From contig JACRCN010000094.1 of the NCBI GenBank assembly GCA_016219005.1, positions 62,001-126,000 on the forward strand: 64,000 bases of DNA. The letters are read 5' to 3'. The position numbers and the translations under genes are program-made. Shown here in pieces: positions 1 through 64,000 of the stretch. The notes below the pieces were generated by a model. It was given only the letters and a program-made list of their open reading frames with translations. It was not told the DNA's origin and made no database searches. Within the stretch, counting starts at the first letter, position 1, and every line of letters starts with the position of its first letter. The DNA is from Deltaproteobacteria bacterium (lineage in GTDB: Bacteria; Desulfobacterota; Desulfobacteria; Desulfobacterales; SpSt-501).

Positions 1-1172
1 TGCTGGAGGGCAATCCCCACAGTGTCATCGAAGGCATGATCATCGGTGCCATCGCCATCGGGTCCAACCAAGGCTACGTCTACGTGCGGCACGAATACCC
101 GCTGGCCGTCACCAACCTGACCATGGCCCTCAAGAGCGCCCGGGAGCTGGGCCTGCTGGGGGAGAATGTTCTCGGCAGCGGCTTCGGTTTTGACATCCAC
201 ATCAGCCGCGGTGGCGGGGCCTTTGTCTGCGGGGAGTCCACGGCCCTGATGGCCTCGCTCGAAGGCAAGCCCGGCCGCCCCCGGGCCAAATACGTCCATA
301 CCGTTGAAAAAGGTTTCAGGGACGGCCCCTCCAACCTTAACAACGTCGAGACCTGGGCCAACGTTCCGGTAATCGTCAACCAGGGCGCGACCTGGTACGC
401 GGCCATCGGCACTGAAAAAAGCAAGGGCACCAAAATCTTCTCCCTGGTCGGCAAAGTCGTGAACACCGGCCTGGTGGAAGTGCCCATGGGAACCACCCTG
501 CGCCAGATCATCTTCGATATCGGCGGGGGGGTCCCTAAAAAGAAGAAATTCAAGGCCGTTCAGACCGGAGGCCCTTCCGGCGGCTGCATCCCGGAACAGT
601 TCCTTGACCTGCCCGTGGATTTCGACGAATTGGCCAAGGTGGGGTCCATCATGGGTTCGGGCGGCATGATCGTCATGGACCAGGACACCTGCATGGTGGA
701 CCTGGCCCGCTATTTTGTGGAATTCCTCAAGGATGAGTCCTGCGGACAATGCAATCCATGCCGCGAGGGCCTCAAGAACATGCTGGACATCTTGACCGAC
801 ATCTGCCAGGGCCGCGGCAAGGAAGGCGATATCGAACTGCTGGAAGAAATCGGCATGATGATGCAGAAGCTTTCCCTCTGTGGACTGGGGACCTCCGCCC
901 CGAATCCCGTGCTGACCAACATTTTGTACTTCCGGCACGAATACGAGGCCCACATCCGGGATAAAAAATGCCCGGCCGGCATCTGCAAGCCGCTTTTTCA
1001 CTACGACATCGATCCGGAAAGCTGCACCGGCTGCCACATCTGCTTTCAGAAGTGCCCCCAGCAGGCGGTATCCGGGGACAAAAAGAAACCCCACACCATC
1101 AACCAGGACACCTGCATCAAATGCGGCATCTGTTACGACGGATGCAAGTTCGATGCAATCAAGATTTGCTGA
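1..1172 (+). CDS. NuoF-like NADH-binding flavoprotein (HndC type), 5' end outside the window
   Basis: This is the 3' part of a NuoF/HndC-type subunit, which binds NADH and FMN and passes electrons to iron-sulfur clusters. The frame is open from base 3, and its first residues ([20 protein letters not shown]) are already inside the conserved NuoF core. A glycine-rich [13 protein letters not shown] segment, the NLNNVET motif and the [12 protein letters not shown] cysteine motif of the C-terminal 4Fe-4S cluster are all visible. After the NuoF core come two ferredoxin-type motifs ([12 protein letters not shown] and [11 protein letters not shown]), an extension typical of HndC/HydB-type soluble bifurcating complexes and absent from respiratory complex I NuoF. 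It precedes the HdrA fusion by 20 bases and is surely in the same operon; a NuoE-like partner probably lies just upstream. The family call is firm, the physiological partner is inferred. Confidence 0.93.
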
Positions 1173-1192
1173 TTCTTTAAGGAAATGACCTC

Positions 1193-4100
1193 ATGATCAC
1201 ATTCAAGCTAAACGGCCAGGCGGTTCAAGGCGAAAAAGGGCAGTACATCCTTCAGGTGGCGGAGAAATTCGGCGTCGACATCCCTACCCTCTGCCATCAC
1301 AAGGCACTGGAACCCGCGGGCATGTGCCGCCTGTGCACGGTGGAAGTGTTCGATGGGCGCCGGACGCGCTACGTCACCTCCTGCAACTATCCCATCTGGG
1401 AAGGCATGGAGGTCAAGACCGACACGGAGATCCTGCGGGATGGGCGCAAGCTGATCGTCGAGATGCTGCTGGCACGCTGCCCGGAATCAAAGACCGTTCA
1501 AACCCTCGCCGGGGACTACGGCATCGTCAAGCCGCGATTTCGAACCGGGGATGACACCTGCATCCTGTGCGGTCTGTGCACGCGGATGTGCGAGCGCATC
1601 GGCGCCAACGCCATCACCCTCACCCAGCGCGGCCTGGACATGAAGGTCGACACCCCGTTCAGCATCAATACCGAGGCCTGCATCGCCTGCGGGGCGTGCG
1701 CCTTCGTCTGCCCCACCGGCCACATCACTTACGATAAAATCACGGCCTGCGTGACCCAGCGGCCGGGCAAACCGATCCCCTCCGAATACGACGTGGGCCT
1801 CAAGGGGCGAAAACCCGTCTATGTTCCTTACGCCCAGGCCGTGCCCAACACCCCGGCCATCGACCGCAGCACCTGCATCCATTTCAAGACCGGCGGCTGC
1901 AAGGTCTGTGTCGAGTTCTGCGGGGTGGACGCCATCGACCACACGATGCAGGACGAGACGGTCGAGGTCAATGTCGGCTCCATTATCCTGGCGCCTGGCT
2001 TCGAGCCGTTCGACCCCTCCAAGTTCGACAGCTACAACTACACCAATCTCCCGAATGTGATCACCGCCATGGAGATGGAGCGCATGCTGTCGGCCTCCGG
2101 CCCCACGGGCGGCCATCTGGTGCGTATGTCCGACCACAAGGAACCGAAGAAAATCGCCTGGTTCCAGTGTGTCGGCTCACGGGACATGAACAAGTGCGAC
2201 AACTCTTACTGCTCCTCGGTGTGCTGCATGTACGCCATCAAGGAGGCCGTTATCGCCAAGGAGCACGCCGGCAAGGACCTGGACTGCGCCGTTTTCTTCA
2301 TGGACATACGCACGCACGGCAAGGATTTCGAACGCTTCTATAACAGCGCCAAAGAGAAGCACGGCGTGCGTTTCATCCGCAGCCGCGTACACTCGATCAC
2401 CCCGGTCGGCGACAGCGGCGACCTGGAGGTCCGCTACATCACCGAATCGGGCGAGCTGGCCACCGAGATCTTCGACATGATCGTGCTTTCGGTCGGCATG
2501 GAGATTTCTCCCGATGTCGTGGAAATCGCCCGGAAAATGGGCATCCAGCTCAGCGAGGGCCGCTTCTGCCGGACGGGCTCCTTCAACCCTGTGGCAACTT
2601 CCAAGGAAGGGGTTTTTGTCTGCGGTGCCTTCCAGGGCCCCAAGGACATCCCCCAGTCGGTCGTCGACTCCAGTGCGGCGGCCACCGCCGCCGGCGAGAT
2701 CCTCAGTGCTGCCCGCAACTCGATGACGAAGGTCAGAGAAGTCGTTGCCGAAACCAATGTGGTCAACGAGCGACCGCGCATCGGGGTCTTCGTCTGCCGG
2801 TGCGGCGTCAACATCGCCGGTGTCGTGGATGTGCCCTCGGTAGCCGAATATGCGAAAACGCTGCCGTACGTCGAATTCGCCACGGACAACCTCTACTCCT
2901 GCTCCCAAGACACCCAGGAGACCATCTCCCAGATCATCAAGCAGAAAAAGCTGAGCCGGGTGGTGGTTGCGGCTTGTACGCCCAAAACTCACGAACCGCT
3001 CTTCCAGGAGACCCTCATCACCGCCGGCTTGAACAAATACCTGTTCGAGATGGCCAACATCCGCAACCACGACTCATGGGTGCACCGCAACAACCCGGAT
3101 CTCGCCACCCAAAAGGCCAAAGATCTCGTGCGCATGGCCGTGTCCAAGGCCGCGCTCATCCAGCCCCTCAAGGAAGCCGAGCTGGACATCCATCAAACCG
3201 CCATGGTGATCGGCGGCGGCCTTTCCGGCATGGCGTCGGCGCGCAGCCTTGCCCGACAGGGCTATGAAACCCACATCGTCGAAAAGAGCGACCGGCTCGG
3301 CGGTCAGGCCCTAAACCTCTACCGCACCGCCAAGGGCGAGGATGTCCAGAAGCATCTGGCCGAGATGACCGCGGAGCTTCAAAAAGATCCCAGGATCCAC
3401 GTTCATTTAAACAGCACCCTCTCCCAAGTGGACGGGTTTGTAGGCAGTTTCAAAACGACGATATCGACCGATGGGTCGGCTAAAGTCCTCGAGCATGGGG
3501 TGGCCGTCATTGCAACCGGCGGCTCACCGTACAAACCCACGGAATACGGCTACGGCACGGACCCGCGCATCCTGACGGCCCTCGACCTCGACCGCCGGAT
3601 CATGGACCGCGACCCCGCGCTCAAGCGGCTCAACAGCGCGGTCTTCATCCAGTGCGTGGGCTCCCGCGAGCCGGAGCGGCCCTACTGCTCGCGGGTGTGC
3701 TGCACCCACTCGGTGGACAACGCGATTCACCTGAAAGAAACCAACCCGGAGATGAACGTCTTCGTGCTCTACCGGGACCTGCGCACCTACGGCGAGCGCG
3801 AGCTGCTTTACAAAAAGGCCCGCTCCCTGGGGGTCATCTTCATCCGCTTCGCGCGCGAGGACAAACCCAAGGTGAAGGTTGAAAACGGGCGGCTGCTGGT
3901 CACCGTGACCGACCACATCCTCGGCCGGGCCCTCGAGCTCGAGGCCGACCTGCTGACGCTGGCGACCGCCATCCTGCCCAACCGGGACGAGAAGCTTGCC
4001 AACTTCTTCAAAGTGCCGCTCAACGCCGACGGCTTCTTCGTGGAACGGCACGCCAAGCTCGGCCCTTCGGAGTTCGCCACCGACGGCGTCTTTCTGTGCG

Positions 4101-4450
4101 GGCTGGCCCACTATCCGAAGCCGATCGACGAGGCCATCGCCCAGGGCCAGGCCGCGGCCTCCCGCGCCGTGACCCTGCTCGCGCGCAAGAAGATCTACAC
4201 GAGCGGCACGGTGGCCGAGGTCGACCCGCGCCTGTGCAGCCAGTGCGGCGTGTGCATCTCGATCTGCCCGTACTCGGCCCCGTCCTGGATCGAGAAGGGT
4301 CCGTTTGCCGCCAAGGCCCAGGTCAACCCGGTGCTGTGCAAGGGCTGCGGGCTGTGTGTCGCCTCCTGCCGCTCCGGGGCGATCCACCTCAAGGGCTTCG
4401 ACAACGACCAGATCTTCGCCCAGATCTTCAGCCTGAGCGAGGCGGTGTAA
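1193..4450 (+). CDS. NuoG-like/tandem HdrA fusion protein, flavin- and iron-sulfur-rich
   Basis: A 1085-residue electron-transfer hub. Residues 1-80 form a plant-type 2Fe-2S domain (C34, C45, C48, C64). Residues 120-180 carry two 4Fe-4S motifs (C123/126/129/133 and C163/166/169/173), as in the NuoG N-terminus. Residues ~225-520 resemble the C-terminal part of HdrA (CVGSRDMNKCDNSYCSSVCC) without an obvious dinucleotide fold. Residues ~525-1030 form a second, fuller HdrA with an FAD motif near 670 (VIGGGLSGMASA) and another CVGSRE...CSRVCC block. The last ~60 residues hold two more ferredoxin motifs (CSQCGVCISIC, CKGCGLCVASC). HdrA flavin is the bifurcating centre in heterodisulfide reductases. 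HdrB and HdrC are not found nearby. The start has a ribosome site (aaggaaatga). The architecture is certain from sequence; bifurcation is inferred from the family. Confidence 0.92.
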   Translation: MITFKLNGQAVQGEKGQYILQVAEKFGVDIPTLCHHKALEPAGMCRLCTVEVFDGRRTRYVTSCNYPIWEGMEVKTDTEILRDGRKLIVEMLLARCPESKTVQTLAGDYGIVKPRFRTGDDTCILCGLCTRMCERIGANAITLTQRGLDMKVDTPFSINTEACIACGACAFVCPTGHITYDKITACVTQRPGKPIPSEYDVGLKGRKPVYVPYAQAVPNTPAIDRSTCIHFKTGGCKVCVEFCGVDAIDHTMQDETVEVNVGSIILAPGFEPFDPSKFDSYNYTNLPNVITAMEMERMLSASGPTGGHLVRMSDHKEPKKIAWFQCVGSRDMNKCDNSYCSSVCCMYAIKEAVIAKEHAGKDLDCAVFFMDIRTHGKDFERFYNSAKEKHGVRFIRSRVHSITPVGDSGDLEVRYITESGELATEIFDMIVLSVGMEISPDVVEIARKMGIQLSEGRFCRTGSFNPVATSKEGVFVCGAFQGPKDIPQSVVDSSAAATAAGEILSAARNSMTKVREVVAETNVVNERPRIGVFVCRCGVNIAGVVDVPSVAEYAKTLPYVEFATDNLYSCSQDTQETISQIIKQKKLSRVVVAACTPKTHEPLFQETLITAGLNKYLFEMANIRNHDSWVHRNNPDLATQKAKDLVRMAVSKAALIQPLKEAELDIHQTAMVIGGGLSGMASARSLARQGYETHIVEKSDRLGGQALNLYRTAKGEDVQKHLAEMTAELQKDPRIHVHLNSTLSQVDGFVGSFKTTISTDGSAKVLEHGVAVIATGGSPYKPTEYGYGTDPRILTALDLDRRIMDRDPALKRLNSAVFIQCVGSREPERPYCSRVCCTHSVDNAIHLKETNPEMNVFVLYRDLRTYGERELLYKKARSLGVIFIRFAREDKPKVKVENGRLLVTVTDHILGRALELEADLLTLATAILPNRDEKLANFFKVPLNADGFFVERHAKLGPSEFATDGVFLCGLAHYPKPIDEAIAQGQAAASRAVTLLARKKIYTSGTVAEVDPRLCSQCGVCISICPYSAPSWIEKGPFAAKAQVNPVLCKGCGLCVASCRSGAIHLKGFDNDQIFAQIFSLSEAV

Positions 4451-4477
4451 GAAAACAAGATATGCGAGGAGAAAAAA

Positions 4478-4909
4478 ATGAGTGAGTGGGAACCGAAAAT
4501 CGCCGCATTCCTGTGCAACTGGTGCAGCTATGGGGCCGCCGATCTGGCCGGCGTCGGCCGCATGGAATACCCTCCCAACGTCAGGGTGATCCGCATTCCC
4601 TGCACCGGCCGCATGGACCCCAAGTTCTTCCTGGCGGCACTGCGCGAGGGGGCCGATGGCGTCTGGGTTTCGGGGTGACATCCCGGCGAATGCCATTACC
4701 TGGAAGGTAATTACTACGCCCGCCGCAAATTCGCATTGTTCAAGAACCTGATGGAGCACATGGGGATCGAGCCCGGTCGCCTGCAGTTCTCCTGGATCTC
4801 CTCGGCCGAGTCCACCAAGTTCGTCGAGGTGGTCACCCAGGTCACCGCCGCCATCAAGGCCTTGGGTCCCAATTCCAACTTTGCCAAGAAAATGGCCGAG
4901 GTCGCCTAA
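4478..4909 (+). CDS. Selenocysteine-containing MvhD/FlxD-type iron-sulfur subunit (UGA at 4676-4678 read as Sec)
   Basis: Naively translated, this frame stops after 66 codons at the TGA at 4676. Translation continues in frame without interruption to a TAA at 4907, and the reading across the TGA gives G-U-HPGECHY, the exact MvhD motif in which the first position is Cys or selenocysteine. The full product is 143 residues with C13, C16, C42, U67 and C72 as cluster ligands or redox residues. MvhD/FlxD passes electrons between a hydrogenase or NAD(P)H flavoprotein and HdrA. It sits 27 bases after the HdrA fusion and one base before the next gene, in keeping with that role. A short hairpin of the bacterial SECIS kind follows the TGA. 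A Sec form of this subunit is known from methanogens and some deltaproteobacteria. Confidence in the recoding is high. Confidence 0.93.
4676..4712 (+). promoter_or_regulatory. Bacterial SECIS-like element: UGA Sec codon plus downstream hairpin
   Basis: The TGA at 4676-4678 is followed by a perfect six-base-pair stem, attacc (4695-4700) with ggtaat (4706-4711), closing a five-base loop tggaa that contains GG. The loop starts about 22 bases after the UGA, in the range seen for bacterial SECIS elements recognised by SelB. The hairpin lies inside the coding sequence, as is normal in bacteria. Folding was judged by eye. Confidence 0.75.
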
Positions 4910-4910
4910 C

Positions 4911-5858
4911 ATGCTGAGCTACACCGAAAAGATCAGAGAAATCGCCGGGCGTCTGCTGCAGTCCGGCGCCGTGGAGATGGTCATCGGGTTCCGCGCGGGG
5001 ACCGTGCCGATGATGAATGAGCCGCATTTCGCCAAAACACCCGCCGACGTCCAGAAACTGGTATGGGACAGCCACTGCGGCATCAACCTGGCCAACTACC
5101 TGACCGACCGCAAGGAAAAAATCGGGGTGCTGGCCAAGGGCTGCGACTCGCGCAACATCGTGACCCACATCATCGAGAACAAGATCAAGCGCGAGCAGCT
5201 CGTGATCATCGGCGTGCCCTGCAAGGGCATGGTCGACAAGCGCAAAATCGCGATGAAGGCCGAGACCGAGATCACCGAGGTGATCGAGGCCGAGACCACC
5301 ATCACCGCCAAGGGCCATGGGTTCAGCAAAACGTTCGAAAAAAAGGATGTGCTGCAGCACAATTGCTCGCTGTGCATCCACCGCAACCCGGTGATCCACG
5401 ACGAGATGGTGGCGCCACCGGTCGTGGAGCAGCAAGGGGTGGACCGCTACGCGGACGTGCGCAGTATCGCAGCCATGACGCCCGAGCAGCGCTGGAAGTA
5501 CTTCGAGGACCTGCTGGCGCCCTGCATTCGCTGCTACGCCTGCCGCAACGCCTGCCCGCTGTGCTACTGCCCGACCTGCTTCGTGGACGAATCCCGGCCG
5601 CAGTGGGTCGGCAAGAGCCTGGACCCGAGCGATGTGCGCACCTTCCACTTCCTGCGGGCCTATCACTGCGCCGGACGCTGCACGGACTGCGGCGCCTGCG
5701 AGCGCGCCTGCCCGGTGGGGATCAACATGCGGACCTTCACCAAGAAGCTCGAGCAGGACTGCCTCGATCTGTTCGGCTGGGAGGTGGGTCTGGACCCGGA
5801 GGTGCGGCCGCCGCTCGACGTCTACCGGCCGCAGGACCCGAACGACTTCATCAAGTAA
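4911..5858 (+). CDS. 4Fe-4S protein of the FlxC/FrhB-FdhB-like kind
   Basis: A 315-residue cytoplasmic iron-sulfur protein. The N-terminal ~150 residues resemble the F420-reducing hydrogenase/formate dehydrogenase beta-type fold (VLAKGCDSRNIV, VIIGVPCKGM). The C-terminal half holds cysteine clusters CIRCYACRNACPLCYC and CTDCGACERACPVGI, which should bind two 4Fe-4S centres; further cysteines (HNCSLCIHRNP, near residue 155) could bind another. The ATG at 4911 was chosen because it lies directly after the stop of the MvhD gene; a longer open frame begins at 4881 but would overlap that gene. Position between MvhD/FlxD and the next two genes suggests it is the FlxC-type wire of a Flx-Hdr complex. 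The exact family name is less sure than the iron-sulfur character. Confidence 0.82.
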   Translation: MLSYTEKIREIAGRLLQSGAVEMVIGFRAGTVPMMNEPHFAKTPADVQKLVWDSHCGINLANYLTDRKEKIGVLAKGCDSRNIVTHIIENKIKREQLVIIGVPCKGMVDKRKIAMKAETEITEVIEAETTITAKGHGFSKTFEKKDVLQHNCSLCIHRNPVIHDEMVAPPVVEQQGVDRYADVRSIAAMTPEQRWKYFEDLLAPCIRCYACRNACPLCYCPTCFVDESRPQWVGKSLDPSDVRTFHFLRAYHCAGRCTDCGACERACPVGINMRTFTKKLEQDCLDLFGWEVGLDPEVRPPLDVYRPQDPNDFIK

Positions 5859-5906
5859 AGCGCTCGGCGCTTTCACGCATACCCATTTCACGCAGAGGCT
5901 TTGGAA

Positions 5907-6977
5907 ATGAAGATGATCACGATCAACAAGAGCGAGTGGGCGGACGGCCTGCAAAAGGCGGCCCAGGCCTATCGGCTGTTCGGCCCGGTGAAGGAAAAGG
6001 AGTTCCACAGCTTCAAACGCCTCCAGGACGGCGTGCTGCCGGACCTCGCCTGCCTTAACACCCGGCTGTCCCCCAAGCACCTCATCTACCCCCAGTCCGA
6101 GGTGATGTTCGATTACACGCTCGACGAGAGCCGGGCGGATCACCACATCCTGAAGGAAGCCGCGCGGGACGATTCGCCCCAGGCCGTCGTCGGCATCCGG
6201 CCCTGCGACGCCAAGGCCTTCGTGCTGGTGCGCATGAATTTCGACACACCGGAATACCAGGACCCCTACTGGATCCGCGCCTACGAGGCCACCACCCTGG
6301 TGGGGCTGGGCTGTGCTGCCCCCTGCAGTTCCTGCTTCTGCACCACGGCCGGCTGCGGGCCCTACCACGAGGAAGGGCTGGACGTGCTCCTGGCCGACGC
6401 CGGCAATCACTACCTGGCCAAGGTGCTGACCGAAAAAGGCGCGAAATTCGTGGCCGCGGCCGGCTGGAAGACCGCCGCCGAGCCCCAGGCCGCCGATCGG
6501 ACGATCGCGGCCCTGAAACAGGCATCCGAGTCCAAGATCACCTCGTTCGTGCAGACGGATAACCTGAGGTCCACCGAAACCACCGATCTTCACAACGCCG
6601 CCTTCTGGGAGGAGGTCTCCTTCTCGTGCATCAACTGCGGCACCTGCACCTTTTCCTGCCCGACCTGCTGGTGCTTCGATATCCAGGACGAAAACCGCGG
6701 AAAGGCCGGGGTGCGGATGAAGAACTGGGACAGCTGCATGTACCCGCTTTTCACCCTGCACGGCACCGGCCACAACCCCCGGGGCACCAAGCTGCACCGG
6801 GTGCGGCAGCGCTTCATGCACAAGCTCAAGTACTTCGTTGACAAATACGACCGCGGCATCCACTGCGTGGGCTGCGGCCGCTGCGTGCGCCTGTGCCCGG
6901 TCAACATCGACATCCGCCGGGTGTGCAACATGATGAACAACTTCGCCGCCTCGGGCGCGGCCTGTGCCATTGAATGA
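5907..6977 (+). CDS. 4Fe-4S dicluster protein, AsrA/HydB/FlxB-like
   Basis: About 356 residues. The family (anaerobic sulfite reductase subunit A, cytoplasmic hydrogenase beta subunit, FlxB) carries electrons between 2Fe-2S/FAD reductases and partner enzymes. Visible features are the N-terminal domain with a GIRPCDAKAF motif, a cysteine patch LGCAAPCSSCFCTTAGCG near residue 135, and two C-terminal ferredoxin motifs, CINCGTCTFSCPTCWC (near 240) and CVGCGRCVRLCPVNI (near 325). The ATG at 5907 was preferred over an upstream TTG at 5901; a weak ribosome site (gcagagg) precedes it. It is 48 bases after the previous iron-sulfur gene, in the same orientation, and is followed by the matching FAD/NAD(P) subunit, the usual AsrA-AsrB or FlxB-FlxA pairing. 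Confidence 0.85.
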   Translation: MKMITINKSEWADGLQKAAQAYRLFGPVKEKEFHSFKRLQDGVLPDLACLNTRLSPKHLIYPQSEVMFDYTLDESRADHHILKEAARDDSPQAVVGIRPCDAKAFVLVRMNFDTPEYQDPYWIRAYEATTLVGLGCAAPCSSCFCTTAGCGPYHEEGLDVLLADAGNHYLAKVLTEKGAKFVAAAGWKTAAEPQAADRTIAALKQASESKITSFVQTDNLRSTETTDLHNAAFWEEVSFSCINCGTCTFSCPTCWCFDIQDENRGKAGVRMKNWDSCMYPLFTLHGTGHNPRGTKLHRVRQRFMHKLKYFVDKYDRGIHCVGCGRCVRLCPVNIDIRRVCNMMNNFAASGAACAIE

Positions 6978-7152
6978 AGCTCAGCCGGATATTATATTTT
7001 CATATGTTCAGACAGGCCGTTCCGAAATGCCCAACCGCAAGGCTTGCGAAGTCGCAAGGAGTAAGGCCTACGAATAGGACGCCGCAGCGACGAGGGACGA
7101 GCGTAACGCCGCAGATGGGTATTTATCGACAGCCTGCCAGGGAGGATCAGCC
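6978..7152 (+). repeat. 175-base intergenic element with palindrome and internal direct repeat
   Basis: This gap interrupts an otherwise tight operon. It contains a perfect palindrome with 7-base arms (cttgcga/tcgcaag, 7044-7059) and the nine-base word acgccgcag twice, about 30 bases apart. Its base order is unlike the flanking genes and it codes for nothing I recognise. It has the look of a dispersed intergenic repeat inserted into the operon, but no second copy lies in this window, so the repeat status is untested. The ribosome site of the next gene (agggaggatcagcc) lies at its right edge. Confidence 0.4.
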
Positions 7153-7998
7153 GTGCTAAACCCGTACCTGCCCTATCCGGTCCGCATCGACGACATCGCA
7201 GTCGAGACCGAGGACAAGAATCTCAAGACCTTCAAGTTCACGTTCCTGGACCCCGGGGACGAACAGAAATTCGCTTACAAGGCCGGCCAGTTCGCGGAGT
7301 TGTCGGTGACCGGCAAGGGGGAGATCCCCATCGGCATCGCCTCCTCCCCGACCGAAAAGGGCTTCGTCATGTTCACGGTGAACAGGGTCGGATTGGTGTC
7401 CTCCCACATGCACGCCATGAAACCCGGGGATGTCATGGGGATCCGCGGGCCGATGGGCAACTGCTACCCGTGGGAGCGCATGCAGGGCAAAAACGTCGTC
7501 ATCATCGGCGGCGGCTTCGCCTTCACCACCCTGCGCTCATCCATCGTCTACATGCTGCACCCGGACAATCGGCCGAAATTCAAGGACATTCACGTGATCT
7601 ACGGCGCCCGCGGCCCCGGCATGCTCCTGTACCGGGACGAGCTCGCCGAGTGGGAGCGGCGGGACGACATCCACATGCACATCACGGTGGACGCCACCAC
7701 CGACCCCAACTGGAAATACAACGTGGGCTTTGTCCCGGCCATCACCGAGAAAAAAGCGCCGCCGGCCGGCGACGACACCTATGCCATCATCTGCGGGCCG
7801 CCGATCATGATCAAGTTCACCCAGCCGGTGCTCGACCGGCTCGGCTATTCCCACGACAAGATCATCATGTCGCTGGAGAACCGCATGAAGTGCGGCATCG
7901 GCATGTGCGGCCGCTGCAACATCGGCAAGGAGTTCGTGTGCAAGGACGGCCCCGTGTTCACCCTGGAGCAGCTGAATAAGACGCCCCGGGAGTATTGA
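7153..7998 (+). CDS. FAD/NAD(P)-binding reductase with 2Fe-2S site, AsrB/FlxA-like
   Basis: 281 residues, GTG start with ribosome site ggagg eight bases upstream. It belongs to the ferredoxin-NADP reductase-like family that includes AsrB, hydrogenase gamma subunits, FlxA and the PyrK electron-transfer subunit of dihydroorotate dehydrogenase. An FAD-binding barrel occupies residues ~1-100 (IGIASSPTEKG), a nucleotide-binding fold follows (VVIIGGGFAFTTLRS, then YAIICGPPIMI), and the C-terminus has the 2Fe-2S motif CGIGMCGRCNIGKEFVCKDGPVF. It should oxidise NAD(P)H and pass electrons to the iron-sulfur subunits encoded upstream. With the NuoF-like subunit at the operon start this gives two separate pyridine-nucleotide entry points in one gene set. 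Confidence 0.9.
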   Translation: MLNPYLPYPVRIDDIAVETEDKNLKTFKFTFLDPGDEQKFAYKAGQFAELSVTGKGEIPIGIASSPTEKGFVMFTVNRVGLVSSHMHAMKPGDVMGIRGPMGNCYPWERMQGKNVVIIGGGFAFTTLRSSIVYMLHPDNRPKFKDIHVIYGARGPGMLLYRDELAEWERRDDIHMHITVDATTDPNWKYNVGFVPAITEKKAPPAGDDTYAIICGPPIMIKFTQPVLDRLGYSHDKIIMSLENRMKCGIGMCGRCNIGKEFVCKDGPVFTLEQLNKTPREY

Positions 7999-8013
7999 AA
8001 CGGCATTTTCGTA

Positions 8014-8042
8014 TTGACATATCCGCTGGCTTCATTTAGACA
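8014..8042 (+). promoter_or_regulatory. Possible sigma-70 promoter for dsrC
   Basis: A perfect -35 box (ttgaca, 8014-8019) is followed 17 bases later by tagaca (8037-8042), a poor -10. A separate promoter would fit the 118-base gap and the usual high level of DsrC, but the -10 is weak. Confidence 0.35.
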
Positions 8043-8116
8043 AGAATCTTCGATAGAGGCATATCCGACAGACCGTTTACCCGTAACATCAACATTACGA
8101 TAAGGAGGACGTTTAC

Positions 8117-8434
8117 ATGCCAACAGTAGAATTCATGGGAAAATCGTTCAGCGTAGATGAAGACGGTTTTATCGATTCCTACACGAACTGGGGTCCCGAA
8201 TGGGTCCAGTACGTCAAAGCGCAGGAAGGTATCGAAGAGATGACCGAAGAGCACAAAAAGCTCATCGAAGTGCTCCGCGACTACTACGAGAAGAACGGCA
8301 TCGCCCCGATGGTGCGGGTGCTCTCCAAGGTCACCGGTTTCAAACTGAAACACATCTACGAGCTGTTCCCCTCCGGGCCGGGCAAGGGAGCCTGCAAGAT
8401 GGCCGGGCTGCCCAAGCCGACCGGTTGCGTTTAA
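8117..8434 (+). CDS. dsrC: DsrC, sulfur-carrier protein of dissimilatory sulfite reduction
   Basis: 105 residues with a strong ribosome site (aaggagg). DsrC is the protein co-substrate of dissimilatory sulfite reductase: its two C-terminal cysteines carry a trisulfide that is later reduced. Both are present, C93 and the penultimate C104, separated by ten residues (GACKMAGLPKPTGCV), which marks a true DsrC and not a TusE-like or single-Cys homologue. The Flx/Hdr genes end 118 bases upstream on the same strand, and a terminator follows immediately. This placement supports DsrC as electron acceptor or donor of the Flx-Hdr-like complex; that coupling is inference. dsrAB are not in the window. Confidence 0.97.
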   Translation: MPTVEFMGKSFSVDEDGFIDSYTNWGPEWVQYVKAQEGIEEMTEEHKKLIEVLRDYYEKNGIAPMVRVLSKVTGFKLKHIYELFPSGPGKGACKMAGLPKPTGCV

Positions 8435-8461
8435 TTTAGTTTTTTCCATCGATCTGGGAAG

Positions 8462-8489
8462 AGCCCTGTCGGACCGGCAGGGCTTTTTT
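8462..8489 (+). terminator. Rho-independent terminator after dsrC
   Basis: Stem agccctg (8462-8468) with cagggct (8478-8484), with an extra cgg/ccg pairing inside the loop, followed by a six-T run. It closes the dsrC transcript. Confidence 0.88.
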
Positions 8490-8506
8490 CTTTACGGCGG
8501 CACCCA

Positions 8507-8908
8507 ATGGACCTCAGCGTCAAGACCCGGTCTCAGACCGAGCTGGTGGACATCACCGCGGAGGTGCGCCGGGCGGTGGCAGGCACGGGAGTGCGCGAAG
8601 GACTGTGCCTGGTCACTGTGCCCCACACCACCGCCGGGGTCACGATCAACGAGGCCGCCGACCCGAGTGTGGCGGCAGACATCCTCATGGTCCTGAACCA
8701 GATGGTCCCCTGGCAAGCCGGCTACCGCCACCGCGAGGGCAACTCCCCCGCCCACGTCAAATCGACCCTGGTGGGCGTCTCCCAGACGGTCGCCATCGCC
8801 AACGGTGACCTGGTGCTGGGCACCTGGCAGGGGATCTTTTTCTGCGAGTTCGACGGCCCGCGCAGCCGCCAGGTGCACGTACGCGTGCTGGAGGGGCGGT
8901 TCAGGTAA
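8507..8908 (+). CDS. YjbQ/UPF0047 family protein
   Basis: 133 residues, the normal family length. Conserved family segments are TVPHTTAGVTINE (about residues 43-55), RHREGNSPAHVKS and the C-terminal GTWQGIFFCEFDGPR. YjbQ proteins are small trimeric enzymes of uncertain role; some have weak thiamine-phosphate synthase activity. The gene lies just after the dsrC terminator with no strong ribosome site and may start a transcript with the next two genes. The family call is firm and the function is not established. Confidence 0.93.
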   Translation: MDLSVKTRSQTELVDITAEVRRAVAGTGVREGLCLVTVPHTTAGVTINEAADPSVAADILMVLNQMVPWQAGYRHREGNSPAHVKSTLVGVSQTVAIANGDLVLGTWQGIFFCEFDGPRSRQVHVRVLEGRFR

Positions 8909-8977
8909 GAGCGCGGCCCGGAGGGCCTCGAGGCGCTGTACTTGAGACCGGGGACGTTCGTGCTGCGGTCGAAATTT

Positions 8978-9469
8978 ATGGATGCTTCCGAGAAGCTGCC
9001 GATGGCCGAAACGGACAATGCATTGGACGACATCGATCGGACGATCCTGAACCGGATCCAGTCCGATTTCCCCATCACTCCCCGCCCCTACCGGAGCTTG
9101 GCCGAGGAGTTGGGCCTGGACGAACGCGATCTGATCGCGCGCGTCGCGCGCCTGAAGAGCTGCGGGGTCATCCGCCGTATCGGCGGCAACTTCGTGCCGG
9201 GCAAGCTCGGCTTCGTGAGCACGCTGTGCGCCGCCCGGGTGCCGGAGGAGAAAGTTGCGCATTTCACCGAAGTGGTCAACCGTCACCCCGGCGTTACCCA
9301 CAATTACCGGCGCGAGAACTCCTTCAACGTCTGGTTCACTTTCATCGCCCCCTCCATGGCGGACATCGACGCCAAGCTGAAGGCCATCGCCGCCGAAACC
9401 GGCGTGACCGAAATTCTCAACCTGCCCGCCACAAAAGTGTTCAAGATTAGGGCGCAATTTGATGTTTAG
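8978..9469 (+). CDS. Siroheme decarboxylase subunit (AhbA/AhbB, Lrp/AsnC-like)
   Basis: About 163 residues from the ATG at 8978 (a second ATG at 9002 is as plausible; no clear ribosome site decides). An N-terminal winged-helix of Lrp/AsnC type (DDIDRTILNRIQSDFPI) is followed by an RAM-like domain with HNYRRENSFNVWFTF, the signature of the AhbA/AhbB/NirDLGH proteins. These decarboxylate siroheme to didecarboxysiroheme on the alternative haem route of sulfate reducers, archaea and haem d1 producers. AhbA and AhbB normally act together; only one subunit is here, so the partner must be elsewhere. I cannot decide between AhbA and AhbB by eye. Confidence 0.85.
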   Translation: MDASEKLPMAETDNALDDIDRTILNRIQSDFPITPRPYRSLAEELGLDERDLIARVARLKSCGVIRRIGGNFVPGKLGFVSTLCAARVPEEKVAHFTEVVNRHPGVTHNYRRENSFNVWFTFIAPSMADIDAKLKAIAAETGVTEILNLPATKVFKIRAQFDV

Positions 9470-9482
9470 CGGATGCCGTTGA

Positions 9483-10298
9483 ATGATTTCAGTGCGTATT
9501 GCCGCCGTCGTCTTCAATTCTCCGAGAGGTAACACCCGCGCGAACCTAGATCGCATGGAAGACTGGGTGGCCGGCGCCCGGGCAAAAGGCGCCGGAATCG
9601 TCTGCTTCCCGGAGCTGAACATCACCGGATACGGGACTGACGCGGGAATGCAGCAGGAGGCCCAGCCCGTGCCCGGCCTGCTCACGGAGCGCATCTGCGC
9701 CATGGCCGCCCGTCACGGCCTCGTGATCCTGGCCGGCCTGGCGGAGCAGGCCGGCGACGGCCGCATCTGCGCGAGCCACCTGGTCGTCGCACCGGCGGGC
9801 CTCCTCGGCCGGTACCGCAAGCTGCACATCGCCCCCCCCGAGCAGCCGGTGTTTTCGGCCGGCGACCGCGTGCCCATTTTCGAGGCCTGCGGAATCCGAT
9901 TCGGAATTCAGCTCTGCTACGACGCGCACTTCCCCGAGCTTTCAGCCCGCATGGCGCTCGACGGGGCCGACGTGATCTTCATGCCCCACGCCTCCCCACG
10001 GGGCAGCTCCGAGGAAAAACGATCGTCATGGATGCGGCACCTGCCGGCGCGGGCCTTCGACAACGGGGTTTTTGTCGTGGCGTGCAATCAAGCCGGCGAC
10101 AACGGCGCCGGTCTGACGTTTCCCGGCCTCGCCATGGCGATCGGCCCGGACGGCCGGGTGATCGCAGCGGAGGCCGGTGGACAGGAAGGCCTGCTGGTCA
10201 CCGATTTGGACGCCGCTCGGCTCGCCGCCGTCCGCAGCCACCCCATGCGCTACTTCCCACCCCACCGCCGTCCGGACATTTATCGTCTGGCGGAATGA
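9483..10298 (+). CDS. Carbon-nitrogen hydrolase (nitrilase superfamily)
   Basis: 271 residues. The catalytic triad of the family is visible: E44 in CFPELNITGYG, K113 in YRKLHIAPPEQ and C145 in GIQLCYDAHFPEL. These enzymes hydrolyse amides, carbamoyl groups or nitriles in the cytoplasm; this sequence looks like an amidase, not a true nitrilase, but the substrate cannot be named. It begins 13 bases after the siroheme decarboxylase gene and may be cotranscribed. No frame damage is seen. Confidence 0.9.
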   Translation: MISVRIAAVVFNSPRGNTRANLDRMEDWVAGARAKGAGIVCFPELNITGYGTDAGMQQEAQPVPGLLTERICAMAARHGLVILAGLAEQAGDGRICASHLVVAPAGLLGRYRKLHIAPPEQPVFSAGDRVPIFEACGIRFGIQLCYDAHFPELSARMALDGADVIFMPHASPRGSSEEKRSSWMRHLPARAFDNGVFVVACNQAGDNGAGLTFPGLAMAIGPDGRVIAAEAGGQEGLLVTDLDAARLAAVRSHPMRYFPPHRRPDIYRLAE

Positions 10299-10328
10299 GA
10301 CCGCAGCCATCACTTGCCAGCGCCCGGT

Positions 10329-10653
10329 TCAGCGATACACCAGAACCGGGATATTGGAATGCGTCAGCACTTTTTGAGTCTCGCTGCCGATCGGGAGCGC
10401 TCCGACACCTCGCCTTCCGCGGGATGCCATCATGATGAGGTCGCAGCCCTTCTGATCCGCCACTCGGATGATGGGCGTCGTGAGGAGAATCGTTCGTCTC
10501 ATAAACGAGGCCGCAGGCAACGCCCGCTTCCCTGGCTGCTTTGTCGATCACCGCCAAGGCCACTTCCGCCTCGACGCGCCATCGCTTGGCCGCCAACCCC
10601 TGCGCTTCTGCGGGGATCTCCATGTGGCAAGAATACGCGTGCTGCTTGGGCAT
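10329..10653 (-). pseudogene. Universal stress protein (UspA) remnant, N-terminally truncated and frameshifted
   Basis: Two minus-strand frames together give a UspA C-terminal two-thirds. From 10653 one frame reads EAQGLAAKRWRVEAEVAL and on to ACGLVYETNDSP; near 10500 the frame shifts and continues VADQKGCDLIMMASRGRRG, with the UspA nucleotide motif GSETQKVLTHSNIPVLVYR and stop at 10329. The first ~40 residues (the usual KILVPVDGS part) are missing, because the downstream end of the rarD-like gene lies at 10678. One frameshift plus the lost start make it a pseudogene. A complete UspA gene exists at 58334. Confidence 0.8.
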
Positions 10654-10677
10654 CGCGCAAAAAAAAAATCAAACGGC

Positions 10678-11592
10678 TCAGGGCATGCGCCGGTAGGTGC
10701 GCACCGAGTCGATGGAATAGATCGCAAGAGCCGTCCAGATCATGGCGAAGGTCCACACCTGGGCCGCCGTGAACGGCTCGCCGTAGACGAGGACCGCCAG
10801 CAGAAACATGCCGCTCGGAGCGATGTACTGCATCAGACCGACCGTGGACAGGTTGATCCGCCGGGCCCCGAGGTTGAAGAACAGCAGCGGGATTGCCGTG
10901 AAGACCCCCGTTCCGATCAGAAGGGCATCCAGCGATCGGCTGCCGTGGAAAAGAGCACCGGCCCCCTGGCCCTCGAGGTAAACGAGGTAGGCGATGCCGG
11001 GGGCCGTCAGCAGCAGCGTCTCGACGGTGAGGCCCACGAGGGAACTCACGGGCGCCACTTTGCGGATCAGACCATAAAGCCCGAAAGAGAAGCCCAGGGT
11101 CAGCGCAATCCAGGGCAGCTCGCCGGAGGACACCGTGCGAAAAATGACCGCCGCGCAAGCGAGCAGCACCGCCAGGGCCTGCGGCCGCCGCAGCCGCTCT
11201 TTCAGAAACACCATGCCGAGCAGCACGTTCACCAGCGGGTTGATGTAATAACCGAGGCTTGCCTGCAACATGTAACCGCCATTGACGGCCCAGATGTAGA
11301 GCAGCCAGTTGCCGCTCACCAGAAGTGTGGTCAGCGTGAGAATCAGCACGGTGCGGGGGGTTTTTAATACACGCTGGAATTCTTCCCAGCGGTGCTGGGC
11401 CAGCGTGAGTCCCATCAGGAAGATAAACGACCACACCACGCGGTGGGTGACGATTTCCAACGCCGGCACCTGCTGCATGGCCTTCCAGTAGACGGGGCTG
11501 ATGCCCCAGATAAAAAAGGCCATCCCGGCGTATAAGACGCCGGCCGCGGTTTCACGGCGCGCCCTTGCGAGCGGCGTTTCTTCAGGGTTCAT
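10678..11592 (-). CDS. RarD-like EamA/DMT-family permease
   Basis: 304 residues from the ATG at 11592, preceded by an AGGA-type site; the open frame extends further upstream but without support. Ten hydrophobic segments are visible, in two EamA halves, as in the drug/metabolite transporter superfamily. FIWGISPVYWKAMQQVPALEIVTHRVVWS and YYINPLVNVLLGMVFLKERL match the RarD subgroup (shortened here: FIWGISPVYWKA, HRVVWSF, NPLVNVLLG). The exported substrate of RarD is not known. It ends next to the UspA remnant. Confidence 0.88.
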   Translation of the reverse strand: MNPEETPLARARRETAAGVLYAGMAFFIWGISPVYWKAMQQVPALEIVTHRVVWSFIFLMGLTLAQHRWEEFQRVLKTPRTVLILTLTTLLVSGNWLLYIWAVNGGYMLQASLGYYINPLVNVLLGMVFLKERLRRPQALAVLLACAAVIFRTVSSGELPWIALTLGFSFGLYGLIRKVAPVSSLVGLTVETLLLTAPGIAYLVYLEGQGAGALFHGSRSLDALLIGTGVFTAIPLLFFNLGARRINLSTVGLMQYIAPSGMFLLAVLVYGEPFTAAQVWTFAMIWTALAIYSIDSVRTYRRMP

Positions 11593-11677
11593 TTTTATGG
11601 CTTTTCCGGAAAAGATACCGGATACGAAATACGGTATAAAAAGAAGAAAAGAGGTTTTTATCCGCCATCGATGCGCT

Positions 11678-12448
11678 TTAGCGAAAGACGCGGTCGGCCA
11701 GGGCCGGGAACTCGGCGCGGGCCCGCGCGGTTTCACGGGTATCGATTTCAGCCGTGATAATCTCCCCGCCTTCGCCGCCTTCGGCCAGCACTTTCCCCCA
11801 GGGATCCACGATCATGCTGTGGCCGCCGTAGCGCTTGCCGGCGTTCTCGCCGGCGCAGTTGCAGGATACCAGGAAAGCCAGGTTCTCATGCGCCCGCACA
11901 CGGTTGAAAAGCCGCCAGGCCTCGATGCGTGCCAACGGCCATGCGGACGGGATGAGGAAGATCTCTGCCCCCCCATCCACCATGCGCCGGAACAGTTCGG
12001 GGAAGCGCAGGTCGTAGCAGGTGGAGAATCCGGTGCGGCCCCAAGGGGTGTCGACCACGACAATCTCTTTGCCGGGGGTCAGAAGTTTGGTTTCATCCGA
12101 CTGATATCCGAACAGATGAATCTTGCGGTAGCATGCGAGGATCTCGCCGGTCGGTCCGATGAAGACGGTACTATTAAAGAGACCGTCGGCGTTACGCTCC
12201 ACGAGACTGCCCATGACAATGTGGCATCGCCGTTCGCGCGCTTTCTGCCTGAACGCGTTCACGGTGGGGCCGTCGAGAGTTTCGCTCTCCGCGGCGTACC
12301 GATCAAATGAGAAGAATCCGCACGGCCAGATTTCGGGCAGCAGCATAAGGTCCACCGCCGTGGCTTGATCGATCCTTGCCAGGGCGTGTTCGATGTTTTT
12401 GGCCTTCGACCGGTTGGTCATCTCCAACTGGATGCTGGCAACGCGCAT
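11678..12448 (-). CDS. Carbon-nitrogen hydrolase, Nit2/omega-amidase-like
   Basis: 256 residues from the ATG at 12448, which has an excellent ribosome site (gaggaggg). The triad is E39 (LLPEIWPCG), K109 (YRKIHLFGYQSDE) and C144 (STCYDLRFPELFR). The YRKIHLF and CYDLRFPEL blocks are those of the Nit2/YafV group, which remove the omega-amide from alpha-keto acid amides such as 2-oxoglutaramate. It is the second nitrilase-family gene in 3 kb but the two are not close copies. It is divergent from the gntR gene with a 158-base spacer. Confidence 0.88.
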   Translation of the reverse strand: MRVASIQLEMTNRSKAKNIEHALARIDQATAVDLMLLPEIWPCGFFSFDRYAAESETLDGPTVNAFRQKARERRCHIVMGSLVERNADGLFNSTVFIGPTGEILACYRKIHLFGYQSDETKLLTPGKEIVVVDTPWGRTGFSTCYDLRFPELFRRMVDGGAEIFLIPSAWPLARIEAWRLFNRVRAHENLAFLVSCNCAGENAGKRYGGHSMIVDPWGKVLAEGGEGGEIITAEIDTRETARARAEFPALADRVFR

Positions 12449-12566
12449 AATTCCCTCCTCGAACGTGGGCTTCCCATATATCACAGTGCCGCTCCCATTG
12501 AAATATCTAGCGCGAAAGGCATGCAGGTGTCGGTTTGGGTTTTACAGAAGTATGATTGAATTTATA

Positions 12567-12596
12567 TTGACACTTGCGGTGTCTTTGGATTATCAA
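12567..12596 (+). promoter_or_regulatory. gntR promoter with overlapping palindromic operator
   Basis: The -35 ttgaca (12567-12572) and -10 tatcaa (12591-12596) are 18 bases apart. A perfect palindrome, gacac-ttgcg-gtgtc (12569-12583), overlaps the -35 box, the right place for autorepression by the GntR protein encoded next. The predicted transcript start is only a few bases before the chosen ATG, so the message may be almost leaderless. Confidence 0.6.
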
Positions 12597-12606
12597 TGTA
12601 TCCACT

Positions 12607-13353
12607 ATGAATACAAAAATAATTCAAAATCGGAAAAAGGATAGGTCATCCCCGGCGTCACTTGCCCGCAACGCTTACGATGAGTTGAAGAACCGAATCA
12701 TTCGATTGACCTACTCCCCCGGAGAAAACCTTCTGGAGGAACGCTTGCGAACAGAGCTCAAGGTCAGCCGGACCCCCATCCGGATGGCATTGAGCAAGTT
12801 GGAGCAGGAGGGGTTGGTGTTCCACCGCCCCGGGCGGGGCTATTTCATCCAGGATATCCGTTTGGATCATGTCCAATCGCTGTTTCAGGTTCGAGAATAT
12901 CTCGAAGTGCCGGCCACGAAGCTTGCAACCACAAACGCGTCCGATGAGGACCTATGCGAGCTCCATGAATTCGTGCAGAAGATGGATCTGTCAATCCAGA
13001 ACCGGGAATACGATGCCTACCTGGACCGGGCGGTGGAGTTCCATTACCGGATTGCGCTTATGACCAAGAACGACATCCTCTGCGGGATGATCAAGGGGTT
13101 GAACGAGAAGCTCTCGATGGTCAGCCGTATTCTGCTCGCATCCGAGAGCAAATTGGTGAGATCGCACATCGAGCACAACCAGATCCTCGTGCTGATGCTG
13201 AAAAAAGACGCGGAGGGGGCAGCTCGACTTGCCCGGCAGCATGTCTGCGACAGTTCGCAGCGACATCTCCAACTCCTTCAATCCAAGGTGGAGCTTTTGT
13301 CGATTGCCCTGCCTCGCGGCAGTTACAAAGAATGGAAGCCACCTCAAAAATAG
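12607..13353 (+). CDS. GntR-family (FadR/VanR-type) transcriptional regulator
   Basis: 248 residues from the ATG at 12607. The N-terminal winged helix (about 30-95) has the GntR core YDELKNRIIRLTYSPGENLLEE cut here to its key parts: ARNAYDELKNRIIRL, LKVSRTPIRMALSKLEQEGL and RGYFI. The rest is an all-helical FCD-type ligand domain with VREYLEVPATKLA and a metal/acid-binding pattern (EFHYRIALM, H-containing LVRSHIEHNQIL). FCD regulators of this kind respond to carboxylic acids and usually repress an adjacent catabolic operon. Here that would be the MBL, HMG-CoA-lyase-like, TRAP and CoA-transferase genes that follow. No ribosome site is visible, in line with a near-leaderless message. Confidence 0.88.
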   Translation: MNTKIIQNRKKDRSSPASLARNAYDELKNRIIRLTYSPGENLLEERLRTELKVSRTPIRMALSKLEQEGLVFHRPGRGYFIQDIRLDHVQSLFQVREYLEVPATKLATTNASDEDLCELHEFVQKMDLSIQNREYDAYLDRAVEFHYRIALMTKNDILCGMIKGLNEKLSMVSRILLASESKLVRSHIEHNQILVLMLKKDAEGAARLARQHVCDSSQRHLQLLQSKVELLSIALPRGSYKEWKPPQK

Positions 13354-13503
13354 CAGGTCACAGCCGAGGACAAGGCACACGCCGATGAAAAAGCGCAGCA
13401 ACCGCGTCAGGTGGTGAGCATTTTTCAGAGTCGGGCCACGCCGCCAGCGACTGTCAGATGCATTTTTGAGATAGCTTCGGGTAAACCTGTAAAGGAGGGG
13501 GAT

Positions 13504-14259
13504 ATGCCGTTATCAATTCTTCCACTGGTTACCGCGCGATTGGCGGCCGAGGCCGGACGCCTGACGTTCCTGCGCAATTATGGAAAACGTATTTGGATCC
13601 CGGCGCCGTTTTACCTCATACAGGGAGCGGATGAGCCGATCTTGGTGGACACCAGCGGGCAAGCGGACTTGATGCAGGGGCTCAGAACCGAACCGGTTGA
13701 GCACGTCATGGGGTTCGAAGATGCATTGGCGATGGCCGGTCTCAAGCCGGGCGACATTCGACGCGTTATCCACACTCACCTAATGTATGACCACTGTGCC
13801 AACTCGCGCTATTTGCCGAATGCCAAATTCATCGTCCAAAAAAAAGAAATCGATTTTGCTCTGGACCCCCACCCGATGTTCGCCGGAGTTTATCAACGGC
13901 ACCTCTTCGAGACATTGCCTTTCGAGGTCATTGAAGGCGACCACGAACTTATGCCCGGTATTCGGCTGCTATTCACACCGGGCCATACGCCGGGCAACCA
14001 GTCGGTTGCCGTTTCAACAGCAGACGGATGGACCGTAATCACCGGATTTTGCTGCCTCGCCGAGAGCTTCGCCCCGCAAAAGAGCCCAGCGTGGGTCACC
14101 GACAGGGTTCCAGTGGTCGTCCCACCCGGCATCCACACCGACATGCTCCAAGCATACGAAAGCATGCTGAAGGTCAAGAACTTTGCCGATGTCATTATCC
14201 CATTCCATGACCCGTTTTCCCCCGCTCGGGTGCGGATCGCGGAGAAGCAACCATCATGA
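13504..14259 (+). CDS. Metallo-beta-lactamase-fold protein, AHL-lactonase-like, with altered metal ligands
   Basis: 251 residues from the ATG at 13504 (ribosome site aaggaggggg). The overall pattern is that of the quorum-quenching lactonase/MBL family: PFYLIQGADEPILVDT, an HxHxDH region, GHTPGNQSV near 160 and a terminal FHDP. The usual second histidine is replaced: the motif reads H92-L-M94-Y-D96-H97, and the position that normally carries the bridging aspartate reads TGFCC. H161 and a late histidine remain. A changed metal site suggests single-metal or different chemistry. It overlaps the next gene by four bases (ATGA), so it is part of the same pathway; hydrolysis of a lactone or thioester is a reasonable guess only. 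Confidence 0.85.
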   Translation: MPLSILPLVTARLAAEAGRLTFLRNYGKRIWIPAPFYLIQGADEPILVDTSGQADLMQGLRTEPVEHVMGFEDALAMAGLKPGDIRRVIHTHLMYDHCANSRYLPNAKFIVQKKEIDFALDPHPMFAGVYQRHLFETLPFEVIEGDHELMPGIRLLFTPGHTPGNQSVAVSTADGWTVITGFCCLAESFAPQKSPAWVTDRVPVVVPPGIHTDMLQAYESMLKVKNFADVIIPFHDPFSPARVRIAEKQPS

Positions 14260-15179
14260 TCCTGCCACGCACGGTGCAAGTGGTTGAGGTGGGGCCACGC
14301 GATGGGTTTCAGATGGAGAAGACCTTCATCGCCACCGAAACAAAAATTGAAATCGTGAATGCGCTCGCGCGCTGTGGCTTTCCCAAAATGGAGGTGACCT
14401 CCTTCATTTCCCACAAGGCCATACCGCAGATGAGTGACGCGGCAAAGGTGATCGCCGGCATTGATCGCAGCTTGGGTGTTCGCGCAGCCGCGCTGGTGCC
14501 CAACCCCAAGGGCGCGGAAAACGCCGCCGCGGCCGGCGTCGATGAGATGGTCACGTTCGTCTCCGCGACGGAGAGCCACAACCGCAGCAATGTGAACCGG
14601 ACCATCGCGGAGTCTCTGGCAGGATTTAAGACGGTGATGAAGATCGCCCGGGAAGCACACATCCAGGTAGCAACGGGAATCGCTGTAGCGTTCGGCTGTC
14701 CCTTCGAAGGTGATGTGCCGGCAGAGCGAGTGGCCTTCATGGTTGGCAGGCTTTTGGATTTGGGCGTGCATGCCGTCACCCTCGGCGACACAACCGGGCT
14801 CGCCACCCCTCCCATTGTGGCGCGCACGTGCGAGCATTTACTGAAACTCTACCCCGACCTGAAGCTTTCCCTGCATTTCCACAATACCCGCGGCATCGGA
14901 TTGGTGAACGTCTTTGCCGCGCTGGAACTCGGCATAACGACATTTGAGTCGTCGGTAGGCGGTTTGGGCGGGTGTCCGTTTGCGCCGGGAGCGACCGGCA
15001 ATGTCTGCACGGAAGACATGGTCTACATGTTCAAGGAATTGGGAATTCTCACGGGGATCGACCTGGATGAATTGATCAAGGTTGCCCGGCGTGTCGAAGG
15101 AGTGATCGGCCGCCCCCTGCCGGGCCAGGTAATGAAATCCGGAACCCGCAGCTATCGTTCCCCTTTGCCGAAACACTAA
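14256..15179 (+). CDS. HMG-CoA-lyase-like aldolase (pyruvate carboxyltransferase family)
   Basis: 307 residues. The family cleaves 3-hydroxy-3-methylglutaryl-CoA to acetyl-CoA and acetoacetate, or related acyl-CoA such as citramalyl-CoA or 3-hydroxy-3-isohexenylglutaryl-CoA. Catalytic features present are VGPRDGFQ (Arg-Asp metal/substrate site), EVTSF, HFHNTRG with its metal histidines, and the signature loop GGLGGCPFAPGATGN with the catalytic cysteine. It overlaps the MBL gene (ATGA) and lies 21 bases before the TRAP binding protein. With the class III CoA transferase at the operon end, the logic is uptake, CoA activation and aldol cleavage of a branched hydroxy-dicarboxylate. The substrate is not defined by sequence. 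Confidence 0.9.
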   Translation: MILPRTVQVVEVGPRDGFQMEKTFIATETKIEIVNALARCGFPKMEVTSFISHKAIPQMSDAAKVIAGIDRSLGVRAAALVPNPKGAENAAAAGVDEMVTFVSATESHNRSNVNRTIAESLAGFKTVMKIAREAHIQVATGIAVAFGCPFEGDVPAERVAFMVGRLLDLGVHAVTLGDTTGLATPPIVARTCEHLLKLYPDLKLSLHFHNTRGIGLVNVFAALELGITTFESSVGGLGGCPFAPGATGNVCTEDMVYMFKELGILTGIDLDELIKVARRVEGVIGRPLPGQVMKSGTRSYRSPLPKH

Positions 15180-15200
15180 CATCATCATTGAGGAGGGGTT

Positions 15201-16202
15201 ATGAAACGTATTTTGAGCAGCTTCGTCATCACAGCCTTACTGACCTTCACCTTGATGGCCATGGCTGCGGCCCAGGCCGCCCCGCTGCAGCTCAAAATCA
15301 ACACCATATCGGCGACCGACAGTCCCTGGCACAAAGCCATGCTGAAGTTCAGTGAAAACGTAAAGGCGAAATCGAAGGGCGGCATCGAGGTCCTGGTCTA
15401 CACCGACGGCCAACTGGGCGACATTTCCCATACGCTAACGAGCATGCAGATGGGCACGATAGACATGGGATACTTCGGGCTTGGATCCGCTGTTTATCTC
15501 AAGCCGTACAGCGCCGTTTCCATCATCTACGTTCCCTATCTCTTTAAGAACAAACAGGAGGCGACGCGAATTCTGAACGAGCCGGTCTTCCAGGACATCT
15601 TTGACAAGGCGGCCAAGGAAAGCGGAGTCCGGATCTTTTCCGCTTACGGCGCCCGTTCTCCGCGAGCCATTCAAACCACCAAGGGCCCCATTCAGAAGCC
15701 GGAGGATCTCAAAGGAATGAAGCTCCGCATACCGGGAATGGAGATCTTTCTTGCAACCTTCCGGGCACTGGACGTTAAGCCCACCTCGCTGCCGATGACC
15801 GAGATTTACATGGCCCTTCAGCAAGGGGTTGTGGAGGGGCAGGACAATGGGTTTGACCTTGCCATGCCGCTCAAATTCCATGAAGCCGCCAAATACTGGT
15901 GTGCCACGGACCACGTCTACGAGGTGACCGGGTGGTTCATCTCGGAAAAGCTTTGGACGAAACTCAATCCCGACGAGAAGAAGATTTTCCTGGAAGCGGC
16001 CCGCGAAGCGGGGCAGATAGCGACCGACCTGGTGGAGCAGCTCGACAAGAACTCCATCGAGACTCTCAAGAAAAGCGGCTGCACCTACACGGTGCCCGAC
16101 AAGGAGGCCTTCAAGAAGGCGTGGGCCGATGTCTACAAGCCGTTCGAGGGCAAGGTGTGGCCGGAGGGTATGGTTCAAAAGGTCCAGAACATGCAAAAAT
16201 AG
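15201..16202 (+). CDS. TRAP transporter periplasmic binding protein (DctP family)
   Basis: 333 residues with a strong ribosome site (gaggagggg). Residues 1-27 are a Sec signal peptide ending near AAAQA-AP. The family core is clear: TDGQLGD, KGMKLRIPGMEIF (the substrate-clamping arginine sits in KLRIPG), MALQQGVVEGQDNG and EVTGWFISEKLW. It captures a carboxylate in the periplasm for the DctQM membrane subunits encoded next. Its genetic context predicts the substrate of the adjoining lyase/CoA transferase pathway. Confidence 0.95.
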   Translation: MKRILSSFVITALLTFTLMAMAAAQAAPLQLKINTISATDSPWHKAMLKFSENVKAKSKGGIEVLVYTDGQLGDISHTLTSMQMGTIDMGYFGLGSAVYLKPYSAVSIIYVPYLFKNKQEATRILNEPVFQDIFDKAAKESGVRIFSAYGARSPRAIQTTKGPIQKPEDLKGMKLRIPGMEIFLATFRALDVKPTSLPMTEIYMALQQGVVEGQDNGFDLAMPLKFHEAAKYWCATDHVYEVTGWFISEKLWTKLNPDEKKIFLEAAREAGQIATDLVEQLDKNSIETLKKSGCTYTVPDKEAFKKAWADVYKPFEGKVWPEGMVQKVQNMQK

Positions 16203-16221
16203 TCTTGATAGGCATTTTCCT

Positions 16222-16252
16222 GCCGCCGCTATCTCTTGCCGATAGCGGCGGC
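16222..16252 (+). other. Intercistronic hairpin between dctP and dctQ
   Basis: A perfect 12-base-pair stem, gccgccgctatc with gatagcggcggc, closes a 7-base loop. No T-run follows, so it is more likely an mRNA-stabilising or attenuating structure that lets the binding protein be made in excess over the permease. Confidence 0.8.
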
Positions 16253-16268
16253 TCCTTGAGGTGGCTTT

Positions 16269-16772
16269 ATGATGTGGATCTTGGAACGATCCCTGGCATG
16301 GCTGGACAAGATTCTGCGATGGTACATCATTCTGCTCATGGCGGCCCTCGTGGTGCTGACCTTCATTCAAGTGGTGGCGCGGTACGTCATGAGCTCGCCT
16401 TTTACCGGCACCGACCAATTGGCGCGTATTTGCCTGGCATGGGTTACATTTATGGGCGCTGCCGTTGCCGCCAGGAGAAACACGAACATTCGAATCGACA
16501 GCATCGATCGACTGCTGCCAGATGCGGTCCGCAAAACCATGTTTCTGATCTTTGACATTATGCTGCTGATACTCTTATCGGTTCTGACACTCAAGGCTTA
16601 CGAGCTTACACAAATGGGAAGCTCGCAGGACATCATCGCCACGCCGTTCAGTTATGCGGTGATGTATGCATCGATTCTGGTTGGTTCGATGCTCATGCTG
16701 CTGTTCATCCTCATCCGGTTGCTTCATCGGCTCAACACTCCCGGCAGCTCTCCCCAAGTAAAAGTGAACTGA
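16269..16772 (+). CDS. TRAP transporter small permease (DctQ family)
   Basis: 167 residues with four hydrophobic segments, the normal DctQ design. YIILLMAALVVLTFIQVVARY and the following FTGTDQLARICLAWVTF (E/Q-rich second helix) are typical. The ribosome site gaggtgg precedes the ATG. It forms the membrane complex with the DctM gene that begins two bases after its stop. Confidence 0.93.
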   Translation: MMWILERSLAWLDKILRWYIILLMAALVVLTFIQVVARYVMSSPFTGTDQLARICLAWVTFMGAAVAARRNTNIRIDSIDRLLPDAVRKTMFLIFDIMLLILLSVLTLKAYELTQMGSSQDIIATPFSYAVMYASILVGSMLMLLFILIRLLHRLNTPGSSPQVKVN

Positions 16773-16773
16773 C

Positions 16774-18054
16774 ATGATCGCTTTTCTTTTCATCGCATTT
16801 CTTGCGCTCCTGATGCTTGGAATGGATGTCTTCTTTTCCATGACGGTTTCTTCTTATTTAGGGATACTATTTAAGGCTTCGCGGCAGGTTGACACCAGCA
16901 TTATCCCGCTCAGGATGGTTGCCGGAATAGATGAGTACACGTTTGTGGCCATCCCGCTATTCATTTTAGCCGGCGAACTCATGAATAAGGGGGGCCTCAC
17001 CAAAAGGCTCATTGATTTTTCCCTCGCCCTTGTAGGGCACGTTAGGGGCAGTCTGTCCCAAGTTGCGGTGATAACCAATGTGATCATGGCCGGGGTATCG
17101 GGAGCCGCAGTGGCGGACGCCTCCGCTACGGGTACCATTTTGATACCGGCGATGAAGGAGGAAGGCTATGAACCCGAGTTCGCCGGTGCGGTGATCGCAT
17201 CTGCGGCCATAATTGGGCCTGTTATACCACCTTCAATACCAATGGTAATTTATGGTGTAATGGCCCAACAGTCTATCGGTAAGTTGTTCATGGGTGGCAT
17301 CCTGCCCGGCTTGATGCTAGGCGCCGGCATTATGATTATTTGCTGGGTCATATCCATTAGGCGGAATTACCCCAGCCGCGAACGAATGCCATGGAAACAA
17401 CGCATAAAGGTGGTCGCAGACGCCTCGTGGGCGCTGTTAATGCCGGTAATTATTATAGTCGGAATCAGATTCGGCCTGGTAACGGTGACAGAGGCAGCTG
17501 GAGTGGCTGTGGTCTATTCCATGTTGGTGGGGTTTTTTATTTATCGAGAAATGGGCTTAAGGGATTTATGTGATGTTCTTTATGAAACCGGGGTAACTAC
17601 CGGCATCATAATGATTCTATTATCGGCAGCGGGAATTTTCAGCTGGTTGTTAGCAGAATCACAAATCAACATCGTTGTAGTCGATGCCATTTTCAGCTTA
17701 TCAACTGACCCGGTAGTGGTTCTTTTGATCATCAATTTCATGCTGCTTATTATCGGGATCCCTCTTGAGCCTATGCCGGCCATGATCATTTTTATGCCTG
17801 CCCTTATACCCATCGGCAATCAACTCGGTATCGATCCCATTCAATTCGGATGGATTTGTGTTTTTAATCTGCTGATTGGGATGCTGACACCTCCGGTCGG
17901 AATGCTTCTCTTTGTAGCCTCTGCCATAGGAAAAATCCCGATGGGACCACTCGTAAGAGAGATAACTCCCTTTTTGATACTCTGCATAATCGTCCTGATC
18001 GCAGTTACGTATGTGCCATGGATAACCACTTGGGTCCCTAATGCAATTATGTAA
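16774..18054 (+). CDS. TRAP transporter large permease (DctM family)
   Basis: 426 residues, about 12 hydrophobic segments. The conserved motifs of the large subunit are visible: PLFILAGELMNKGG, GGVSG-like AGVSGAAVADASATG, IGPVIPPSIPMVIYG and the matching second-half NLLIGMLTPPVGMLLF. It carries the substrate through the inner membrane with a cation gradient. Coding is less G+C-rich at its 3' end than the neighbours but the frame is intact. Confidence 0.95.
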   Translation: MIAFLFIAFLALLMLGMDVFFSMTVSSYLGILFKASRQVDTSIIPLRMVAGIDEYTFVAIPLFILAGELMNKGGLTKRLIDFSLALVGHVRGSLSQVAVITNVIMAGVSGAAVADASATGTILIPAMKEEGYEPEFAGAVIASAAIIGPVIPPSIPMVIYGVMAQQSIGKLFMGGILPGLMLGAGIMIICWVISIRRNYPSRERMPWKQRIKVVADASWALLMPVIIIVGIRFGLVTVTEAAGVAVVYSMLVGFFIYREMGLRDLCDVLYETGVTTGIIMILLSAAGIFSWLLAESQINIVVVDAIFSLSTDPVVVLLIINFMLLIIGIPLEPMPAMIIFMPALIPIGNQLGIDPIQFGWICVFNLLIGMLTPPVGMLLFVASAIGKIPMGPLVREITPFLILCIIVLIAVTYVPWITTWVPNAIM

Positions 18055-18072
18055 GAGAAAAGGAGTCTAGGA

Positions 18073-19251
18073 ATGCCTCTTAACGGTATGAGAGTGGTGG
18101 ATCTTACCAGAATCATCGCAGGTCCATTCTGCACGTTGATGCTAGGGGATCTGGGGGCTGAAGTCATCAAGATCGAGCCGCCGAAGGAAGGCGACCCCTT
18201 GCGGGCCCAGGGTGTGATCAAGGACGGTCTGAGCTGGTACTATGCGTCCTATAACCGCAACAAGAAATCGCTTAGCCTTGACCTGTATTCAACCGAGGGC
18301 AAGGAAATTTTATCCGACTTGATTAAAACCAGCGATGTCGTTGTCGAGAATTTCCGACCCGGGGTGATGGACAAGATGGGGTTCGGTTACAGCAGATTGA
18401 AACAGCTCAAATCGGATATTATCTATTGCGGCATCACCGGGTTCGGCAAATCGGGCCCGTATAAGGACCGCCCCGCATTCGATTTCATCGCCCAGGCCAT
18501 GAGCGGTTTCATGAGCGTGAATGGGAACGAAGGGGAGGAGCCGCTGCGCGCAGGCATTCCGATCAGCGACTTGGTGGCCGGGCTTTATGCGGCCTTCGGC
18601 ATTGTGAGCGCGCTGCTCCATCGCGCTCGAACCGGTGAGGGCCAGGAGGTCCAGACCAGCTTGGTGGACGGTCTCATCAGCATGCTCAGTTACATGGCGG
18701 CCAACTACCTGGCCAGCGGCAAGCCTCCGGTGCGCACCGGAAACGATCACCCCTTGGTTGCACCTTACGGAATTTTTCGCTGCAGCGACGGTGAGGTGGC
18801 GATCGCCCCGAGCAACGACCAGGTTTACTTCAAGTTGCTCTCCGCTTTAGGACTGGACCATCTTAAAGAGGTTCCCGGGTTTGCAAGCAATGACCTTAGG
18901 ATGACTAATCGGAAACAGATCAAAACCGTTATTCAGGAAGTCATCTCCAAGAAACCTAAATCTTATTGGATCGAATACCTGAACAAAGCCGGGGTGCCCT
19001 GTGGCACGGCCATGAGCCTTTCGGAGGTGTTCGAGGATGAGCAGGTTCGACATCAGGAAATGGTGATGGAGGTTCCGCATCCGGCACACGGAGCCGTAAA
19101 AATGGCGGGTTTCCCTGTCAAGTTAAGTGCAACCCCCTGCCGGGTTCAACACCCCGCCCCGGAATTGGGACAGCATACCGACGAGATCCTGAAAAAACTG
19201 GGGATGAGTCGAGAACGAATTGCCGATCTCCGCCACTGCGGCATCGTTTAG
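18073..19251 (+). CDS. Class III (CaiB/BaiF) acyl-CoA transferase
   Basis: 392 residues. Family blocks are MRVVDLTRIIAGPFCTLMLGDLGAEVIKIE (given in part: GPFCTLMLGDLGAEVIKIE), VENFRPGVMDKMG and AFDFIAQAMSGFMSVNG, whose aspartate is the acyl-carrying catalytic residue, and GVPCGTAMSLSEVF near the C-terminus. These enzymes move CoA between acids such as succinyl-CoA and a substrate acid. It is the last gene of the GntR cluster and would activate the imported acid for the lyase at 14256. A ribosome site (aaggag) precedes the ATG. Confidence 0.94.
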   Translation: MPLNGMRVVDLTRIIAGPFCTLMLGDLGAEVIKIEPPKEGDPLRAQGVIKDGLSWYYASYNRNKKSLSLDLYSTEGKEILSDLIKTSDVVVENFRPGVMDKMGFGYSRLKQLKSDIIYCGITGFGKSGPYKDRPAFDFIAQAMSGFMSVNGNEGEEPLRAGIPISDLVAGLYAAFGIVSALLHRARTGEGQEVQTSLVDGLISMLSYMAANYLASGKPPVRTGNDHPLVAPYGIFRCSDGEVAIAPSNDQVYFKLLSALGLDHLKEVPGFASNDLRMTNRKQIKTVIQEVISKKPKSYWIEYLNKAGVPCGTAMSLSEVFEDEQVRHQEMVMEVPHPAHGAVKMAGFPVKLSATPCRVQHPAPELGQHTDEILKKLGMSRERIADLRHCGIV

Positions 19252-19264
19252 CTGACGCCTGCCT

Positions 19265-19861
19265 ATGAACAGCGAAGACACCCGATCACCGGGAAAGCCT
19301 GAAAGCTCGGTTTTGCAACTCTTGCGGGACATGCAGTTGCAAGCGGCGGTGGAGCGACTGCGGAACGGGGCCGCCGGGTTCGACTCAGCCGAGGCGAGGG
19401 CACAAATTCTCGATTGGGAAAATCGATCGCGCCGGTTGCGCGCGGCCGGCGCGATAGGGGAAGCGAGACGGCTGGCCCGCCGGGCAGCCGCACTGAACGG
19501 CCTTCTCGTTCACGGACCGGACCCCGCGCAAATGGTGGCCGAGACGGAGCTGCCCGAAGGCTACGTGGGCAAGATCCTGATGGTGATGCTTACGGGGGGC
19601 GGCTTCGACGGTGCGATTTGCCTGCGATCGGGGGACGACCGGCACCGGGAAATTCTGCATAATACCCGGGCGGAAATAGCCGATCTGGGCTTTCCCGACG
19701 CGCAGGTCCACCCTCTTGGGGGCGCCCATGCCGGTTTTGATTCCGACGGTAGCGTCGTTATCTGGGGAACCAGCGATGAGTTCGGCTGCTGCGACAAGGA
19801 TCTCGCGGCCCGGCTGATCGCGCAGGCTTACCCGGAGAAAACGGTCAGGATTGAAGAATAG
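19265..19861 (+). CDS. Conserved-looking protein of unknown function
   Basis: 198 residues; I do not recognise the family. The first half is helical and rich in Arg/Ala/Glu, without membrane segments. The second half is more ordered: YVGKILMVMLTGGGFDGAI, then AQVHPLGGAHAGFDSDG and a C-terminal WGTSDEFGCCDKDLAARLI with an adjacent cysteine pair. It starts 13 bases after the CoA transferase stop without a clear ribosome site, and converges with the ABC ATPase gene on the other strand (two-base gap). Coding is supported by an uninterrupted frame and codon use like its neighbours. Confidence 0.65.
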   Translation: MNSEDTRSPGKPESSVLQLLRDMQLQAAVERLRNGAAGFDSAEARAQILDWENRSRRLRAAGAIGEARRLARRAAALNGLLVHGPDPAQMVAETELPEGYVGKILMVMLTGGGFDGAICLRSGDDRHREILHNTRAEIADLGFPDAQVHPLGGAHAGFDSDGSVVIWGTSDEFGCCDKDLAARLIAQAYPEKTVRIEE

Positions 19862-19863
19862 CT

Positions 19864-20634
19864 TTACAGCACCAGTTCAGAGGCGTCGGTGATTTTCTGG
19901 CGCAACTCGAGAAACTTCATCTCCGTCTGCTCGCGGGGCCGGGGCAAATTAACCTCATAGGTGGCGTGCATGCGCCCCGGCAGCTTGCCCTGCAAGGATA
20001 TGATCCGGTCCCCCAGATAAATCGCCTCCTCGATGTTGTTGGTTACAAACAGCACCGTGCGCTTCTCGGTCTCCCAGATGCGTGCGGTTTCTTTTTCCAT
20101 GAAGTAGCGCGTTTGCGCGTCCAGCTGGCCGAAGGGCTCATCCAGCAGCATCACCTCCGGATTGTTGGCATAGGCCCGCGCAATGCCCACCCGCTGCTTC
20201 ATCCCGCCGCTCAACTGGTGCGGATAGTGCTTCTCAAACTTCTGCAGTCCCACCAGGTTGATGTAGCGCTGGGCCACTTCGCGGCGCTCTTTCTTGGGTA
20301 TCCCCCGCAACCTGGGCCCCAGTTCCACGTTGCCCAGCACCGTCTTCCAGGGAAACAGCATGTAGCTTTGGAACACCAGGCCCCGGTCGGCCCCCGGTCC
20401 GCTGACCTCTTTGCCGTCCAGAGTAACCGTGCCGGTGGTAGGGGTCTCCAGCCCGGCGATGATCCGCAAGAGCGTGCTCTTGCCCGACTGGCCCGGCCCC
20501 AAGATGACCACAAACTCGTTGGGCTTGACGTCCACGCTGATGTCCTCGAGCACGTGCACCCGCTGCGAGCCCTTCTGAATAAATACCTTCGAAATGTTCT
20601 GACAGACGATCTTGGGTTGATTGTTGGATTTCAC
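19864..20634 (-). CDS. ABC transporter ATP-binding protein (SsuB/TauB type)
   Basis: 256 residues, GTG start with site gagggg. Walker A GPGQSGKST (near 46), the signature LSGGMKQRV, Walker B VMLLDEPFGQLD and the switch histidine replaced or shifted in LFVTNNIEE: the usual H-loop reads VTHDIEEA and here reads VTNNIEEA. The missing H-loop histidine is odd and could mean a degenerate ATPase site paired with the canonical second ATPase at 23744. It drives import of a nitrate/sulfonate/taurine-class solute with the two permeases upstream. Confidence 0.92.
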   Translation of the reverse strand: MKSNNQPKIVCQNISKVFIQKGSQRVHVLEDISVDVKPNEFVVILGPGQSGKSTLLRIIAGLETPTTGTVTLDGKEVSGPGADRGLVFQSYMLFPWKTVLGNVELGPRLRGIPKKERREVAQRYINLVGLQKFEKHYPHQLSGGMKQRVGIARAYANNPEVMLLDEPFGQLDAQTRYFMEKETARIWETEKRTVLFVTNNIEEAIYLGDRIISLQGKLPGRMHATYEVNLPRPREQTEMKFLELRQKITDASELVL

Positions 20635-20683
20635 AGCGATATTTCCCCTCTATCGATCTGGCCGCGTGAAGGTTTGAATCATG

Positions 20684-21544
20684 CTACGCCAAAGACGTTT
20701 CCCGTTTCCACGGGCAAAGGAACTTCTCCAAATAGGTGACAATCAGAGTCGTGGCCCAGGCCCAGAAGGCCAGGACCACCATCCCGGCCAAAACGAAGTC
20801 CGGCCTGGCCAGCTGCATGCCTTGAATGATGATGAACCCCAGACCGGAGCGCGCGCTCACCAGCTCGGCCGAAAGCACGCATGTCCATGCGATGCTCAAC
20901 GAAATCTGCAGGCCGGCGAAGATGGCGGGAAACGCCGCCGGAAAGCCCACCTGAAGGATTTCATCCCGGCGGCTGCCGCCGAGCATGCGAACCACATCGT
21001 AGAGCTGCGGCTCGATGAGACGGATACCCATATAGGAATTCAGCAGACAGGGCACAAACGTGCCGACTACGATGATGAAGATTTTGGACGGCTCATCGAT
21101 GCCGAACCAGAGAATGGCGCAAGAGATCCACGCAAATGGCGGCATCGGCTTGATGAGGTCGAAGACCGGTTTCACAACGGCGTTAACATATCGGTTCAGG
21201 GCCATCAGGATACCGAGGGGGACTGCGATGGAGGATGCAATCGCAAATCCGATCAGGATGCGGTTGAGGCTGGCCCATGTGTGCCCCCACAGGGATTTCC
21301 CGGCGACGGTATCGATCATCAGGCGGTAAATGGCGACAACCACTTTCTCGGGGGCGGCGATGCCGTTGCCCAGCACCCGGGTGTAGTCGACGTATTTCCA
21401 GAGGGCGAAGAAGGCCGTAAGGGAGATGGCGTAAAGAAACCAGCGGTTCTTCAGAAAGGCGACGATTGAAAACGGCTTCCTTTCCATGACCTCCTGCTGG
21501 ATTTCGTTGGCGATGGAGGAAGCGGCCGTGGTTGTGGTGCTCAT
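20684..21544 (-). CDS. ABC transporter permease (SsuC/TauC type), second copy
   Basis: 286 residues with six hydrophobic segments after a cytoplasmic N-terminus. The BPD_transp_1 coupling region is seen around MLGGSRRDEILQVGFPAAFPAIFAGL (in part: GGSRRDEILQVGFPAAFPAI). It starts six bases after the first permease stop, with its ribosome site (aaggagata) overlapping that stop, so the two are translationally linked and probably form a heterodimer. Confidence 0.93.
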   Translation of the reverse strand: MSTTTTAASSIANEIQQEVMERKPFSIVAFLKNRWFLYAISLTAFFALWKYVDYTRVLGNGIAAPEKVVVAIYRLMIDTVAGKSLWGHTWASLNRILIGFAIASSIAVPLGILMALNRYVNAVVKPVFDLIKPMPPFAWISCAILWFGIDEPSKIFIIVVGTFVPCLLNSYMGIRLIEPQLYDVVRMLGGSRRDEILQVGFPAAFPAIFAGLQISLSIAWTCVLSAELVSARSGLGFIIIQGMQLARPDFVLAGMVVLAFWAWATTLIVTYLEKFLCPWKRETSLA

Positions 21545-21549
21545 ATCGG

Positions 21550-22344
21550 TTATCTCCTTATCCCGGCAAGGAGTCGCTTTTCGATTCTTTCAATTATGAT
21601 GCCGATGGCTACACCCGTCAGGCCGACACAGATCATCCCCAACAACACCATCGTCGGCATGGCCAGGCGCCGGCCCATCGTGATCAGGTATCCCAGCCCC
21701 TGGTCGGCGGCCAGGTATTCGGCGCCCACCAGCGTGGTCCAGCAATACGCCTGGGAAATCGTCATGGCGCCGAAAACCATAGGCAGGGCCGAGGGAATGC
21801 AGATTTTCTTAAAAATGTCCCAGTCCGTGGCGCCGTAAGTCCGGGCCATCTGGATCAGGGTGGGGCTGGTCATCCGAACCCCCACGTACGAGTTGATCAC
21901 GCAGGGCACGATGCCGGAAAGCCAGATGATGAAGACCTTGCCGGGGATGCCGATCCCAAACCAGAATATCGTCAGCGGGATCCAGGCGACCGGCGGGATG
22001 GGGCGGATCAACTCAAAAATCGGCCGGGCCAGGCCCTCCGCCAGTGCAAACCAGCCCATCAACAAGCCTAGGGGGACGCCGACAATCAAGGAGAGAAAGA
22101 ACCCCGTGAAGGCTTCAATGATGCTGATATAGGCATGGGTGGTCAGCACGGCCCCGTCCGGGTTTGCTTCAAACAGCTTCTCCCAGAAGAGAGCCATCAC
22201 CTGGGTCGGGGAACCGAGCATGGTGTTCGGCACGATTTTTAATTCAACAACGGCCTGCCACACTCCGAAGAAAAGCAGGATGCTGGCGACGGGCAGTATC
22301 CTCAGCACCAGCGGGGTTTCCACCTTGACTTGTTCGTAAGCCAT
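21550..22344 (-). CDS. ABC transporter permease (SsuC/TauC type), first copy
   Basis: 264 residues, six hydrophobic segments, with the coupling loop GATDWDIFKKICIPSALPMV and the family IPPVAWIPLTIFWFG segment. The start has a gggagag site. Having two different permeases with two different ATPases around one binding protein is unusual for the SsuABC/TauABC family, which normally uses homodimers. Confidence 0.93.
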   Translation of the reverse strand: MAYEQVKVETPLVLRILPVASILLFFGVWQAVVELKIVPNTMLGSPTQVMALFWEKLFEANPDGAVLTTHAYISIIEAFTGFFLSLIVGVPLGLLMGWFALAEGLARPIFELIRPIPPVAWIPLTIFWFGIGIPGKVFIIWLSGIVPCVINSYVGVRMTSPTLIQMARTYGATDWDIFKKICIPSALPMVFGAMTISQAYCWTTLVGAEYLAADQGLGYLITMGRRLAMPTMVLLGMICVGLTGVAIGIIIERIEKRLLAGIRR

Positions 22345-22438
22345 CTTGTCTCTCCCGGCCGAATGCCTGTGAAATTTGAATTTGCGTTATATTTGGCATG
22401 AATGCATCCGGTTGGAACTTCAACAAACCGCCTGAAAT

Positions 22439-22464
22439 GGGGACCCTGGTTTCCCAAGGTCCCC
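22439..22464 (-). other. Intercistronic hairpin between binding-protein and permease genes
   Basis: Stem ggggacc-tgg with cca-ggtcccc, one mismatch, four-base loop. No T-run follows on the minus strand. It sits in the gap after the binding-protein gene, as in the TRAP operon at 16222. Confidence 0.65.
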
Positions 22465-22504
22465 GGGTAGTTGAACTTCATCCGCGACGCTTTTTCTACA
22501 GCGG

Positions 22505-23578
22505 CTACTTCTCCGCAGCCATCTTCAAGTATTTGTCGGTGATAAAATTGAGCCTCCCGTCGGCTCCCATCACTTTGGCGGCATCTTCCTTCTTCAGCTT
22601 ACCCTGGGAAGTGAAAAAGTCCAGCACCCCCAGTTCCCAGGCCTCCGGGACACTCGGCTTGCCTGAGAACATCTTGATCTGTTCCTGGAGGTTGAATACG
22701 GGGTGGCTTTCAAGATCCATCTTGCACATCTCATCGGTCATTTCCAGCCCGCAGAAGTCTTTCATGAACTTCTTGTACATGGGGACCAGTTGAGCGGTCG
22801 GGGTGCTCTTCAGCATGTCGATGCCGCGGAAATACACCTTCATCCACTTCACGACCTGCGCCTCGTTTTTCTGAAGGTATTCCGGATCCGCTATCACAAC
22901 GATCGGCAGTCCGGCGCCGCTGTTCTTGATGTCTCCGGCCACTTTCCAGCCCTTGGAAATCCCGACATACATATGGGGCGCCCACAGGGTCACGATGTCG
23001 CCAATCCCGGCCTCGAAGGCCGCCACACACTGGAAGGGGTCCATGTTCTTGATGACCACGTCGCTGTCCTTCAGGCCGAAGACTTTCAACCATGTGCTCA
23101 GTGCGAAGTGCCCGGAGGATACGGTGGTGCAAATGATGGTCTTGCCCTTGATCAGCTCGGGGCTGCCGTAGACCTCGGGGTATTTCGGGTTCCAGCCCTT
23201 GACCTTCATGATCGGGCTGTCAGGCCGAACCAGGACCACGTTCGCCATGGACTCGTCGTTGCCGATAGCGATGACCTTCGTGCCGTAACGGGCCGCGCCC
23301 ACCACCGCGGGGGTCCCGCCGAGGGCGCCGATGCCCCACTGCTTGGCCGGCAGCGCTTCCAGCATGCCCATGCCCGAGTCGAAATAGAGCAGGTTGAAAT
23401 CCAGGCCGACTTCCTTGTCCCAGCCTTTTTCCTTGGCGTACCACATGATGAAGGTTTCGTGTTCAGGTTCCCAGGCGGTGTTGAACTTGAAAGGAGCTTG
23501 CGCTTGCACCGTAGCGAAACCCGCAAGAAGCAACAGAACCGAAAGGATTACGATGCCCGACCAGGTCGATTTCTTCAT
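22505..23578 (-). CDS. ABC transporter substrate-binding protein, SsuA/TauA/NMT1-like
   Basis: 357 residues from the ATG at 23578, ribosome site ggagga. Residues 1-26 are a Sec signal peptide (VILSVLLLLAGFATVQAQA). The mature part has the NMT1/SsuA pattern: WYAKEKGWDKEVGLDF, GALGGTPAVVGAARYG, GKTIICTTVSSGHFALSTWL and a DPFQCVAAFEAGIGDIVTLW stretch. It binds a small anionic solute in the periplasm; alkanesulfonates, taurine or an aromatic acid fit the family. Next to a phosphonate/aminoethyl-compound island, taurine is a reasonable but unproven guess. Confidence 0.93.
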   Translation of the reverse strand: MKKSTWSGIVILSVLLLLAGFATVQAQAPFKFNTAWEPEHETFIMWYAKEKGWDKEVGLDFNLLYFDSGMGMLEALPAKQWGIGALGGTPAVVGAARYGTKVIAIGNDESMANVVLVRPDSPIMKVKGWNPKYPEVYGSPELIKGKTIICTTVSSGHFALSTWLKVFGLKDSDVVIKNMDPFQCVAAFEAGIGDIVTLWAPHMYVGISKGWKVAGDIKNSGAGLPIVVIADPEYLQKNEAQVVKWMKVYFRGIDMLKSTPTAQLVPMYKKFMKDFCGLEMTDEMCKMDLESHPVFNLQEQIKMFSGKPSVPEAWELGVLDFFTSQGKLKKEDAAKVMGADGRLNFITDKYLKMAAEK

Positions 23579-23743
23579 TTTCCATCCTCCTTGTTTTCGG
23601 TCAGTTTCTGACCGTGTCTCAGGGTTAACCGCCCACTTCCTTGAGAGGAAACATGCTGCTTTTCGATCGAACCTTCCAGCGGTGCCTACCGCCTCCTTCA
23701 ATGGGTGCTTACATGCAATTCCTACTGCTCGATGCCCTTGGGG

Positions 23744-24511
23744 CTACCACCAGCGGATCAACTCGGTGACCTGCTTTCTGATCTCGACAAATTTGGGGTC
23801 GATCAGACTCCGCGGCCGCGGCAGGTCCACCTTGACCTCGGCCTTGATCTTGGTCGGCTTGTTGCTCAGGACCAGGATGCGCTCGGCCACATAGACCGCC
23901 TCTTCGATGTTGTGGGTCACGAAGATAACGGTGCTTTTAAGTGCCTTCCACAGACTCACCAGTTCGTCTTCCAGGTAATAGCGCAACTTCACGTCCAGCT
24001 GCCCGTATGGCTCGTCCATCAACAGCAGGTCCGGGTCCACGGCAAAGGCGCGGGCCACGGCAATGCGCTGCTCCATACTGGAGGAGACTTGGTTCGGGTA
24101 GAGGTCGGCGGTGGTCGTCAGCCCCACCAGGTCCAGGATGTACCTCAGCCTCTCCTCGAGTCTTGCCTTTGAAAAACCCTTGACCTCCATGCCGTAGGCC
24201 ACGTTGTCCCGGACGGTACGCCAGGGCATACAGGTGGGCTCCTGAAAGACGAAGGATATGTTGTGCTTCTTGGGGTTAGCCTCCTCGCCATCGATGAAGA
24301 TGTTGCCTTTCGTGGTGGGGATGAGCTTGGAGAGGGCGTTCAAAAAGGTGGTCTTGCCGCAGCCGGTCGGCCCGACGATGCTGAGAAATTCCCCCTGGGC
24401 CACATTGAAGGAGATATCGTCCAGCACCAGCAGGTTCCCGAAACTCTTGGTAAGGTCCTTGACTTCAATTTTTACCCTTCTGTTTTCCGCGGCTTCAACT
24501 GTTGCGTTCAA
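23744..24511 (-). CDS. ABC transporter ATP-binding protein (SsuB/TauB type), canonical
   Basis: 255 residues, TTG start preceded by aggag. Walker A GPTGCGKTTF (near 51), Walker B LLLMDEPYGQLD and the H-loop VTHNIEEAVY are intact; the signature region reads VSSSMEQRIAV where LSGGQ-like residues are usual, so this copy is divergent there. The ATPase at 19864 has the reverse pattern (good signature, altered H-loop). Together they could form one asymmetric pair. It is the first gene of the five-gene minus-strand operon, downstream of the promoter at 24708-24738. Confidence 0.92.
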   Translation of the reverse strand: MNATVEAAENRRVKIEVKDLTKSFGNLLVLDDISFNVAQGEFLSIVGPTGCGKTTFLNALSKLIPTTKGNIFIDGEEANPKKHNISFVFQEPTCMPWRTVRDNVAYGMEVKGFSKARLEERLRYILDLVGLTTTADLYPNQVSSSMEQRIAVARAFAVDPDLLLMDEPYGQLDVKLRYYLEDELVSLWKALKSTVIFVTHNIEEAVYVAERILVLSNKPTKIKAEVKVDLPRPRSLIDPKFVEIRKQVTELIRWW

Positions 24512-25135
24512 GGCGATCTCCTAAAGGGTTGTTGTCACACTGCGCTGTATTCTAATTCCTTGGGGCTGCCAATCATGATGGTATAGTGAGATTGTCGGGA
24601 TGATCTCCTGCTCGGAACAAAGGGCATGAGCCGATCCGGGACTCAGCCCAAAAATAAAAAGTCCTTTCCACAAGCAATAGATAGGAAATTCCATTTAGTC
24701 GCTGTGCTCTATAGCGTTATAACCAAGGTACAAGTCAAATTAATTAAATTTATGGTGTGAATGACAATTATTCATGTGACCATTCGGAGCACTTCGCGGG
24801 CGATTTCGAGTTCTTCGTTGGTGGGAATACTGCACGAGGTTGCATGCGGCAGGCGCATCGGTTCTGCGATATTACCCGCCGCCTGGCGGATTTTTTACTT
24901 CGCTCAACGAGTTCGCTTAGGAGGACTTCAAATGGAAATCTGCATTTTTTCCAGACCACTTAAGATTCGTTTCCGTGCAACGAATCTTGATGCAGGCGGA
25001 AGGGACTTGGGATTGACAGATCGAATCCTAGCACCCGGACATTAGTCCAATTTTCAGCTTTCAGCTCCTTGATGCGGATATGTCGAGAGGCCTGCGCGCT
25101 GGCATCGGCTGTCCAACGGGGTTATGCACCCATTT
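24512..25135. other. 624-base intergenic region between the ABC operon and the aminotransferase-like gene
   Basis: No convincing gene. It holds the ABC operon promoter (24708-24738) and a 9-base-pair stem-loop aagattcgt/acgaatctt (24962-24988), which may end the aminotransferase transcript. Minus-strand bases 24773-24860 translate as RLPHATSCSIPTNEELEIAR, which faintly recalls the C-terminus of acetate kinase and could be a gene relic. Base composition is more A+T-rich than elsewhere. Confidence 0.5.
24708..24750 (-). promoter_or_regulatory. Promoter of the SsuABC-like operon, AAGTCAA/TAATTAAA class
   Basis: On the minus strand -35 ttgact (24738-24733), 19-base spacer and -10 tataga (24713-24708), with an A+T-rich upstream block taatttaatt-like that matches the promoters at 34904, 35242 and 47706. 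It lies 200 bases before the first ABC gene. Confidence 0.5.
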
Positions 25136-26524
25136 CTAATAACTTCCCCCTCCTTCGACCTCGTCGATGGCCTCCTCAAGGATCGCCAGCGCGCGGTCCA
25201 TCTCCTCGCGCGTGATCACAAGGGCCGGCCGCAGGGTCAGGACATTGCCGTCGATGGTTTTAGACGACAGCCCCTTCTCAAGGCACTTGAACATGACCCC
25301 CTCGGCTTCGTCCACGGCCCTTGCCCGGGTTGCGCGGTCACTCACCAGGTCGATCCCGATGTGCAATCCCAGCCCGGCCACGTGCCCGATCAGGGGATGC
25401 CGTTCCTGCATCTCGTTGAGACGTTGCAGCGCGTAAGCGCCGAGTTCGGCGGCATGTTCAGCCAGCCGGTGGTCTGCGATGTATTCGATTTCCGCCAGGG
25501 CGGCCGCCGCGCACAGCGCGTTTTTCTCGTGGGTGTAATGGCCGATGGACCGGTGCTGCAGCGTGTTGTATTCCTCGCGGGTGACGATCCCGGCAAAGGG
25601 CAAAATGCCTCCTCCCAGCGACTTGCCGAGCACCAGCACATCCGGAGTCACAAAGTGCTCGCTGGCGAACATCTTGCCGGTGCGGCCGAAGCCCTCTATA
25701 ATTTCGTCGAAGATCAGCAGGACGCCGTAGCGGCGGCAGAGATCCCGCACGCCCTCCCAGTAGCGCCGGGAGGGAATCACGGGTGCAGCCGAGATCGGCT
25801 CGCCGATGAGGGCCGACATCTCCGGCTCGCGCCCCAGCACCAGTTCGATCTGCCGCAGGCACTCGGCGTCGACGTCCTCCTCCCGATCAAATCCCCAGGG
25901 GTTGCGGTAGTAGTTCGGAAACTCGACGTGAAAGGTCCCCGGCATCATGGGGCCCAGGCCTCCGTGAAAATGCTCCTCGCCGCCGATGCCGGCCGCTCCG
26001 AAGCCCGCACCGTGAAAGGAATCCCAGAACGAAATGGTCTTGAAGCGGCCGGTCACCTGCCGCGCCAGCGCGAGCGCCATCTCGATCGCCTCCGAGCCGC
26101 CCGGGCAGAACAGGCTGCGGCAAAGGCCGGCGGGGGTGATTTCCGCCAGTTTCTTGGCCAGCTGAATGGCCGGGATGTTCGTGTACCGCCGCGGGCAGAA
26201 CGTCAGGCCTTCGTCCAACTGGCGCCGGACGGCGGCAATCACTTCCGGATTATTGAAGCCGGCATTATGGACGCCGTTGCCGTGCATGTCGATAAAGGGC
26301 TTGCCTTCCAGGTCCAGGATGTAAATCCCCTCCGCGCCCGAAAGCACGTTCAAAACGGGCGTCGAGAGGCTTTGATGGAGGAAATAGCGCGCGTCCTCCT
26401 CGAACCACCGGCGGGCCTCGGGCGACAGGTTGCGCTCCCAGTATTTTCTGCGGTTGGGCGTGGTGTTGACATCGCCCTGTTCCCGTTCCATGCGTTTGCC
26501 GTTCGGCGGCTGCGTCTTGGGCAT
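25136..26524 (-). CDS. Class III PLP-dependent aminotransferase-fold enzyme, PbfA-like
   Basis: 462 residues from the ATG at 26524 (site ggaagga). Fold-type I, class III: GGSEAIEMALALAR (PLP phosphate site), FDEIIEGFGRTGK, and the PLP lysine in VLGKSLGGGILP. Outside those motifs it shares with its divergent neighbour GDVNTTPNRRKYW, EDARYFLHQSLSTPVLN, MHGNGVHNAGF and GHYTHEKN, which are marks of the PbfA group, (R)-1-hydroxy-2-aminoethylphosphonate ammonia-lyase. It differs from the neighbour in the substrate-facing middle (FPNYYRNPWGFDREED), so its substrate may differ: lyase or transaminase cannot be decided. It lies in the phosphonate island. Confidence 0.85.
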   Translation of the reverse strand: MPKTQPPNGKRMEREQGDVNTTPNRRKYWERNLSPEARRWFEEDARYFLHQSLSTPVLNVLSGAEGIYILDLEGKPFIDMHGNGVHNAGFNNPEVIAAVRRQLDEGLTFCPRRYTNIPAIQLAKKLAEITPAGLCRSLFCPGGSEAIEMALALARQVTGRFKTISFWDSFHGAGFGAAGIGGEEHFHGGLGPMMPGTFHVEFPNYYRNPWGFDREEDVDAECLRQIELVLGREPEMSALIGEPISAAPVIPSRRYWEGVRDLCRRYGVLLIFDEIIEGFGRTGKMFASEHFVTPDVLVLGKSLGGGILPFAGIVTREEYNTLQHRSIGHYTHEKNALCAAAALAEIEYIADHRLAEHAAELGAYALQRLNEMQERHPLIGHVAGLGLHIGIDLVSDRATRARAVDEAEGVMFKCLEKGLSSKTIDGNVLTLRPALVITREEMDRALAILEEAIDEVEGGGSY

Positions 26525-26667
26525 GCTGAAGTCCTTCCGAGAAATTTTTAGAATAAGACCGTCGATCATCCAGCGCCAATCTATGCGGGTCAGGGGTTTC
26601 CAGCAAGCGAAAAAAAAAGCAACCGGTGGGATGACCGAAACTCATCCAACGCATGAGAAAGTTTCTT

Positions 26668-26697
26668 TTGACATTCCAACGACCAGCTAAATATAAA
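26668..26697 (+). promoter_or_regulatory. Strong sigma-70 promoter for the PbfA-like gene
   Basis: Perfect -35 ttgaca (26668-26673), 18-base spacer, -10 tataaa (26692-26697). The predicted start of transcription, about 26704, supports the ATG at 26749 over an open frame that begins at 26653. Confidence 0.75.
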
Positions 26698-26748
26698 GAG
26701 GTGGCTCTTCATGCACGCAACCTGATTATTCACGGAGAAACCATCCCC

Positions 26749-28110
26749 ATGGGCAAACTGCACAAATCCGAAGGCGACATCAACATCTCCCCGCGCCGCG
26801 AGCAATGGCAAGGCGCATACCTCAATGCCGATAGCCGCGCCCTATTGGAGGAGGATGCGCGCTATTTTCTGAAGCAGTCCCTTTCCACACCGTGCCTGAA
26901 CACCATGCGCGCCTGCCAAGGCATCTTCATTGAAGACACCCAGGGCCGCCGTTACATGGATTTTCATGGCAACAACGTGCACCAGGTCGGTTTCGGCAAC
27001 ATAGATGTGATTGCCGCCGTCAAGCGCCAGCTCGATGAGCTGCCGTTCTGCACGCGCCGCTACACCAACCGGGTGGCCGTCGACTTGGCCAGGAAGCTGG
27101 CCGAGATCGCGCCCGATCCCTTGAAGAAGTCGCTCTTCTGCCCCGGGGGCGCCGAGGCGGTCGGCATCGCGCTGAAGCTCGCGCGCATCGCCACCGGCCG
27201 GCACAAGACGATTTCCATGTGGGACGCCTTCCACGGCGCCACCCTGGACACCATCTCGATCGGCGGCGAGGCGATCTTCCGCCAGGGCATCGGCCCTCTC
27301 ATGCCCGGCACGGAACACGTGCCGCCGGCGGACGAGTATCGCTGCATCTTCGGCTGCGGCCGCCGCGGCGGCGGCTGCGACATGACCTGCGCCCGCTACG
27401 TGGAGTACATCCTGGAGAAGGAGGGTGATGTCGCCGCGGTGATCGCCGAGCCGATCCGCAGCACGCCCACCATTCCCAGGCCCGAGTACTGGCAGACCAT
27501 CCGCCGGGCCTGCGACCGCCACGGGACGCTGCTCATCTTCGACGAGATCCCGCATGCGCTGGGCCGCACCGGCCGCATGTTCACCTTTGAGAATTTCGGG
27601 GTCGTCCCAGACATGGTGGTCATCGGCAAGGGGCTGGGCGGCGGTGTTTTGCCGCTGGCCGCCCTGATGGTGCGCGCGGACCTGGATGTCGCCGCCGATC
27701 GCGCCCTCGGCCATTACACTCACGAAAAAAACCCGGTCCTGTGCGCCGCGGCCCTGGCGACGATCGAGTACATCGAAACACACGGCCTGGTCGTCCACGC
27801 GCGGCAGCTCGGCCGCTATACGCTGGATCGCCTGAAGGAGATGCGGGAACGGCACCCGCTGATCGGCGATGTCCGCGGGCTGGGGCTGTTCCTGGGCATC
27901 GAGCTCGTGCAAGACCGCGAAACGCGCGAACGCGCGAGCGACGAGGCCGAGGCGGTCATGTATGCGGCCCTTTCGCGTGGCCTGAGCTTCAAGACCACCA
28001 TGGGAAACATCCTGACGCTCACCCCGCCGCTCATCATCAGCCGGCCGGAGATGGACCAAGCACTCGCCATCATCGAGGAGTCTATCGCCGAGGTCGAGAA
28101 GCAAAGATAG
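26749..28110 (+). CDS. pbfA: (R)-1-hydroxy-2-aminoethylphosphonate ammonia-lyase-like PLP enzyme (PbfA)
   Basis: 453 residues. The sequence matches what I know of PbfA, a class III aminotransferase-fold lyase that turns (R)-1-hydroxy-2-aminoethylphosphonate into phosphonoacetaldehyde and ammonia: GDINISPRREQW, EDARYFLKQSLSTPCLN, DFHGNNVHQVGFGN, LPFCTRRYTNRVAV, ISMWDAFHGATLDTISIGGE, FDEIPHALGRTGRMF and PLP lysine VIGKGLGGGVLPLAAL. PbfA widens the substrate range of PhnW-based AEP pathways, and a phnW gene lies 3.5 kb away. The ATG at 26749 has a ggag site and fits the promoter. It is divergent from the paralogue at 25136. A cysteine-rich insert (IFGCGRRGGGCDMTC, near 205) is unusual and might bind metal. 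Confidence 0.85.
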   Translation: MGKLHKSEGDINISPRREQWQGAYLNADSRALLEEDARYFLKQSLSTPCLNTMRACQGIFIEDTQGRRYMDFHGNNVHQVGFGNIDVIAAVKRQLDELPFCTRRYTNRVAVDLARKLAEIAPDPLKKSLFCPGGAEAVGIALKLARIATGRHKTISMWDAFHGATLDTISIGGEAIFRQGIGPLMPGTEHVPPADEYRCIFGCGRRGGGCDMTCARYVEYILEKEGDVAAVIAEPIRSTPTIPRPEYWQTIRRACDRHGTLLIFDEIPHALGRTGRMFTFENFGVVPDMVVIGKGLGGGVLPLAALMVRADLDVAADRALGHYTHEKNPVLCAAALATIEYIETHGLVVHARQLGRYTLDRLKEMRERHPLIGDVRGLGLFLGIELVQDRETRERASDEAEAVMYAALSRGLSFKTTMGNILTLTPPLIISRPEMDQALAIIEESIAEVEKQR

Positions 28111-28194
28111 AAGTTCGTTAAGCGTACCCCTCCGCCCTGGATATGTCCGGCCACAGATGCCCGCGGCCGATATCCTTGCCGATTTTCGTTTATT

Positions 28195-28209
28195 ATAACC
28201 TCAGGTTAT
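28195..28209 (+). promoter_or_regulatory. LysR-type T-N11-A palindrome upstream of the regulator gene
   Basis: ataacct-c-aggttat is a perfect palindrome with 7-base arms and fits the LysR box T-N11-A. It lies 31 bases before the start codon of the LysR gene, so autoregulation is likely. I saw no second copy in the window. Confidence 0.6.
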
Positions 28210-28240
28210 GCTAAAATTGCTTATCAATTCGGAGGGCATC

Positions 28241-29134
28241 ATGAACCTGAACCAGGTGAAAATATTCTACTCCGCCGTGAAGGCGGGCAATTTGAGCGCA
28301 GCGGCCGGCGAGCTCTGCATCACCCAGCCCGCGGTCACCAAGAGCATCCAGCGCCTTCAGGAGCACTACGATCTCAAACTCATCGACCACATCGGCAAGA
28401 AACTCCTTCTCACCGACGCCGGCGAGGCGCTGTACGCGATTGCCGAGAAGATCTTTGAAATGGAAAGCCACGCCGAGGAGAGCATCCGGGATTTCCAGCA
28501 ACGCCAGCGCGGACACGTCCGCATTCTCTCCAGCGAAAGCTTCGGAGATTACTATCTTCCCCAGGTGATCATCCCGTATTGCAAGGCCTATCCGCTGGTG
28601 AAGGTGTCCATGGACATCCTGCCGACCGACCTCGTCGTGGAAAACACCGCCAGCCTGAACTGCGACATCGGTTTCATCTCGTACCCGGTGGTACACGAGA
28701 AATTGACCATTCGGGATGTTCTGGAGGACAAGCTGGTCATCATCACCTCCCGAAGCCACCCGCTGGCGCGCAAAACGATGCTGAAACCGCATGACCTGCA
28801 GGGCCAGGCCGTGATCATGCACGAAAAAGGATCCGCGCCGCGCCGGGCGATCGAGGAGTTCATCCAGCGCCATGCCATCACGGTGAATATCCCCTTGGAA
28901 CTGACCAGCAACCGCGCCATCAAGCGTGCCGCGGAGCACGGCATCGGCATCGCGCTGGTTTCCCAAAAAGTGGCCGAAGAGGAAATCGAAGCGAAACGAC
29001 TCAGGGCCATTCCGATAGCGGACCCCTCCTTCAAACGCAAGTTCTACCTCATCCATCACAAGGAAAAATACATTTCCGAATCCCTGCAGCGGCTGATGGA
29101 CATGGTGTTCCAATGGGCTTCCGAGATCCACTGA
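28241..29134 (+). CDS. LysR-family transcriptional regulator of the phosphonate island
   Basis: 297 residues from the ATG at 28241 (site cggaggg). N-terminal winged helix: MNLNQVKIFYSAVKAGNLS, AAGELCITQPAVTKSIQRLQ and LIDHIGKKLLLTDAGEAL. The rest is a periplasmic-binding-like inducer domain (VRILSSESFGDYYLP, then DIGFISYPVVHEKL). LysR regulators such as AepR often control phnW/pbfA gene sets. Here it follows pbfA on the same strand and converges with the HAD gene, so it may control the operons on both strands. Confidence 0.9.
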   Translation: MNLNQVKIFYSAVKAGNLSAAAGELCITQPAVTKSIQRLQEHYDLKLIDHIGKKLLLTDAGEALYAIAEKIFEMESHAEESIRDFQQRQRGHVRILSSESFGDYYLPQVIIPYCKAYPLVKVSMDILPTDLVVENTASLNCDIGFISYPVVHEKLTIRDVLEDKLVIITSRSHPLARKTMLKPHDLQGQAVIMHEKGSAPRRAIEEFIQRHAITVNIPLELTSNRAIKRAAEHGIGIALVSQKVAEEEIEAKRLRAIPIADPSFKRKFYLIHHKEKYISESLQRLMDMVFQWASEIH

Positions 29135-29319
29135 GCCGATGCGTCCGAAGGGCCGCTGTTTTCCGCATTTGACCCCGGCACGATTTTCCTCCGAAAAACG
29201 CCCTGGCGGTTTTCAGCCGCTCAGCCCGCGCCGCTATTACCACGACCGCTGCAGCGCCTTCACGGCAGGTCTGTCCATGGGAGGCAGCGGCAACCGGCCT
29301 TCGGGGCCCCGGGGCCGCC

Positions 29320-30027
29320 TCAGCGGCGGCGGAGAAGCTCCAGCTGATGCAGTTGATCCAGCCGCGTGATCACGGGCACGTCGGGCGTAACCGCGGGCCA
29401 GGTGCGCCTTACGCTTTCGTGCTTGATCCACACGGGGTTGAGCCCGGCATCTCGCGACCCGCAGACGTCGATGCGCCAGTCGTCGCCGACGTAGACGGCC
29501 TCGGACGGAGCTACCCCCAGCGCAGCGACACACATCCGGAATGGGGCCGGGTCGGGCTTGGGAGGGATGTCGTTTTCACCGGCCACGATGATGATCCGGA
29601 AATAGGATTCAAGCTCCGGGAACTGGCGGATGCGGTGGGTGCCGGAGACAGGCTGCCCCTGGGTGTTGGTGACCAGGGCGACCTGGAACTGCGTGTTGAG
29701 CCGCTCCAGAACGCCCGGGGTTTCAGGGAACAGTACGGAATGGGCTTTCACCGTCGCCCAGTACTCGGTCTCCCAGGTGTCGAGCAGCGCCTCGTCCGGC
29801 AGCAGGCAATAATAGTGGTAGACGTCCCGCCACATGGCGCGGCGCGAGAAGTTCGACCGGCCGTGGAAGTCTTTGCGGACCTGCCGGTAGTGTTCCATGA
29901 ATTTTTCACGCAGCGATAGCGCCATGTGCCCGAACAGTTTTTCCTGGGCGTCCTTTTCGGCCCGCCGGAACCCGTCCGCGGAATCCACCATCGTCTGACC
30001 GAAATCGAAAATGACCGCTTTGATCAT
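29320..30027 (-). CDS. HAD-superfamily hydrolase with D-x-G motif I; candidate phosphonoacetaldehyde hydrolase
   Basis: 235 residues. HAD motifs: I VIFDFGQTMVDS, II LVTNTQG, III lysine in PPKPDPAPF, IV VGDDWRIDV, with a helical cap between about 20 and 95. In ordinary HAD phosphatases the residue two after the nucleophile is an acid (DxD). Here it is D8-F-G10. Phosphonoacetaldehyde hydrolase (PhnX) also lacks that acid, having Ala there, and uses a cap lysine near position 53 to form a Schiff base; this protein has a lysine at 52 in its cap. It is the last gene of the operon with phnW and an acylating aldehyde dehydrogenase. Overall identity to PhnX is low by eye, so a generic HAD role stays possible. 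Confidence 0.75.
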   Translation of the reverse strand: MIKAVIFDFGQTMVDSADGFRRAEKDAQEKLFGHMALSLREKFMEHYRQVRKDFHGRSNFSRRAMWRDVYHYYCLLPDEALLDTWETEYWATVKAHSVLFPETPGVLERLNTQFQVALVTNTQGQPVSGTHRIRQFPELESYFRIIIVAGENDIPPKPDPAPFRMCVAALGVAPSEAVYVGDDWRIDVCGSRDAGLNPVWIKHESVRRTWPAVTPDVPVITRLDQLHQLELLRRR

Positions 30028-30047
30028 GCCGGGTTTGATCCTTGCAC

Positions 30048-30097
30048 AAACCGGAGAACCGGCAACAGCTCAGCGGCCGTCACCCGTTCTCCGGTTT
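30048..30097 (-). other. Inverted repeat between aldehyde dehydrogenase and HAD genes
   Basis: Arms aaaccggagaac (30048-30059) and gttctccggttt (30086-30097) pair perfectly over 12 bases around a 26-base loop. No clear T-run follows on the minus strand, so partial termination or mRNA processing before the HAD gene is more likely than a full stop. Confidence 0.6.
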
Positions 30098-30135
30098 TCA
30101 TCGTGTCGGCTGCCGATCGGCATGCCGCCGAAAAA

Positions 30136-31527
30136 TTAATCCTTGCCCCACTTCTTGAGGTAGTCCCCGAAGAGCTCTTCATCGGCGGGGATGTGCTCCT
30201 TGATGGGCATGGAGACCTGCGTGTAGTTCAGAAAATGCTGCCAGTTGACGTTTTCGCTCGTGATGTTTCCGGCCCAGGTGCCGCAGCCGAGGGTATCGGT
30301 GAAGGTCAGGCCGGAGCCCCAGCCGCCGCTGTTGGCGGCGGTGTGGCCCATGTTGCAGACCACCCGGCCGACTTTGGCCCGCAACGCGAGCTTTACCCGG
30401 CGCTCGTCCAACTCGGTGTGAATCGAGACCGAATGCCCCTTGCCCGAGAACTCGAGAATCTTTTCCAAGCGGTCCAGCATCTCGTCGAAGTCGCTCCACT
30501 TCCACACGGTTAGGACAGGAGAGATCTTCTCGCCGGAGAACCGGTCCTCGCGGCCGATCTTCTCGCCGATGACCATGAGGAACTTCGTCGTCTCCGGGAC
30601 CTTGATGCCGGCCAGATCGGCGATGAATTTGGCACTGTGGGCCACGATGTCGCGGTTCAGGGTCTTGCCGTCCGGCCACATGCACTTGCGCAGGGTTTCG
30701 CGCTCCGCGGTGCTGCACAGGTAGCCGCCCTCTTTCTTGAGGCACTCGATCATCTTGTCGTAGATGCTCGCGTGGAGAGCAACGGCATTCTCCGAGGAGC
30801 AGGAGGCGGCGTTGTTGGCGATCTTGGAAAGCATGATCTTGCGGGCGGTCGCCTGCAGGTCGGGCACCGTCTCATCTACGAAGGACACGACGTTCCCGGC
30901 GCCCACGGTCTGGGCCGGCTTGCCGGCCGCGTAGACGACCTTGACCAGGGCCGCACCGCCGGTCGCCACCGCAAAATCGCAGTAGGCCATCAATTCCTGA
31001 GTCTTGGCCTGGCTCGTGTTCTTGATGCACTGCAGCAGGTCCACCGGCGCGCCGATTTTTTTCAGGGCCTCCCGGCCATACTCCACCGTCAGGTAGGAAC
31101 TCTTCTGGGTGCGGGGGTGGGGGGAGACGATCATGGCGTTGCGTGTTTTCAGGGTGGACAGACCGATGCAGCAGATGGTCGACTCCGGGTTGGTGCAGGG
31201 AACCACATCCGCGACGACCCCGATCGGCTTGGCGTACTTGCGGATGCCGCGGACCTTGTCCTCCTCCACCAGGTCGCAGGTCTTCACCCCGCGCTGGTCC
31301 CAGAGGGTGCCCAGGGTCTTCGTCCTGATCTTGGCCAGCTTGTCCTCGTAGACCCCGATCCCGGATTCGTCCACGGCGGTCCGTGCCAGCACCTTGCGCA
31401 CTTCTTCCTTCTGCCAGATCCAGCCCACGGCCTGGACCACTTCGTCGACCCTCTCCTGGGGCCAGTACTGGTATTCCTCGAATGCCTTTTTAGCTTTGGC
31501 GTACATTTCCTTGATGTCGTCTTCCAT
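30136..31527 (-). CDS. Acylating (CoA-dependent) aldehyde dehydrogenase, EutE/SauS type
   Basis: 463 residues. The family oxidises an aldehyde with NAD(P)+ and CoA to an acyl-CoA; members act on acetaldehyde, propionaldehyde, succinic semialdehyde or sulfoacetaldehyde. Diagnostic parts are KPIGVVADVVPCTNPES, TLKTRNAMIVSPHPR and the catalytic C243 in NNAASCSSENAV; the NAAS-C-SSE context is that of acylating and not hydrolysing ALDHs. It lies in one operon with phnW (91 bases upstream) and the HAD protein (108 bases downstream). If the HAD protein makes acetaldehyde, this would give acetyl-CoA; without that step, phosphonoacetaldehyde or sulfoacetaldehyde would be the substrate. Sequence alone does not choose. 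Confidence 0.9.
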   Translation of the reverse strand: MEDDIKEMYAKAKKAFEEYQYWPQERVDEVVQAVGWIWQKEEVRKVLARTAVDESGIGVYEDKLAKIRTKTLGTLWDQRGVKTCDLVEEDKVRGIRKYAKPIGVVADVVPCTNPESTICCIGLSTLKTRNAMIVSPHPRTQKSSYLTVEYGREALKKIGAPVDLLQCIKNTSQAKTQELMAYCDFAVATGGAALVKVVYAAGKPAQTVGAGNVVSFVDETVPDLQATARKIMLSKIANNAASCSSENAVALHASIYDKMIECLKKEGGYLCSTAERETLRKCMWPDGKTLNRDIVAHSAKFIADLAGIKVPETTKFLMVIGEKIGREDRFSGEKISPVLTVWKWSDFDEMLDRLEKILEFSGKGHSVSIHTELDERRVKLALRAKVGRVVCNMGHTAANSGGWGSGLTFTDTLGCGTWAGNITSENVNWQHFLNYTQVSMPIKEHIPADEELFGDYLKKWGKD

Positions 31528-31618
31528 AGTGTCTTTCGAACCTCCGTCTGAAGTTGATTTACGTGGGTTGAAAAGGGACCGGCGGGATCCCCGTTCCGGT
31601 AGCCCGCGCGTTCGCGCG

Positions 31619-32752
31619 TTATTTAATGGGAATCGAATAGCCCATCTTCCGGAACGCCTCCTTGGCGACCACGAAGAAATCCTCGATATCCTTGTGGGTG
31701 ATGACGCCGAGGTTGCACAGCCGGAAGGTTTCCAGCCCGAACATCTTGCCCGGGTAGATGGTGAAGCCGCGCTCGTAGCAGTAGTCGTGCAGCTTGAAGA
31801 AATCGAACTTCCCGTCCTTGGGGGCCTTGATGGTGACCACCAGCTTGCCCTGGATCTTCTTGTCGATGACGGACGTCAGCCCGATCTCCTGCATGCCCTT
31901 GTGAACGGCCTCCCAGCACTTGCTCAAGCGCTCGTAGCGGGGCAGCTCTCCTTCCTGCCAGTATTCCTTGATGGCCTGCTGCAGGGAGTAAATGGTCTGG
32001 ACCGGGGGGGTGAAGTGCATTTCGCCCACCCGTTCGAAAAAGTCATACTGCATGAACAGGTTGCAGTAATAGGAGCGCGTTGGATAACCCTTGGACTTGA
32101 CGATCTCATCGATTTTGCCCACCGTCCAGGAGGCGCCGGTCATGGCCGCCAGACCCTTCTGGGCCGAGGACATGCAGAAGTCGATGTTTTCCTTTTCCAT
32201 GTCGATCGGGAGCAGCCCGTAAGTCGAAATCGTGTCGGCCACGAACACGCAGCCGTGGTCGTGGGCGATCTTTCCGATCTCCCGGACCGGGTTGAGCACC
32301 CCGGTGCCGGTTTCATGATGGGTGGTGGCGACCACCGCGATGTACTTGTCCTTGTCCAGGGCTTCCTTCACGGCCTTCAGGTCCGGAAGCCCGGTGGAGG
32401 GAAACTTCAGGTCCACGCAGGGGATGTGGTAGTACTGGGCGATCTCCACCATGCGGGCGGAATAGGACCCGTTGTTGACAACGCAGATCTTCTTGTTCGC
32501 GGGCACCAGGGAATTGACGAGCGCATCCTGGACGACCGTCCCGGAGCCGGTGAAGAGCACGGCCGTGTACTTCTTCGGGTCGGCGTGAACCACCTTGACC
32601 AGCTCGCGGCGGACTTCGTCCATGACGTTCACGAATTCCTTCTCCCGGGGGCAGATGTCGGGCACCACCTGGGCGTACTTCACCGTGTCGGTGGTGGTGG
32701 CCGGACCCGGGTTCAGAAGCACGTTGCGTTTGACGGGATTAACGATGTCCAT
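31619..32752 (-). CDS. phnW: 2-aminoethylphosphonate:pyruvate aminotransferase (PhnW)-like class V enzyme
   Basis: 377 residues, ribosome site ggagagg. Class V aminotransferase with LLNPGPATTTDTVKYAQVVPDICPRE cut here to its ends: LLNPGPATTT and DICPREKEF, the PhnW N-terminal motif; FTGSGTVVQDALVNSL; HHETGTGVLNPV; and the PLP lysine in SSAQKGLAAMTG. PhnW moves the amino group of AEP to pyruvate, giving phosphonoacetaldehyde and alanine. AEP-type transporter genes at 41.7-45.5 kb and alanine dehydrogenase at 51.1 kb support this. A relative acting on another aminoethyl compound such as taurine cannot be excluded. Confidence 0.85.
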   Translation of the reverse strand: MDIVNPVKRNVLLNPGPATTTDTVKYAQVVPDICPREKEFVNVMDEVRRELVKVVHADPKKYTAVLFTGSGTVVQDALVNSLVPANKKICVVNNGSYSARMVEIAQYYHIPCVDLKFPSTGLPDLKAVKEALDKDKYIAVVATTHHETGTGVLNPVREIGKIAHDHGCVFVADTISTYGLLPIDMEKENIDFCMSSAQKGLAAMTGASWTVGKIDEIVKSKGYPTRSYYCNLFMQYDFFERVGEMHFTPPVQTIYSLQQAIKEYWQEGELPRYERLSKCWEAVHKGMQEIGLTSVIDKKIQGKLVVTIKAPKDGKFDFFKLHDYCYERGFTIYPGKMFGLETFRLCNLGVITHKDIEDFFVVAKEAFRKMGYSIPIK

Positions 32753-32850
32753 GGTTTATCCTCTCCATTTAGAGCCTCAGCGCAACGATGAGGGCAAAGC
32801 GGCTCCGGGCAGAACGTGATCACGGCCTGTCCCGGAGCTGCCGGTGTTCC

Positions 32851-33906
32851 CTACAGTTTTCCGACTTTCTTGATGCCTGACTTTTTACTCGGATCGTGGA
32901 TCTCCTCGACGATGCCGTGCCCGCTGCCGATGAGCTTTTTCCGCTCGTCCCGGGCCCGGGCCCATTCGGCCGTCGTGCGGCAGATGCCCGACTGCGCGAC
33001 CTTCGCACGGTCTTTCAGCGGGGGTACCGGGCGATCCGCCGGCCCGTCGTAATCTTCCTTGGGGGTCAGGGCTTCACCCAGCCGCGTGTACCCGTTTCTT
33101 TCGGTCTCCTCGATGTAGTGGGCCCCGACGCTGAGGGCTCGGGTCACGGCCAGGATGGCCCAGGTGGCTTCCGGCGAGAACCCGAGGTCCATCATCGTGG
33201 CGCCGATCGCACCGAGCATGTCCAGGTCCACCGGCTCGGGACTCTGTTTCCGGGCGGCCGCGACGATCTCCTTCGTGAAGGCGATGTACTTCCCGGCCAC
33301 CCCGAGCTTCTCGGCCCGCGCGAACATGCGCTTGGCCGCCGGGTCCTTCAGCATGAGGTTCGAAACCCCCAGGGCCTCGTCGTTCAGGTTCTCCTTGACC
33401 AAGAGCTCAGCGGCCTGGGCCGTGCTCAGCCCCTGCTTTTCGGCCCTCTTCAAGTATTTCTCCAGACGGTTGCCGAAGGCGGAGTAAGCACCGAAGGCGT
33501 GGCCGAAGGCCAGGATCGAGGCCGCGGCGGCCTGGGTGAGAAAGGTCTTGGTCCGGGCGACGATGCGGGACATGGCGGCCGGCGCGGAGAGCCCGTCCTC
33601 GAGGGCCAGGATGAGCACGTAGTTGAGCATCTGCTCTTCTTCCACCAGCGGAATACGGGCCTGGTAGTCGACGAACAGCACGTCGACGATCCCGTAGCCT
33701 TCTTCCATCAACTCGGTGGTGTCGTACCCGCGAGACACGATGCGGTGGACGTTCTTGTAGGCCACCTCGGACACCCACTGGAACGGCGCCCGCTTGGTGT
33801 CGCGCGGCACGGTGCCGTACTCCCGCTTGAAATAATCAAACGGCATCTTCGGGCTGTCCAGATTCCCGACGCCGCGCGCTTTCTTGGTTTCGTTCAGATC
33901 GCCCAT
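32851..33906 (-). CDS. Citrate-synthase-fold protein B with altered active site
   Basis: 351 residues from the ATG at 33906, which overlaps the upstream paralogue by 13 bases (site aaggaga). The citrate synthase/citryl-CoA lyase fold is seen in GYDTTELMEEGYGIVDVLFV, ILALEDGLSAPAAMSRIVA, AFGHAFGAYSAFG and MMDLGFSPEATWAILAVTR. By my eye alignment none of the three catalytic residues of citrate synthase is conserved: the GxxHG region reads FGHAFGAY with the histidine displaced, GFGHR is replaced by LGVSNLMLKDP, and the NVD aspartate is a leucine. N- and C-terminal extensions (about 40 and 60 residues) are basic. With its partner it may form a hetero-oligomer with other chemistry. Confidence 0.8.
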   Translation of the reverse strand: MGDLNETKKARGVGNLDSPKMPFDYFKREYGTVPRDTKRAPFQWVSEVAYKNVHRIVSRGYDTTELMEEGYGIVDVLFVDYQARIPLVEEEQMLNYVLILALEDGLSAPAAMSRIVARTKTFLTQAAAASILAFGHAFGAYSAFGNRLEKYLKRAEKQGLSTAQAAELLVKENLNDEALGVSNLMLKDPAAKRMFARAEKLGVAGKYIAFTKEIVAAARKQSPEPVDLDMLGAIGATMMDLGFSPEATWAILAVTRALSVGAHYIEETERNGYTRLGEALTPKEDYDGPADRPVPPLKDRAKVAQSGICRTTAEWARARDERKKLIGSGHGIVEEIHDPSKKSGIKKVGKL

Positions 33907-34790
33907 TTCTTGTATTCTCCTTCCTCTTTCTGTTTCCTGGCGTATTCCTGCCGTTCGGCCTGCTTGGGCACGACCCGGTCTTCCGGGCCGACGTACTTGA
34001 TCATGGACAGATCGATCATCTGCACCATGGGCTCGTTGCGCGAGGCGCCCCAGGCCCGGCCCTTCTTCATGTTGAACAGGGCATGGGCCGCGCAGCTGTA
34101 TCCGCGGCAGACGCTGCCGAGGCACCAGCCCGCGTTGGGGGAAAAACCGATCTCCATCAGGGCCGTGTTGCCGGAACCGACCACGTTCACACCCACCTTG
34201 GACCGGCCCTCCAGCTTGCGCCGGGCATGGAAATACTTCTCGACCGCCCGCTGAAACTCGAGGTAGACCCCCTCCAGCTTCAGTTCTTCCTGCTTGACAT
34301 GGATCGGCTCGGCGCGGGGGTCGCTGTCGATGTGCTGCGGCTGGCCCATGCCCATGACCGGTGTTTCCGCGTCCATGTACTCATCCACCAGGATCTTCGC
34401 CATTTCGTCGACGGTTTTGCCTTCGCGCTGCGCGCGCTCAAGGTATTTGTTCAACATGTAGCCGTGGGCAGCCCCCGGGCCGTGCACACCGCCGAAGGTG
34501 CTCACCGCCGCCGCAATCGCGCAGGGCAGGTTCGGGCGCCCGGCGCTTACGCCGATGGCGGCCACTGCCGAGGGCGACATGGAGTGCTCCAGGAAGACGC
34601 CCATTTCGTACTTCAGCATCTTCTCTTCGGCTTCGGGGGGAATGCGGCCTTGGTACAGCACAAAGAGGGCGTCACAAAAGGAGTAGCCCTCTTCCGCCAG
34701 TTCGCTCAGGTCGTACCCGCGCATGACGGTCTTTTCCTCCGTCTTGTAGGAAATGGCGGTTTTCCTGCGAAAAAAAGGTTCTCTGCTCAT
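33894..34790 (-). CDS. Citrate-synthase/citryl-CoA-lyase-fold protein A with altered active site
   Basis: 298 residues. Fold markers are MRGYDLSELAEEGYSFCDALFVLYQGRIPP (in part: GYDLSELAEEGYSFCDALF), GVFLEHSMSPSAVAA, FGGVHGPGAAHG and GMGQPQHIDSDPRAEPI. The first catalytic histidine (GGVHG) is present. The second (GFGHR in citrate synthase, GFGHPxH in citryl-CoA lyase) is Gln, with the histidine three residues later kept. The catalytic Asp of NVD is replaced (VNVVGSGNTALMEIGFSP). It is the second gene of the phnW operon after the small gene at 34923, has promoter P1 directly upstream and overlaps the second paralogue. Substrate and reaction are unknown; a lyase on a hydroxy-acyl-CoA is one idea. 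Confidence 0.82.
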   Translation of the reverse strand: MSREPFFRRKTAISYKTEEKTVMRGYDLSELAEEGYSFCDALFVLYQGRIPPEAEEKMLKYEMGVFLEHSMSPSAVAAIGVSAGRPNLPCAIAAAVSTFGGVHGPGAAHGYMLNKYLERAQREGKTVDEMAKILVDEYMDAETPVMGMGQPQHIDSDPRAEPIHVKQEELKLEGVYLEFQRAVEKYFHARRKLEGRSKVGVNVVGSGNTALMEIGFSPNAGWCLGSVCRGYSCAAHALFNMKKGRAWGASRNEPMVQMIDLSMIKYVGPEDRVVPKQAERQEYARKQKEEGEYKKWAI

Positions 34791-34903
34791 TCTCTTTCCT
34801 CCGGTTCGATAAAGTTTGATGCGCTATTGGGAATTCCTAAAGAAAATGCACACGTGAACAGCATGGAGCGGAGCATTCAAATACGGACCCGTTTTTATGA
34901 CAA

Positions 34904-34948
34904 ACTATAAATTGCCCCACAATTATAAGTCAAAATAATTAAAATCAT
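34904..34948 (-). promoter_or_regulatory. Promoter P1 of the phnW operon, AAGTCAA/TAATTAAA class
   Basis: Minus strand: -35 ttgact (34933-34928), 18-base spacer, -10 tatagt (34909-34904), and an A+T-rich block (aaaataattaaaat on the plus strand) upstream. It lies about 115 bases before the first citrate-synthase-like gene and inside the 3' end of the small gene. It is nearly the same as P2 at 35242. Confidence 0.7.
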
Positions 34949-35135
34949 GTATCAGATAATATTGAGTCATACCGGAAGCAGTTTCAAGATTCTCCCGGCC
35001 CTTCAGTGCATCCGCTTCCTCCATGGAGATATTGTCCCCTGCCTGTTTATACAGTTCGCAATCGTACGAGACGTTCTTCCCTACCCCTTTGCTGAAAGCG
35101 GCCGCCCTGCTGTCAGCGAAGCATCCTCCGTACAT
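34923..35135 (-). CDS. Small unknown protein, 70 residues
   Basis: Start ATG at 35135 has a very good ribosome site (caggagg, seven bases away), and promoter P2 lies about 110 bases upstream, so expression is likely. The product begins MYGGCFADSRAAAF and ends YYLIHDFNYFDL, is soluble, has two cysteines and no family I know. Its last 25 bases overlap promoter P1 of the citrate-synthase-like genes. It may be a leader or regulatory peptide, or the first subunit of the operon. Confidence 0.5.
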   Translation of the reverse strand: MYGGCFADSRAAAFSKGVGKNVSYDCELYKQAGDNISMEEADALKGRENLETASGMTQYYLIHDFNYFDL

Positions 35136-35527
35136 TTCATTTCCTCCTGCGTTTGCGGCACGGTGCTGCATAAAGAATCCGCAACGGTGAATATCTTTTG
35201 AACTGGGAATTGCAACCCTGAGTCAATCCTGAGTTAAAGAAACTATAGGGTCGCCGCCAACTATAAGTCAAACTAATTAAAATTATGTTTTTGATGAAAT
35301 ATTGTTATGAAATACCGACTGCTCAGTGCCCGAATGCACCTGGTTGCTTGGCTGCGGTGAGGCGTGGGGAAGTTTGATCCGGCAGCATGCCTGGTTCACA
35401 GGGGAGTGTAAAACGGCGTCTCAGGCCCTGATCAGGCGTTGCGCGTCCTTGGCAAGTTCTCACATATCAATGGATCAGCTTGTCGATTTAACCCTGTAAA
35501 ATATTGCTTTATCGGAGCCGTGTGGCG
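35136..35527. other. 392-base intergenic region between small gene and alcohol dehydrogenase
   Basis: It holds promoter P2 (35242-35288) reading left. I see no gene. A direct repeat cctgagt lies twice near 35217-35233 downstream of P2, and a short palindrome cctgatcagg near 35428. The right part is the 3' trailer of the alcohol dehydrogenase transcript, which also reads left, with no obvious terminator. Confidence 0.5.
35242..35288 (-). promoter_or_regulatory. Promoter P2, near copy of P1
   Basis: Minus strand: -35 ttgact (35271-35266), 18-base spacer, -10 tatagt (35247-35242), with the same A+T-rich upstream block. P1 and P2 share about 24 of 28 bases upstream of the -35 side plus both boxes and spacing, which suggests duplication or a common regulator. 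Confidence 0.7.
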
Positions 35528-36622
35528 TCATAGCTTAATCGCCACCCGGATCGCCTTGCCCGAGTGGGCCACTTCCATCGCCTGGTTGATCTCATCCAAC
35601 GCAAAGCGGTGGGTCACAATGTCTTTAAAAGGGAATAAGCCCTGGTAGCGCTGCAGGAAGTCAATCCCCCATTCCAGGTGTTTTGTGTCATAATTGTGCA
35701 CCCCTTTTATGGTCAGCCAGCGGAAAATGATATCCGAGGCATCGTATGTGAAGTTGGCTCCGGGAAACACGTTGCCTATCTCGATGTATTGGCCACCCTT
35801 TCGCAGGCATTTCAACCCGACCGGAACCACCTCGGGCCGTCCGGCAACCTCCATGGCGACATCCGCTCCGAAGCCCCGCGTCATGCCCTGGATCATCCTG
35901 ACAAGATCTTCGCCCTGCACCTCTTTGACATTGACGGTATCCGTCGCCCCAAACTGTTTGATAAACTCCAACCGGTTGTCCATGACATCGGTGACGATGA
36001 TTCTATTGCAGCCTTGGGACTTGGCCAATGCCGCGGCATAGATACCCAACGTCCCGGCGCCCTGGATCAATATGTTGTCGCCGGGCTCCAATCGCGCCGC
36101 ATCCCATCCGGCAGCCACGGTGGCAAGCGCGCAGTTCGCGGAAGCAGACACCTCATCCGACAGATCGTCCGGGATTTTGATTACGCAGGTTCCGGGCATG
36201 ACGTAGCAGTACTCGGCAAACCCTCCGATGAAGTGCGGCGGAGCCGCACAGCTGTCATGGCCGTACTTCTTCAAATCCAGGCACTTCATCATGAGCCCTT
36301 TTTCTCGGCAGTAATAGCATTTGCCGCAACTATCCATGATGGTCCAGGTGATGCGGTCTCCAATTGTTAACGGCCGCCCCCCGGAATCCCAGGATACGCC
36401 CGCTCCCATTTCCACGATCTCGCCCATGATCTCATGGCCAAGTATGATCGGTGTGGGGCTGGGCCGGGTCCCCAGCCAGGTATGGAGGTCCGACCCGCAG
36501 ATCGCACAACACTTGATTTTGACGAGAATCCAGCCTTTCTCGACGCCGGCCAGAGGGTACTCCCAGATTTCCAAAGGGGCCTTGGCTTTTGTCATTACCG
36601 CCGCTCTGCCTTTCGGTTGCAT
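35528..36622 (-). CDS. Zinc-binding alcohol dehydrogenase, phosphonate-catabolism-associated type
   Basis: 364 residues from the ATG at 36622 (site aaaggagag). Medium-chain dehydrogenase: catalytic zinc ligands in CCAICGSDLHTW and GHEIMGEIV, structural zinc cysteines in DSCGKCYYCREKGLMMKC, Rossmann motif GAGTLGIYAAALAKS. The stretch KYGHDSCAAPPHFIGGFAEYC followed by PGTCVIKIPDDLSDEVSASANCALATV (shown in parts) resembles the alcohol dehydrogenase family often linked to phosphonate gene sets. It is the last gene of an operon with a TRAP importer, so it probably oxidises the imported hydroxy compound. A hydroxyalkyl-phosphonate or -sulfonate is a guess. Confidence 0.88.
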   Translation of the reverse strand: MQPKGRAAVMTKAKAPLEIWEYPLAGVEKGWILVKIKCCAICGSDLHTWLGTRPSPTPIILGHEIMGEIVEMGAGVSWDSGGRPLTIGDRITWTIMDSCGKCYYCREKGLMMKCLDLKKYGHDSCAAPPHFIGGFAEYCYVMPGTCVIKIPDDLSDEVSASANCALATVAAGWDAARLEPGDNILIQGAGTLGIYAAALAKSQGCNRIIVTDVMDNRLEFIKQFGATDTVNVKEVQGEDLVRMIQGMTRGFGADVAMEVAGRPEVVPVGLKCLRKGGQYIEIGNVFPGANFTYDASDIIFRWLTIKGVHNYDTKHLEWGIDFLQRYQGLFPFKDIVTHRFALDEINQAMEVAHSGKAIRVAIKL

Positions 36623-36737
36623 ACCGGTCTCTCCTTTATGCACGTCCGGGTGGGAACGATAAGATCGGCGACATCCTCTCTGAATGAACTTGGCCGTGCC
36701 TATCGACAAATGCCATATCGATAAAAATGTTAGCGAA

Positions 36738-38054
36738 TTAACCGAAAAGGAGTTTGGGAAGCCAGAGCACGATCTGCGGGAAGAAATAGACCAGCGCCAC
36801 GCCCAACACCTGCAGGCCCATGAAGGGCATCATCCCCTTGTAGATATCCAGCAACTCCCACGATGGCTCCACCCCTTTAAGATAATAAGCCGACAGGGCT
36901 ACCGGTGGGGACAGCCAGCATGTCTGGAGTGTGACGGCCAGCAGGATCGCGAACCAGATCATGTTGATGTGCAGGTCGATGATGATCGGGAGAAACACCG
37001 GCACGATGACGACCACGATGGGAACCCATTCCAGAGGCCAGCCGAGAATGAAACAGACGATCAGGATTCCGACCACGAACACCCAGGGGGGCAGATGCAA
37101 GGCCAACAGGGAAGTTGCGATGAACTTGGGGGTTCCCATGGAGGAGAAGACCGCCCCCATGAACGTCGAGGCGGCCAGGAGGATCATCACCATGCTCGTC
37201 GTCTCCGCCGTCCGGAAGGTGGATTCCTTCACGATCTTGAAGGTCAGCTTCCCGTTGAACAAGGTGACCAGGACTGCGCCTAGGCAGCCGAGCGCTGCGC
37301 CCTCCGTCGGCGTGGCGAGTCCCGACATGATGGTCCCCAGCGTGGCCACGATCAGGGCCGCCGGGGGCACCAGTCCGAGAAAAAACTCGCGGGCTATGTA
37401 GGCTCTGGGAACGTTCAACTCCTCGTCGGACAGGGGCGGGCCCATCTCCGGTTTGATCATGACTCTTATTGTCGTGTAAACTATGTATAGAGCGGAAAGC
37501 AGGAGCCCGGGCAGGATCGCGGCCGCGTAAAGCCGGGCCACGGATACGTTCATCACCGGTCCCATGACGACCAGCATGACACTCGGGGGGATCAGGATGC
37601 CCAGGGTCCCGCCCGCGCAGATCGTTCCCGCGGAGAGCCCCGTGTCGTATCCGGCTCTCTTCATGACCGGAGCCGCCATCAGGCCGATGATCGTGACGGA
37701 GGCGCCGACGATCCCGGTGGCCGCCGCGAAAAGGGTCGCCGAGAAGATCGTCCCCATATAGAGGGAACCCCGCCGGCGGCCGGAGAGGAGCTGGACCGCA
37801 TGGAAAAGGCGCTCCATAAGACCGGCGCTTTCGAGCAGGTAGCCCATGAAGGTAAAGAGAGCCACCGCAGCCAGGACGGTGTCCATCATCGTCCCGAAAA
37901 ACGAATAGGTCATCAGGTGAAAAACCCTTTCACCGAGACCGATGTACCCGAAGATCACGCCGAGGGTGATCAGCGTGAAAGAGATGGGAAACCCGACACA
38001 AATCGCAAAAAAAAGGACTCCCAAAAGCACCACACCGTAAATTTCCAGGCTCAC
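36738..38054 (-). CDS. TRAP transporter large permease (DctM family)
   Basis: 438 residues, GTG start with ggagg site. About 12 hydrophobic segments; conserved ASVTIIGLMAAPVMKRAGYD, GTLGILIPPSVMLVVMG and in the second half the family PPVALSAYYLKG. It belongs to the TakP-associated group by its pairing with the TakP-like binding protein at 38890. It carries the substrate for the zinc alcohol dehydrogenase encoded 115 bases downstream. Confidence 0.94.
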   Translation of the reverse strand: MSLEIYGVVLLGVLFFAICVGFPISFTLITLGVIFGYIGLGERVFHLMTYSFFGTMMDTVLAAVALFTFMGYLLESAGLMERLFHAVQLLSGRRRGSLYMGTIFSATLFAAATGIVGASVTIIGLMAAPVMKRAGYDTGLSAGTICAGGTLGILIPPSVMLVVMGPVMNVSVARLYAAAILPGLLLSALYIVYTTIRVMIKPEMGPPLSDEELNVPRAYIAREFFLGLVPPAALIVATLGTIMSGLATPTEGAALGCLGAVLVTLFNGKLTFKIVKESTFRTAETTSMVMILLAASTFMGAVFSSMGTPKFIATSLLALHLPPWVFVVGILIVCFILGWPLEWVPIVVVIVPVFLPIIIDLHINMIWFAILLAVTLQTCWLSPPVALSAYYLKGVEPSWELLDIYKGMMPFMGLQVLGVALVYFFPQIVLWLPKLLFG

Positions 38055-38147
38055 TTACACCTCCCGCATCCAATCGCTTTCATGGATTCAGAGCAAGTCG
38101 CGGTCCCCCGGAACAAGGGCTTGGCCGCATCCGGGAGAAGGGCGGTT

Positions 38148-38687
38148 TCAGGTAATTTCGGTTGGAGCCGCAATGTTGCGCTCGTCCTTTCCCGTCAGGA
38201 TCAGTTTTGCCGATTTAAGGATCTCCGAGATGCCCTGGAGTAGAATCAGGGATGCGCTCACGGGAATGACCAGCTTATACAAGTATGCAGGGGGCCTCCA
38301 AGTCGTCATCAGCTGTTCCTTGAGGTCCCAGGATTCGGCGAAGAAATCCCAGCTCAGCCAGGCGAACATCACCATCCCGGGAAGGAAGAGGAGCACGTAG
38401 CAGATCACATCGACCCAAGCCTGGGTCTTCGGAGACCACTTTCCGTACCAGAAATCGGTCCGGATATGCTTTCCCAGATACAGGGTCATGGCGCCCGCGA
38501 TGAAGAAATGGGTTCCGTACGCCATGGTCGCGATGTCCACAGCCCAGAGCGTGGGTCGGTAGATATAGCGGATAAGCACTTCCCAAACCAGCACACCCGC
38601 CATCGGGATGATAAGCCAGGCAGCGGCCTTCCCCGACCAGAGGCTGATCCGGTCAATCACCTTGATGATCCGATCGATAGGGTTCAT
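38148..38687 (-). CDS. TRAP transporter small permease (DctQ family)
   Basis: 179 residues from the ATG at 38687 (site ggagaaa). Four hydrophobic segments; AWLIIPMAGVLVWEVLIRYIY and LYLGKHIRTDFWYGKWS are typical. It lies between the binding protein and the large permease in one operon. Confidence 0.92.
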   Translation of the reverse strand: MNPIDRIIKVIDRISLWSGKAAAWLIIPMAGVLVWEVLIRYIYRPTLWAVDIATMAYGTHFFIAGAMTLYLGKHIRTDFWYGKWSPKTQAWVDVICYVLLFLPGMVMFAWLSWDFFAESWDLKEQLMTTWRPPAYLYKLVIPVSASLILLQGISEILKSAKLILTGKDERNIAAPTEIT

Positions 38688-38797
38688 GTTTCGTTTCTCC
38701 ACAACTTGAAGGACGGGCATCTGCTCGCTTCACGCCAGCGGCTTGAAACGACCAGTGTTCCCCGCCGCGTGATTCGCTCCCTCCGGGAAAAAGGCCT

Positions 38798-38838
38798 GAC
38801 CGGCCAATCCACACTTTGCATTTGGGAGTCGGCCGGTC
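38798..38838 (-). other. Intercistronic hairpin between TRAP binding protein and small permease
   Basis: Arms gaccggcc and ggccggtc pair perfectly over 8 bases around a 25-base loop, without a T-run. Same position in the operon as the hairpins at 16222 and 22439. Confidence 0.55.
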
Positions 38839-38889
38839 GAGGCACTGATCACGGAGAGTCGTACTGGCATACGAACCAACTCAGGGTCC

Positions 38890-39996
38890 TTAATTTCCTT
38901 CCGCGGCCCCCGCGATGAGCACTGTCAGCTTGGCCGTCTCACGGGTGAAGGGAACCACCTGGCCGGCGAACTTACGCTGGGATTCGAGGACCTTCTTGAA
39001 GAAGGGATCCTGCTCTTCGAACTTGGCAAGCACCTTCTTTGCAGACTTGATGAAGGCGGGTGCGTAATCGGGGGGTGCGTCGAACACTTTGACGCCCTTT
39101 TCCCTGGTCAGGATCTGAAGCGCCTTGGAGTTCTCGTCGACAAAGTACATGATGCTCTCAAGAATCGTCGCCGTGGTCGCGACCTCAACGATCATCTGGA
39201 GGTCCGGAGGCAGGCTGCGCCATGCCTTGCCGTTGATGACAATATCCATGATGTCAATCGCCTGATGGAGCCCCTGGATGGAGTAATTCTTGAAGACGTC
39301 GTAAAGCCCCAGCTTCAGATCGCTGGCCGTGTTGATCCACTCGACGGCGTCAATCAGCCCCCTCTCCCCGGCGGGAATGATTTCCTGTCCCGCCATGTTC
39401 ACCGGGATGCCGCCCATGTCCTTCAGAACGTCCGACGGCAGGCCGGAGGACATCCGAATCCTCATCTTCAGGTAATCCGCGTTCGTCTTGGGCGCGGTCT
39501 TGAACCACCCGAAGGCCTCCGGCCCGTCCGGTGCGATCAGGAAGGCCATGACGTCCGCCTTGAGAATCTTCTGGTAATATTCCAGGTAGAGGTCCCGTCC
39601 TCCGCCCCGCAGGTACCAGGAAAGATGGTTGAACATGTCCAAACCGCTGCCGGAGCCACCGAGCGGGGCGCTGAACAGACCGCCGGCCGGGTGTTTCCCC
39701 GTGGCGTAATGGGTCCACCATTGTCCGCAGTCGATGACGCCCTTGTTCACGGCATCGAGGATTTCAAACGGATTTACGATCGCTCCACTCGGGAGCACCT
39801 CGATCTTCAGTCTGCCGGCCGACATCTTGTCAACGGTCATGGCGAATTTGTTCAAGATCTCAATGTGCGGAGTACCCGCGGGGTTGGCACTCTGAAGTTT
39901 CCACTTGAACTGCTGCTGCGCTTCCGCGGGCCCCGAAAAACCGCCGATGGCCAGGAGCAGGGCTGCCACACACAGTACGGTCAGTATTCTTTTCAT
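38890..39996 (-). CDS. TRAP transporter binding protein, TakP-like
   Basis: 368 residues from the ATG at 39996 with a perfect site (aaggagg). Signal peptide residues 1-26 (VLCVAALLLAIGGFSGPAEA). The pattern LFSAPLGGSGSGLDMFNHL, APDGPEAFGWF, LKMRIRMSSGLPSDVLKDMGG and GQEIIPAGERGLIDAVEW is that of the TakP group, whose known members bind 2-oxo acids, lactate or related short carboxylates as dimers. Context (alcohol dehydrogenase, phosphonate genes) suggests a short hydroxylated organic acid or analogue. Confidence 0.93.
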   Translation of the reverse strand: MKRILTVLCVAALLLAIGGFSGPAEAQQQFKWKLQSANPAGTPHIEILNKFAMTVDKMSAGRLKIEVLPSGAIVNPFEILDAVNKGVIDCGQWWTHYATGKHPAGGLFSAPLGGSGSGLDMFNHLSWYLRGGGRDLYLEYYQKILKADVMAFLIAPDGPEAFGWFKTAPKTNADYLKMRIRMSSGLPSDVLKDMGGIPVNMAGQEIIPAGERGLIDAVEWINTASDLKLGLYDVFKNYSIQGLHQAIDIMDIVINGKAWRSLPPDLQMIVEVATTATILESIMYFVDENSKALQILTREKGVKVFDAPPDYAPAFIKSAKKVLAKFEEQDPFFKKVLESQRKFAGQVVPFTRETAKLTVLIAGAAEGN

Positions 39997-40632
39997 GGAT
40001 TTTACCTCCTTTTTCATTTGCCTTATTCCGATGGGTCCCATGTCAAAAAAAAGAACTCCGTGTGCTGCCGGTTTTTGTGGATAATCGCGCTGGCCACCTC
40101 CCATTCTCCTCGCAGAGGCTGCCCGCGCATGCCGGGCATTGCCCTGGAGACGTGATAGCGGTTCAACAGACCATGCGGTTTCTGAATACCCGCAACCCAT
40201 ATGATGGGGTAAAAACGGCTTCAGCTTCTGTATCCGCAAGGAGATCGGGAAACGCACGGGAAATCTCTGCTGCGCGACTGGTTGTCCGGGGGAGGGAAGG
40301 GAAACAAAGCCGTGGAGAAAGCAATGGCGGCTTCCGGTGTAGATCATACATACCTGCGTCGTTGGAGTCAGGCCAGGCGAGTAATTGCTGACCATTATCT
40401 TATATCATTCGGTAGTCAAGGGAAAAATATTCATGATGTTCATAACTCTTTTTCTATTTTCCACGCTGCCCGGGGATGGTCTTCCTTTCCAGACGGCCCA
40501 GCCAGAGCCGGCGGTCATAGGCTTTTACGACCACCCGGTCCGGATGGATGAAGAGGATCAGAAGCGCTTTCTTTATTGGAACAGCTTGCTTTAAAAGAAG
40601 AAATGAATTGAGGAGGGTCAGGCTAGTTCAGG
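39997..40632. other. 636-base intergenic region upstream of the TRAP/alcohol dehydrogenase operon
   Basis: No gene that I can support; several short frames exist but have no ribosome site or recognisable product. Minus-strand ttgact near 40424-40419 with taatgg 16 bases downstream is a weak candidate promoter for the TRAP operon. The region 40100-40350 has coding-like G+C and might be decayed coding sequence. Confidence 0.4.
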
Positions 40633-41481
40633 TTAGAAAGACTTGATGGCTACGGCGCCAATGGTGACGATGGAGATCGACACACACCGCAGCGGCGTAA
40701 TGCGCTCTTTTAAAACGAAGACCGCCAACACTGCACTGAAGACAATCGATGTTTCCCGGAGGGCGGCCACAGGCGCTATGGGCGCCTTCGTCATGGCCCA
40801 GAGCGCCAGGCTATAGGAAGCAAATGTTAAGACGCCGCCAATCGCCCACTTTTTCCATTGGGCCCAGACATGGTATGCGACCTGCCGTCCACGAAGGGCG
40901 AAAGCGGTTACAAAAACGAGCACACCCGTCAGCAGAAACATCCAGCCGGTGTAACTGAACGCATTCCCGGAAAGGCGGGCGCCGAGGCCGTCGACCAATG
41001 TGTAGCCCACGATCACCCCTGCATTCAGGAGGGCGAAACCGACCGGTGCGAGACGGACACCCCTTGATTGCGGAGAATCCGCCGCCAGAAGCAATACCCC
41101 GCCCGACACCAGAAATACCCCGGTCCACCCTCCCCAGGACGGCTGTTCGCCCAGCAAGACCGCAGCGAGCAAAGCCGTGAATGCCGGTGCCGTGCCCCGC
41201 ATGATGGGATACACCAGGCTCAAGTCGCCCTTCCGGTAAGCGAGCACCAAGAACGCATAATAGGCCACATGAATCACGACCGACCCGACCAGGCACAGCC
41301 AGCTGGCTTCGAGCGGCAGGGGCATCGGGAGAAAGACCAACATGATCGCCGTTGCAGCGGCAAGGCAGGTTGCGACCGAGACCGTGTCAAGAAACGGGTC
41401 CGAGCCCGATTTGACGAGAGCGTTCCAACTGGCATGACACGCTGCGCCAAGAAGGACCGCCAGCATGACTTCGAAAGACAA
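40633..41481 (-). CDS. EamA/DMT-family permease
   Basis: 282 residues, probable TTG start at 41481 (an ATG at 41466 is the alternative). Ten hydrophobic segments in two EamA repeats: LLGAACHASWNALVKSGSDP, YPIMRGTAPAFTALLAAVLLGEQP and, in the second half, ALWAMTKAPIAPVAALRETS plus VFVLKERI. DMT permeases export or import small metabolites; genes of this type often sit in aminophosphonate gene sets. It has the same direction as the TRAP operon but is separated from it by 636 bases. Confidence 0.87.
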   Translation of the reverse strand: MSFEVMLAVLLGAACHASWNALVKSGSDPFLDTVSVATCLAAATAIMLVFLPMPLPLEASWLCLVGSVVIHVAYYAFLVLAYRKGDLSLVYPIMRGTAPAFTALLAAVLLGEQPSWGGWTGVFLVSGGVLLLAADSPQSRGVRLAPVGFALLNAGVIVGYTLVDGLGARLSGNAFSYTGWMFLLTGVLVFVTAFALRGRQVAYHVWAQWKKWAIGGVLTFASYSLALWAMTKAPIAPVAALRETSIVFSAVLAVFVLKERITPLRCVSISIVTIGAVAIKSF

Positions 41482-41660
41482 TGCTCACGCTTCCACTTCT
41501 GCCCGACTGGGGTCTGCACGCAAAACGATGAGTACGAATTTTCTCTTTCCCACGATCAGGGCCTGCATGGGAATTTTTCTTTTATCCGGTTTTCAACGTC
41601 CGTTCAAGCCCGCAGAACATGCCGGTCGCCTTCGTGCAGGCACCCCGATTTAGATCCGTG

Positions 41661-42764
41661 CTACCTTTTTCTTTTCAGGAGATGAACGCTGCGGGGGATG
41701 TGCACTTCAACCTTTTCGGCGTGCTTGAATTGCTGCGCATCCCGAGGGTTGTACTGGTCGATGATCATGGTCCTGTCACCGATCTTGACCGTACATTTCG
41801 CCAGCGAGCCGGCATACATATATGATTTCAGGGCGCCGCTGAGGACATTCTGCCCTTTGCCGCCACAGTCCAACGAGATGTTCACGCTCTCCGGCCGGAT
41901 GACCATGAGAACCTCGTCTGCGCTATTGATATCGCCCTGCGATAGCGTGATCTCGATCTTCCCATATTCCGTGTTGATGACCGTATTGCGTGTGTTTTCG
42001 TCGATGGACGCGACCCGGCCCTCCATGAAATTGACGTAGCCCACGAAACCCGCGATGAATTCATTCGCCGGCCGCTCGTAGATCTCGATCGGGCTTCCGA
42101 CCTGTTCGATCAGGCCGTCCTTCATGACGACGAGGCGATCGGAAATAGCCATCGCCTCGAACTGGTCGTGTGTCACAAAAACGGTCGTAATTTGAAGCCT
42201 CTCCTGAAGGTTGCGGATCTCTTCGCGCATGACGAGCCTCAGGTTCGCGTCGAGGTTGGACAGCGGCTCATCTAAAAGAAGCACCTTCGGCTCGAGGCTG
42301 AGCGCCCGGGCGAAGGCGACACGCTGCTGCTGACCACCGGAGAGCCGGTCGATCATCCGATCTGCAAACGCCTGCAGTTCGACCATCTCGAGCAGCTCCT
42401 TGACCCTCGCCTCGATCCTGTGCTTGGGCCACTTGTTGATCTTCAAGCCGTAGCCGACGTTTTCCGCCACGGTCATGTGGGGAAAGAGGGCGTAATTCTG
42501 AAAGCAGATCCTCGTATCCCGCAGGTTCGGCGGAAGATCGTTGATCCGCTGTCCGTCAAGGATGATATCCCCGGAACTGACATCGGTGAAACCGCCGATG
42601 AGGCGCAGCAGCGTCGTCTTCCCGCACCCGCTCGGCCCGACGAATGTGACCAACTCTCCCTTTCGCACCTCCAGGGAAACCCCCTTGATGACCTCGTTTT
42701 TTCCATAAAACTTGTGGATGTCCTTCAGGATCAGCATCGGTCTTTCATTTTCCCGCATGTCCAT
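41661..42764 (-). CDS. ABC transporter ATPase, 2-aminoethylphosphonate (PhnT)/PotA-FbpC type
   Basis: 367 residues. Walker A GPSGCGKTTLLR (near 47), signature LSGGQQQRVAFARAL, Walker B VLLLDEPLSNLDA, H-loop VTHDQFEAMAISD, then a TOBE-type C-terminal domain (VMVIRPESVNI-like VLMVIRPESVN). Length and domain order fit the CUT/FbpC group that includes the AEP importer ATPase. It ends a three-gene minus-strand operon. The permease and binding-protein types favour AEP over iron or polyamines. Confidence 0.9.
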   Translation of the reverse strand: MDMRENERPMLILKDIHKFYGKNEVIKGVSLEVRKGELVTFVGPSGCGKTTLLRLIGGFTDVSSGDIILDGQRINDLPPNLRDTRICFQNYALFPHMTVAENVGYGLKINKWPKHRIEARVKELLEMVELQAFADRMIDRLSGGQQQRVAFARALSLEPKVLLLDEPLSNLDANLRLVMREEIRNLQERLQITTVFVTHDQFEAMAISDRLVVMKDGLIEQVGSPIEIYERPANEFIAGFVGYVNFMEGRVASIDENTRNTVINTEYGKIEITLSQGDINSADEVLMVIRPESVNISLDCGGKGQNVLSGALKSYMYAGSLAKCTVKIGDRTMIIDQYNPRDAQQFKHAEKVEVHIPRSVHLLKRKR

Positions 42765-42788
42765 ATCGCCAGCGCCTTCCTTACGTTG

Positions 42789-44510
42789 TCATACTGCGGC
42801 CGACTTTTTCATGCTGCCGCCCAACCTGGTTTTGTTTCTGATGAAATTCAGGATCAGCATGCAGATCGTGACGATCAGAACCAGTTTCATCGTCGTGGCG
42901 GAGGCGATACCGACTTCACCATAAACGGCGGCGTCGAAGATCTTCACGGAGGCCAGAGCGAATCCCGGGCTGACAAGAAAGACGACGGCGCTCAGGGAGA
43001 CGATCGCCGTCATGAAGGTATAGATGAATCCCGCAATGAAGGCGGGAAACATGATCGGCAGGACAATCCGGTAGAAGGTGGTCAGGAAGCTGGCGCCCAG
43101 GTCCGCAGAGGCCTCCTCGATCTCGATGTTAATCTGGTGGAGTTTGCTGATTCCCGCCTCCACGCCGACGGCAAGGAAACGAAAGACGCAGTTCAGGGCC
43201 AGGATCATGATCCCGCCTGTCAGTTTGAGGGGTGGAGCGCTGAAGGCGAGCAGGTAACCGATGCCGACGACCGTTCCGGGGAGGGCAAACCCGGAAAGGG
43301 AAACCATTTCAATGAAAGTGCGGCCGAAAAATTTCCCCCGCACAATGACGTATGCCAGGAGGACACCGATGAAAGCGCCGATGACGGCCGCCACGAAACT
43401 CACTCGGATGCTGTTATAGATCGCCTGGTTCGAGGTAAAATCAAGGTAATTGGACAAAACGACGTTGTGCGTGACTCCGAGGATCTTATAGAAGGATGCC
43501 ACAAATACGACGGCAAAGCAGATGAAAATCGCCCCCGCGGCGACCGTTGTGATGATGATGAAGGGGGCCTGGATCAGGGGAGTGATCTTCCGCGGCTCCG
43601 AAGCGACCGGTTTCCCCCCGATCGTCGTGAATTTCTTCCCCTCCAGCAGGTAATTATGGATGAAAAAAATAATGATGCAGGGGGCGATCAGGATGACGGA
43701 GAGCACGCTGCCCATGTTGAAATCGGATTCCCCGGTGATCATCGTATAGGTATCCGGCGCCAGGAAAGGGGTCCGCCCTCCCAGGATCGCGGCGTTGCCG
43801 AACTCGGCGATGGTCATGACGAAGATCAGCAGGGCCGCCTTGAGCAGCCCCGGCGCAAGCAGCGGGATGGTGATCGTGCGGAGGATGGTCGCTTCCGACG
43901 CCCCCATGTCATAAGCGCTCTCCTCAAGATTCGGGTTGAGCGACATCAAGGTGTTTTCGATCATCATGTAGGCGAGCGGGATGAAGGCCAGCGTTTGGGA
44001 GATGACGACGCCGTTGAAGCCGTAAAGCTGCCAGTGAAGGTCGAACATCCTGGTGACGATGCCGTTACGGCCGAACAGAATAATGAGCGAAAGGGCAAAC
44101 AGGTACGGGGGAGCGATCAGCGGAATGAGGGCGATGATCTTCAGCGGCTTTCGCAGTATCCAGGGTCCCCGTGTCGTCATATAAGCGAGACAGAAGCCGA
44201 TGACGAGGCAGACCACGGTATTGATCACCCCGAGGAGAAGTGTGTTGAACAGGGACTGAAAGTAATAATTCTTGCTGAAAAAGGACCGGTAATATTCCAG
44301 CGTGAATCCCGACGGTCCCCGGAGGCTCTTGATGAGAACCGCGATGATGGGATAGAGGAGAAAGAAGGCGAGCAGCAAGAATAAAAACGCAGCCAGGATG
44401 TTGATCAGGTTTGCATTCAGGAAATCCCTTATCTTGCTGCCGCTGCTTGCCTGCAATTTAACAGACAATTCTGCCGGTGCCATCTTTCTCCCGCCGCGGT
44501 CACCCATCAT
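42789..44510 (-). CDS. ABC transporter permease, fused two-domain, AEP (PhnU)/FbpB type
   Basis: 573 residues from 44510; an ATG at 44483 with a gggag site is an equally likely start. About 12 hydrophobic segments in two BPD_transp_1 halves, each with a coupling loop (MGASEATILRTITIPLLAPG and LGASFLTTFYRIVLPIMFPA). Fused permeases of this length are known in ferric-iron importers and in the putative AEP importer family. It starts ten bases after the binding-protein stop. Confidence 0.9.
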   Translation of the reverse strand: MMGDRGGRKMAPAELSVKLQASSGSKIRDFLNANLINILAAFLFLLLAFFLLYPIIAVLIKSLRGPSGFTLEYYRSFFSKNYYFQSLFNTLLLGVINTVVCLVIGFCLAYMTTRGPWILRKPLKIIALIPLIAPPYLFALSLIILFGRNGIVTRMFDLHWQLYGFNGVVISQTLAFIPLAYMMIENTLMSLNPNLEESAYDMGASEATILRTITIPLLAPGLLKAALLIFVMTIAEFGNAAILGGRTPFLAPDTYTMITGESDFNMGSVLSVILIAPCIIIFFIHNYLLEGKKFTTIGGKPVASEPRKITPLIQAPFIIITTVAAGAIFICFAVVFVASFYKILGVTHNVVLSNYLDFTSNQAIYNSIRVSFVAAVIGAFIGVLLAYVIVRGKFFGRTFIEMVSLSGFALPGTVVGIGYLLAFSAPPLKLTGGIMILALNCVFRFLAVGVEAGISKLHQINIEIEEASADLGASFLTTFYRIVLPIMFPAFIAGFIYTFMTAIVSLSAVVFLVSPGFALASVKIFDAAVYGEVGIASATTMKLVLIVTICMLILNFIRNKTRLGGSMKKSAAV

Positions 44511-44519
44511 TGAACTTGA

Positions 44520-45512
44520 TTATTTGAAATCGGTTCTCAATTTCTGCTTCCAGATATCGTTGTTCTTGGGTTTGTCATCCGCCGCCTTGGCCAGATCCAG
44601 CTTGATGTACTTGGGCAGCGTCTTGCCGTAAAGGGCGTTCGGCGCCGGCCGGGGCGTCACGTAGCCGATCTCCGCCATGAGCGTGCTGAATTCGGGGGTG
44701 CCCAGAACGTCAATGATTTTTTTGCAGGCGGCGAGTTTCTTCGTTCCCTTGAAGATCAGGGCATAGGTGCCGTCATAACCGGTCCCTTCGTTGGGAATCG
44801 ACCAGATCAGCGGATAGCCGTCATCGATGCGTTTCTTGACGTTCTCGTCCGAAGTGATGCCCAGCATGAATTCGCCTCGGCCGACGAGATCCGTCGGGGC
44901 ATTGCCGCTGCGGGTGTAATAAGCGATATTCTTGTCCAGGGCTTCGAGAAATTTCCAGCCTTCATCGTCCCCGTAGAGGGCCAGGAAGGAGAATCTCATC
45001 ATGTTCGCGGTGCCCGAACTCAGTGGCGAGGGCATGAGGATCTCACCCTTCCATTTCGGATCCAGCAGGTCCTTCCAGCTCGTGGGCATGGAATATCCCG
45101 CCTTGGCCAGTCTATCTTTGCTGCCGACCAGGACGAAGGAAAAATTGGCGATGTTGTACCAGTCGCCCTGCGGGTCCATAAATACCTCCGCTACACCCTT
45201 CCAGGCCGGGGATACATAGGGGTGGGACCAGCCGCTCTTCTTGGCCATGAAGGCCAGCGGCGAGCCGCAGCCGATGATCATGTCCGCGTTGAAATTCGGG
45301 GCTTCGGCCTTGGCACGGGCCTCGATTTCCCCGAAGGACTGGAAGGTCTGGTTGACGGTGATTCCTGTTTTATCCTTGATGAACTTGGCGATCTTGGCGT
45401 TGTTGTCCGGAGAGGTACCCATGTAGGCATTTATATCTTCCGCCGGGGTGCTGCCCGCGAGCACCAACGAGAAGATCGCGGCGACGACGAATGCAATGGG
45501 CTTTCTTTTCAT
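44520..45512 (-). CDS. ABC transporter periplasmic binding protein, AEP (PhnS)/FbpA-like
   Basis: 330 residues, ribosome site ggaggg. Signal peptide 1-24 (AFVVAAIFSLVLAGSTPAE). Mature part is a family 1 binding protein: ADMIIGCGSPLAFMAKKSGW, FVLVGSKDRL, PTSWKDLLDPKWKGEI, PSPLSSGTANMM. The tyrosine pair that binds iron in FbpA proteins is not seen near the C-terminus, which argues against ferric iron. Together with phnW and pbfA an AEP-type ligand is the best guess. Confidence 0.88.
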   Translation of the reverse strand: MKRKPIAFVVAAIFSLVLAGSTPAEDINAYMGTSPDNNAKIAKFIKDKTGITVNQTFQSFGEIEARAKAEAPNFNADMIIGCGSPLAFMAKKSGWSHPYVSPAWKGVAEVFMDPQGDWYNIANFSFVLVGSKDRLAKAGYSMPTSWKDLLDPKWKGEILMPSPLSSGTANMMRFSFLALYGDDEGWKFLEALDKNIAYYTRSGNAPTDLVGRGEFMLGITSDENVKKRIDDGYPLIWSIPNEGTGYDGTYALIFKGTKKLAACKKIIDVLGTPEFSTLMAEIGYVTPRPAPNALYGKTLPKYIKLDLAKAADDKPKNNDIWKQKLRTDFK

Positions 45513-46004
45513 GGCTTCCCTCCAAATTAAATGTTGGCGCTAACTGTCAATTTTCAGAAACGCCCGCCGATGCTCTGTCACCTCCTTTCCTGATCCGAGC
45601 CTTAAATGAATGACTCATCATTTTATGAATTAACTTAAATCAATTAACGCTTAACACATCCATCAAGGCCTGTCAAAGGAAATAGGCGAAACGGCCCGGC
45701 CCGCAGGGCCTGCACGCACGGTTTTTCAGCAAGTCGAAAACGGGGATAGCGTTGAAGAAAATCGAGAAGTGGCTATCAGCGCAACGGATGGTTCCCGGCA
45801 TTGAACGGGCGATGTTTTTCCCGCTTCTGTCTCGCCTATGACTGCGGTATTAAAAGAAACATTCTTATCCCTCCGCATGTGGAGATCAAGAGATGGGCAT
45901 TACCCCCGTGCCGTGAGAGAAGATTCTACAGGTTCAGGCCGTCTGAATCTCGCAACGTCATGCCCATACCGCCAGGGGTGCGAGCCTTCCTGCACAGCCG
46001 TCAT
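45513..46004. other. 492-base intergenic region between AEP-type ABC operon and pit
   Basis: No gene seen. Upstream of the ABC operon the minus strand has ttgaca (45676-45671) and A+T-rich sequence with the palindrome-like ttaagcgttaa nearby (about 45640-45655), a possible promoter/operator. gttggcgctaac (45532-45543), near the ribosome site of the binding-protein gene, is a partial palindrome. The pit transcript ends somewhere on the right side; no terminator is clear. Confidence 0.4.
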
Positions 46005-46946
46005 TCATTTGGGAACGTACTGCAGGTGTATGGCGTAGTAGATGCACATCGCGATGAAGCAGGCCACCGGCGGCGTCAGGAACCAGCCGACCAGGATGCC
46101 ATAGAGCGTCTTGCGTTTGATGGTGGCGGCTCCTTTCAGAACCCCGATCCCCAGCACTGCTCCCACCACGGCCTGGGAGGTCGACACCGGCACCCCGATT
46201 AACGTGTAGAAGTGCACGGTGAGGCCTTCGGCCAGCACCACCACCAGCGCCGAAAACGGGTCCAGCCGCACCAGTTTGGTGCCCACCGTCTCCATCACCC
46301 CCCGGCTGTAGGTCAGCACCCCGAACGCGATGCTCAATCCGCCGATCAGGGCGGCCTGATAAACCGTGAGCATCCCGGCCCCGACGAACACGGCCGTCGC
46401 GTTGGCGACGTTGTTGGCGCCCAGCGCGTAGGACGCGTAGGACCCGGCGACGACGAGACCGATTCTGAGCAGCGAGTCGGCCCGGAAGATGCTGACCGTC
46501 AGGCGGTTATAGACCACCGCCAGCAGCTTGTAGAGCAGCATACAGATCAACACGGCGCCCACCGGTGTTCCGAACCAGCATGCCACCACCTTGCCCAGCC
46601 CGGCCACGTTGATTTCCTGGTTGAAAAACCCGATGCCGAGAATGGCCCCCACCGCCGCCTGGGAGGTGGACACCGGCAGCCCGAACCAGGTCATGATCGT
46701 CACCGTGACCGCTGCGGCCACCGTGATCACCACGGCCTGCTCCAGGTCGATCTGCGTCAGGTCCTTCAGCGTCTCGATGCCGGCCTGTCCCTCGATCAGG
46801 GCTCCCAGCACCACGCAGGCCGCGCACAGACCGGCGGCCGTCCAGAACCGCACCATGCGCGAGGACACGGCCGAGCCGAAGCAGTTGGCGGCGTCGTTGG
46901 CCCCCAGGGACCACCCCAGGAAGACTCCTCCGAGCAGCGAGAACAT
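46005..46946 (-). CDS. pit: PiT-family inorganic phosphate transporter
   Basis: 313 residues, about 10 hydrophobic segments. The family duplicates a signature: GANDAANCFGSAV near the N-terminus and GANNVANATAVFVG in the second half; the paired GLPVSTSQAAVGAILG and GVPVSTSQAVVGAVLG repeats match. It is a low-affinity, cation-coupled phosphate transporter. Its ATG overlaps the TGA of the DUF47 gene. In a region that should release phosphate from phosphonates it may handle the surplus. Confidence 0.94.
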   Translation of the reverse strand: MFSLLGGVFLGWSLGANDAANCFGSAVSSRMVRFWTAAGLCAACVVLGALIEGQAGIETLKDLTQIDLEQAVVITVAAAVTVTIMTWFGLPVSTSQAAVGAILGIGFFNQEINVAGLGKVVACWFGTPVGAVLICMLLYKLLAVVYNRLTVSIFRADSLLRIGLVVAGSYASYALGANNVANATAVFVGAGMLTVYQAALIGGLSIAFGVLTYSRGVMETVGTKLVRLDPFSALVVVLAEGLTVHFYTLIGVPVSTSQAVVGAVLGIGVLKGAATIKRKTLYGILVGWFLTPPVACFIAMCIYYAIHLQYVPK

Positions 46947-47596
46947 CAGACGCGCCTCTTCAAGACCATGATGTTGACCCGCTTGGATACGCGGTCGGCC
47001 TGGTCCGAGACCTCGCCCATGGCGATGATCAGCTCTTTGAGCTGTATCTTGTGAATCGGGTCGAGGTCCGAATCGAACACCTTGGTCATGAGGCTGCGTT
47101 CGATGTGATCGCAGTGGCTTTCGTTGTGGTCGATGGTGGTCATCAGCCCCCGGATGCCTGACTTATTTTTCAGCATGAGGTCGATCTGCCTGATCATTAG
47201 ATCGCAGCTTTCCACCGACATGCGGATGAGATCTTTCACCTCCGACAGGGCGAAATTGGGGATTTTGATCTTCTGGGTGCGAATCAGGTGCAGGATGAGC
47301 TCGAAAATGCGCGGGATGACCTCGACATGCTCGATGAGGTTCATGATGTCTTCGCGCGACTCGGGAATCAACGCACGGCTGTACATCAGGTAGTTGATTT
47401 CGTCCCGGATATCATCGGCCTTGGATTCGAACTTGTGGGTCTGCTCGATCAGAAAGGCAAACTCGCCGCAGATGCCCTCGTCCAGGCAGATGTCCATGGC
47501 CTTGACAAAATGCTCCTGGGTCTTGGCCAGGTTCTCGAGGTAATTGGCAATGAGGTTGTTCAGCTGGTTTTCTTTTTTAAACAGGAAACTAAACAT
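46946..47596 (-). CDS. DUF47/PhoU-like accessory protein of PiT transporter
   Basis: 216 residues from the ATG at 47596 (a TTG at 47611 is the alternative). All-helical, PhoU-like: KENQLNNLIANYLENLAKTQEHF (in part: NLIANYLENLAKTQ), FESKADDIRDEINYLMYSR and the second metal-type motif IDHNESHCDHIERSLM. DUF47 proteins are partners of PiT transporters and this gene overlaps pit by one base of start and stop codon, so they are translationally coupled. Confidence 0.93.
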   Translation of the reverse strand: MFSFLFKKENQLNNLIANYLENLAKTQEHFVKAMDICLDEGICGEFAFLIEQTHKFESKADDIRDEINYLMYSRALIPESREDIMNLIEHVEVIPRIFELILHLIRTQKIKIPNFALSEVKDLIRMSVESCDLMIRQIDLMLKNKSGIRGLMTTIDHNESHCDHIERSLMTKVFDSDLDPIHKIQLKELIIAMGEVSDQADRVSKRVNIMVLKRRV

Positions 47597-47705
47597 GCGG
47601 CACCCCGCCAAAATGAATGCGATGAAGTTCGGAGCCCGAGCGGCTGTGCGAATCCCCCCTGAGCGGCATGTCGCAATTGACTACCGGGCCGGTTTTCATA
47701 CCGGC

Positions 47706-47750
47706 ATAGTAGATTTGTGGCGATATAAGTCAATTTAATAATTATTATGA
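47706..47750 (-). promoter_or_regulatory. Promoter of DUF47-pit, AAGTCAA class
   Basis: Minus strand: -35 ttgact (47733-47728), 16-base spacer, -10 tactat (47711-47706), with A+T-rich upstream block. About 110 bases before the DUF47 start. Fourth member of the class seen at 24708, 34904 and 35242. Confidence 0.5.
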
Positions 47751-47826
47751 CACGGATAACAATTTTTCATCGTTTGAAAGAAGCCCACGGGCCGGCAGCA
47801 TATGGTCCTGCTTTCCCGCATCATCG

Positions 47827-49836
47827 TTACCGACCCAACAGTTTCAAAGTTCTTTCGGCCACATTCGCGGCGGTGAACCCGAATTTCTCCATGACCGTCC
47901 CGCCCGGGGCGGATGCGCCGAAGCCCGTCATGAAAACCCCGGCACCGCCGGCGCCCACGTAGCGCTCCCAGCCCATGCCGATCCCCGCCTCAACCGCCAG
48001 CCGGTCCGTCACCTCCGGCGGCAGCACGGAATCCCGGAATTCGCGGGGCATCTTCTCGAACAGCTCCCAGCTCGGCATGCTCACCACCCGCGTGGTAACC
48101 CCTTTTGCGGCGAGCAGGTCCTGGGCTTTCAGGGCGACGTGAACCTCCGAGCCGCTGGCGATCAGGATGACCCGCGGCGGGCCGCCGGCATCCGATAGGG
48201 TGTAGGCGCCACAGGCCAGCATGTCGGCAGCCGGGAACGCGGCGCGATCGAGAACCGGCAGGTTCTGGCGGCTCAGCACCAGGGCCACCGGGCCGTTCAC
48301 TCCCTGAAGCGCCAGGCGCCAGGCCGCCGCGGTCTCGGTGGCATCCGCCGGCCTTATCACGGTCAGGCCCGGGATCGCGCGCAGGCTGGCCAGATGTTCC
48401 ACCGGCTCATGCGTGGGGCCGTCCTCGCCCACGGCGATGCTGTCGTGGGTGAAGATGTAGATGACGGGCAGCCGCATCAGCGCCGCCAGCCGGATAGAGG
48501 GACGCATGTAGTCGGCAAAGACCAGGAAGGTCCCGCCGTAGGGCCGCACTCCCTTGTGCAGGGCCATGCCCGAGAGAAGCGCCGCCATGGCGTGCTCCCG
48601 CACCCCGAAGCGCAGGTAACGCCCGTCCCAGGCCGCTTTCTGGAAATCGCGCGCGCCCCTGATGGCCGTGTTGTTGGAGGGCGTCAGGTCCGCCGAACCG
48701 CCCACGAGGGCCGGCAGCCGGGCAGCCACGGCGTTCAGCGCCTGCCCGAAGGCGGCCCGGGTGGCGATGGGTTTGCCGTCGGCAAAGGCCGGCAGGTCCG
48801 AATCCCAGCCGGGCGGCAGCCTGCCGTCGATCGCCTGCCGCCAGCCTTCGGCGAGCTCGGGGTGCTTCTGCGCCAAGGCCGTAAATTTCGCCTGCCAGGC
48901 CGCCTCGGCCTTCGCACCCCGGTCAACGCAGCGACGGAAATGCGCGCGCACCGGCTCGGCGACGCTGAAGGCCGCTTCCGGCGGCAGCCCCAGCCGCGCC
49001 TTGGTCAGGCGCACCTCCTCCGGCCCCAGGGGCGCGCCGTGCGCCTCGTGGGAATCCTGCTTGTGCGGGCTGCCATAGCCGATATGCGTGCGGCATACGA
49101 TCAGGGACGGCTTTTCGGTTTCGGCCTTGGCCGCTTCGAACGCCTGCCGGATGGCGTCCAGGTCGTTGCCGTCTTTGACCCGCAGGACCTGCCAGTGGTA
49201 GGCGCTGAAACGACGCGCCACGTCTTCGGTGAAGGCAAGCTCGGTGCCGCCGTCAATCGACACGTGGTTATCATCGTAGAGGCAGATCAGCCGGCCGAGG
49301 CCGAGGTGACCGGCCAGGGAGGCGGCCTCGGAGGTGATGCCCTCCATCATGTCGCCGTCGCCGCAGAACACGAAAGTGAAGTGATCGACGATCTTTCGGC
49401 CACCGCGGTTGAAGCGCGCCGCCAGGTGGCGCTCGGCGATGGCCATGCCGACGGCGTTGGCAAAACCCTGGCCCAGGGGGCCGGTGGTGGTCTCGACGCC
49501 GGGGGTGTGCCCGTATTCGGGGTGTCCGGGGGTCTGGCTGCCCCACTGGCGGAAGCGCTTGAGCTCGTCGAGGGGAAGATCATATCCAGACAGGTGCAGC
49601 AGGCTGTAAAGCAGGGCGGAGGCGTGCCCGGCGGACAGCACGAAGCGGTCCCGGTCGACCCAGCCGGGGTTGCGCGGATTGTGTTTCAGCACCCGGGTCC
49701 ACAGCACGTAGGCCGCGGCAGCCAGACCCATGGGCGCGCCGGGGTGCCCGGACTTCGCCGCCTCGACCATGTCCATCGCCAGCGCCCGGATGGTGTTCAC
49801 ACACAAGCGCTCCAGCGACTGTTGGGTCTTCGCCAT
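47827..49836 (-). CDS. tkt: Transketolase
   Basis: 669 residues from the ATG at 49836 (site ggaggtt). Thiamine-diphosphate enzyme moving two-carbon ketol units in the non-oxidative pentose phosphate pathway. N-terminal domain: [26 protein letters not shown], and the ThDP motif [21 protein letters not shown] (part), GDGDMMEG with later DDNHVSIDG. Middle domain: [42 protein letters not shown]. Complete and of normal length. It forms an operon with the transaldolase 45 bases upstream. Confidence 0.97.
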
Positions 49837-49881
49837 TCGCAAAACCTCCTCTCCGCGCATTCAGATCGGTCTGAACAAAAC

Positions 49882-51090
49882 CTACATTTTCCCAAGAGCT
49901 TGAAACTGCTGGGCAATAAAATCCACCGTGGTCCGGATCGCCTTCGAAAACTCGGCCGCCGTTGCGATCAGCGCTGCTTGCTTATTGAAATCCTCCCGCG
50001 GCATCCCGTCGGGTTCATACGCTTCGACAAAGTAAGGAAGGCGGAGGAGTTTTTCCAAAACCGGCTTAGGGGCTTCCTCGTTGATGGCTTCGGGGTCAAA
50101 GGGTTTCAATTGATCCTCAACTTGCATGAGGCCTTCGATGTAACCTGGAGGACAGGCATAAACGATATCGCTGCCGGCAATCTTCTCGATATGCCAACTG
50201 GCCAGGCTGCCGTCACTCATGGCAGGGCTGATCTTCATGCTGCACATGAGCATTTTGCTTGGATGCTTGCATTCCTGGAGCATTCGATAGGCCCGCTTAA
50301 AAATCAGCAGCTCCGCCCATCGCACATCCGCCTCACTCAGATCGATCCCCCTGGAATCCGCCTGAGCCTTCAAATCGCCCAGGACCCCGTATCGCGAGGA
50401 CATGTGAGTGATGACGGAGCGCCAGCGCGAAAGATTCACTTTATCTTGCTTGGCCTTTGCGAGCCCTCTTTGAACGGCTTCCATGCACGCCAAGAACTGG
50501 GGGACCGTAAAAGACAGCGTGTTGTTGGTCGCAATCCCCCTGGCGGTCAGTTCCTCAATCACCTGGTAACCCTCGCGGGTGCCGGGGACCTTCACCATGA
50601 CATTGGGCGCTATCGGGGCGATATCAAGCGCCTGCTTCAACATCCGTTCCTTATCGAAGCAATCGCGGGGATCGACCTGCCCCGACAGATAGCCATGGGT
50701 GTGGCTCGACTTCTCCCACGCGGGGAGGTACAACTTCGCCCCCACCTCGATAATCTTCTTGTAGGTCAACCAGAAAATCTGCTCCACCCCCTTGTCGGGG
50801 TTCTCCCGGATGAGTTTCTGGACAAAATCAGCCCAGAAACCGGGTTTGTCCTTGACGGCACCCAGATTCAGGGGAGGGTTCGTGGTCACCCCCCGGAAGA
50901 AGGTGTGCTCTGGATGTTGAGGGTCAAATAGCCGATTCAGCTGTCCCCGCCAAAGCTCTTTCTTCTCCAGAGGGGCTTTCTCCAACACCTTCCTGGCCCA
51001 GTTTCCATAGACCATGGGAACGGAATCCCACCAGATCTCCGCCTGAGGGTTCGTTGCTTGAAGTTTTTCCAAAACATGTCTTGTATCCAT
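49882..51090 (-). CDS. Transaldolase-family protein
   Basis: 402 residues, longer than the usual 215-390. TIM-barrel with FFRGVTTNPPLNL near the N-terminus and the Schiff-base lysine in NVMVKVPGTREGYQVIEEL (VMVKVPGT), then NNTLSFTVPQFLACMEAV. The family moves a dihydroxyacetone unit between sugar phosphates. It precedes transketolase on the same strand, so the pair gives a minimal non-oxidative pentose phosphate module. The divergent sequence leaves substrate range open. Confidence 0.88.
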   Translation of the reverse strand: MDTRHVLEKLQATNPQAEIWWDSVPMVYGNWARKVLEKAPLEKKELWRGQLNRLFDPQHPEHTFFRGVTTNPPLNLGAVKDKPGFWADFVQKLIRENPDKGVEQIFWLTYKKIIEVGAKLYLPAWEKSSHTHGYLSGQVDPRDCFDKERMLKQALDIAPIAPNVMVKVPGTREGYQVIEELTARGIATNNTLSFTVPQFLACMEAVQRGLAKAKQDKVNLSRWRSVITHMSSRYGVLGDLKAQADSRGIDLSEADVRWAELLIFKRAYRMLQECKHPSKMLMCSMKISPAMSDGSLASWHIEKIAGSDIVYACPPGYIEGLMQVEDQLKPFDPEAINEEAPKPVLEKLLRLPYFVEAYEPDGMPREDFNKQAALIATAAEFSKAIRTTVDFIAQQFQALGKM

Positions 51091-51108
51091 ACGACTGCAT
51101 TCCTCGCC

Positions 51109-52239
51109 TCATTTACGCCGCTTTTGCCCCAGCACCTTCCCGATCGGAGTGTATTTCAGAGCGAAGGCGTCGGCGACACCGGGGTAGGTCACCTTGCCGT
51201 CGATGATGTTGATGCCCTGGGCGATTTCCGGGTTGTCCTGGGCCGCCCGCTTGACGCCCTTTTCGGCGATCTCGATCGCGTAGGGCAGGGTGGCGTTGGT
51301 CAACGCGATGGTGGAGGTCATGGACACCGCGCCGGGCATGTTGGCCACACAGTAGTGGATGATCCCGTCGATCTCGTAGATCGGGTCGTCGTGGGTGGTG
51401 GGGTGAGCGGTCTCGATGCAGCCGCCCTGGTCGATGGCGACGTCCACCATCACCGTGCCCTTCTTCATGAGCTTGAGCATGTCGCGCGTGACCAGCCGCG
51501 GCGCGGTTGCGCCCGGGACGAGCACCGCCCCCACCACCAGGTCCGCCTCCTGCAGGTACTTGCGGATGTTGGCCGGGCTCGAAACCACCGGAAAGCAATT
51601 GGGGGGCATGACGTCGCTCAGGTAGCGCAGCCGCTCCAGGTTGGTGTCCAGGAGGTAGACCCTGGCGCCCAGCCCGCAGGCGATTTTCGCGGCATTGACG
51701 CCGACCACCCCGCCGCCCAGAATCAGCACCGTGCCGACGTCCACCCCCGGCACGCCGCCCAGCAGCTTGCCCTTGCCGCCGTATGTTTTTTCGAGGTACT
51801 TGGCGCCTTCGTGGACGGCCATCTTGCCGGCCACCTCGCTCATGGGTGTCAGCAGCGGCAGCGACCCGTTGGCCTTCTTGACGGTCTCGTAGGCGACGGC
51901 GGTGCAGCCGGATGTGATGATGGCCCGGGTCAGTTCCTCGGATGCCGCGAAGTGAAAATAGGTGAACACTACCTGCCCCTTGCGGATCAGCGGGTATTCC
52001 TTCGCCAGCGGCTCCTTGACCTTCATCACCATCGCGCACTTGGCGTAGACGTCTTTCGCCTTCGACAAGATCGCAGCGCCGGCTTTCTCGTACATCGGGT
52101 CCGTGAACCCGGACCCTTCCCCCGCATGGGTTTCCACGCACACCGTGTGGCCCCGGCCCACCAGTTGCTCAACTCCGGCCGGGGTCATCGCGACCCGGCT
52201 TTCCTTGGTCTTGATTTCCTTCAGTATCCCGACGATCAT
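51109..52239 (-). CDS. ald: Alanine dehydrogenase
   Basis: 376 residues, site ggaggga. NAD-dependent interconversion of alanine with pyruvate and ammonia. Signature parts: MIVGILKEIKTKESRVAMTP, HAGEGSGFTDPMYEKAGA, KVKEPLAKEYPLI, NAD motif LGGGVVGVNAAKIA and VDVAIDQGGCIET. It could recycle to pyruvate the alanine made by the PhnW-type transaminase 18 kb away, as seen in taurine and AEP users; the genomic link is only proximity. Confidence 0.96.
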   Translation of the reverse strand: MIVGILKEIKTKESRVAMTPAGVEQLVGRGHTVCVETHAGEGSGFTDPMYEKAGAAILSKAKDVYAKCAMVMKVKEPLAKEYPLIRKGQVVFTYFHFAASEELTRAIITSGCTAVAYETVKKANGSLPLLTPMSEVAGKMAVHEGAKYLEKTYGGKGKLLGGVPGVDVGTVLILGGGVVGVNAAKIACGLGARVYLLDTNLERLRYLSDVMPPNCFPVVSSPANIRKYLQEADLVVGAVLVPGATAPRLVTRDMLKLMKKGTVMVDVAIDQGGCIETAHPTTHDDPIYEIDGIIHYCVANMPGAVSMTSTIALTNATLPYAIEIAEKGVKRAAQDNPEIAQGINIIDGKVTYPGVADAFALKYTPIGKVLGQKRRK

Positions 52240-52334
52240 GATCTGTCTCCCTCCCAGTGCAGCAATTGATAAGTTGGTTCGAACTATCGGCCTTTTCCTT
52301 TCCGTACCCTTGAGCTTTCAGCTGCGAGCTTCGC

Positions 52335-53612
52335 TCAGCGTTCCTCGATCGGCACGTAGGGCCGCTCGTGCGGCCCTGAGTAGACCTGCCGCGGGCGGCA
52401 GAGCTTCCACTCGGGGTCGTCCATGCTCTCCTTCCACTGGGCGATCCAGCCCGGCAGCCGTCCGATGGCGAACAGCACCGTGAACATGTTGATGGGGATC
52501 CCGATGGCCTTCAGAACGATGCCGCTGTAGAAATCGACGTTCGGGTACAGGTGGTGCTCGATGAAAAAGTCGTCCTTCAGGGCGATCTCCTCGAGTTCCC
52601 GGGCGACGTCCAGCAGCGGGTCGGACAGGTTAAGCTTGTCCAGGAGCACATGAGCCATGCGCTTCATGATCCGGGCCCGCGGGTCGAAGGTCTTGTAAAC
52701 CCGGTGGCCGAAGCCCATCAGGCGGTAAGGGTTCCGGCGGTCCTTGGCGCGAGCGATCATCTGGTGCAGGTTGCCGCTGCGGGCGATCTCGCCCAGGGTT
52801 TCGATCACGGCCTGGTTGGCGCCGCCGTGCAGCGGCCCCCAGAGAGCCGCGATGCCGGCCGAGATAGCGGCGTAGAGATTCACCCGGGCGCTGCCCACGA
52901 CGCGTACGGCGGCGGTGGAGCAGTTCTGCTCGTGGTCGGCGTGCAGTATCAAAAACACGTTCAGCGCCTTGACGACATCCGGGTCGATCTCGTAGGGCTT
53001 GACCGGCGAGTCGAACATCATGTTGAGAAAGTTGGCGCAGTAGGTCAGGTCCGAGCGCGGGTAGACCACCGTGTGGCCGCGGGAGATCTTGTGAGACATG
53101 GCTGCCATGGTGCGGACCTTGGAGAGCAGCCGGGTCACCGTGATGGTGGTCTCCTCGTCCAGGTCTTGCAGCTCGGGGTAAAAACTGCGCAGCGCGTTCA
53201 CCATGGCCGAGAGAATCCCCATCGGGTGCGAGGAGCGGGGGAAATTCTGGTAAAATGTCTTCATGTCCTCGTGCACGAGCGAGTGGTCGTTCAACAGGAC
53301 CGAAAACCGGGTGAGCTCCTTCTGGGGAGGCAGTTCGCCGTTGATGAGCAGGTAGGCGGTCTCCTTGAAGGTGGACCGCTCGGCCAGCTGCTCCACGGGG
53401 ATGCCCCGGTAGCGCAGGATACCTTTTTCCCCGTCCACGAAGGTAATGGCGCTCTTGCAGCTGCCGGTGTTGGCATAGCCCGGGTCGAGGGTTATCAGAC
53501 CGGTGTCCCGGCGCAGCAGGGAAATGTCGATCGCCTTTTCCCCTTCCGATCCCGTGACGAGGGGCAGCCGGAACTCCTTGCCTGCATAGATGAGAGTGAT
53601 GTGTTCGGCCAT
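52335..53612 (-). CDS. gltA: Citrate synthase, type II
   Basis: 425 residues from the ATG at 53612 (site aaggag). Canonical Si-citrate synthase: GILRYRGIPVEQLAE, ILHADHEQNCSTAAVR, catalytic histidine in LWGPLHGGANQ, second histidine in MGFGHRVYKTFDPRA and catalytic aspartate in YPNVDFYSG. All three active-site residues are intact, unlike the citrate-synthase-fold pair at 32851-34790. It condenses acetyl-CoA and oxaloacetate at the start of the TCA cycle. It has its own promoter and may read through into ald. Confidence 0.97.
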   Translation of the reverse strand: MAEHITLIYAGKEFRLPLVTGSEGEKAIDISLLRRDTGLITLDPGYANTGSCKSAITFVDGEKGILRYRGIPVEQLAERSTFKETAYLLINGELPPQKELTRFSVLLNDHSLVHEDMKTFYQNFPRSSHPMGILSAMVNALRSFYPELQDLDEETTITVTRLLSKVRTMAAMSHKISRGHTVVYPRSDLTYCANFLNMMFDSPVKPYEIDPDVVKALNVFLILHADHEQNCSTAAVRVVGSARVNLYAAISAGIAALWGPLHGGANQAVIETLGEIARSGNLHQMIARAKDRRNPYRLMGFGHRVYKTFDPRARIMKRMAHVLLDKLNLSDPLLDVARELEEIALKDDFFIEHHLYPNVDFYSGIVLKAIGIPINMFTVLFAIGRLPGWIAQWKESMDDPEWKLCRPRQVYSGPHERPYVPIEER

Positions 53613-53666
53613 GGGCTCCTTGTGAGTGAAAAAAGCGGTTGTCGATGACGCACCGGCTCGATCTTG

Positions 53667-53695
53667 CCTATACACCATTCGCAGGGTGTGGTCAA
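53667..53695 (-). promoter_or_regulatory. gltA promoter
   Basis: Minus strand: -35 ttgacc (53695-53690), 17-base spacer, -10 tatagg (53672-53667), about 55 bases before the chosen gltA start. This supports the ATG at 53612 over a longer open frame from 53708. Confidence 0.6.
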
Positions 53696-53762
53696 AATAG
53701 GGCTGCATTTTACTTCAATGCCGGCTTATGCTAAAACAGAGCTGCCTGGAAAGGAGCCTGCC

Positions 53763-54560
53763 ATGGCGTTCAGGGAGAATTTGCTCCGGAAGATCCAGAT
53801 CGATCAACTGGCCGGCCGGGTCCTCGCCACCATCGGGGCGTTGGGTAGCGAGGTCAAGCTCGACAAGGAGGCCATGCGCAAGCTTTTAGATTTAAGCCCC
53901 TATGTCCCCCAGCGAGTGCGGGATCTCGATCTCTATGTCGAAGACACCGGCACTCCCGTCAAGAAAATTCTCGTTCTCGACAATGAACTGCCCATCTACC
54001 GGACGACGGTCGCAGACGTCGCCATGCGCAAAAGCCCCACCGTGGGCGAGATGGCGAAGATCCGGAACATCGTCAAGATCCTGCGGGATTCCGACGTCAA
54101 GATCAGCCGCAAGGCGGACTCGCTCAAGGCCGTCCAGGACGAGAGTATCGCCCGGCTCGACCTGTCCTTCGGCGCGGAGGACATCAACGACATCCGCCGC
54201 GACGGGATCGCCTCCCTCGAAAGCAAATACGCGGAGGGTGTCAACGAAAACCTCGCGCTGTTCGGCGAGCTTTTGGGATTCAAGACGGCCCCCCGCGCCT
54301 TGCGGGTACCCCACGGCACCGTCCTCGGCGCCATCTACGTCAAGGACAGTGGCGAGGAGGTGCTCGGCCCGGCCGTCCTGTTCAACCTCACCCGCAACGA
54401 TCTCAGACTGACCGAAGAGCTGTTCGGCACCTTTGAGAAGGAAAAAATCGAGCGCTTCCACCGGATCGCCTCCGGCAAGGAGCCGGCAGCCATTGAGGGC
54501 GGCGCCGTGTTCGAACACCTCCAGAAGATGGTCCTGAGCTCGCGGTCCCAGGGGAACTAG
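53763..54560 (+). CDS. Conserved-type protein of unknown function
   Basis: 265 residues from the ATG at 53763 (site aaaggag). No family recognised. It is soluble, with LSPYVPQRVRDLDLYVED near 45, a KILVLDNELPIYRTTVADVAMRKSP segment (in part: VLDNELPIYRTTVADVA), and a C-terminal FNLTRNDLRLTEELFGTFEK. It stands 19 bases before an NtrB-type kinase and is divergent from gltA. It may be part of the sensing module, but nothing in the sequence shows how. Confidence 0.75.
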   Translation: MAFRENLLRKIQIDQLAGRVLATIGALGSEVKLDKEAMRKLLDLSPYVPQRVRDLDLYVEDTGTPVKKILVLDNELPIYRTTVADVAMRKSPTVGEMAKIRNIVKILRDSDVKISRKADSLKAVQDESIARLDLSFGAEDINDIRRDGIASLESKYAEGVNENLALFGELLGFKTAPRALRVPHGTVLGAIYVKDSGEEVLGPAVLFNLTRNDLRLTEELFGTFEKEKIERFHRIASGKEPAAIEGGAVFEHLQKMVLSSRSQGN

Positions 54561-54579
54561 TGGGTGCGACGATGCCTCC

Positions 54580-55716
54580 ATGCTGCGACTCAGCCTGAAA
54601 TATCGCATCGCGCTGATCCTGGCCGGCTTTGCCGTGATCACGTTCGGCCTGGCGCTCATGCTGGTGGGGACCACCTTCCGCATGGAGGAGCTGATAGCCT
54701 CCATCGCCGAGGAAGATCACTCCGCACCGGGTGCCGCCGACCGCATCCTCGCGGCCCGGACCGCGAGCCACGAGCAGGCCGTGAAGCTGCGGATCATAGC
54801 AGCCGCCGCCATTTTTATCACCGCGGGCTTGAGCCTGCTGCTGTTCCTGGTCTTCGTCTACCAGATCGTGGTGCCGCTGCGCCGGCTGACGGCGGAGGCC
54901 TATCGGGAGGGCGGTCCGGCCCGCTCCGGAAACGAGTTCAAAACCCTGAGCCGCCGCGTGCGCGTGCTGCTGCTCGACGTGGACCAATCGCATTCCGAGC
55001 TGGAACGCAGCCGGGAGACCCTAGCCCAGACCGAAAAATTGGCCCTGGTCGGAACCCTGGCCGCCAGCATGGCCCACAGCATCCGCAATCCCTTCACCTC
55101 GGTGCAGATGCGCCTGTTTTCGCTGAGCCGGTCGCTCGAGCTGGACGATGCGCAGAAGGAGGACATGGAGGTGATCGCGGCGGAGATCCGCCGCATCGAC
55201 ACCATCGTCCAGAACTTTCTCGAGTTCTCCCGGCCGCCGAAGCTGAAGATGCAGCCGGTCAGCCCGTCCAGCGTAGTGGATTCCGCGATCCGGCTCCTGG
55301 AACACCGCCTGAAATCCTACGACGTCTCCGTGCGGGTGAACGGCCTCCGGCCGCTGCCCCGGGTGTCGGCCGACCCGGAGCAGCTCAAGGAGGTCCTGGT
55401 GAACATCATCGTCAACGCCTGTGAAGCCATGTCCCGGGGCGGATCGATCTCGATCGCGGAGTCCACGGAGGACCATCCGCTGCTGAAGCAGGTGGCGGTC
55501 ATCCGCATACGCGACAGCGGCCCCGGCATCTGCGCTGCCGACCTGGCGAAAGTCTTCCAGCCCTTCTTCTCCACGAAGGCGGACGGCACGGGGCTGGGCC
55601 TGAGCATCTCCCAGCGGATCATCTCCGAGCACCGGGGGCGGTTGGAGGTGGAGTCCGCCGCGGGCGAAGGGGCCGAATTCATCATCACGCTGCCGATCAA
55701 GGAGCCTGGCGGATGA
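54580..55716 (+). CDS. NtrB-type membrane sensor histidine kinase
   Basis: 378 residues. Two membrane helices (about 10-30 and 67-92) flank a short ~35-residue periplasmic loop. Then a HAMP-like region, HisKA with the phosphorylated histidine in ASMAHSIRNPFTSVQ (near 165) and HATPase_c with IIVNACEAM, RDSGPGI, FQPFFSTKADGTGLGL. It overlaps the NtrC-type regulator gene by four bases (ATGA), so the two form a cognate pair. The signal cannot be read from the small sensor loop. Confidence 0.93.
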   Translation: MLRLSLKYRIALILAGFAVITFGLALMLVGTTFRMEELIASIAEEDHSAPGAADRILAARTASHEQAVKLRIIAAAAIFITAGLSLLLFLVFVYQIVVPLRRLTAEAYREGGPARSGNEFKTLSRRVRVLLLDVDQSHSELERSRETLAQTEKLALVGTLAASMAHSIRNPFTSVQMRLFSLSRSLELDDAQKEDMEVIAAEIRRIDTIVQNFLEFSRPPKLKMQPVSPSSVVDSAIRLLEHRLKSYDVSVRVNGLRPLPRVSADPEQLKEVLVNIIVNACEAMSRGGSISIAESTEDHPLLKQVAVIRIRDSGPGICAADLAKVFQPFFSTKADGTGLGLSISQRIISEHRGRLEVESAAGEGAEFIITLPIKEPGG

Positions 55717-57143
55717 GCACGATTCTCATCGTGGACGACGACGACCAGCTGCGCATGAGCTTTCACAAGCTTCTCGCCGAGGAGGGCTACACGGTGGAGA
55801 GCGCGGCCGCCGGCGAAGCCGCCGTCAAGAAGGTGGAAAAAAAGGCCCCCGACCTCGTCATCCTCGACATGCGCCTGCCGGGCATGAGCGGACTCGAGGC
55901 CTTCCGATCGATCCACCGCATGGAACCCAAACTGCCGGTCATCATCATGACGGCCTACGGCACCACCGAAAACGCGATCGAGGCCACCAAGCTCGGGGCC
56001 TTCGATTACGTGCTCAAACCGTTTGAAATCCCGGCCATGCTGACCGTCATCCGGCAGGCCATGGAGGCCGGACGCTTCATGCGCTCGCCGGTGGACATGA
56101 ACGGCGCCCCGGCCGCCTCGAGCCGCGAGGCCATCATCGGCCGCAGCCGGCCCATGCAGGATGTCTACAAGGCGATCGGGCGGGTATCCTCGACCGAGGC
56201 CACGGTGCTCATCCGGGGGGAGTCCGGCACCGGCAAGGAACTCGCCGCCCGCGCCGTCTACTCGCACAGCCTGCGGGCCGACAAACCGTTCCAGGTCATC
56301 AACTGTGTCGCCATCCCGGAGACCCTGCTGGAAAGCGAACTGTTCGGGTTCGAGAAAGGTGCGTTCACCGGGGCCGCCCACCGCCGAGTGGGCAAGATCG
56401 AGCAGGCCAACGGCGGCACCGTCTTTCTGGATGAAATCGGCGACATGCCTTTCGGCATCCAGTCCAAGATCCTGCGCCTGCTCCAGGAACGGAGCATCGA
56501 GCGCCTGGGGGGGCGCGAAACCATCCCGGTGGATGTGCGCATCATCGCCGCCACCAACCGCGACCTCGAGAGCGCCCTCGAGCAGGGCCGCTTTCGCGAG
56601 GACCTGTACTACCGCCTCAAGGTCGTAACGATTTCGCTGCCGCCCTTGCGGGAGCGCCTGAGCGACCTCCCGCTGCTGGTGGATTACTTCCTGAGGCGCT
56701 ATGCCGCCGAGCTTGACATTGACAATCCCGGCATCACGCCGGAGGCTGTGACACTCCTCAACTGCCACCGCTGGCCGGGCAACGTCCGCGAGCTGGCCAA
56801 TGCCGTCCACAAGGCCCTGATCTTCAACCGGGGGGCACCGATCCCGGCGCAGGAAATGGCGCAGGCCGTCGGCGGCGGGGCCATGCGCCGCTCGCTGTCA
56901 GGCGCAGGGGCGGACCAGATCCTGCGCCAGTGGGTGCGGGAGGCCATCACCTCCGGCGAAGAGCCGAACAAGTTCGAGGCGACCGTGGACCACTTCGCCA
57001 GCATCCTGGTCGCAGAGGCCCTGAACCTCACCCACGGGAACCGGTCGCGGGCGGCGAAGCTGCTCGGCCTGTCCCGGCCGACCCTGCACTCCAAGGTCCA
57101 AAAATACAGGCTCAAGCTGAAGACGTCGGTGGAGGATGAGTGA
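55713..57143 (+). CDS. NtrC-family sigma-54-dependent response regulator
   Basis: 476 residues. Receiver domain 1-120 with phospho-aspartate D52 (LVILDMRLPGMSG). AAA+ domain: Walker A GESGTGKE near 168, sigma-54 loop GAFTGA near 215, GTVFLDEIGDMP, and RWPGNVRELANAVH. C-terminal Fis-type helix-turn-helix NRSRAAKLLGLSRPTLHSKV. It activates sigma-54 promoters after phosphorylation by the kinase encoded just upstream. A sigma-54 promoter with an upstream palindrome lies 1.1 kb downstream before uspA and is a candidate target. Confidence 0.95.
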   Translation: MSTILIVDDDDQLRMSFHKLLAEEGYTVESAAAGEAAVKKVEKKAPDLVILDMRLPGMSGLEAFRSIHRMEPKLPVIIMTAYGTTENAIEATKLGAFDYVLKPFEIPAMLTVIRQAMEAGRFMRSPVDMNGAPAASSREAIIGRSRPMQDVYKAIGRVSSTEATVLIRGESGTGKELAARAVYSHSLRADKPFQVINCVAIPETLLESELFGFEKGAFTGAAHRRVGKIEQANGGTVFLDEIGDMPFGIQSKILRLLQERSIERLGGRETIPVDVRIIAATNRDLESALEQGRFREDLYYRLKVVTISLPPLRERLSDLPLLVDYFLRRYAAELDIDNPGITPEAVTLLNCHRWPGNVRELANAVHKALIFNRGAPIPAQEMAQAVGGGAMRRSLSGAGADQILRQWVREAITSGEEPNKFEATVDHFASILVAEALNLTHGNRSRAAKLLGLSRPTLHSKVQKYRLKLKTSVEDE

Positions 57144-57283
57144 GCCGGCGCAACCCGGTGCTCCTGGTGAGCGCGTGCCCTTCAGGGACATCATGCAAAT
57201 AAGAGTCAAAACCCGCAGGCCCGCTCAACGGCGCGGGTAAGATCGAGCGCAGCTGCAACTACCCATAAAATGGAGGTGCTTGG

Positions 57284-57961
57284 ATGCTGGTCACGAATTG
57301 GATGAGCAAGAACGTCATAACGGTCAACGAAGACGACTCCATGCAGGATGCCATGAAACTGATGAAACAGCACGCCATCCGCATGCTGCCGGTGCTCAAA
57401 GACGGCCGCCTGATCGGGGTCGTCACCGATCGGGACCTGAAGCGGGCCTCGGCTTCGGACGCCACCACGCTGGACGTACACGAGATGCTCTACCTGATCG
57501 CCAAGATCAAGGTGAAAAGCATCATGTCAAAGAACCCGATCAGCGTGTCGCCTGACCTGACCGTCGAGGAAACCGCCGAGATCCTCCTGACCAACAAGAT
57601 CTCCGGTGCGCCCGTCGTCGACGCAACGGGCAAGGTCGTCGGCACCATCACCCAGACCGACTTGTTCCGGGTATTGATCGCGCTGACCGGGGTCGGCAAA
57701 CGCGGCATCCAGTTTGCGTTTCAAATCGAGGACCGGCCCGGAACCATCAAGAACCTGGCGGACCCGATCCGCAGCCACGGTGGCCGGATGGTGAGCATCC
57801 TGACCTCCTATGACAACGTGCCCGACGGCTTCCGCAAGGTCTACATCCGCATGTACGGCCTGGACCGCGCCAAGCTGCCAAGCCTCAAGGAGGAACTCAG
57901 CCGGGTGGCCAAGCTCCTCTACATGGTGGACCACCGCGAAAACAAGCGCGAAATCTTTTGA
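57284..57961 (+). CDS. CBS-domain pair plus ACT domain protein (AcuB-like)
   Basis: 225 residues, site ggaggt. Two CBS domains (about 1-60, VTNWMSKNVITVNEDDSMQDA in part: WMSKNVITVNEDDSM; and about 75-135, SIMSKNPISVSPDLTVEE) are followed by an ACT domain (about 145-215, IQFAFQIEDRPGTIKNL). CBS pairs bind adenine nucleotides and ACT domains bind amino acids, so the protein is a likely cytoplasmic metabolite sensor. It is not fused to an enzyme. A 140-base gap separates it from the response regulator. Confidence 0.92.
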   Translation: MLVTNWMSKNVITVNEDDSMQDAMKLMKQHAIRMLPVLKDGRLIGVVTDRDLKRASASDATTLDVHEMLYLIAKIKVKSIMSKNPISVSPDLTVEETAEILLTNKISGAPVVDATGKVVGTITQTDLFRVLIALTGVGKRGIQFAFQIEDRPGTIKNLADPIRSHGGRMVSILTSYDNVPDGFRKVYIRMYGLDRAKLPSLKEELSRVAKLLYMVDHRENKREIF

Positions 57962-58116
57962 CCCGCACCGCCTGATGAGGCCATGTTCCATCGCCCCTCG
58001 GGCGGTTCCCATCCTGCCGGCCCCCCCGGCCAGCTGGCGAGCGATCGCCGCATCGCCGGCCGTTGCCCCTGCCTGCCCCGTCCGCGGGCCGAAGCACGGC
58101 CGGCGGGCACCTTACT

Positions 58117-58133
58117 TTTTACAGCATGTAAAA
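58117..58133 (+). promoter_or_regulatory. Candidate enhancer-binding site for an NtrC-type activator
   Basis: ttttaca-gca-tgtaaaa is a perfect palindrome with 7-base arms, centred about 106 bases upstream of the -24 element of the sigma-54 promoter, a normal distance for an enhancer site. The activator may be the NtrC-type protein encoded at 55713. Confidence 0.5.
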
Positions 58134-58229
58134 TAATTTGACAGACCGAACCGGGCGGCAGTTCGCCCCGGAAATGGTCAAGGGCTGTCATTCCAACGTG
58201 TTAAGGCAGCGGCCGAACGCCCGGGCCGA

Positions 58230-58244
58230 TGGCATACCTGTTGC
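58230..58244 (+). promoter_or_regulatory. Sigma-54 promoter of uspA
   Basis: tggcatacctgttgc has the invariant GG (58231-58232) and GC (58243-58244) with exactly ten bases between, and only one mismatch to TGGCAC-N5-TTGC. The predicted transcript start is about 58256, 78 bases before the uspA ATG. Confidence 0.75.
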
Positions 58245-58333
58245 TGATGATATTTTACGGACAAGCGCAGCACCCCACTCCTGAATATTCGCCCCAACGG
58301 TTCACGAACCACCTTCTAAGAAGGAGGCACACC

Positions 58334-58789
58334 ATGAAAGAGTTCAAAAAAATCCTTTTCCCGGTCGATCTCTCGGAGGCTTCCGTCAAGATCGTGCCGT
58401 TCGTCCAGGGCATGGCCGCCAAACACGAGGCGCTCATCCACCTGCTCTTCGTAGCGCGGGTCTTCGACTACTTCACCAGCATGTATGTCCCCCACCCGTC
58501 GGTGAGCCAGTTCGAAAAGGAGGTCATCGATGGGGCCGAAAAACGCCTGTACGAGTTTTCCAGGGAACACTTCAAGAGCTTCGAGGGGGTCAAGAGCAAA
58601 GTGGCAGCGGGGGATCCCTCCGACGAGATCCTGAACTACGTCGACTCGAATAAGATCGACCTGGTGATCATGGGCACCCACGGCCGCAAGGGGCTCGACA
58701 AGGTCATCTTCGGTTCGGTGGCGGAGCGCGTGGTCAAATCCGCAGCAGTCCCGGTGATGGTGGTGAACCCATTCCGGATCGGCGGCTGA
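58334..58789 (+). CDS. Universal stress protein, UspA family
   Basis: 151 residues from the ATG at 58334 (site gaaggagg). UspA fold: KILFPVDLSEAS at the N-terminus, DLVIMGTHGRKGLDKVIFGSVAERVVKSAAVPVMVV at the end (shown in parts: IMGTHGRKGLDK, GSVAERVVKSA), which includes the ATP-binding G-2x-G-9x-G-S/T pattern. It is complete, in contrast to the remnant at 10329. Expression is probably sigma-54-dependent. In anaerobes such genes respond to starvation or redox stress. Confidence 0.93.
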   Translation: MKEFKKILFPVDLSEASVKIVPFVQGMAAKHEALIHLLFVARVFDYFTSMYVPHPSVSQFEKEVIDGAEKRLYEFSREHFKSFEGVKSKVAAGDPSDEILNYVDSNKIDLVIMGTHGRKGLDKVIFGSVAERVVKSAAVPVMVVNPFRIGG

Positions 58790-58867
58790 CCGGCACAGCG
58801 CAACCGGCATCGACCACCCGCGCCGCCAACCGGTATCGGGTTTGCCAAAGAAGGGAAACGGGGAGTC

Positions 58868-59281
58868 ATGGATAATAAAGGCCTCATTTTCGTGGTGGAT
58901 GACGATCCGGACATCGTGGCGACGTCGCGGATCATCCTGGAAAGCAACGGGTACGAGGTGCAGACAGCGGCCAACGGCAAAGAGGCCGTGAGCCTCCTGA
59001 GCCGGATCAAGCCCGATCTGGTGATGCTGGACGTGATGATGACCACCGATACCGAGGGCTTTGATCTGGCCTTCAAGCTCAAGGAAGACCCGGAGTTCAA
59101 GGATCTGCCGATCATTATGTTGACCAGCTTTCTCGACAAGGTGCGCGCGGAGGGACCCGGTCCGTTTGAATTCATCCTGGGGGAGGCCTGGCCGGTGGAA
59201 TGGTTGTTCGAAAAGCCGTTGGACACCAAGAAGCTGCTGGCCCGGATCGAAGCGATCCTGAAGGCGAAAAAAGAAACGTAA
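58868..59281 (+). CDS. Receiver-only response regulator
   Basis: 137 residues, site ggggag. CheY-like: acidic pocket VVDDDPD, phospho-aspartate D55 in LVMLDVMMTTDTEG, conserved T/S in IIMLTSF and lysine in FEKPLD. It has no output domain. A roughly 12-residue insertion (RAEGPGPFEFILGEAWP) sits before the KP motif. The GAF kinase begins about 50 bases downstream, so they probably form a phosphorelay. Confidence 0.92.
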   Translation: MDNKGLIFVVDDDPDIVATSRIILESNGYEVQTAANGKEAVSLLSRIKPDLVMLDVMMTTDTEGFDLAFKLKEDPEFKDLPIIMLTSFLDKVRAEGPGPFEFILGEAWPVEWLFEKPLDTKKLLARIEAILKAKKET

Positions 59282-59332
59282 CGCGTGCATTCTCCGCCGA
59301 GGCCGAACCTTCACGCACGTGGAGTGGATAGC

Positions 59333-61207
59333 ATGGCCGCCGTACCGTGTCATCCAGAGAACCACCTCCCGTGGGAGTTGCTCGAGCAGACCCAGTGGCT
59401 GGTCCGCATCCGCTGGTGGGCCGCCGCCGGCGTTCTGGCGGCCGTTGTATGGGCGTACGCGGCCGGCCTGGTTTTCGCCGCGTGGAAGTTCATCCTCGTT
59501 CTCGGCTTCGTTCTCGCCTACAATACCTGGATCTACCAACGGTCGCGCGGCAGACCGGATGACCGGGTCAGCACCCCGGAAAACTGGCGGAAGCTCACGC
59601 TCCGGCAGATAGGCCTGGATGCCGCTGTCCTCTGGGGGCTGACCTGCCTTTCGGGCGGTGTCGCCAGCCCGGTCATGTTCAGCCTGCTGCTGCCCGTCTT
59701 CTGCGCGGCGGCGTTGCTTTCCCCGCGTTCGGCCTACCTCTTTTGTGCCGCCATCCTGGCCGGCCTCAGCCTGACGGCTCTGGCGGAGATCACCGTCGGG
59801 TTCCCCCACCCGTCGATCCTCTACCCGGTCCACGAACTCGACATGCTGCCTCATCCTCTGCAACTGGCAGCCCACCTCGGCATCTTCGCCGCCGTGGCCC
59901 TGCTCGCAGCGCGCTTCGCGGCAGCGGTGGTTCACACCCTGCGCCGGCAGGTCGACGATCTGGGACGGCTGCGCCAGGCCGAGGCCGATTTCGGACGCAA
60001 GCTCCAGACGCTGTTCTCCATCATGGAGGGCATCGGCTCGGCCTTGAAGCTCGAGCAGGTTCTGAACACGGCCACCGCCGAGGTGGCCCTGGTGATGCAG
60101 GTCAAGGGCAGCTCGGTCAAGCTGCTGACGGAGGACGGCAAGTTTCTGCGCTACGCCGCCGCCTTTGGCCTGCCCGAGAGCTTTGTCCGCGACCAGATGG
60201 TGGAGGTGGCCCGCAGTCCCCTCAACAAGCGCATCATCGATGGCGAGGCCTTCGTCACCGGCCAGGTCACTGCAAAGGAAATGTTTCAGTTCGGGGAAGC
60301 GTTGAGCGCAGCGCAGATCCAATCCGTGCTCTTCATGCCCCTGCATGTCGAGGGCCGGGTCATGGGGATCCTCGGGGCCTATTGCGAGAAACCTGCCCGG
60401 TTCAGCGACCGGGACATCGAGTTCTTTCGCCTGGCAGCCGGGCTGGTAGCCATCGCCATCGAAAACGCCCGGGCCCACGAGGCGGCCAAGACCATCAGCA
60501 ACGAGCGCAACTGGTTCATGATGAAGGTGACCCACAACCTCCGGGCACCGCTTGCCGGAATGCTGAGCATCCTCGAAGTGGTGCGTGATGGCTATCTCGG
60601 CGCGATCAACGACGAGCAGAGCGAATACCTGCGCCGGCTCGATCGCCGGGCCCGGACCATGCTGTCGATGATCAACGGACTGATGGCTCTTGCCCGCAAC
60701 CGCGAGCGCACACGGGTGGACCCCAACGCCGCCACCAAACCGGAGGTGCTGGCGCGCCGTGTGCGGCGCACCTTTCAGGACAAGGCGACGGAGAAGCGGC
60801 TCGCCTTTCAGGTGAACCTGCCTGAAAACCTGCCGCCCATCCGCGGCCAGCTTGAAACCCTGGAGCAACTCCTCGAGAACCTGGTGTCCAACGCCATCAA
60901 GTACACGCCCGCGGAAGGATCGGTCGAGGTCAAGTTCGCGAAAGCCAACGGCACCGTGCGCATCGAGGTGAGCGACACCGGGATCGGCATCCCCGCGGCG
61001 GACCGGCCGCGGCTGTTTACGGAGTTTTTCCGGTCCGAAAACGCCAAATCCATGGATGAGGTCGGCACGGGCCTCGGGCTGGCCATCGTGAAGGAGATCG
61101 TGGACAAGCTCGGGGGGCGCACCCTCATTGAAAGCGAAGAAGGCGTCGGCACCATATTCGTGGTTCATCTACCGGTGGCACCGGTCGCAAAGGAGGCGCA
61201 CACATGA
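59333..61207 (+). CDS. Membrane histidine kinase with GAF domain
   Basis: 624 residues from the ATG at 59333 (site gtggag); a GTG at 59285 is possible. Six hydrophobic segments in residues 20-205, then a coiled link (LRRQVDDLGRLRQAEAD), a GAF domain about 220-385, HisKA with histidine near 402 (MMKVTHNLRAPLAGM) and HATPase_c (ENLVSNAIKYTP, DTGIGIP, GTGLGLAIV). Its stop overlaps the start of the NuoE-like gene (ATGA), an unusual coupling of a sensor kinase to an electron-transfer module. Redox or NADH sensing through the GAF domain is a fair guess. Confidence 0.92.
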   Translation: MAAVPCHPENHLPWELLEQTQWLVRIRWWAAAGVLAAVVWAYAAGLVFAAWKFILVLGFVLAYNTWIYQRSRGRPDDRVSTPENWRKLTLRQIGLDAAVLWGLTCLSGGVASPVMFSLLLPVFCAAALLSPRSAYLFCAAILAGLSLTALAEITVGFPHPSILYPVHELDMLPHPLQLAAHLGIFAAVALLAARFAAAVVHTLRRQVDDLGRLRQAEADFGRKLQTLFSIMEGIGSALKLEQVLNTATAEVALVMQVKGSSVKLLTEDGKFLRYAAAFGLPESFVRDQMVEVARSPLNKRIIDGEAFVTGQVTAKEMFQFGEALSAAQIQSVLFMPLHVEGRVMGILGAYCEKPARFSDRDIEFFRLAAGLVAIAIENARAHEAAKTISNERNWFMMKVTHNLRAPLAGMLSILEVVRDGYLGAINDEQSEYLRRLDRRARTMLSMINGLMALARNRERTRVDPNAATKPEVLARRVRRTFQDKATEKRLAFQVNLPENLPPIRGQLETLEQLLENLVSNAIKYTPAEGSVEVKFAKANGTVRIEVSDTGIGIPAADRPRLFTEFFRSENAKSMDEVGTGLGLAIVKEIVDKLGGRTLIESEEGVGTIFVVHLPVAPVAKEAHT

Positions 61208-61689
61208 GCGAAGTCAGGATCACCCCGGACGACACGCCGGATCTCAAGCAGCTGGATCCCCTTCTGGACGAATACCGAGGTCAGAAAGGGGCCGTTATCC
61301 CCGTGCTGCAGAAGGCTCAGAAAATCTACGGCTACCTGCCGCCGGAGGTGCTGCGACGCATCGCCGCCGGCATGCGCGTCCCTCTGAGCAAGATCTACGG
61401 GGTGGCCACGTTTTACTCCCAGTTTTACCTGACCCGGCGCGGCCGGCATATCGTCCGGCAGTGCGACGGCACCGCCTGCCACGTGCGCGGCGCCGGTAAA
61501 ATCGTCGAGCGCATGGAGCAGGAACTCGGGATCCGGGCCGGGCAGACCACCGCCGATTACCGAGTCACCTGCGAGGTGGTCTACTGTCTGGGCTCCTGCG
61601 GGCTGGCACCGGTTGCCGTGGTGAATGATCAGACCATCGGCAAGCTGGCCCCGGAGAAAATGACCACGATTTTGCGGTCGCTGGAGTGA
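61204..61689 (+). CDS. NuoE-like 2Fe-2S thioredoxin-fold subunit (HndA type)
   Basis: 161 residues. N-terminal helices (LLDEYRGQKGAVIPVLQKAQ in part, YGYLPPEVLRRIA, KIYGVATFYSQF) are followed by the thioredoxin-fold 2Fe-2S domain with cysteines in QCDGTACHVRGA and EVVYCLGSCGLAPV. It feeds electrons between NuoF and the rest of the complex. It is the first of three electron-transfer genes and overlaps the kinase stop. Confidence 0.94.
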   Translation: MSEVRITPDDTPDLKQLDPLLDEYRGQKGAVIPVLQKAQKIYGYLPPEVLRRIAAGMRVPLSKIYGVATFYSQFYLTRRGRHIVRQCDGTACHVRGAGKIVERMEQELGIRAGQTTADYRVTCEVVYCLGSCGLAPVAVVNDQTIGKLAPEKMTTILRSLE

Positions 61690-61770
61690 CCTGCGAACGT
61701 AAACCTCGCATGCGCGCGAAGCGCAGAAGATTCGTGAACATGTATCTGACCGAGAGAAGGGATGGACCGT

Positions 61771-62145
61771 ATGCCCAAACTGATGAGCATCGATGACTTC
61801 AAAAAACTGCGGGAGGACTCCCGCCGCGACATCGCGGTGCGGCTCAAGACCGGTACCAAGATCATTGTCGGCATGGGGACCTGCGGGATCGCGGCGGGCG
61901 CCCGTGACACCATGCAGGCGATCCTGTCCGAGCTGAAAAAACGTAAGATCGACGCCCACGTTACCACGGTCGGCTGCATCGGCATGTGCGCCTATGAGCC
62001 GCTGGTTGACATTGAGCAGGCCGAAGGGTCCCGCATCACCTACGGCCCGGTGAAACCGGCAATGATCCCGCGGCTGATCGAGGAACACCTGACCAACGGG
62101 CGCGTGGTGCAGGAGTGGGTGGTCGGCCGCCTGCCCCGAGCGTAA
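61771..62145 (+). CDS. 2Fe-2S thioredoxin-like ferredoxin subunit (HndB-like)
   Basis: 124 residues from the ATG at 61771, chosen over 61762 because the aaggga site is then about eight bases away. Cysteines in GMGTCGIAAGAR and VGCIGMCAYEPLVDI fit a 2Fe-2S thioredoxin-like ferredoxin, as in HndB of NADP-reducing hydrogenases. Between NuoE-like and NuoF-like genes, its place in the Hnd-type order A-B-C is exact. Confidence 0.9.
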   Translation: MPKLMSIDDFKKLREDSRRDIAVRLKTGTKIIVGMGTCGIAAGARDTMQAILSELKKRKIDAHVTTVGCIGMCAYEPLVDIEQAEGSRITYGPVKPAMIPRLIEEHLTNGRVVQEWVVGRLPRA

Positions 62146-62168
62146 AAAGATTATTAAGGAGATGAGCC

Positions 62169-64000
62169 ATGGCTGTCGCCTTGTTGCGATCGAATCTGAT
62201 GATCTGTGAGGGTACGGGCTGTGCGGCATCGCAGGCCCATGACATCCGGGCGGCCCTGACCGCCGAAATCAAGCGGCGCAGTCTCGACGGCGAAGTGCGC
62301 CTCGTCCAGACCGGCTGCCGGGGGTTCTGCGCCATGGGGCCGATCGTGATGATCTACCCGGAAGGCATCTTTTACTGCCAGGTCAAGCCGGAGGATGTGC
62401 CGCTCCTGGTGGAGGAAACACTGCTCAAGGGCCGCATCGTCGAACGGCTCGCCTACCAGGAGCCGCTGTCGCACAAGGCCATCCCCCACTACAGCGAGAT
62501 TCCCTTCTACACCAAACAGAAGAGAATCGCGCTGCGCAACTGCGGCATGATCGACCCGGAAGACATCCGCGAATACATCGCCCGCGACGGGTATGCGGCC
62601 CTGACCAAAGTGCTGGGCGAGATGAGCCGGCAGCAGGTTCTGGACGAGGTCAAGGCCTCGGGCCTGAGGGGCCGCGGGGGCGCCGGCTTCCCCACCGGCC
62701 TGAAATGGGAGTTCACCAGCCGTGCGCCCGGTGAGCCCAAGTACGTGGTCTGCAACGCCGACGAAGGCGACCCCGGGGCCTTCATGGACCGCAGCATCAT
62801 CGAAGGCGACCCCCACAGCCTCATCGAAGGCATGACCATCGCCGGTTATGCCATCGGCGCCCGCCAGGGCTACATTTACTGCCGGGCGGAATACCCCCTG
62901 GCCGTGAAGCGACTGCAGGTCGCCATCGCGCAGGGACGCGAGTACGGCCTGCTCGGAGAGAACATCCTGGGCTCGGGGTTCAGCTTCGATCTCATCGTCA
63001 AGGAGGGCGCCGGCGCCTTCGTCTGCGGCGAGGAAACCGCACTGCTCTCCTCGATCGAGGGCCGGCGGGGAGAGCCCCGGCCGCGGCCCCCGTTCCCGGC
63101 CGTGGCGGGGCTGTGGGCCAAGCCCACCAATCTCAACAACGTCAAGAGCTACGCCATGTCGCCCCAGATCATCCTGAACGGGGCCGCGTGGTTCGCCGCC
63201 ATCGGTTCCCCGCGCAGCCCGGGGACAGCCATTTTCGCCCTGACCGGCAAGGTCAAGAACACCGGCCTGGTCGAGGTGCCCATGGGCATCACCCTGGGGG
63301 AAATCATCTACGACATCGGCGGCGGCATCCTCGGCGGCCGGCAGTTCAAGGCAGTCCAAACCGGCGGACCGCTCGGCGGCTGCATCCCGCCCCAGCACCT
63401 GAATGTCAAAGTCGACTTCGACTCGCTGCGGGATGTGGGCGCGGTCATGGGCTCCGGCGGCATGATCGTCGTGGACGAGGACACCTGCATGGTGGAGTTC
63501 GCCAAGTTTTTCCTCACCTTCGCCACGGCGGAGAGCTGCGGCAAATGCATCCCCTGCCGCGCGGGCGGCAAGCGCATGCTCGACATCCTGACCCGCATCT
63601 GTGCCGGCCAGGGCCGGCGCGAGGACATCGCCCGGATCAGGGACATCGCCGAAGGCATGGAATCGTCCGCCCTCTGCGCCCTGGGCCAGCTCACGCCGGG
63701 TCCGGTCATGGCGGCCCTGCGTTATTTCGAACACGAGTTCATCGCTCACATCGAGGACCGGCGTTGTCCGGCGGGTTCCTGCAAGGAGCTGACCCCGGCG
63801 CGCTGCCTGAACGCCTGTCCGGCCGGCGTGGACGTGCCGGCCTATGTTAGCCTCGCGGCCGAGGGCCGCTTCGCCGAGGCCCTGGCCGTCCACCGTGAGC
63901 GCAACCCCTTCGCCCTGGTCTGCGGCCGCGTCTGCCCGGCCTTCTGCGAGCAGCGCTGCCGCCGGGGCGACATCGACGCCCCGGTCGCCATCCGGTCGAT
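62169..64000 (+). CDS. NuoF-like flavoprotein fused to GltD/NfnB-like domain, 3' end outside the window
   Basis: At least 610 residues. Residues 1-100 are a thioredoxin-like 2Fe-2S domain (CEGTGCAASQAHD, TGCRGFCAMGP). Then NuoF: FMN/NADH motifs GLRGRGGAGFPTGLKW, VVCNADEGDPGAFMDRS, GAGAFVCGEETALL and the 4Fe-4S motif ESCGKCIPCRAGG. From about residue 540 it departs from HndC: instead of ferredoxin motifs it continues CLNACPAGVDVPAYVSLAAEG and VCGRVCPAFCEQRCRRGD, the N-terminal cluster domain of the glutamate synthase small subunit/NfnB/dihydropyrimidine dehydrogenase family. An FAD-NAD(P) domain must follow outside the window. Site aaggag. The fusion would join NADH and NAD(P)H flavins in one chain. 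Confidence 0.93.
   Translation, partial: MAVALLRSNLMICEGTGCAASQAHDIRAALTAEIKRRSLDGEVRLVQTGCRGFCAMGPIVMIYPEGIFYCQVKPEDVPLLVEETLLKGRIVERLAYQEPLSHKAIPHYSEIPFYTKQKRIALRNCGMIDPEDIREYIARDGYAALTKVLGEMSRQQVLDEVKASGLRGRGGAGFPTGLKWEFTSRAPGEPKYVVCNADEGDPGAFMDRSIIEGDPHSLIEGMTIAGYAIGARQGYIYCRAEYPLAVKRLQVAIAQGREYGLLGENILGSGFSFDLIVKEGAGAFVCGEETALLSSIEGRRGEPRPRPPFPAVAGLWAKPTNLNNVKSYAMSPQIILNGAAWFAAIGSPRSPGTAIFALTGKVKNTGLVEVPMGITLGEIIYDIGGGILGGRQFKAVQTGGPLGGCIPPQHLNVKVDFDSLRDVGAVMGSGGMIVVDEDTCMVEFAKFFLTFATAESCGKCIPCRAGGKRMLDILTRICAGQGRREDIARIRDIAEGMESSALCALGQLTPGPVMAALRYFEHEFIAHIEDRRCPAGSCKELTPARCLNACPAGVDVPAYVSLAAEGRFAEALAVHRERNPFALVCGRVCPAFCEQRCRRGDIDAPVAIRS

Follow-up and report, generated by a model that had tools for sequence, protein, structure and literature searches.

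Among natural phosphonates, 2-aminoethylphosphonate (AEP) is very common, and the known hydrolytic routes yield acetaldehyde (PhnX) or acetate (PhnA). The locus analyzed here resembles the PhnW-PhnX pathway in that PhnW gives phosphonoacetaldehyde and that phosphate and a C2 unit leave, but its genome has no PhnX over the family cutoff, and we propose acetyl-CoA as the form in which the C2 unit departs. As in the PhnW-PhnY-PhnA pathway, aldehyde oxidation would precede C-P cleavage; the proposed oxidation, however, leads to a CoA thioester with the bond energy kept, neither PhnY nor PhnA is present over cutoff, and cleavage is proposed to be carried out by a pair of citrate-synthase-fold proteins, CS-A and CS-B. 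To our knowledge, the citrate-synthase fold has no link to C-P cleavage, and the literature that we searched contained no description of a C-P cleavage route through CoA thioesters.

The window, a stretch of 64,000 nucleotides from a Deltaproteobacteria bacterium, carries the genes listed in Table 1. The original prediction had placed PhnW, an acylating aldehyde dehydrogenase, and a HAD protein on the minus strand at 29320-34790. All three genes are there, but CS-A and CS-B, co-directional at 34790-32851, had been overlooked. The description of the host as a sulfate reducer agrees with a dsrA match over cutoff in the window's genome, and the reported absence of PhnY and PhnA was borne out: PhnA had no match in this genome at an E value of 1e-5, and PhnY (TIGR03250) had none over its cutoff. 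The 61-nt elements upstream of CS-A form a direct repeat (75% identical, spacing of 338). Homologues of DctM adjoin CS-A at two other loci (L061 and L087), and within the same genus an AEP-type ABC transporter (PhnS2/T2/U2-like, under cutoffs) adjoins the operon. A defence-system library gave no match for HAD, CS-A, or CS-B.

Table 1. Features of the CS-A/CS-B cluster and its surroundings in the window
Feature	Position	Strand	Basis or remark
PbfA-type gene, second	25136..26569	-	NF049939 656 bits (cutoff 525)
PbfA-type ammonia-lyase gene, candidate second feeder to phosphonoacetaldehyde	26653..28110	+	NF049939 700 bits (cutoff 525)
LysR regulator, likely of the CS-A/CS-B cluster	28208..29134	+	Homologues beside CS-A modules elsewhere
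HAD-superfamily protein, 235 aa, motif DFGQT	29320..30027	-	Putative accessory; profile and structure comparisons
CoA-acylating aldehyde dehydrogenase, SauS/SucD kind, 463 aa	30136..31527	-	NF047625 498 bits (cutoff 600)
PhnW-type 2-aminoethylphosphonate aminotransferase, 377 aa	31619..32752	-	TIGR03301 417 bits (cutoff 361)
CS-B, CS-A paralogue and partner, 351 aa, active-site residues lost	32851..33906	-	Citryl-CoA-lyase-like
CS-A, citrate-synthase/citryl-CoA-lyase-like, 298 aa	33894..34790	-	Pfam Citrate_synt 58 bits
61-nt element, copy 1, upstream of CS-A	34902..34962	.	Direct repeat with copy 2
61-nt element, copy 2, upstream of CS-A	35240..35300	.	Direct repeat with copy 1
Zinc alcohol dehydrogenase, phosphonate-associated HpnZ group	35528..36709	-	TIGR03366 319 bits (cutoff 328)
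TRAP transporter large permease DctM	36738..38054	-	TIGR00786 257 bits (cutoff 268)
TRAP transporter small permease DctQ	38148..38720	-	PF04290 83 bits
TRAP transporter solute-binding protein DctP, start codon uncertain	38890..40395	-	PF03480 107 bits

Scanning genomes for CS-A yielded 72 usable loci, and linkage was counted in the 43 with more than 4.5 kb downstream; L100 (30% identity) was left out of linkage and marker counts. CS-B was found in 39 of the 43, the dehydrogenase in 40, and HAD in 26. CS-A/CS-B is thus linked to the dehydrogenase more tightly than HAD is, and the pair is the most conserved part of the cluster. A PhnW or PbfA homologue occurred in 17 of 26 large loci and any marker of a wider phosphonate set in 23, both as raw counts; the other three large loci (L079, L085, and L098) had no phosphonate marker. 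No dehydrogenase lies near the CS pair at L085 and L034. Carriers of the module are bacteria of nine phylum labels. PhnX, PhnA, and PhnY were each over cutoff in none of 14 module genomes, and PhnJ was over cutoff in one.

Three named families in the window could feed phosphonoacetaldehyde into the pathway. PhnW would make it from AEP, PbfA from R-hydroxy-AEP, and the alcohol dehydrogenase from hydroxyethylphosphonate. The window's PhnW passed TIGR03301 and missed the stricter TIGR02326 (288 of 401 bits); its closest solved relatives are 6pd1 (294 bits) and PhnW 1m32 (205 bits). Elsewhere, PhnW is over the family cutoff at L048 and L077, and an alcohol dehydrogenase homologue is over that of TIGR03366 at L092. 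Both flanking PbfA genes pass their family cutoff.

The top-scoring family for the aldehyde dehydrogenase was acylating sulfoacetaldehyde dehydrogenase, SauS, below its cutoff (Table 1), while the acetylating acetaldehyde dehydrogenase family TIGR02518 gave 310 bits (cutoff 620). In our alignment, K70 and S244 are present in 48/48 orthologues; the same two acyl-pocket positions are Ala/Ala in the four AdhE chains listed. A passage in a study of SucD describes Lys70 and Ser243 as coordinating the distal carboxylate (PMC10249356). Since the dehydrogenase has the Lys/Ser pair of SucD and not the Ala/Ala of AdhE, an anionic aldehyde is a likelier substrate than acetaldehyde, and the acetaldehyde step first proposed for it is doubtful. 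Judging from its family and the conserved anion-binding residues, the enzyme may convert phosphonoacetaldehyde to phosphonoacetyl-CoA. SauS-like proteins also keep K70/S244, however, so these residues cannot separate a sulfo- from a phosphono- substrate, which weighs against this assignment. An operon for sulfonates (taurine or sulfoacetaldehyde) rather than phosphonates would fit both this likeness and the TRAP transporter alongside; we regard it as very unlikely, given that PhnW and PbfA are over cutoff in the window, that the genes recognized beside the module are phosphonate and not sulfonate genes, and that the dehydrogenase falls short of the SauS cutoff. The dehydrogenase is 38% identical to two SauS-like proteins. 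In one cluster that lacks it (G279, L020), an aldehyde ferredoxin oxidoreductase is encoded together with a two-subunit CoA transferase, an alternative way from aldehyde to acyl-CoA. The window's genome also encodes a dehydrogenase paralogue on contig C32 (L133; SauS, 526 bits), which adjoins a PhnR-like regulator; no clear sulfonate gene was seen among the ten neighboring proteins scanned.

The HAD protein had been read as a divergent PhnX from the Gly two residues after its nucleophile. The residues themselves are as reported (D8-F9-G10-Q11-T12, with Lys at position 52), but the reading is not supported. Among 30 orthologues, the +2 residue is Gly in 26, Asp in 3, and Tyr in 1, and Gly at this position occurs also in the phosphatase YihX. 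Residue 52, proposed as the Schiff-base lysine of the cap and assumed here to be equivalent to PhnX K53, is Lys in 19 of the 30 (Arg in 4, Ala in 4, Gln in 2, and Thr in 1), and the sole invariant Lys is K157, the ordinary lysine of motif III. The PhnX family TIGR01422 had no match at the HAD gene at an E value of 1e-5; at that threshold the window's genome yielded a single match, on contig C103 (46 bits; cutoff 220). PH1655, N-acylneuraminate-9-phosphatase, and other HAD phosphatases are the solved sequences nearest to HAD. The predicted structure is of high confidence (pLDDT 93), and no PhnX was among the 50 matches listed for it, a comparison that cannot exclude PhnX and that we did not count. 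Considering the residue counts, the TIGR01422 result, and the phosphatase relatives, we rejected PhnX as the main reading of HAD, and these sequence features make that identity unlikely.

In the route originally predicted, HAD would act as a phosphonatase, splitting phosphonoacetaldehyde to acetaldehyde and phosphate, and the dehydrogenase would then form acetyl-CoA; CS-A/CS-B would act later or be unrelated. Of 29 loci with both genes, 27 have HAD directly 3' of the dehydrogenase and co-directional with it, the +2 residue of HAD is nonacidic in 27/30 orthologues, and HAD occurs in another phosphonate cluster (L131). We nonetheless consider this route unlikely, since position 52 varies and the cap has no other invariant Lys, Asp stands at +2 in three orthologues, K157 belongs to an ordinary motif, and phosphatases are the best relatives; the dehydrogenase, moreover, has Lys70/Ser244, and CS-A/CS-B would be left unexplained.

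HAD could alternatively split the C-P bond of phosphonoacetyl-CoA made by the dehydrogenase, with the thioester carbonyl taking over the electron-sink function of the Schiff base while the CS pair binds or hands over the acyl-CoA. Loss of the +2 acid would suit an enolate leaving group, and HAD is linked to the module, but the looser linkage of HAD than of CS-B or the dehydrogenase, the three orthologues with Asp at +2, and the lack of an orthologue in three of the eight genomes without HAD in the cluster make this, too, improbable. In one of those three genomes (L083), a stretch of unknown bases interrupts the dehydrogenase where HAD would follow, and another (L072) encodes HAD2, a PhnX-like protein. 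The other five of the eight have HAD orthologues elsewhere in the genome, so HAD may be needed; together with the L083 gap and the L072 HAD2, this weakens the idea that HAD is dispensable. HAD2 (TIGR03351, 168 bits; cutoff 219) keeps the position of the PhnX Schiff-base Lys, but it was ruled out as a general C-P enzyme because only eight loci carry it. We propose a candidate role for HAD as a frequent helper.

CS-A and CS-B are distant relatives of citryl-CoA lyase. In the window the two genes overlap by 13 nt, with the CS-B ATG inside the end of CS-A, and this starting offset of CS-B recurs in 58 of 59 other loci; in the sole one without overlap (L061), CS-B looks frameshifted. The profile of CS-A matched citryl-CoA lyase 6hxp (E value, 1.8e-29), which was also, at 24% identity, the top Foldseek match of a low-confidence AlphaFold model of CS-A alone (pLDDT 58). 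Because this model is poor, we derived the pocket solely from aligned sequences. CS-A shares with citryl-CoA lyase (Ccl) and the lyase module of ATP-citrate lyase the fold, a similar length, the first catalytic His, and two Arg, and H103, R159, and R229 are invariant (41/41). It differs from both in the catalytic His, His, Asp triad, whose positions we take from citrate synthase: Q150 replaces the second His and V/I204 the Asp in all 41 sequences. The resulting pattern is H,Q,R,V/I,R, compared with H,H,R,D,R in the control citryl-CoA lyases L014 and L100. (Four loci did not serve as controls: L013 [T,H,R,D,F] and L015 [T,H,R,A,Y], which represent other paralogues, and L016 and L017, which did not align.) A further difference from Ccl is that CS-A pairs with a second, degenerate subunit, CS-B, which has F,V,A,L,R at the five positions. 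The fold and both retained substrate Arg would also suit condensation of phosphonoacetyl-CoA (or acetyl-CoA) with a 2-oxo acid, the C-P bond being broken later in the product. The loss of the Asp and second His in every CS-A, and clusters that show no further shared enzyme to take such a product, render this quite improbable.

The explanation that we favor, with a likelihood approaching an even chance, is an operon for phosphonate catabolism by way of CoA thioesters, in which CS-A/CS-B would cleave the C-P bond of phosphonoacetyl-CoA to give acetyl-CoA and phosphate. The original prediction of an AEP-catabolic operon with these two likely end products is supported. CS-A would be the catalytic half and CS-B a structural or regulatory partner. 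H103 may hold the thioester carbonyl and stabilize the acetyl-CoA enolate, the phosphonate may be bound by R159 and R229, and water would accept the departing phosphoryl group. The Asp with which citrate synthase abstracts a proton from acetyl-CoA would be unneeded for C-P cleavage, and it is gone in CS-A. Against this explanation stand the alignment-based pocket, the loci without a phosphonate marker or a nearby dehydrogenase, and the chance that the C-P enzyme is HAD, which may be needed, or, in eight loci, HAD2 with its retained Lys position.

More broadly, it is possible, though we put this forward tentatively and from sequence evidence, that the CS pair represents a new class of C-P-cleaving enzyme, a heteromer of two citrate-synthase-fold proteins for which the CoA thioester is the electron sink. 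Together with an acylating phosphonoacetaldehyde dehydrogenase, the pair would form a module spread across nine phylum labels and enable anaerobes to draw carbon and energy from phosphonates. If so, the C2 unit would be kept as acetyl-CoA, saving the cost of acetate activation and avoiding free acetaldehyde, and phosphonates would supply anaerobes with carbon and energy. C-P cleavage would be extended by an acyl-CoA mechanism and a new fold, and genes annotated in many metagenome-derived genomes as citryl-CoA lyase and aldehyde dehydrogenase would gain a role.

Five co-directional genes encode CS-A and CS-B, which profile and family searches placed as distant relatives of citryl-CoA lyase, followed by PhnW, a CoA-acylating aldehyde dehydrogenase, and a HAD-superfamily protein. 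The original prediction led 2-aminoethylphosphonate (AEP) through PhnW, a divergent PhnX (the HAD protein), and the dehydrogenase to acetyl-CoA; these three genes are present as described, but CS-A and CS-B were passed over, and the conserved unit differs from the one proposed. The operon is surrounded by two PbfA genes (family cut-off passed), a LysR gene, a TRAP transporter, and a zinc alcohol dehydrogenase near TIGR03366, a phosphonate-associated family. Two copies of an AT-rich 61-nt element (75% identical, 338 nt apart) precede CS-A, possibly a duplicated control region. The host genome, a 5.24-Mb draft, has dsrA above the cut-off, making the label "sulfate reducer" reasonable.

CS-A homologs are rare in the host phylum, with matches in 9 of 395 genomes (E 1e-10), and were clear in the host and three others (68, 47, and 48% identity). 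A CS-A alignment scan with one genome per species yielded 73 loci, or 72 with L100 (30% identity) left out. Among 43 loci with >4.5 kb downstream of CS-A, CS-B was found in 39, the dehydrogenase in 40, and the HAD gene in 26. The dehydrogenase lay on the same strand as CS-B wherever CS-A, CS-B, and the dehydrogenase were all seen (49/49), with a window-type PhnW between the latter two, as in the window, in 15. CS-B started inside the end of CS-A at a constant offset in 58 of 59 loci, and the window genes overlap likewise. CS-A and CS-B sequence distances ran parallel (Mantel r = 0.83; 60 loci), with r = 0.55 for CS-A versus dehydrogenase (47 loci) and 0.46 versus HAD (29 loci); 0 of 500 permutations were as high, and shared host ancestry can contribute to r. 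Phyla were intermixed in a 67-row CS-A tree (nine labels, 21 changes versus a minimum of 8), which is no proof of transfer, since labels came from metagenome-bin record titles. A sister form (L021, L022, and L095 to L097) has CS-A (46 to 48% identity), the dehydrogenase, a separate PhnX-like HAD protein (HAD2), and class-III aminotransferases without CS-B; some of these loci carry an AEP-type transporter.

Judged by neighboring genes, the CS-A module sits in a phosphonate-catabolic setting. Of 26 loci with >6 kb downstream and >5 kb upstream, 16 had a PhnW homolog, 9 a PbfA homolog, and 17 either (tblastn, E 1e-10). Adding zinc alcohol dehydrogenase, HAD2, and a PhnA-like protein as markers raised this to 23; tblastn found no marker of this widened set in L079, L085, and L098. 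Curated cut-offs were passed in the examples checked (PhnW of L048 and L077; alcohol dehydrogenase of L092). In G398, from the same genus as the host, the same five genes adjoin an ABC transporter whose proteins resemble AEP transporter families, with scores under the cut-offs. PHO4/Pit-type phosphate transporters with DUF47 partners, confirmed beside phosphonate genes at L034 and judged by sequence appearance at L131, might export surplus phosphate, and PgtP/UhpT-type phosphate-antiporter MFS transporters near CS-A (L092 and seven further loci) would fit phosphonate-for-phosphate exchange. Gene pairs that we take to be MttB-like (no NCBIfam match), <10 kb from CS-A in L048, L051, and L083, possibly act on N-methylated aminoethylphosphonate. 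We know of no phosphonate role for the saccharopine-dehydrogenase-like protein near two modules.

The HAD protein is tied to phosphonate genes: 27 of the 29 loci with both it and the dehydrogenase have it directly 3' of the latter, and in L131 it neighbors a PhnA-like gene together with an AEP-type transporter. Its identity as PhnX is unlikely from sequence comparison. Across 30 orthologs, the +2 residue varied (G 26, D 3, Y 1), as did residue 52, the proposed lysine (K 19, R 4, A 4, Q 2, T 1); the sole invariant Lys was K157 of the ordinary motif III, and the top profile matches were HAD phosphatases, e.g., PH1655 and N-acylneuraminate-9-phosphatase. HAD2, present at eight loci, could be aligned to solved PhnX, with the Schiff-base Lys and the Arg before the last motif both retained; PhnX relatives are thus recognizable, and the window HAD protein does not appear to be one.

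A total of 14 module-bearing genomes (the host, G398, G279, and those of 11 loci) were surveyed for known phosphonoacetaldehyde outlets. PhnX, PhnA, and PhnY were each above the cut-off in none, the lack of PhnY and PhnA above the cut-off in the host being as predicted, and C-P lyase PhnJ in one. Weaker matches were HAD2-type proteins in four (110 to 117 bits; cut-off, 220) and a PhnA-like protein in one (200 bits; cut-off, 408). Most of these genomes would therefore offer phosphonoacetaldehyde no known outlet, unless the module is that outlet. A PhnA-like gene directly adjoins the HAD gene in L086 and L131.

The best family for the dehydrogenase was SauS, and its best solved relative was succinate-semialdehyde dehydrogenase SucD (292 bits versus 265 for AdhE). 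SucD coordinates the distal carboxylate through Lys70 and Ser243, positions that Leu and Val occupy in PduP (PMC10249356). The window dehydrogenase shares this anion-holding pair as Lys70 and Ser244, the latter adjoining catalytic Cys243, as do 48 of 48 orthologs compared and the host paralog L007, whereas AdhE has Ala at both positions (4/4 chains among the matches listed). This pattern makes acetaldehyde the less likely substrate and favors phosphonoacetaldehyde or a similar anion; the enzyme looks built for an anionic aldehyde. The pair also occurs in two plasmid proteins beside AMP-binding genes, which we presume to be SauS-like (recorded as aldehyde dehydrogenase family protein). A second SauS-like dehydrogenase in the host (526 bits) is followed by a PhnR-like regulator.

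Two other loci suggest an acyl-CoA as the CS-A/CS-B substrate. On its 8.5-kb contig, where PhnW and the dehydrogenase were not found, G279 has in line alcohol dehydrogenase, ferredoxin, aldehyde ferredoxin oxidoreductase, HAD, CS-A, and CS-B, with two subunits of a CoA transferase after them. L084 has CoA-transferase genes ahead of its CS-A, CS-B, and dehydrogenase genes. Both gene sets could convert an aldehyde or acid to an acyl-CoA usable by the pair.

CS-A keeps H103, R159, and R229 in 41 of 41 sequences, but at the positions of the citrate synthase His/His/Asp triad, Gln150 stands in for the second His, and residue 204 is Val or Ile in place of the Asp, also in 41 of 41. Two ordinary citryl-CoA lyases aligned alike had the full set intact, and CS-B (eight proteins aligned) has also lost the first His and first Arg. 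Lacking the catalytic Asp, CS-A would not be expected to draw a proton from acetyl-CoA in the usual way. The pocket would hold the thioester, stabilize its enolate, and bind an anion through two Arg, matching the needs of phosphonoacetyl-CoA C-P cleavage, in which the phosphoryl group would depart in place of a proton. The CS-A/CS-B pair is the most probable C-P enzyme.

Coordinates of the operon and of features noted at related loci
Feature	Locus	Position	Strand
CS-A, CS-B, phnW, acylating aldehyde dehydrogenase, HAD	window	34790 down to 29320	minus
CS-B start; CS-A end	window	33906; 33894	minus
61-nt element, two copies	window	34902-34962; 35240-35300	
Second SauS-like dehydrogenase	L133 (host contig C32)	6167-7573	
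PHO4/Pit-type transporter, DUF47 partner	L034	8865-10495	
PHO4/Pit-type transporter, DUF47 partner	L131	9958-12842	
PgtP/UhpT-type MFS transporter	L092	8690-9967	
Saccharopine-dehydrogenase-like protein	L131	830-1993	
Saccharopine-dehydrogenase-like protein	L084	8286-9461	
PhnA-like protein (215 bits; cut-off, 408)	L086	11103-12200	
PhnA-like protein	L131	7774-8862	

In listings of open-licence PubMed Central papers, we found no description of an acyl-CoA phosphonate route with a citrate-synthase-like pair, and a subscription paper could exist. The one match there for phosphonoacetyl-CoA concerns, to judge by its listing, an antibiotic pathway, and citrate synthase, citryl, and acetyl-CoA did not occur in the portions of the phosphonate-enzyme literature searched, including a review. 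The chemistry originally predicted was half right: PhnX under another name is unlikely, but conversion of AEP to acetyl-CoA and phosphate is the likely outcome of the operon.

Follow-up and report, generated by a model that had tools for sequence, protein, structure and literature searches.

The genes A and B encode two paralogous proteins of the citrate-synthase fold which have lost most or all of the catalytic triad and stand in the company of phosphonate genes. Quite probably, the module they form belongs to phosphonate catabolism and works at the step of phosphonoacetyl-CoA. It may well be, and this is our tentative proposal, that A and B form a hetero-oligomer which acts on an acyl-CoA in anaerobic phosphonate catabolism and cleaves the C-P bond, alone or together with a HAD hydrolase. 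The fold, the residue pattern, the pairing of the genes, their company and their co-occurrence were observed; the assembly of A with B, what they act on, the cleavage and the part played by the HAD protein are predicted. The surrounding cluster is as follows (positions refer to the window, the whole stretch of 64,000 nucleotides that was analysed):

25136..26569, minus strand: second PbfA-family gene, above cut-off
26653..28110, plus strand: listed part of the cluster
28208..29134, plus strand: LysR regulator, related to the phosphonate regulator model TIGR03339, below cut-off
29320..30027, minus strand: HAD hydrolase, motif I mostly DF(G/D/Y/V)QT, near-constant partner in the module
30136..31527, minus strand: CoA-acylating aldehyde dehydrogenase, SauS-like (NF047625, 497.8 bits, below the SauS cut-off of 600)
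31619..32752, minus strand: 2-aminoethylphosphonate aminotransferase (TIGR03301 PhnW-AepZ, 417 bits, cut-off 361)
32851..33906, minus strand: gene B, paralogue of A, 351 aa, ATG at 33906, proposed structural or interface partner
33894..33906, minus strand: 13-base overlap of the A stop (TGA) and the B start (ATG), kept across phyla
33894..34790, minus strand: gene A, citrate-synthase-fold subunit, 298 aa, proposed catalytic subunit
34920-34934 and 35258-35272, minus strand: two copies of TTTGACTTATARTTG upstream of A, promoter- or operator-like
35528..36709, minus strand: phosphonate-associated alcohol dehydrogenase (TIGR03366 HpnZ, just below cut-off)
40633..41481, minus strand: phn_DUF6-like membrane protein (TIGR03340, below cut-off)
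41661..45512, minus strand: ABC transporter like the 2-aminoethylphosphonate PhnT2/PhnU2/PhnS2 set, all below cut-off

A and B stand at the head of a run that continues with phnW, the acylating aldehyde dehydrogenase and the HAD hydrolase. Both frames are open, the overlap of A with B likely reflects translational coupling, and the intergenic gaps that follow B measure about 90-110 bases. Both proteins exceed the cut-off of 27 of the Pfam model Citrate_synt (PF00285), A with 58.3 and B with 30.1 bits, and both match the NCBIfam citryl-CoA lyase models (PRK06224) below cut-off (A at best 112.9 bits, cut-off 212; B at best 100.8 bits, cut-off 193). Citryl-CoA lyase 6hxp is the first match of either protein in a PDB sequence search and also in a Foldseek search with single-chain AlphaFold models, whose confidence is modest (mean pLDDT: A 61, B 67). 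In a phylogenetic tree, A and B form sister clades within the short citryl-CoA-lyase branch (support 100/99), pointing to one old duplication whose products have been paired ever since. The description in an earlier note, two overlapping paralogues of the citrate-synthase fold, thus stands, with Pfam matches for both proteins and an overlap of exactly 13 bases in the place given.

Active sites were compared in an alignment of A and B to ten citrate synthases and to three short proteins resembling citryl-CoA lyase, taken from the searched genomes. Pig numbering is used, and residue roles are those usual in the family. A retains H69 (pig His238), H103 (His274), R159 (Arg329) and R229 (Arg401), and carries Q150 in place of His320 and V204 in place of Asp375. 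B, with F138 (His274), V181 (His320) and L231 (Asp375), keeps no member of the His-His-Asp triad, and among the four positions retained in A it has only the equivalent of Arg401, R256. The window's own citrate synthase (52335-53708) possesses the full His274-His320-Asp375 set. The earlier note was therefore right that A keeps only the thioester-binding histidine of the triad, B none and the synthase all three, and wrong that the losses in A and B are complementary, as most of the site is kept in A and almost none in B. Judged by its residues, A looks like a catalytic subunit, with H69, H103, R159 and R229 in place, and B like its partner.

Conservation was assessed over 57 sequences of A and 55 of B, which come from about ten phyla. 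H69, H103, Q150, R159 and R229 are invariant in all 57 A sequences, while position 204 is Val in 54 and Ile in three; position 138 of B is always Tyr or Phe (55/55) and position 231 is Leu in 54 of 55. A is the most conserved of the five proteins compared, with 81% mean pairwise identity, B and the dehydrogenase reaching 69-70%. Since the replacement residues are fixed across homologues, the site appears re-specialised, not decayed, and a pseudogene reading is ruled out by their fixation over 57 sequences. The loss of two catalytic residues out of three in A, and of all three in B, would also agree with a catalytically dead scaffold or regulator of the operon. This reading is very improbable, however, A being the best conserved protein, with its replacements fixed and its thioester histidine intact.

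The same residues bear on the possibility that A/B condenses phosphonoacetyl-CoA with an oxo acid (oxaloacetate, glyoxylate), phosphate being removed later. In fold and anion-binding residues A/B matches the citrate synthase family, and the two arginines that contact oxaloacetate in citrate synthases, R159 and R229, never vary in A. Yet A has lost both the general base (Asp375, now Val204) and the oxo-acid histidine (His320, now Gln150), and no gene that would handle such a product recurs downstream in the loci, so we regard a condensation as rather improbable.

Compared with known enzymes, A shares the short citrate-synthase fold, the thioester histidine and the substrate arginines with citryl-CoA lyase (6hxp, Hydrogenobacter) and the corresponding module of ATP citrate lyase. 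In contrast to these, A lacks the catalytic Asp and the second His, and B lacks all three residues; moreover, one subunit serving citrate metabolism there is replaced by two subunits in a phosphonate operon here. The fixed Asp-to-Val change and the phosphonate gene context speak against canonical citryl-CoA cleavage, the unrelated function which the earlier note had set against its own proposal. PDB titles record Asp-to-Ala mutants of ATP citrate lyase (D541A, D1026A) with bound (3S)-citryl-CoA or substrates; within the family, the mutated Asp corresponds to the one replaced in A.

A single scan of bacterial and archaeal genomes yielded 62 loci with full-length A at 69-92% identity. B directly follows A in all 53 loci with enough flanking sequence, mostly with the identical 13-base overlap. 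This pairing is far beyond chance and bears out the obligate-looking pair of the earlier note. A occurs in Desulfobacterota, Planctomycetota, Chloroflexota, Verrucomicrobiota, Gemmatimonadota, Spirochaetota, Bacteroidota, SAR324 and others, most of the A-bearing genomes being metagenome bins, individual taxon assignments of which may be wrong. Among 297 genomes drawn from the window's phylum, A is present only in the window's own genome and in one other (G349), and two more have only distant short-lyase relatives. Such patchy occurrence, combined with high identity, suggests horizontal transfer; no match to A was found in a plasmid collection.

The pair has two constant neighbours: the CoA-acylating aldehyde dehydrogenase is linked to A/B in 35 of 37 loci and the HAD hydrolase in 22 of 31, and where they are not beside A, their orthologues are usually found elsewhere in the same genome. 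Among 58 relatives, orthologues of both occur in 4 of the 6 genomes with A and in 1 of the 52 without it (Fisher p = 0.00017). In G005 and G043, which have A, the two orthologues were not found; A-B lies there a few kilobases at most from the contig's first base, and a contig break may account for the absent partners. G039 has the dehydrogenase and the HAD gene, A was not detected in it, and its contig ends inside the dehydrogenase gene. No HAD orthologue was found in three A-bearing genomes (G064, G066 and G369), so the HAD protein may be non-essential. In G070 the module is split between two loci (L137/L138), PhnW, dehydrogenase and HAD hydrolase lying at one place and PhnX-like protein, alcohol dehydrogenase, DUF6, A and B at the other.

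Entry enzymes differ between the loci. Most Desulfobacterales have the TIGR03301 type of PhnW, planctomycetes and chloroflexi the classical PhnW (TIGR02326), several lineages PbfA, and others an HpnZ-type alcohol dehydrogenase, in some cases together with a GlpT-like antiporter; two verrucomicrobial loci carry phosphonoacetate hydrolase. These varied enzymes would share the product phosphonoacetaldehyde, which for the alcohol dehydrogenase is a guess from its gene company. An obligate link of A/B to phnW is thus rejected: of the expectation that A-B pairs travel with phnW and the acylating dehydrogenase, only the second half holds. The dehydrogenase, whose catalytic Cys243 is invariant among homologues, is predicted to be an acylating phosphonoacetaldehyde dehydrogenase. 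As a constant partner in a phosphonate context, it supports the proposed link of A/B to a phosphono-acyl-CoA made by the neighbouring enzyme. Of the 39 loci that span 10 kb or more, 34 have one or more phosphonate-associated genes when the criteria are loose and admit general transporter ATPases, and by our own count 25 have a strict marker (PhnW, PbfA, PhnX-like, phn_DUF6, PhnA or PhnS2).

The best NCBIfam model for the dehydrogenase is that of the sulfoacetaldehyde dehydrogenase SauS, and an SsuA-type transporter is encoded at 19.8-24.5 kb of the window. Both would be expected of a sulfonate pathway, in which sulfoacetaldehyde is converted to sulfoacetyl-CoA and A/B acts on the latter. Nevertheless, the match to SauS, although to the nearest named model, reaches 498 bits against a cut-off of 600, and the neighbours are phosphonate, not sulfonate, genes: the window contains two PbfA genes (700 and 656 bits, cut-off 525), PhnW and transporter genes of the 2-aminoethylphosphonate type, and phosphonate genes recur next to A across phyla. 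A sulfonate substrate is accordingly very improbable.

Which enzyme, then, cleaves the C-P bond? Profiles for PhnJ (PF06007), PhnX (TIGR01422) and PhnA (TIGR02335) were applied at curated cut-offs. By these cut-offs, 21 of the 24 A-bearing genomes lack C-P lyase, phosphonatase and phosphonoacetate hydrolase; PhnJ is found in one, PhnA in two and PhnX in none. In the window's genome (98.5% complete), the profile search detected neither PhnJ nor PhnX nor PhnA. As these three enzymes are mostly absent, A/B and the HAD hydrolase remain as candidates for C-P cleavage, and for the same reason a new condensation is less likely than cleavage.

In motif I of the HAD hydrolase the nucleophilic Asp is kept, and at the position of the second Asp, the usual acid/base of phosphomonoesterases, most sequences have Gly and only a few have Asp. 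Phosphonatase has Ala at this position, and some HAD phosphatases also lack the acid/base Asp. The resemblance of this motif to phosphonatase is only suggestive.

In L064 and L070 A has PhnA as a neighbour, and several loci have a PhnX-like gene in the vicinity of A (about 8 kb away in G066); in loci where they accompany A, these enzymes could cleave the C-P bond independently. Together with the nearly constant HAD gene, they would suit a scheme in which A/B only hydrolyses phosphonoacetyl-CoA to phosphonoacetate or moves CoA, and the bond is cleaved by PhnA, the PhnX-like protein, the HAD hydrolase or something unrecognised. We consider this unlikely: PhnA is above cut-off in so few of the 24 genomes and PhnX in none, and the energy of a thioester made merely for hydrolysis would be wasted.

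On the preferred reading, cleavage of the C-P bond by A/B, the pathway would run as follows. PhnW, PbfA and the alcohol dehydrogenase would turn aminoethylphosphonate, hydroxy-aminoethylphosphonate and probably hydroxyethylphosphonate into phosphonoacetaldehyde, which the SauS-like dehydrogenase would oxidise to phosphonoacetyl-CoA with formation of NADH. A/B would then split the C-P bond of this thioester, giving acetyl-CoA and phosphate. H103 of A would hold the thioester carbonyl and stabilise the acetyl-CoA enolate as leaving group, and an anion pocket of H69, R159, R229 and Q150 would hold the phosphono group at the place taken by oxaloacetate in citrate synthase. Citryl-CoA lyase frees the same enolate from a C-C bond; A is proposed to free it from a C-P bond. 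No proton would have to be removed, so no base would be needed, which fits the loss of the catalytic Asp in A. The HAD protein might be the direct phosphoryl acceptor or might hydrolyse a phosphorylated intermediate formed by A/B.

Such a pathway would resemble the PhnW-PhnX (phosphonatase) route in the formation of phosphonoacetaldehyde by PhnW, in the presence of a HAD-fold hydrolase and in a C-P cleavage relying on the adjacent carbonyl. It would differ in that the aldehyde is first oxidised to a CoA thioester and acetyl-CoA, not acetaldehyde, is released, PhnX being above cut-off in none of the 24 genomes. With PhnW-PhnY-PhnA it would share the oxidation of phosphonoacetaldehyde before C-P cleavage, whereas here the CoA-acylating dehydrogenase replaces PhnY, and PhnA reaches its cut-off in only 2 of 24 genomes.

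The routes known so far for the commonest natural phosphonate finish with PhnX, PhnA or C-P lyase. The literature searched contained no such degradation pathway through phosphonoacetyl-CoA, a compound named in a paper on flavophos biosynthesis (PMC12871164). Nor did it contain a paper linking citrate synthase with aminoethylphosphonate catabolism; both terms occur in PMC4046663, where they are treated separately. According to this genome survey of 2013, none of the sulfate-reducer genomes available by then contained PhnX (PMC4046663).

The cluster around A/B probably serves uptake and degradation of natural phosphonates in mostly oxygen-free sediments. With clearly more reserve, we suggest that a citrate-synthase-fold heteromer cleaving the C-P bond on a CoA thioester might be the central step of an undescribed phosphonate pathway, spread horizontally over about ten phyla of mostly sediment bacteria. 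If this is true, the thioester route would yield anaerobes acetyl-CoA and NADH besides phosphate, and sediment phosphonates would be sources of carbon and energy, beyond their supply of phosphorus. It would also add new chemistry to the citrate synthase fold, and the highly conserved A would become a marker gene for an unseen part of the phosphorus cycle.

Several minor observations concern the surroundings of the module. The two copies of TTTGACTTATARTTG upstream of A are 338 bases apart, each is followed by a TATAGT hexamer, and their chance expectation in the window is 0.05. The twin motif is not common to the loci; beyond the window's genome it recurs only once, in L020. In L037 (7154-8527 and its neighbour) and L040, PbfA is separated from A by two tandem genes, each for a protein of about 457 aa, and L074 is listed with them; the L037 copy that was scanned has no NCBIfam match. 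In the window, SsuA-type, sulfonate-like ABC transporter genes (19864-24511, minus strand) lie close to the second PbfA gene. A TRAP transporter, possibly for another phosphonate or a sulfonate, is encoded between the alcohol dehydrogenase and the phn_DUF6 gene (36738-40395, minus strand). Finally, a PiT-like permease and a DUF47 protein (46005-47611, minus strand) adjoin the aminoethylphosphonate-type transporter, and this pair could export surplus phosphate from phosphonate use.
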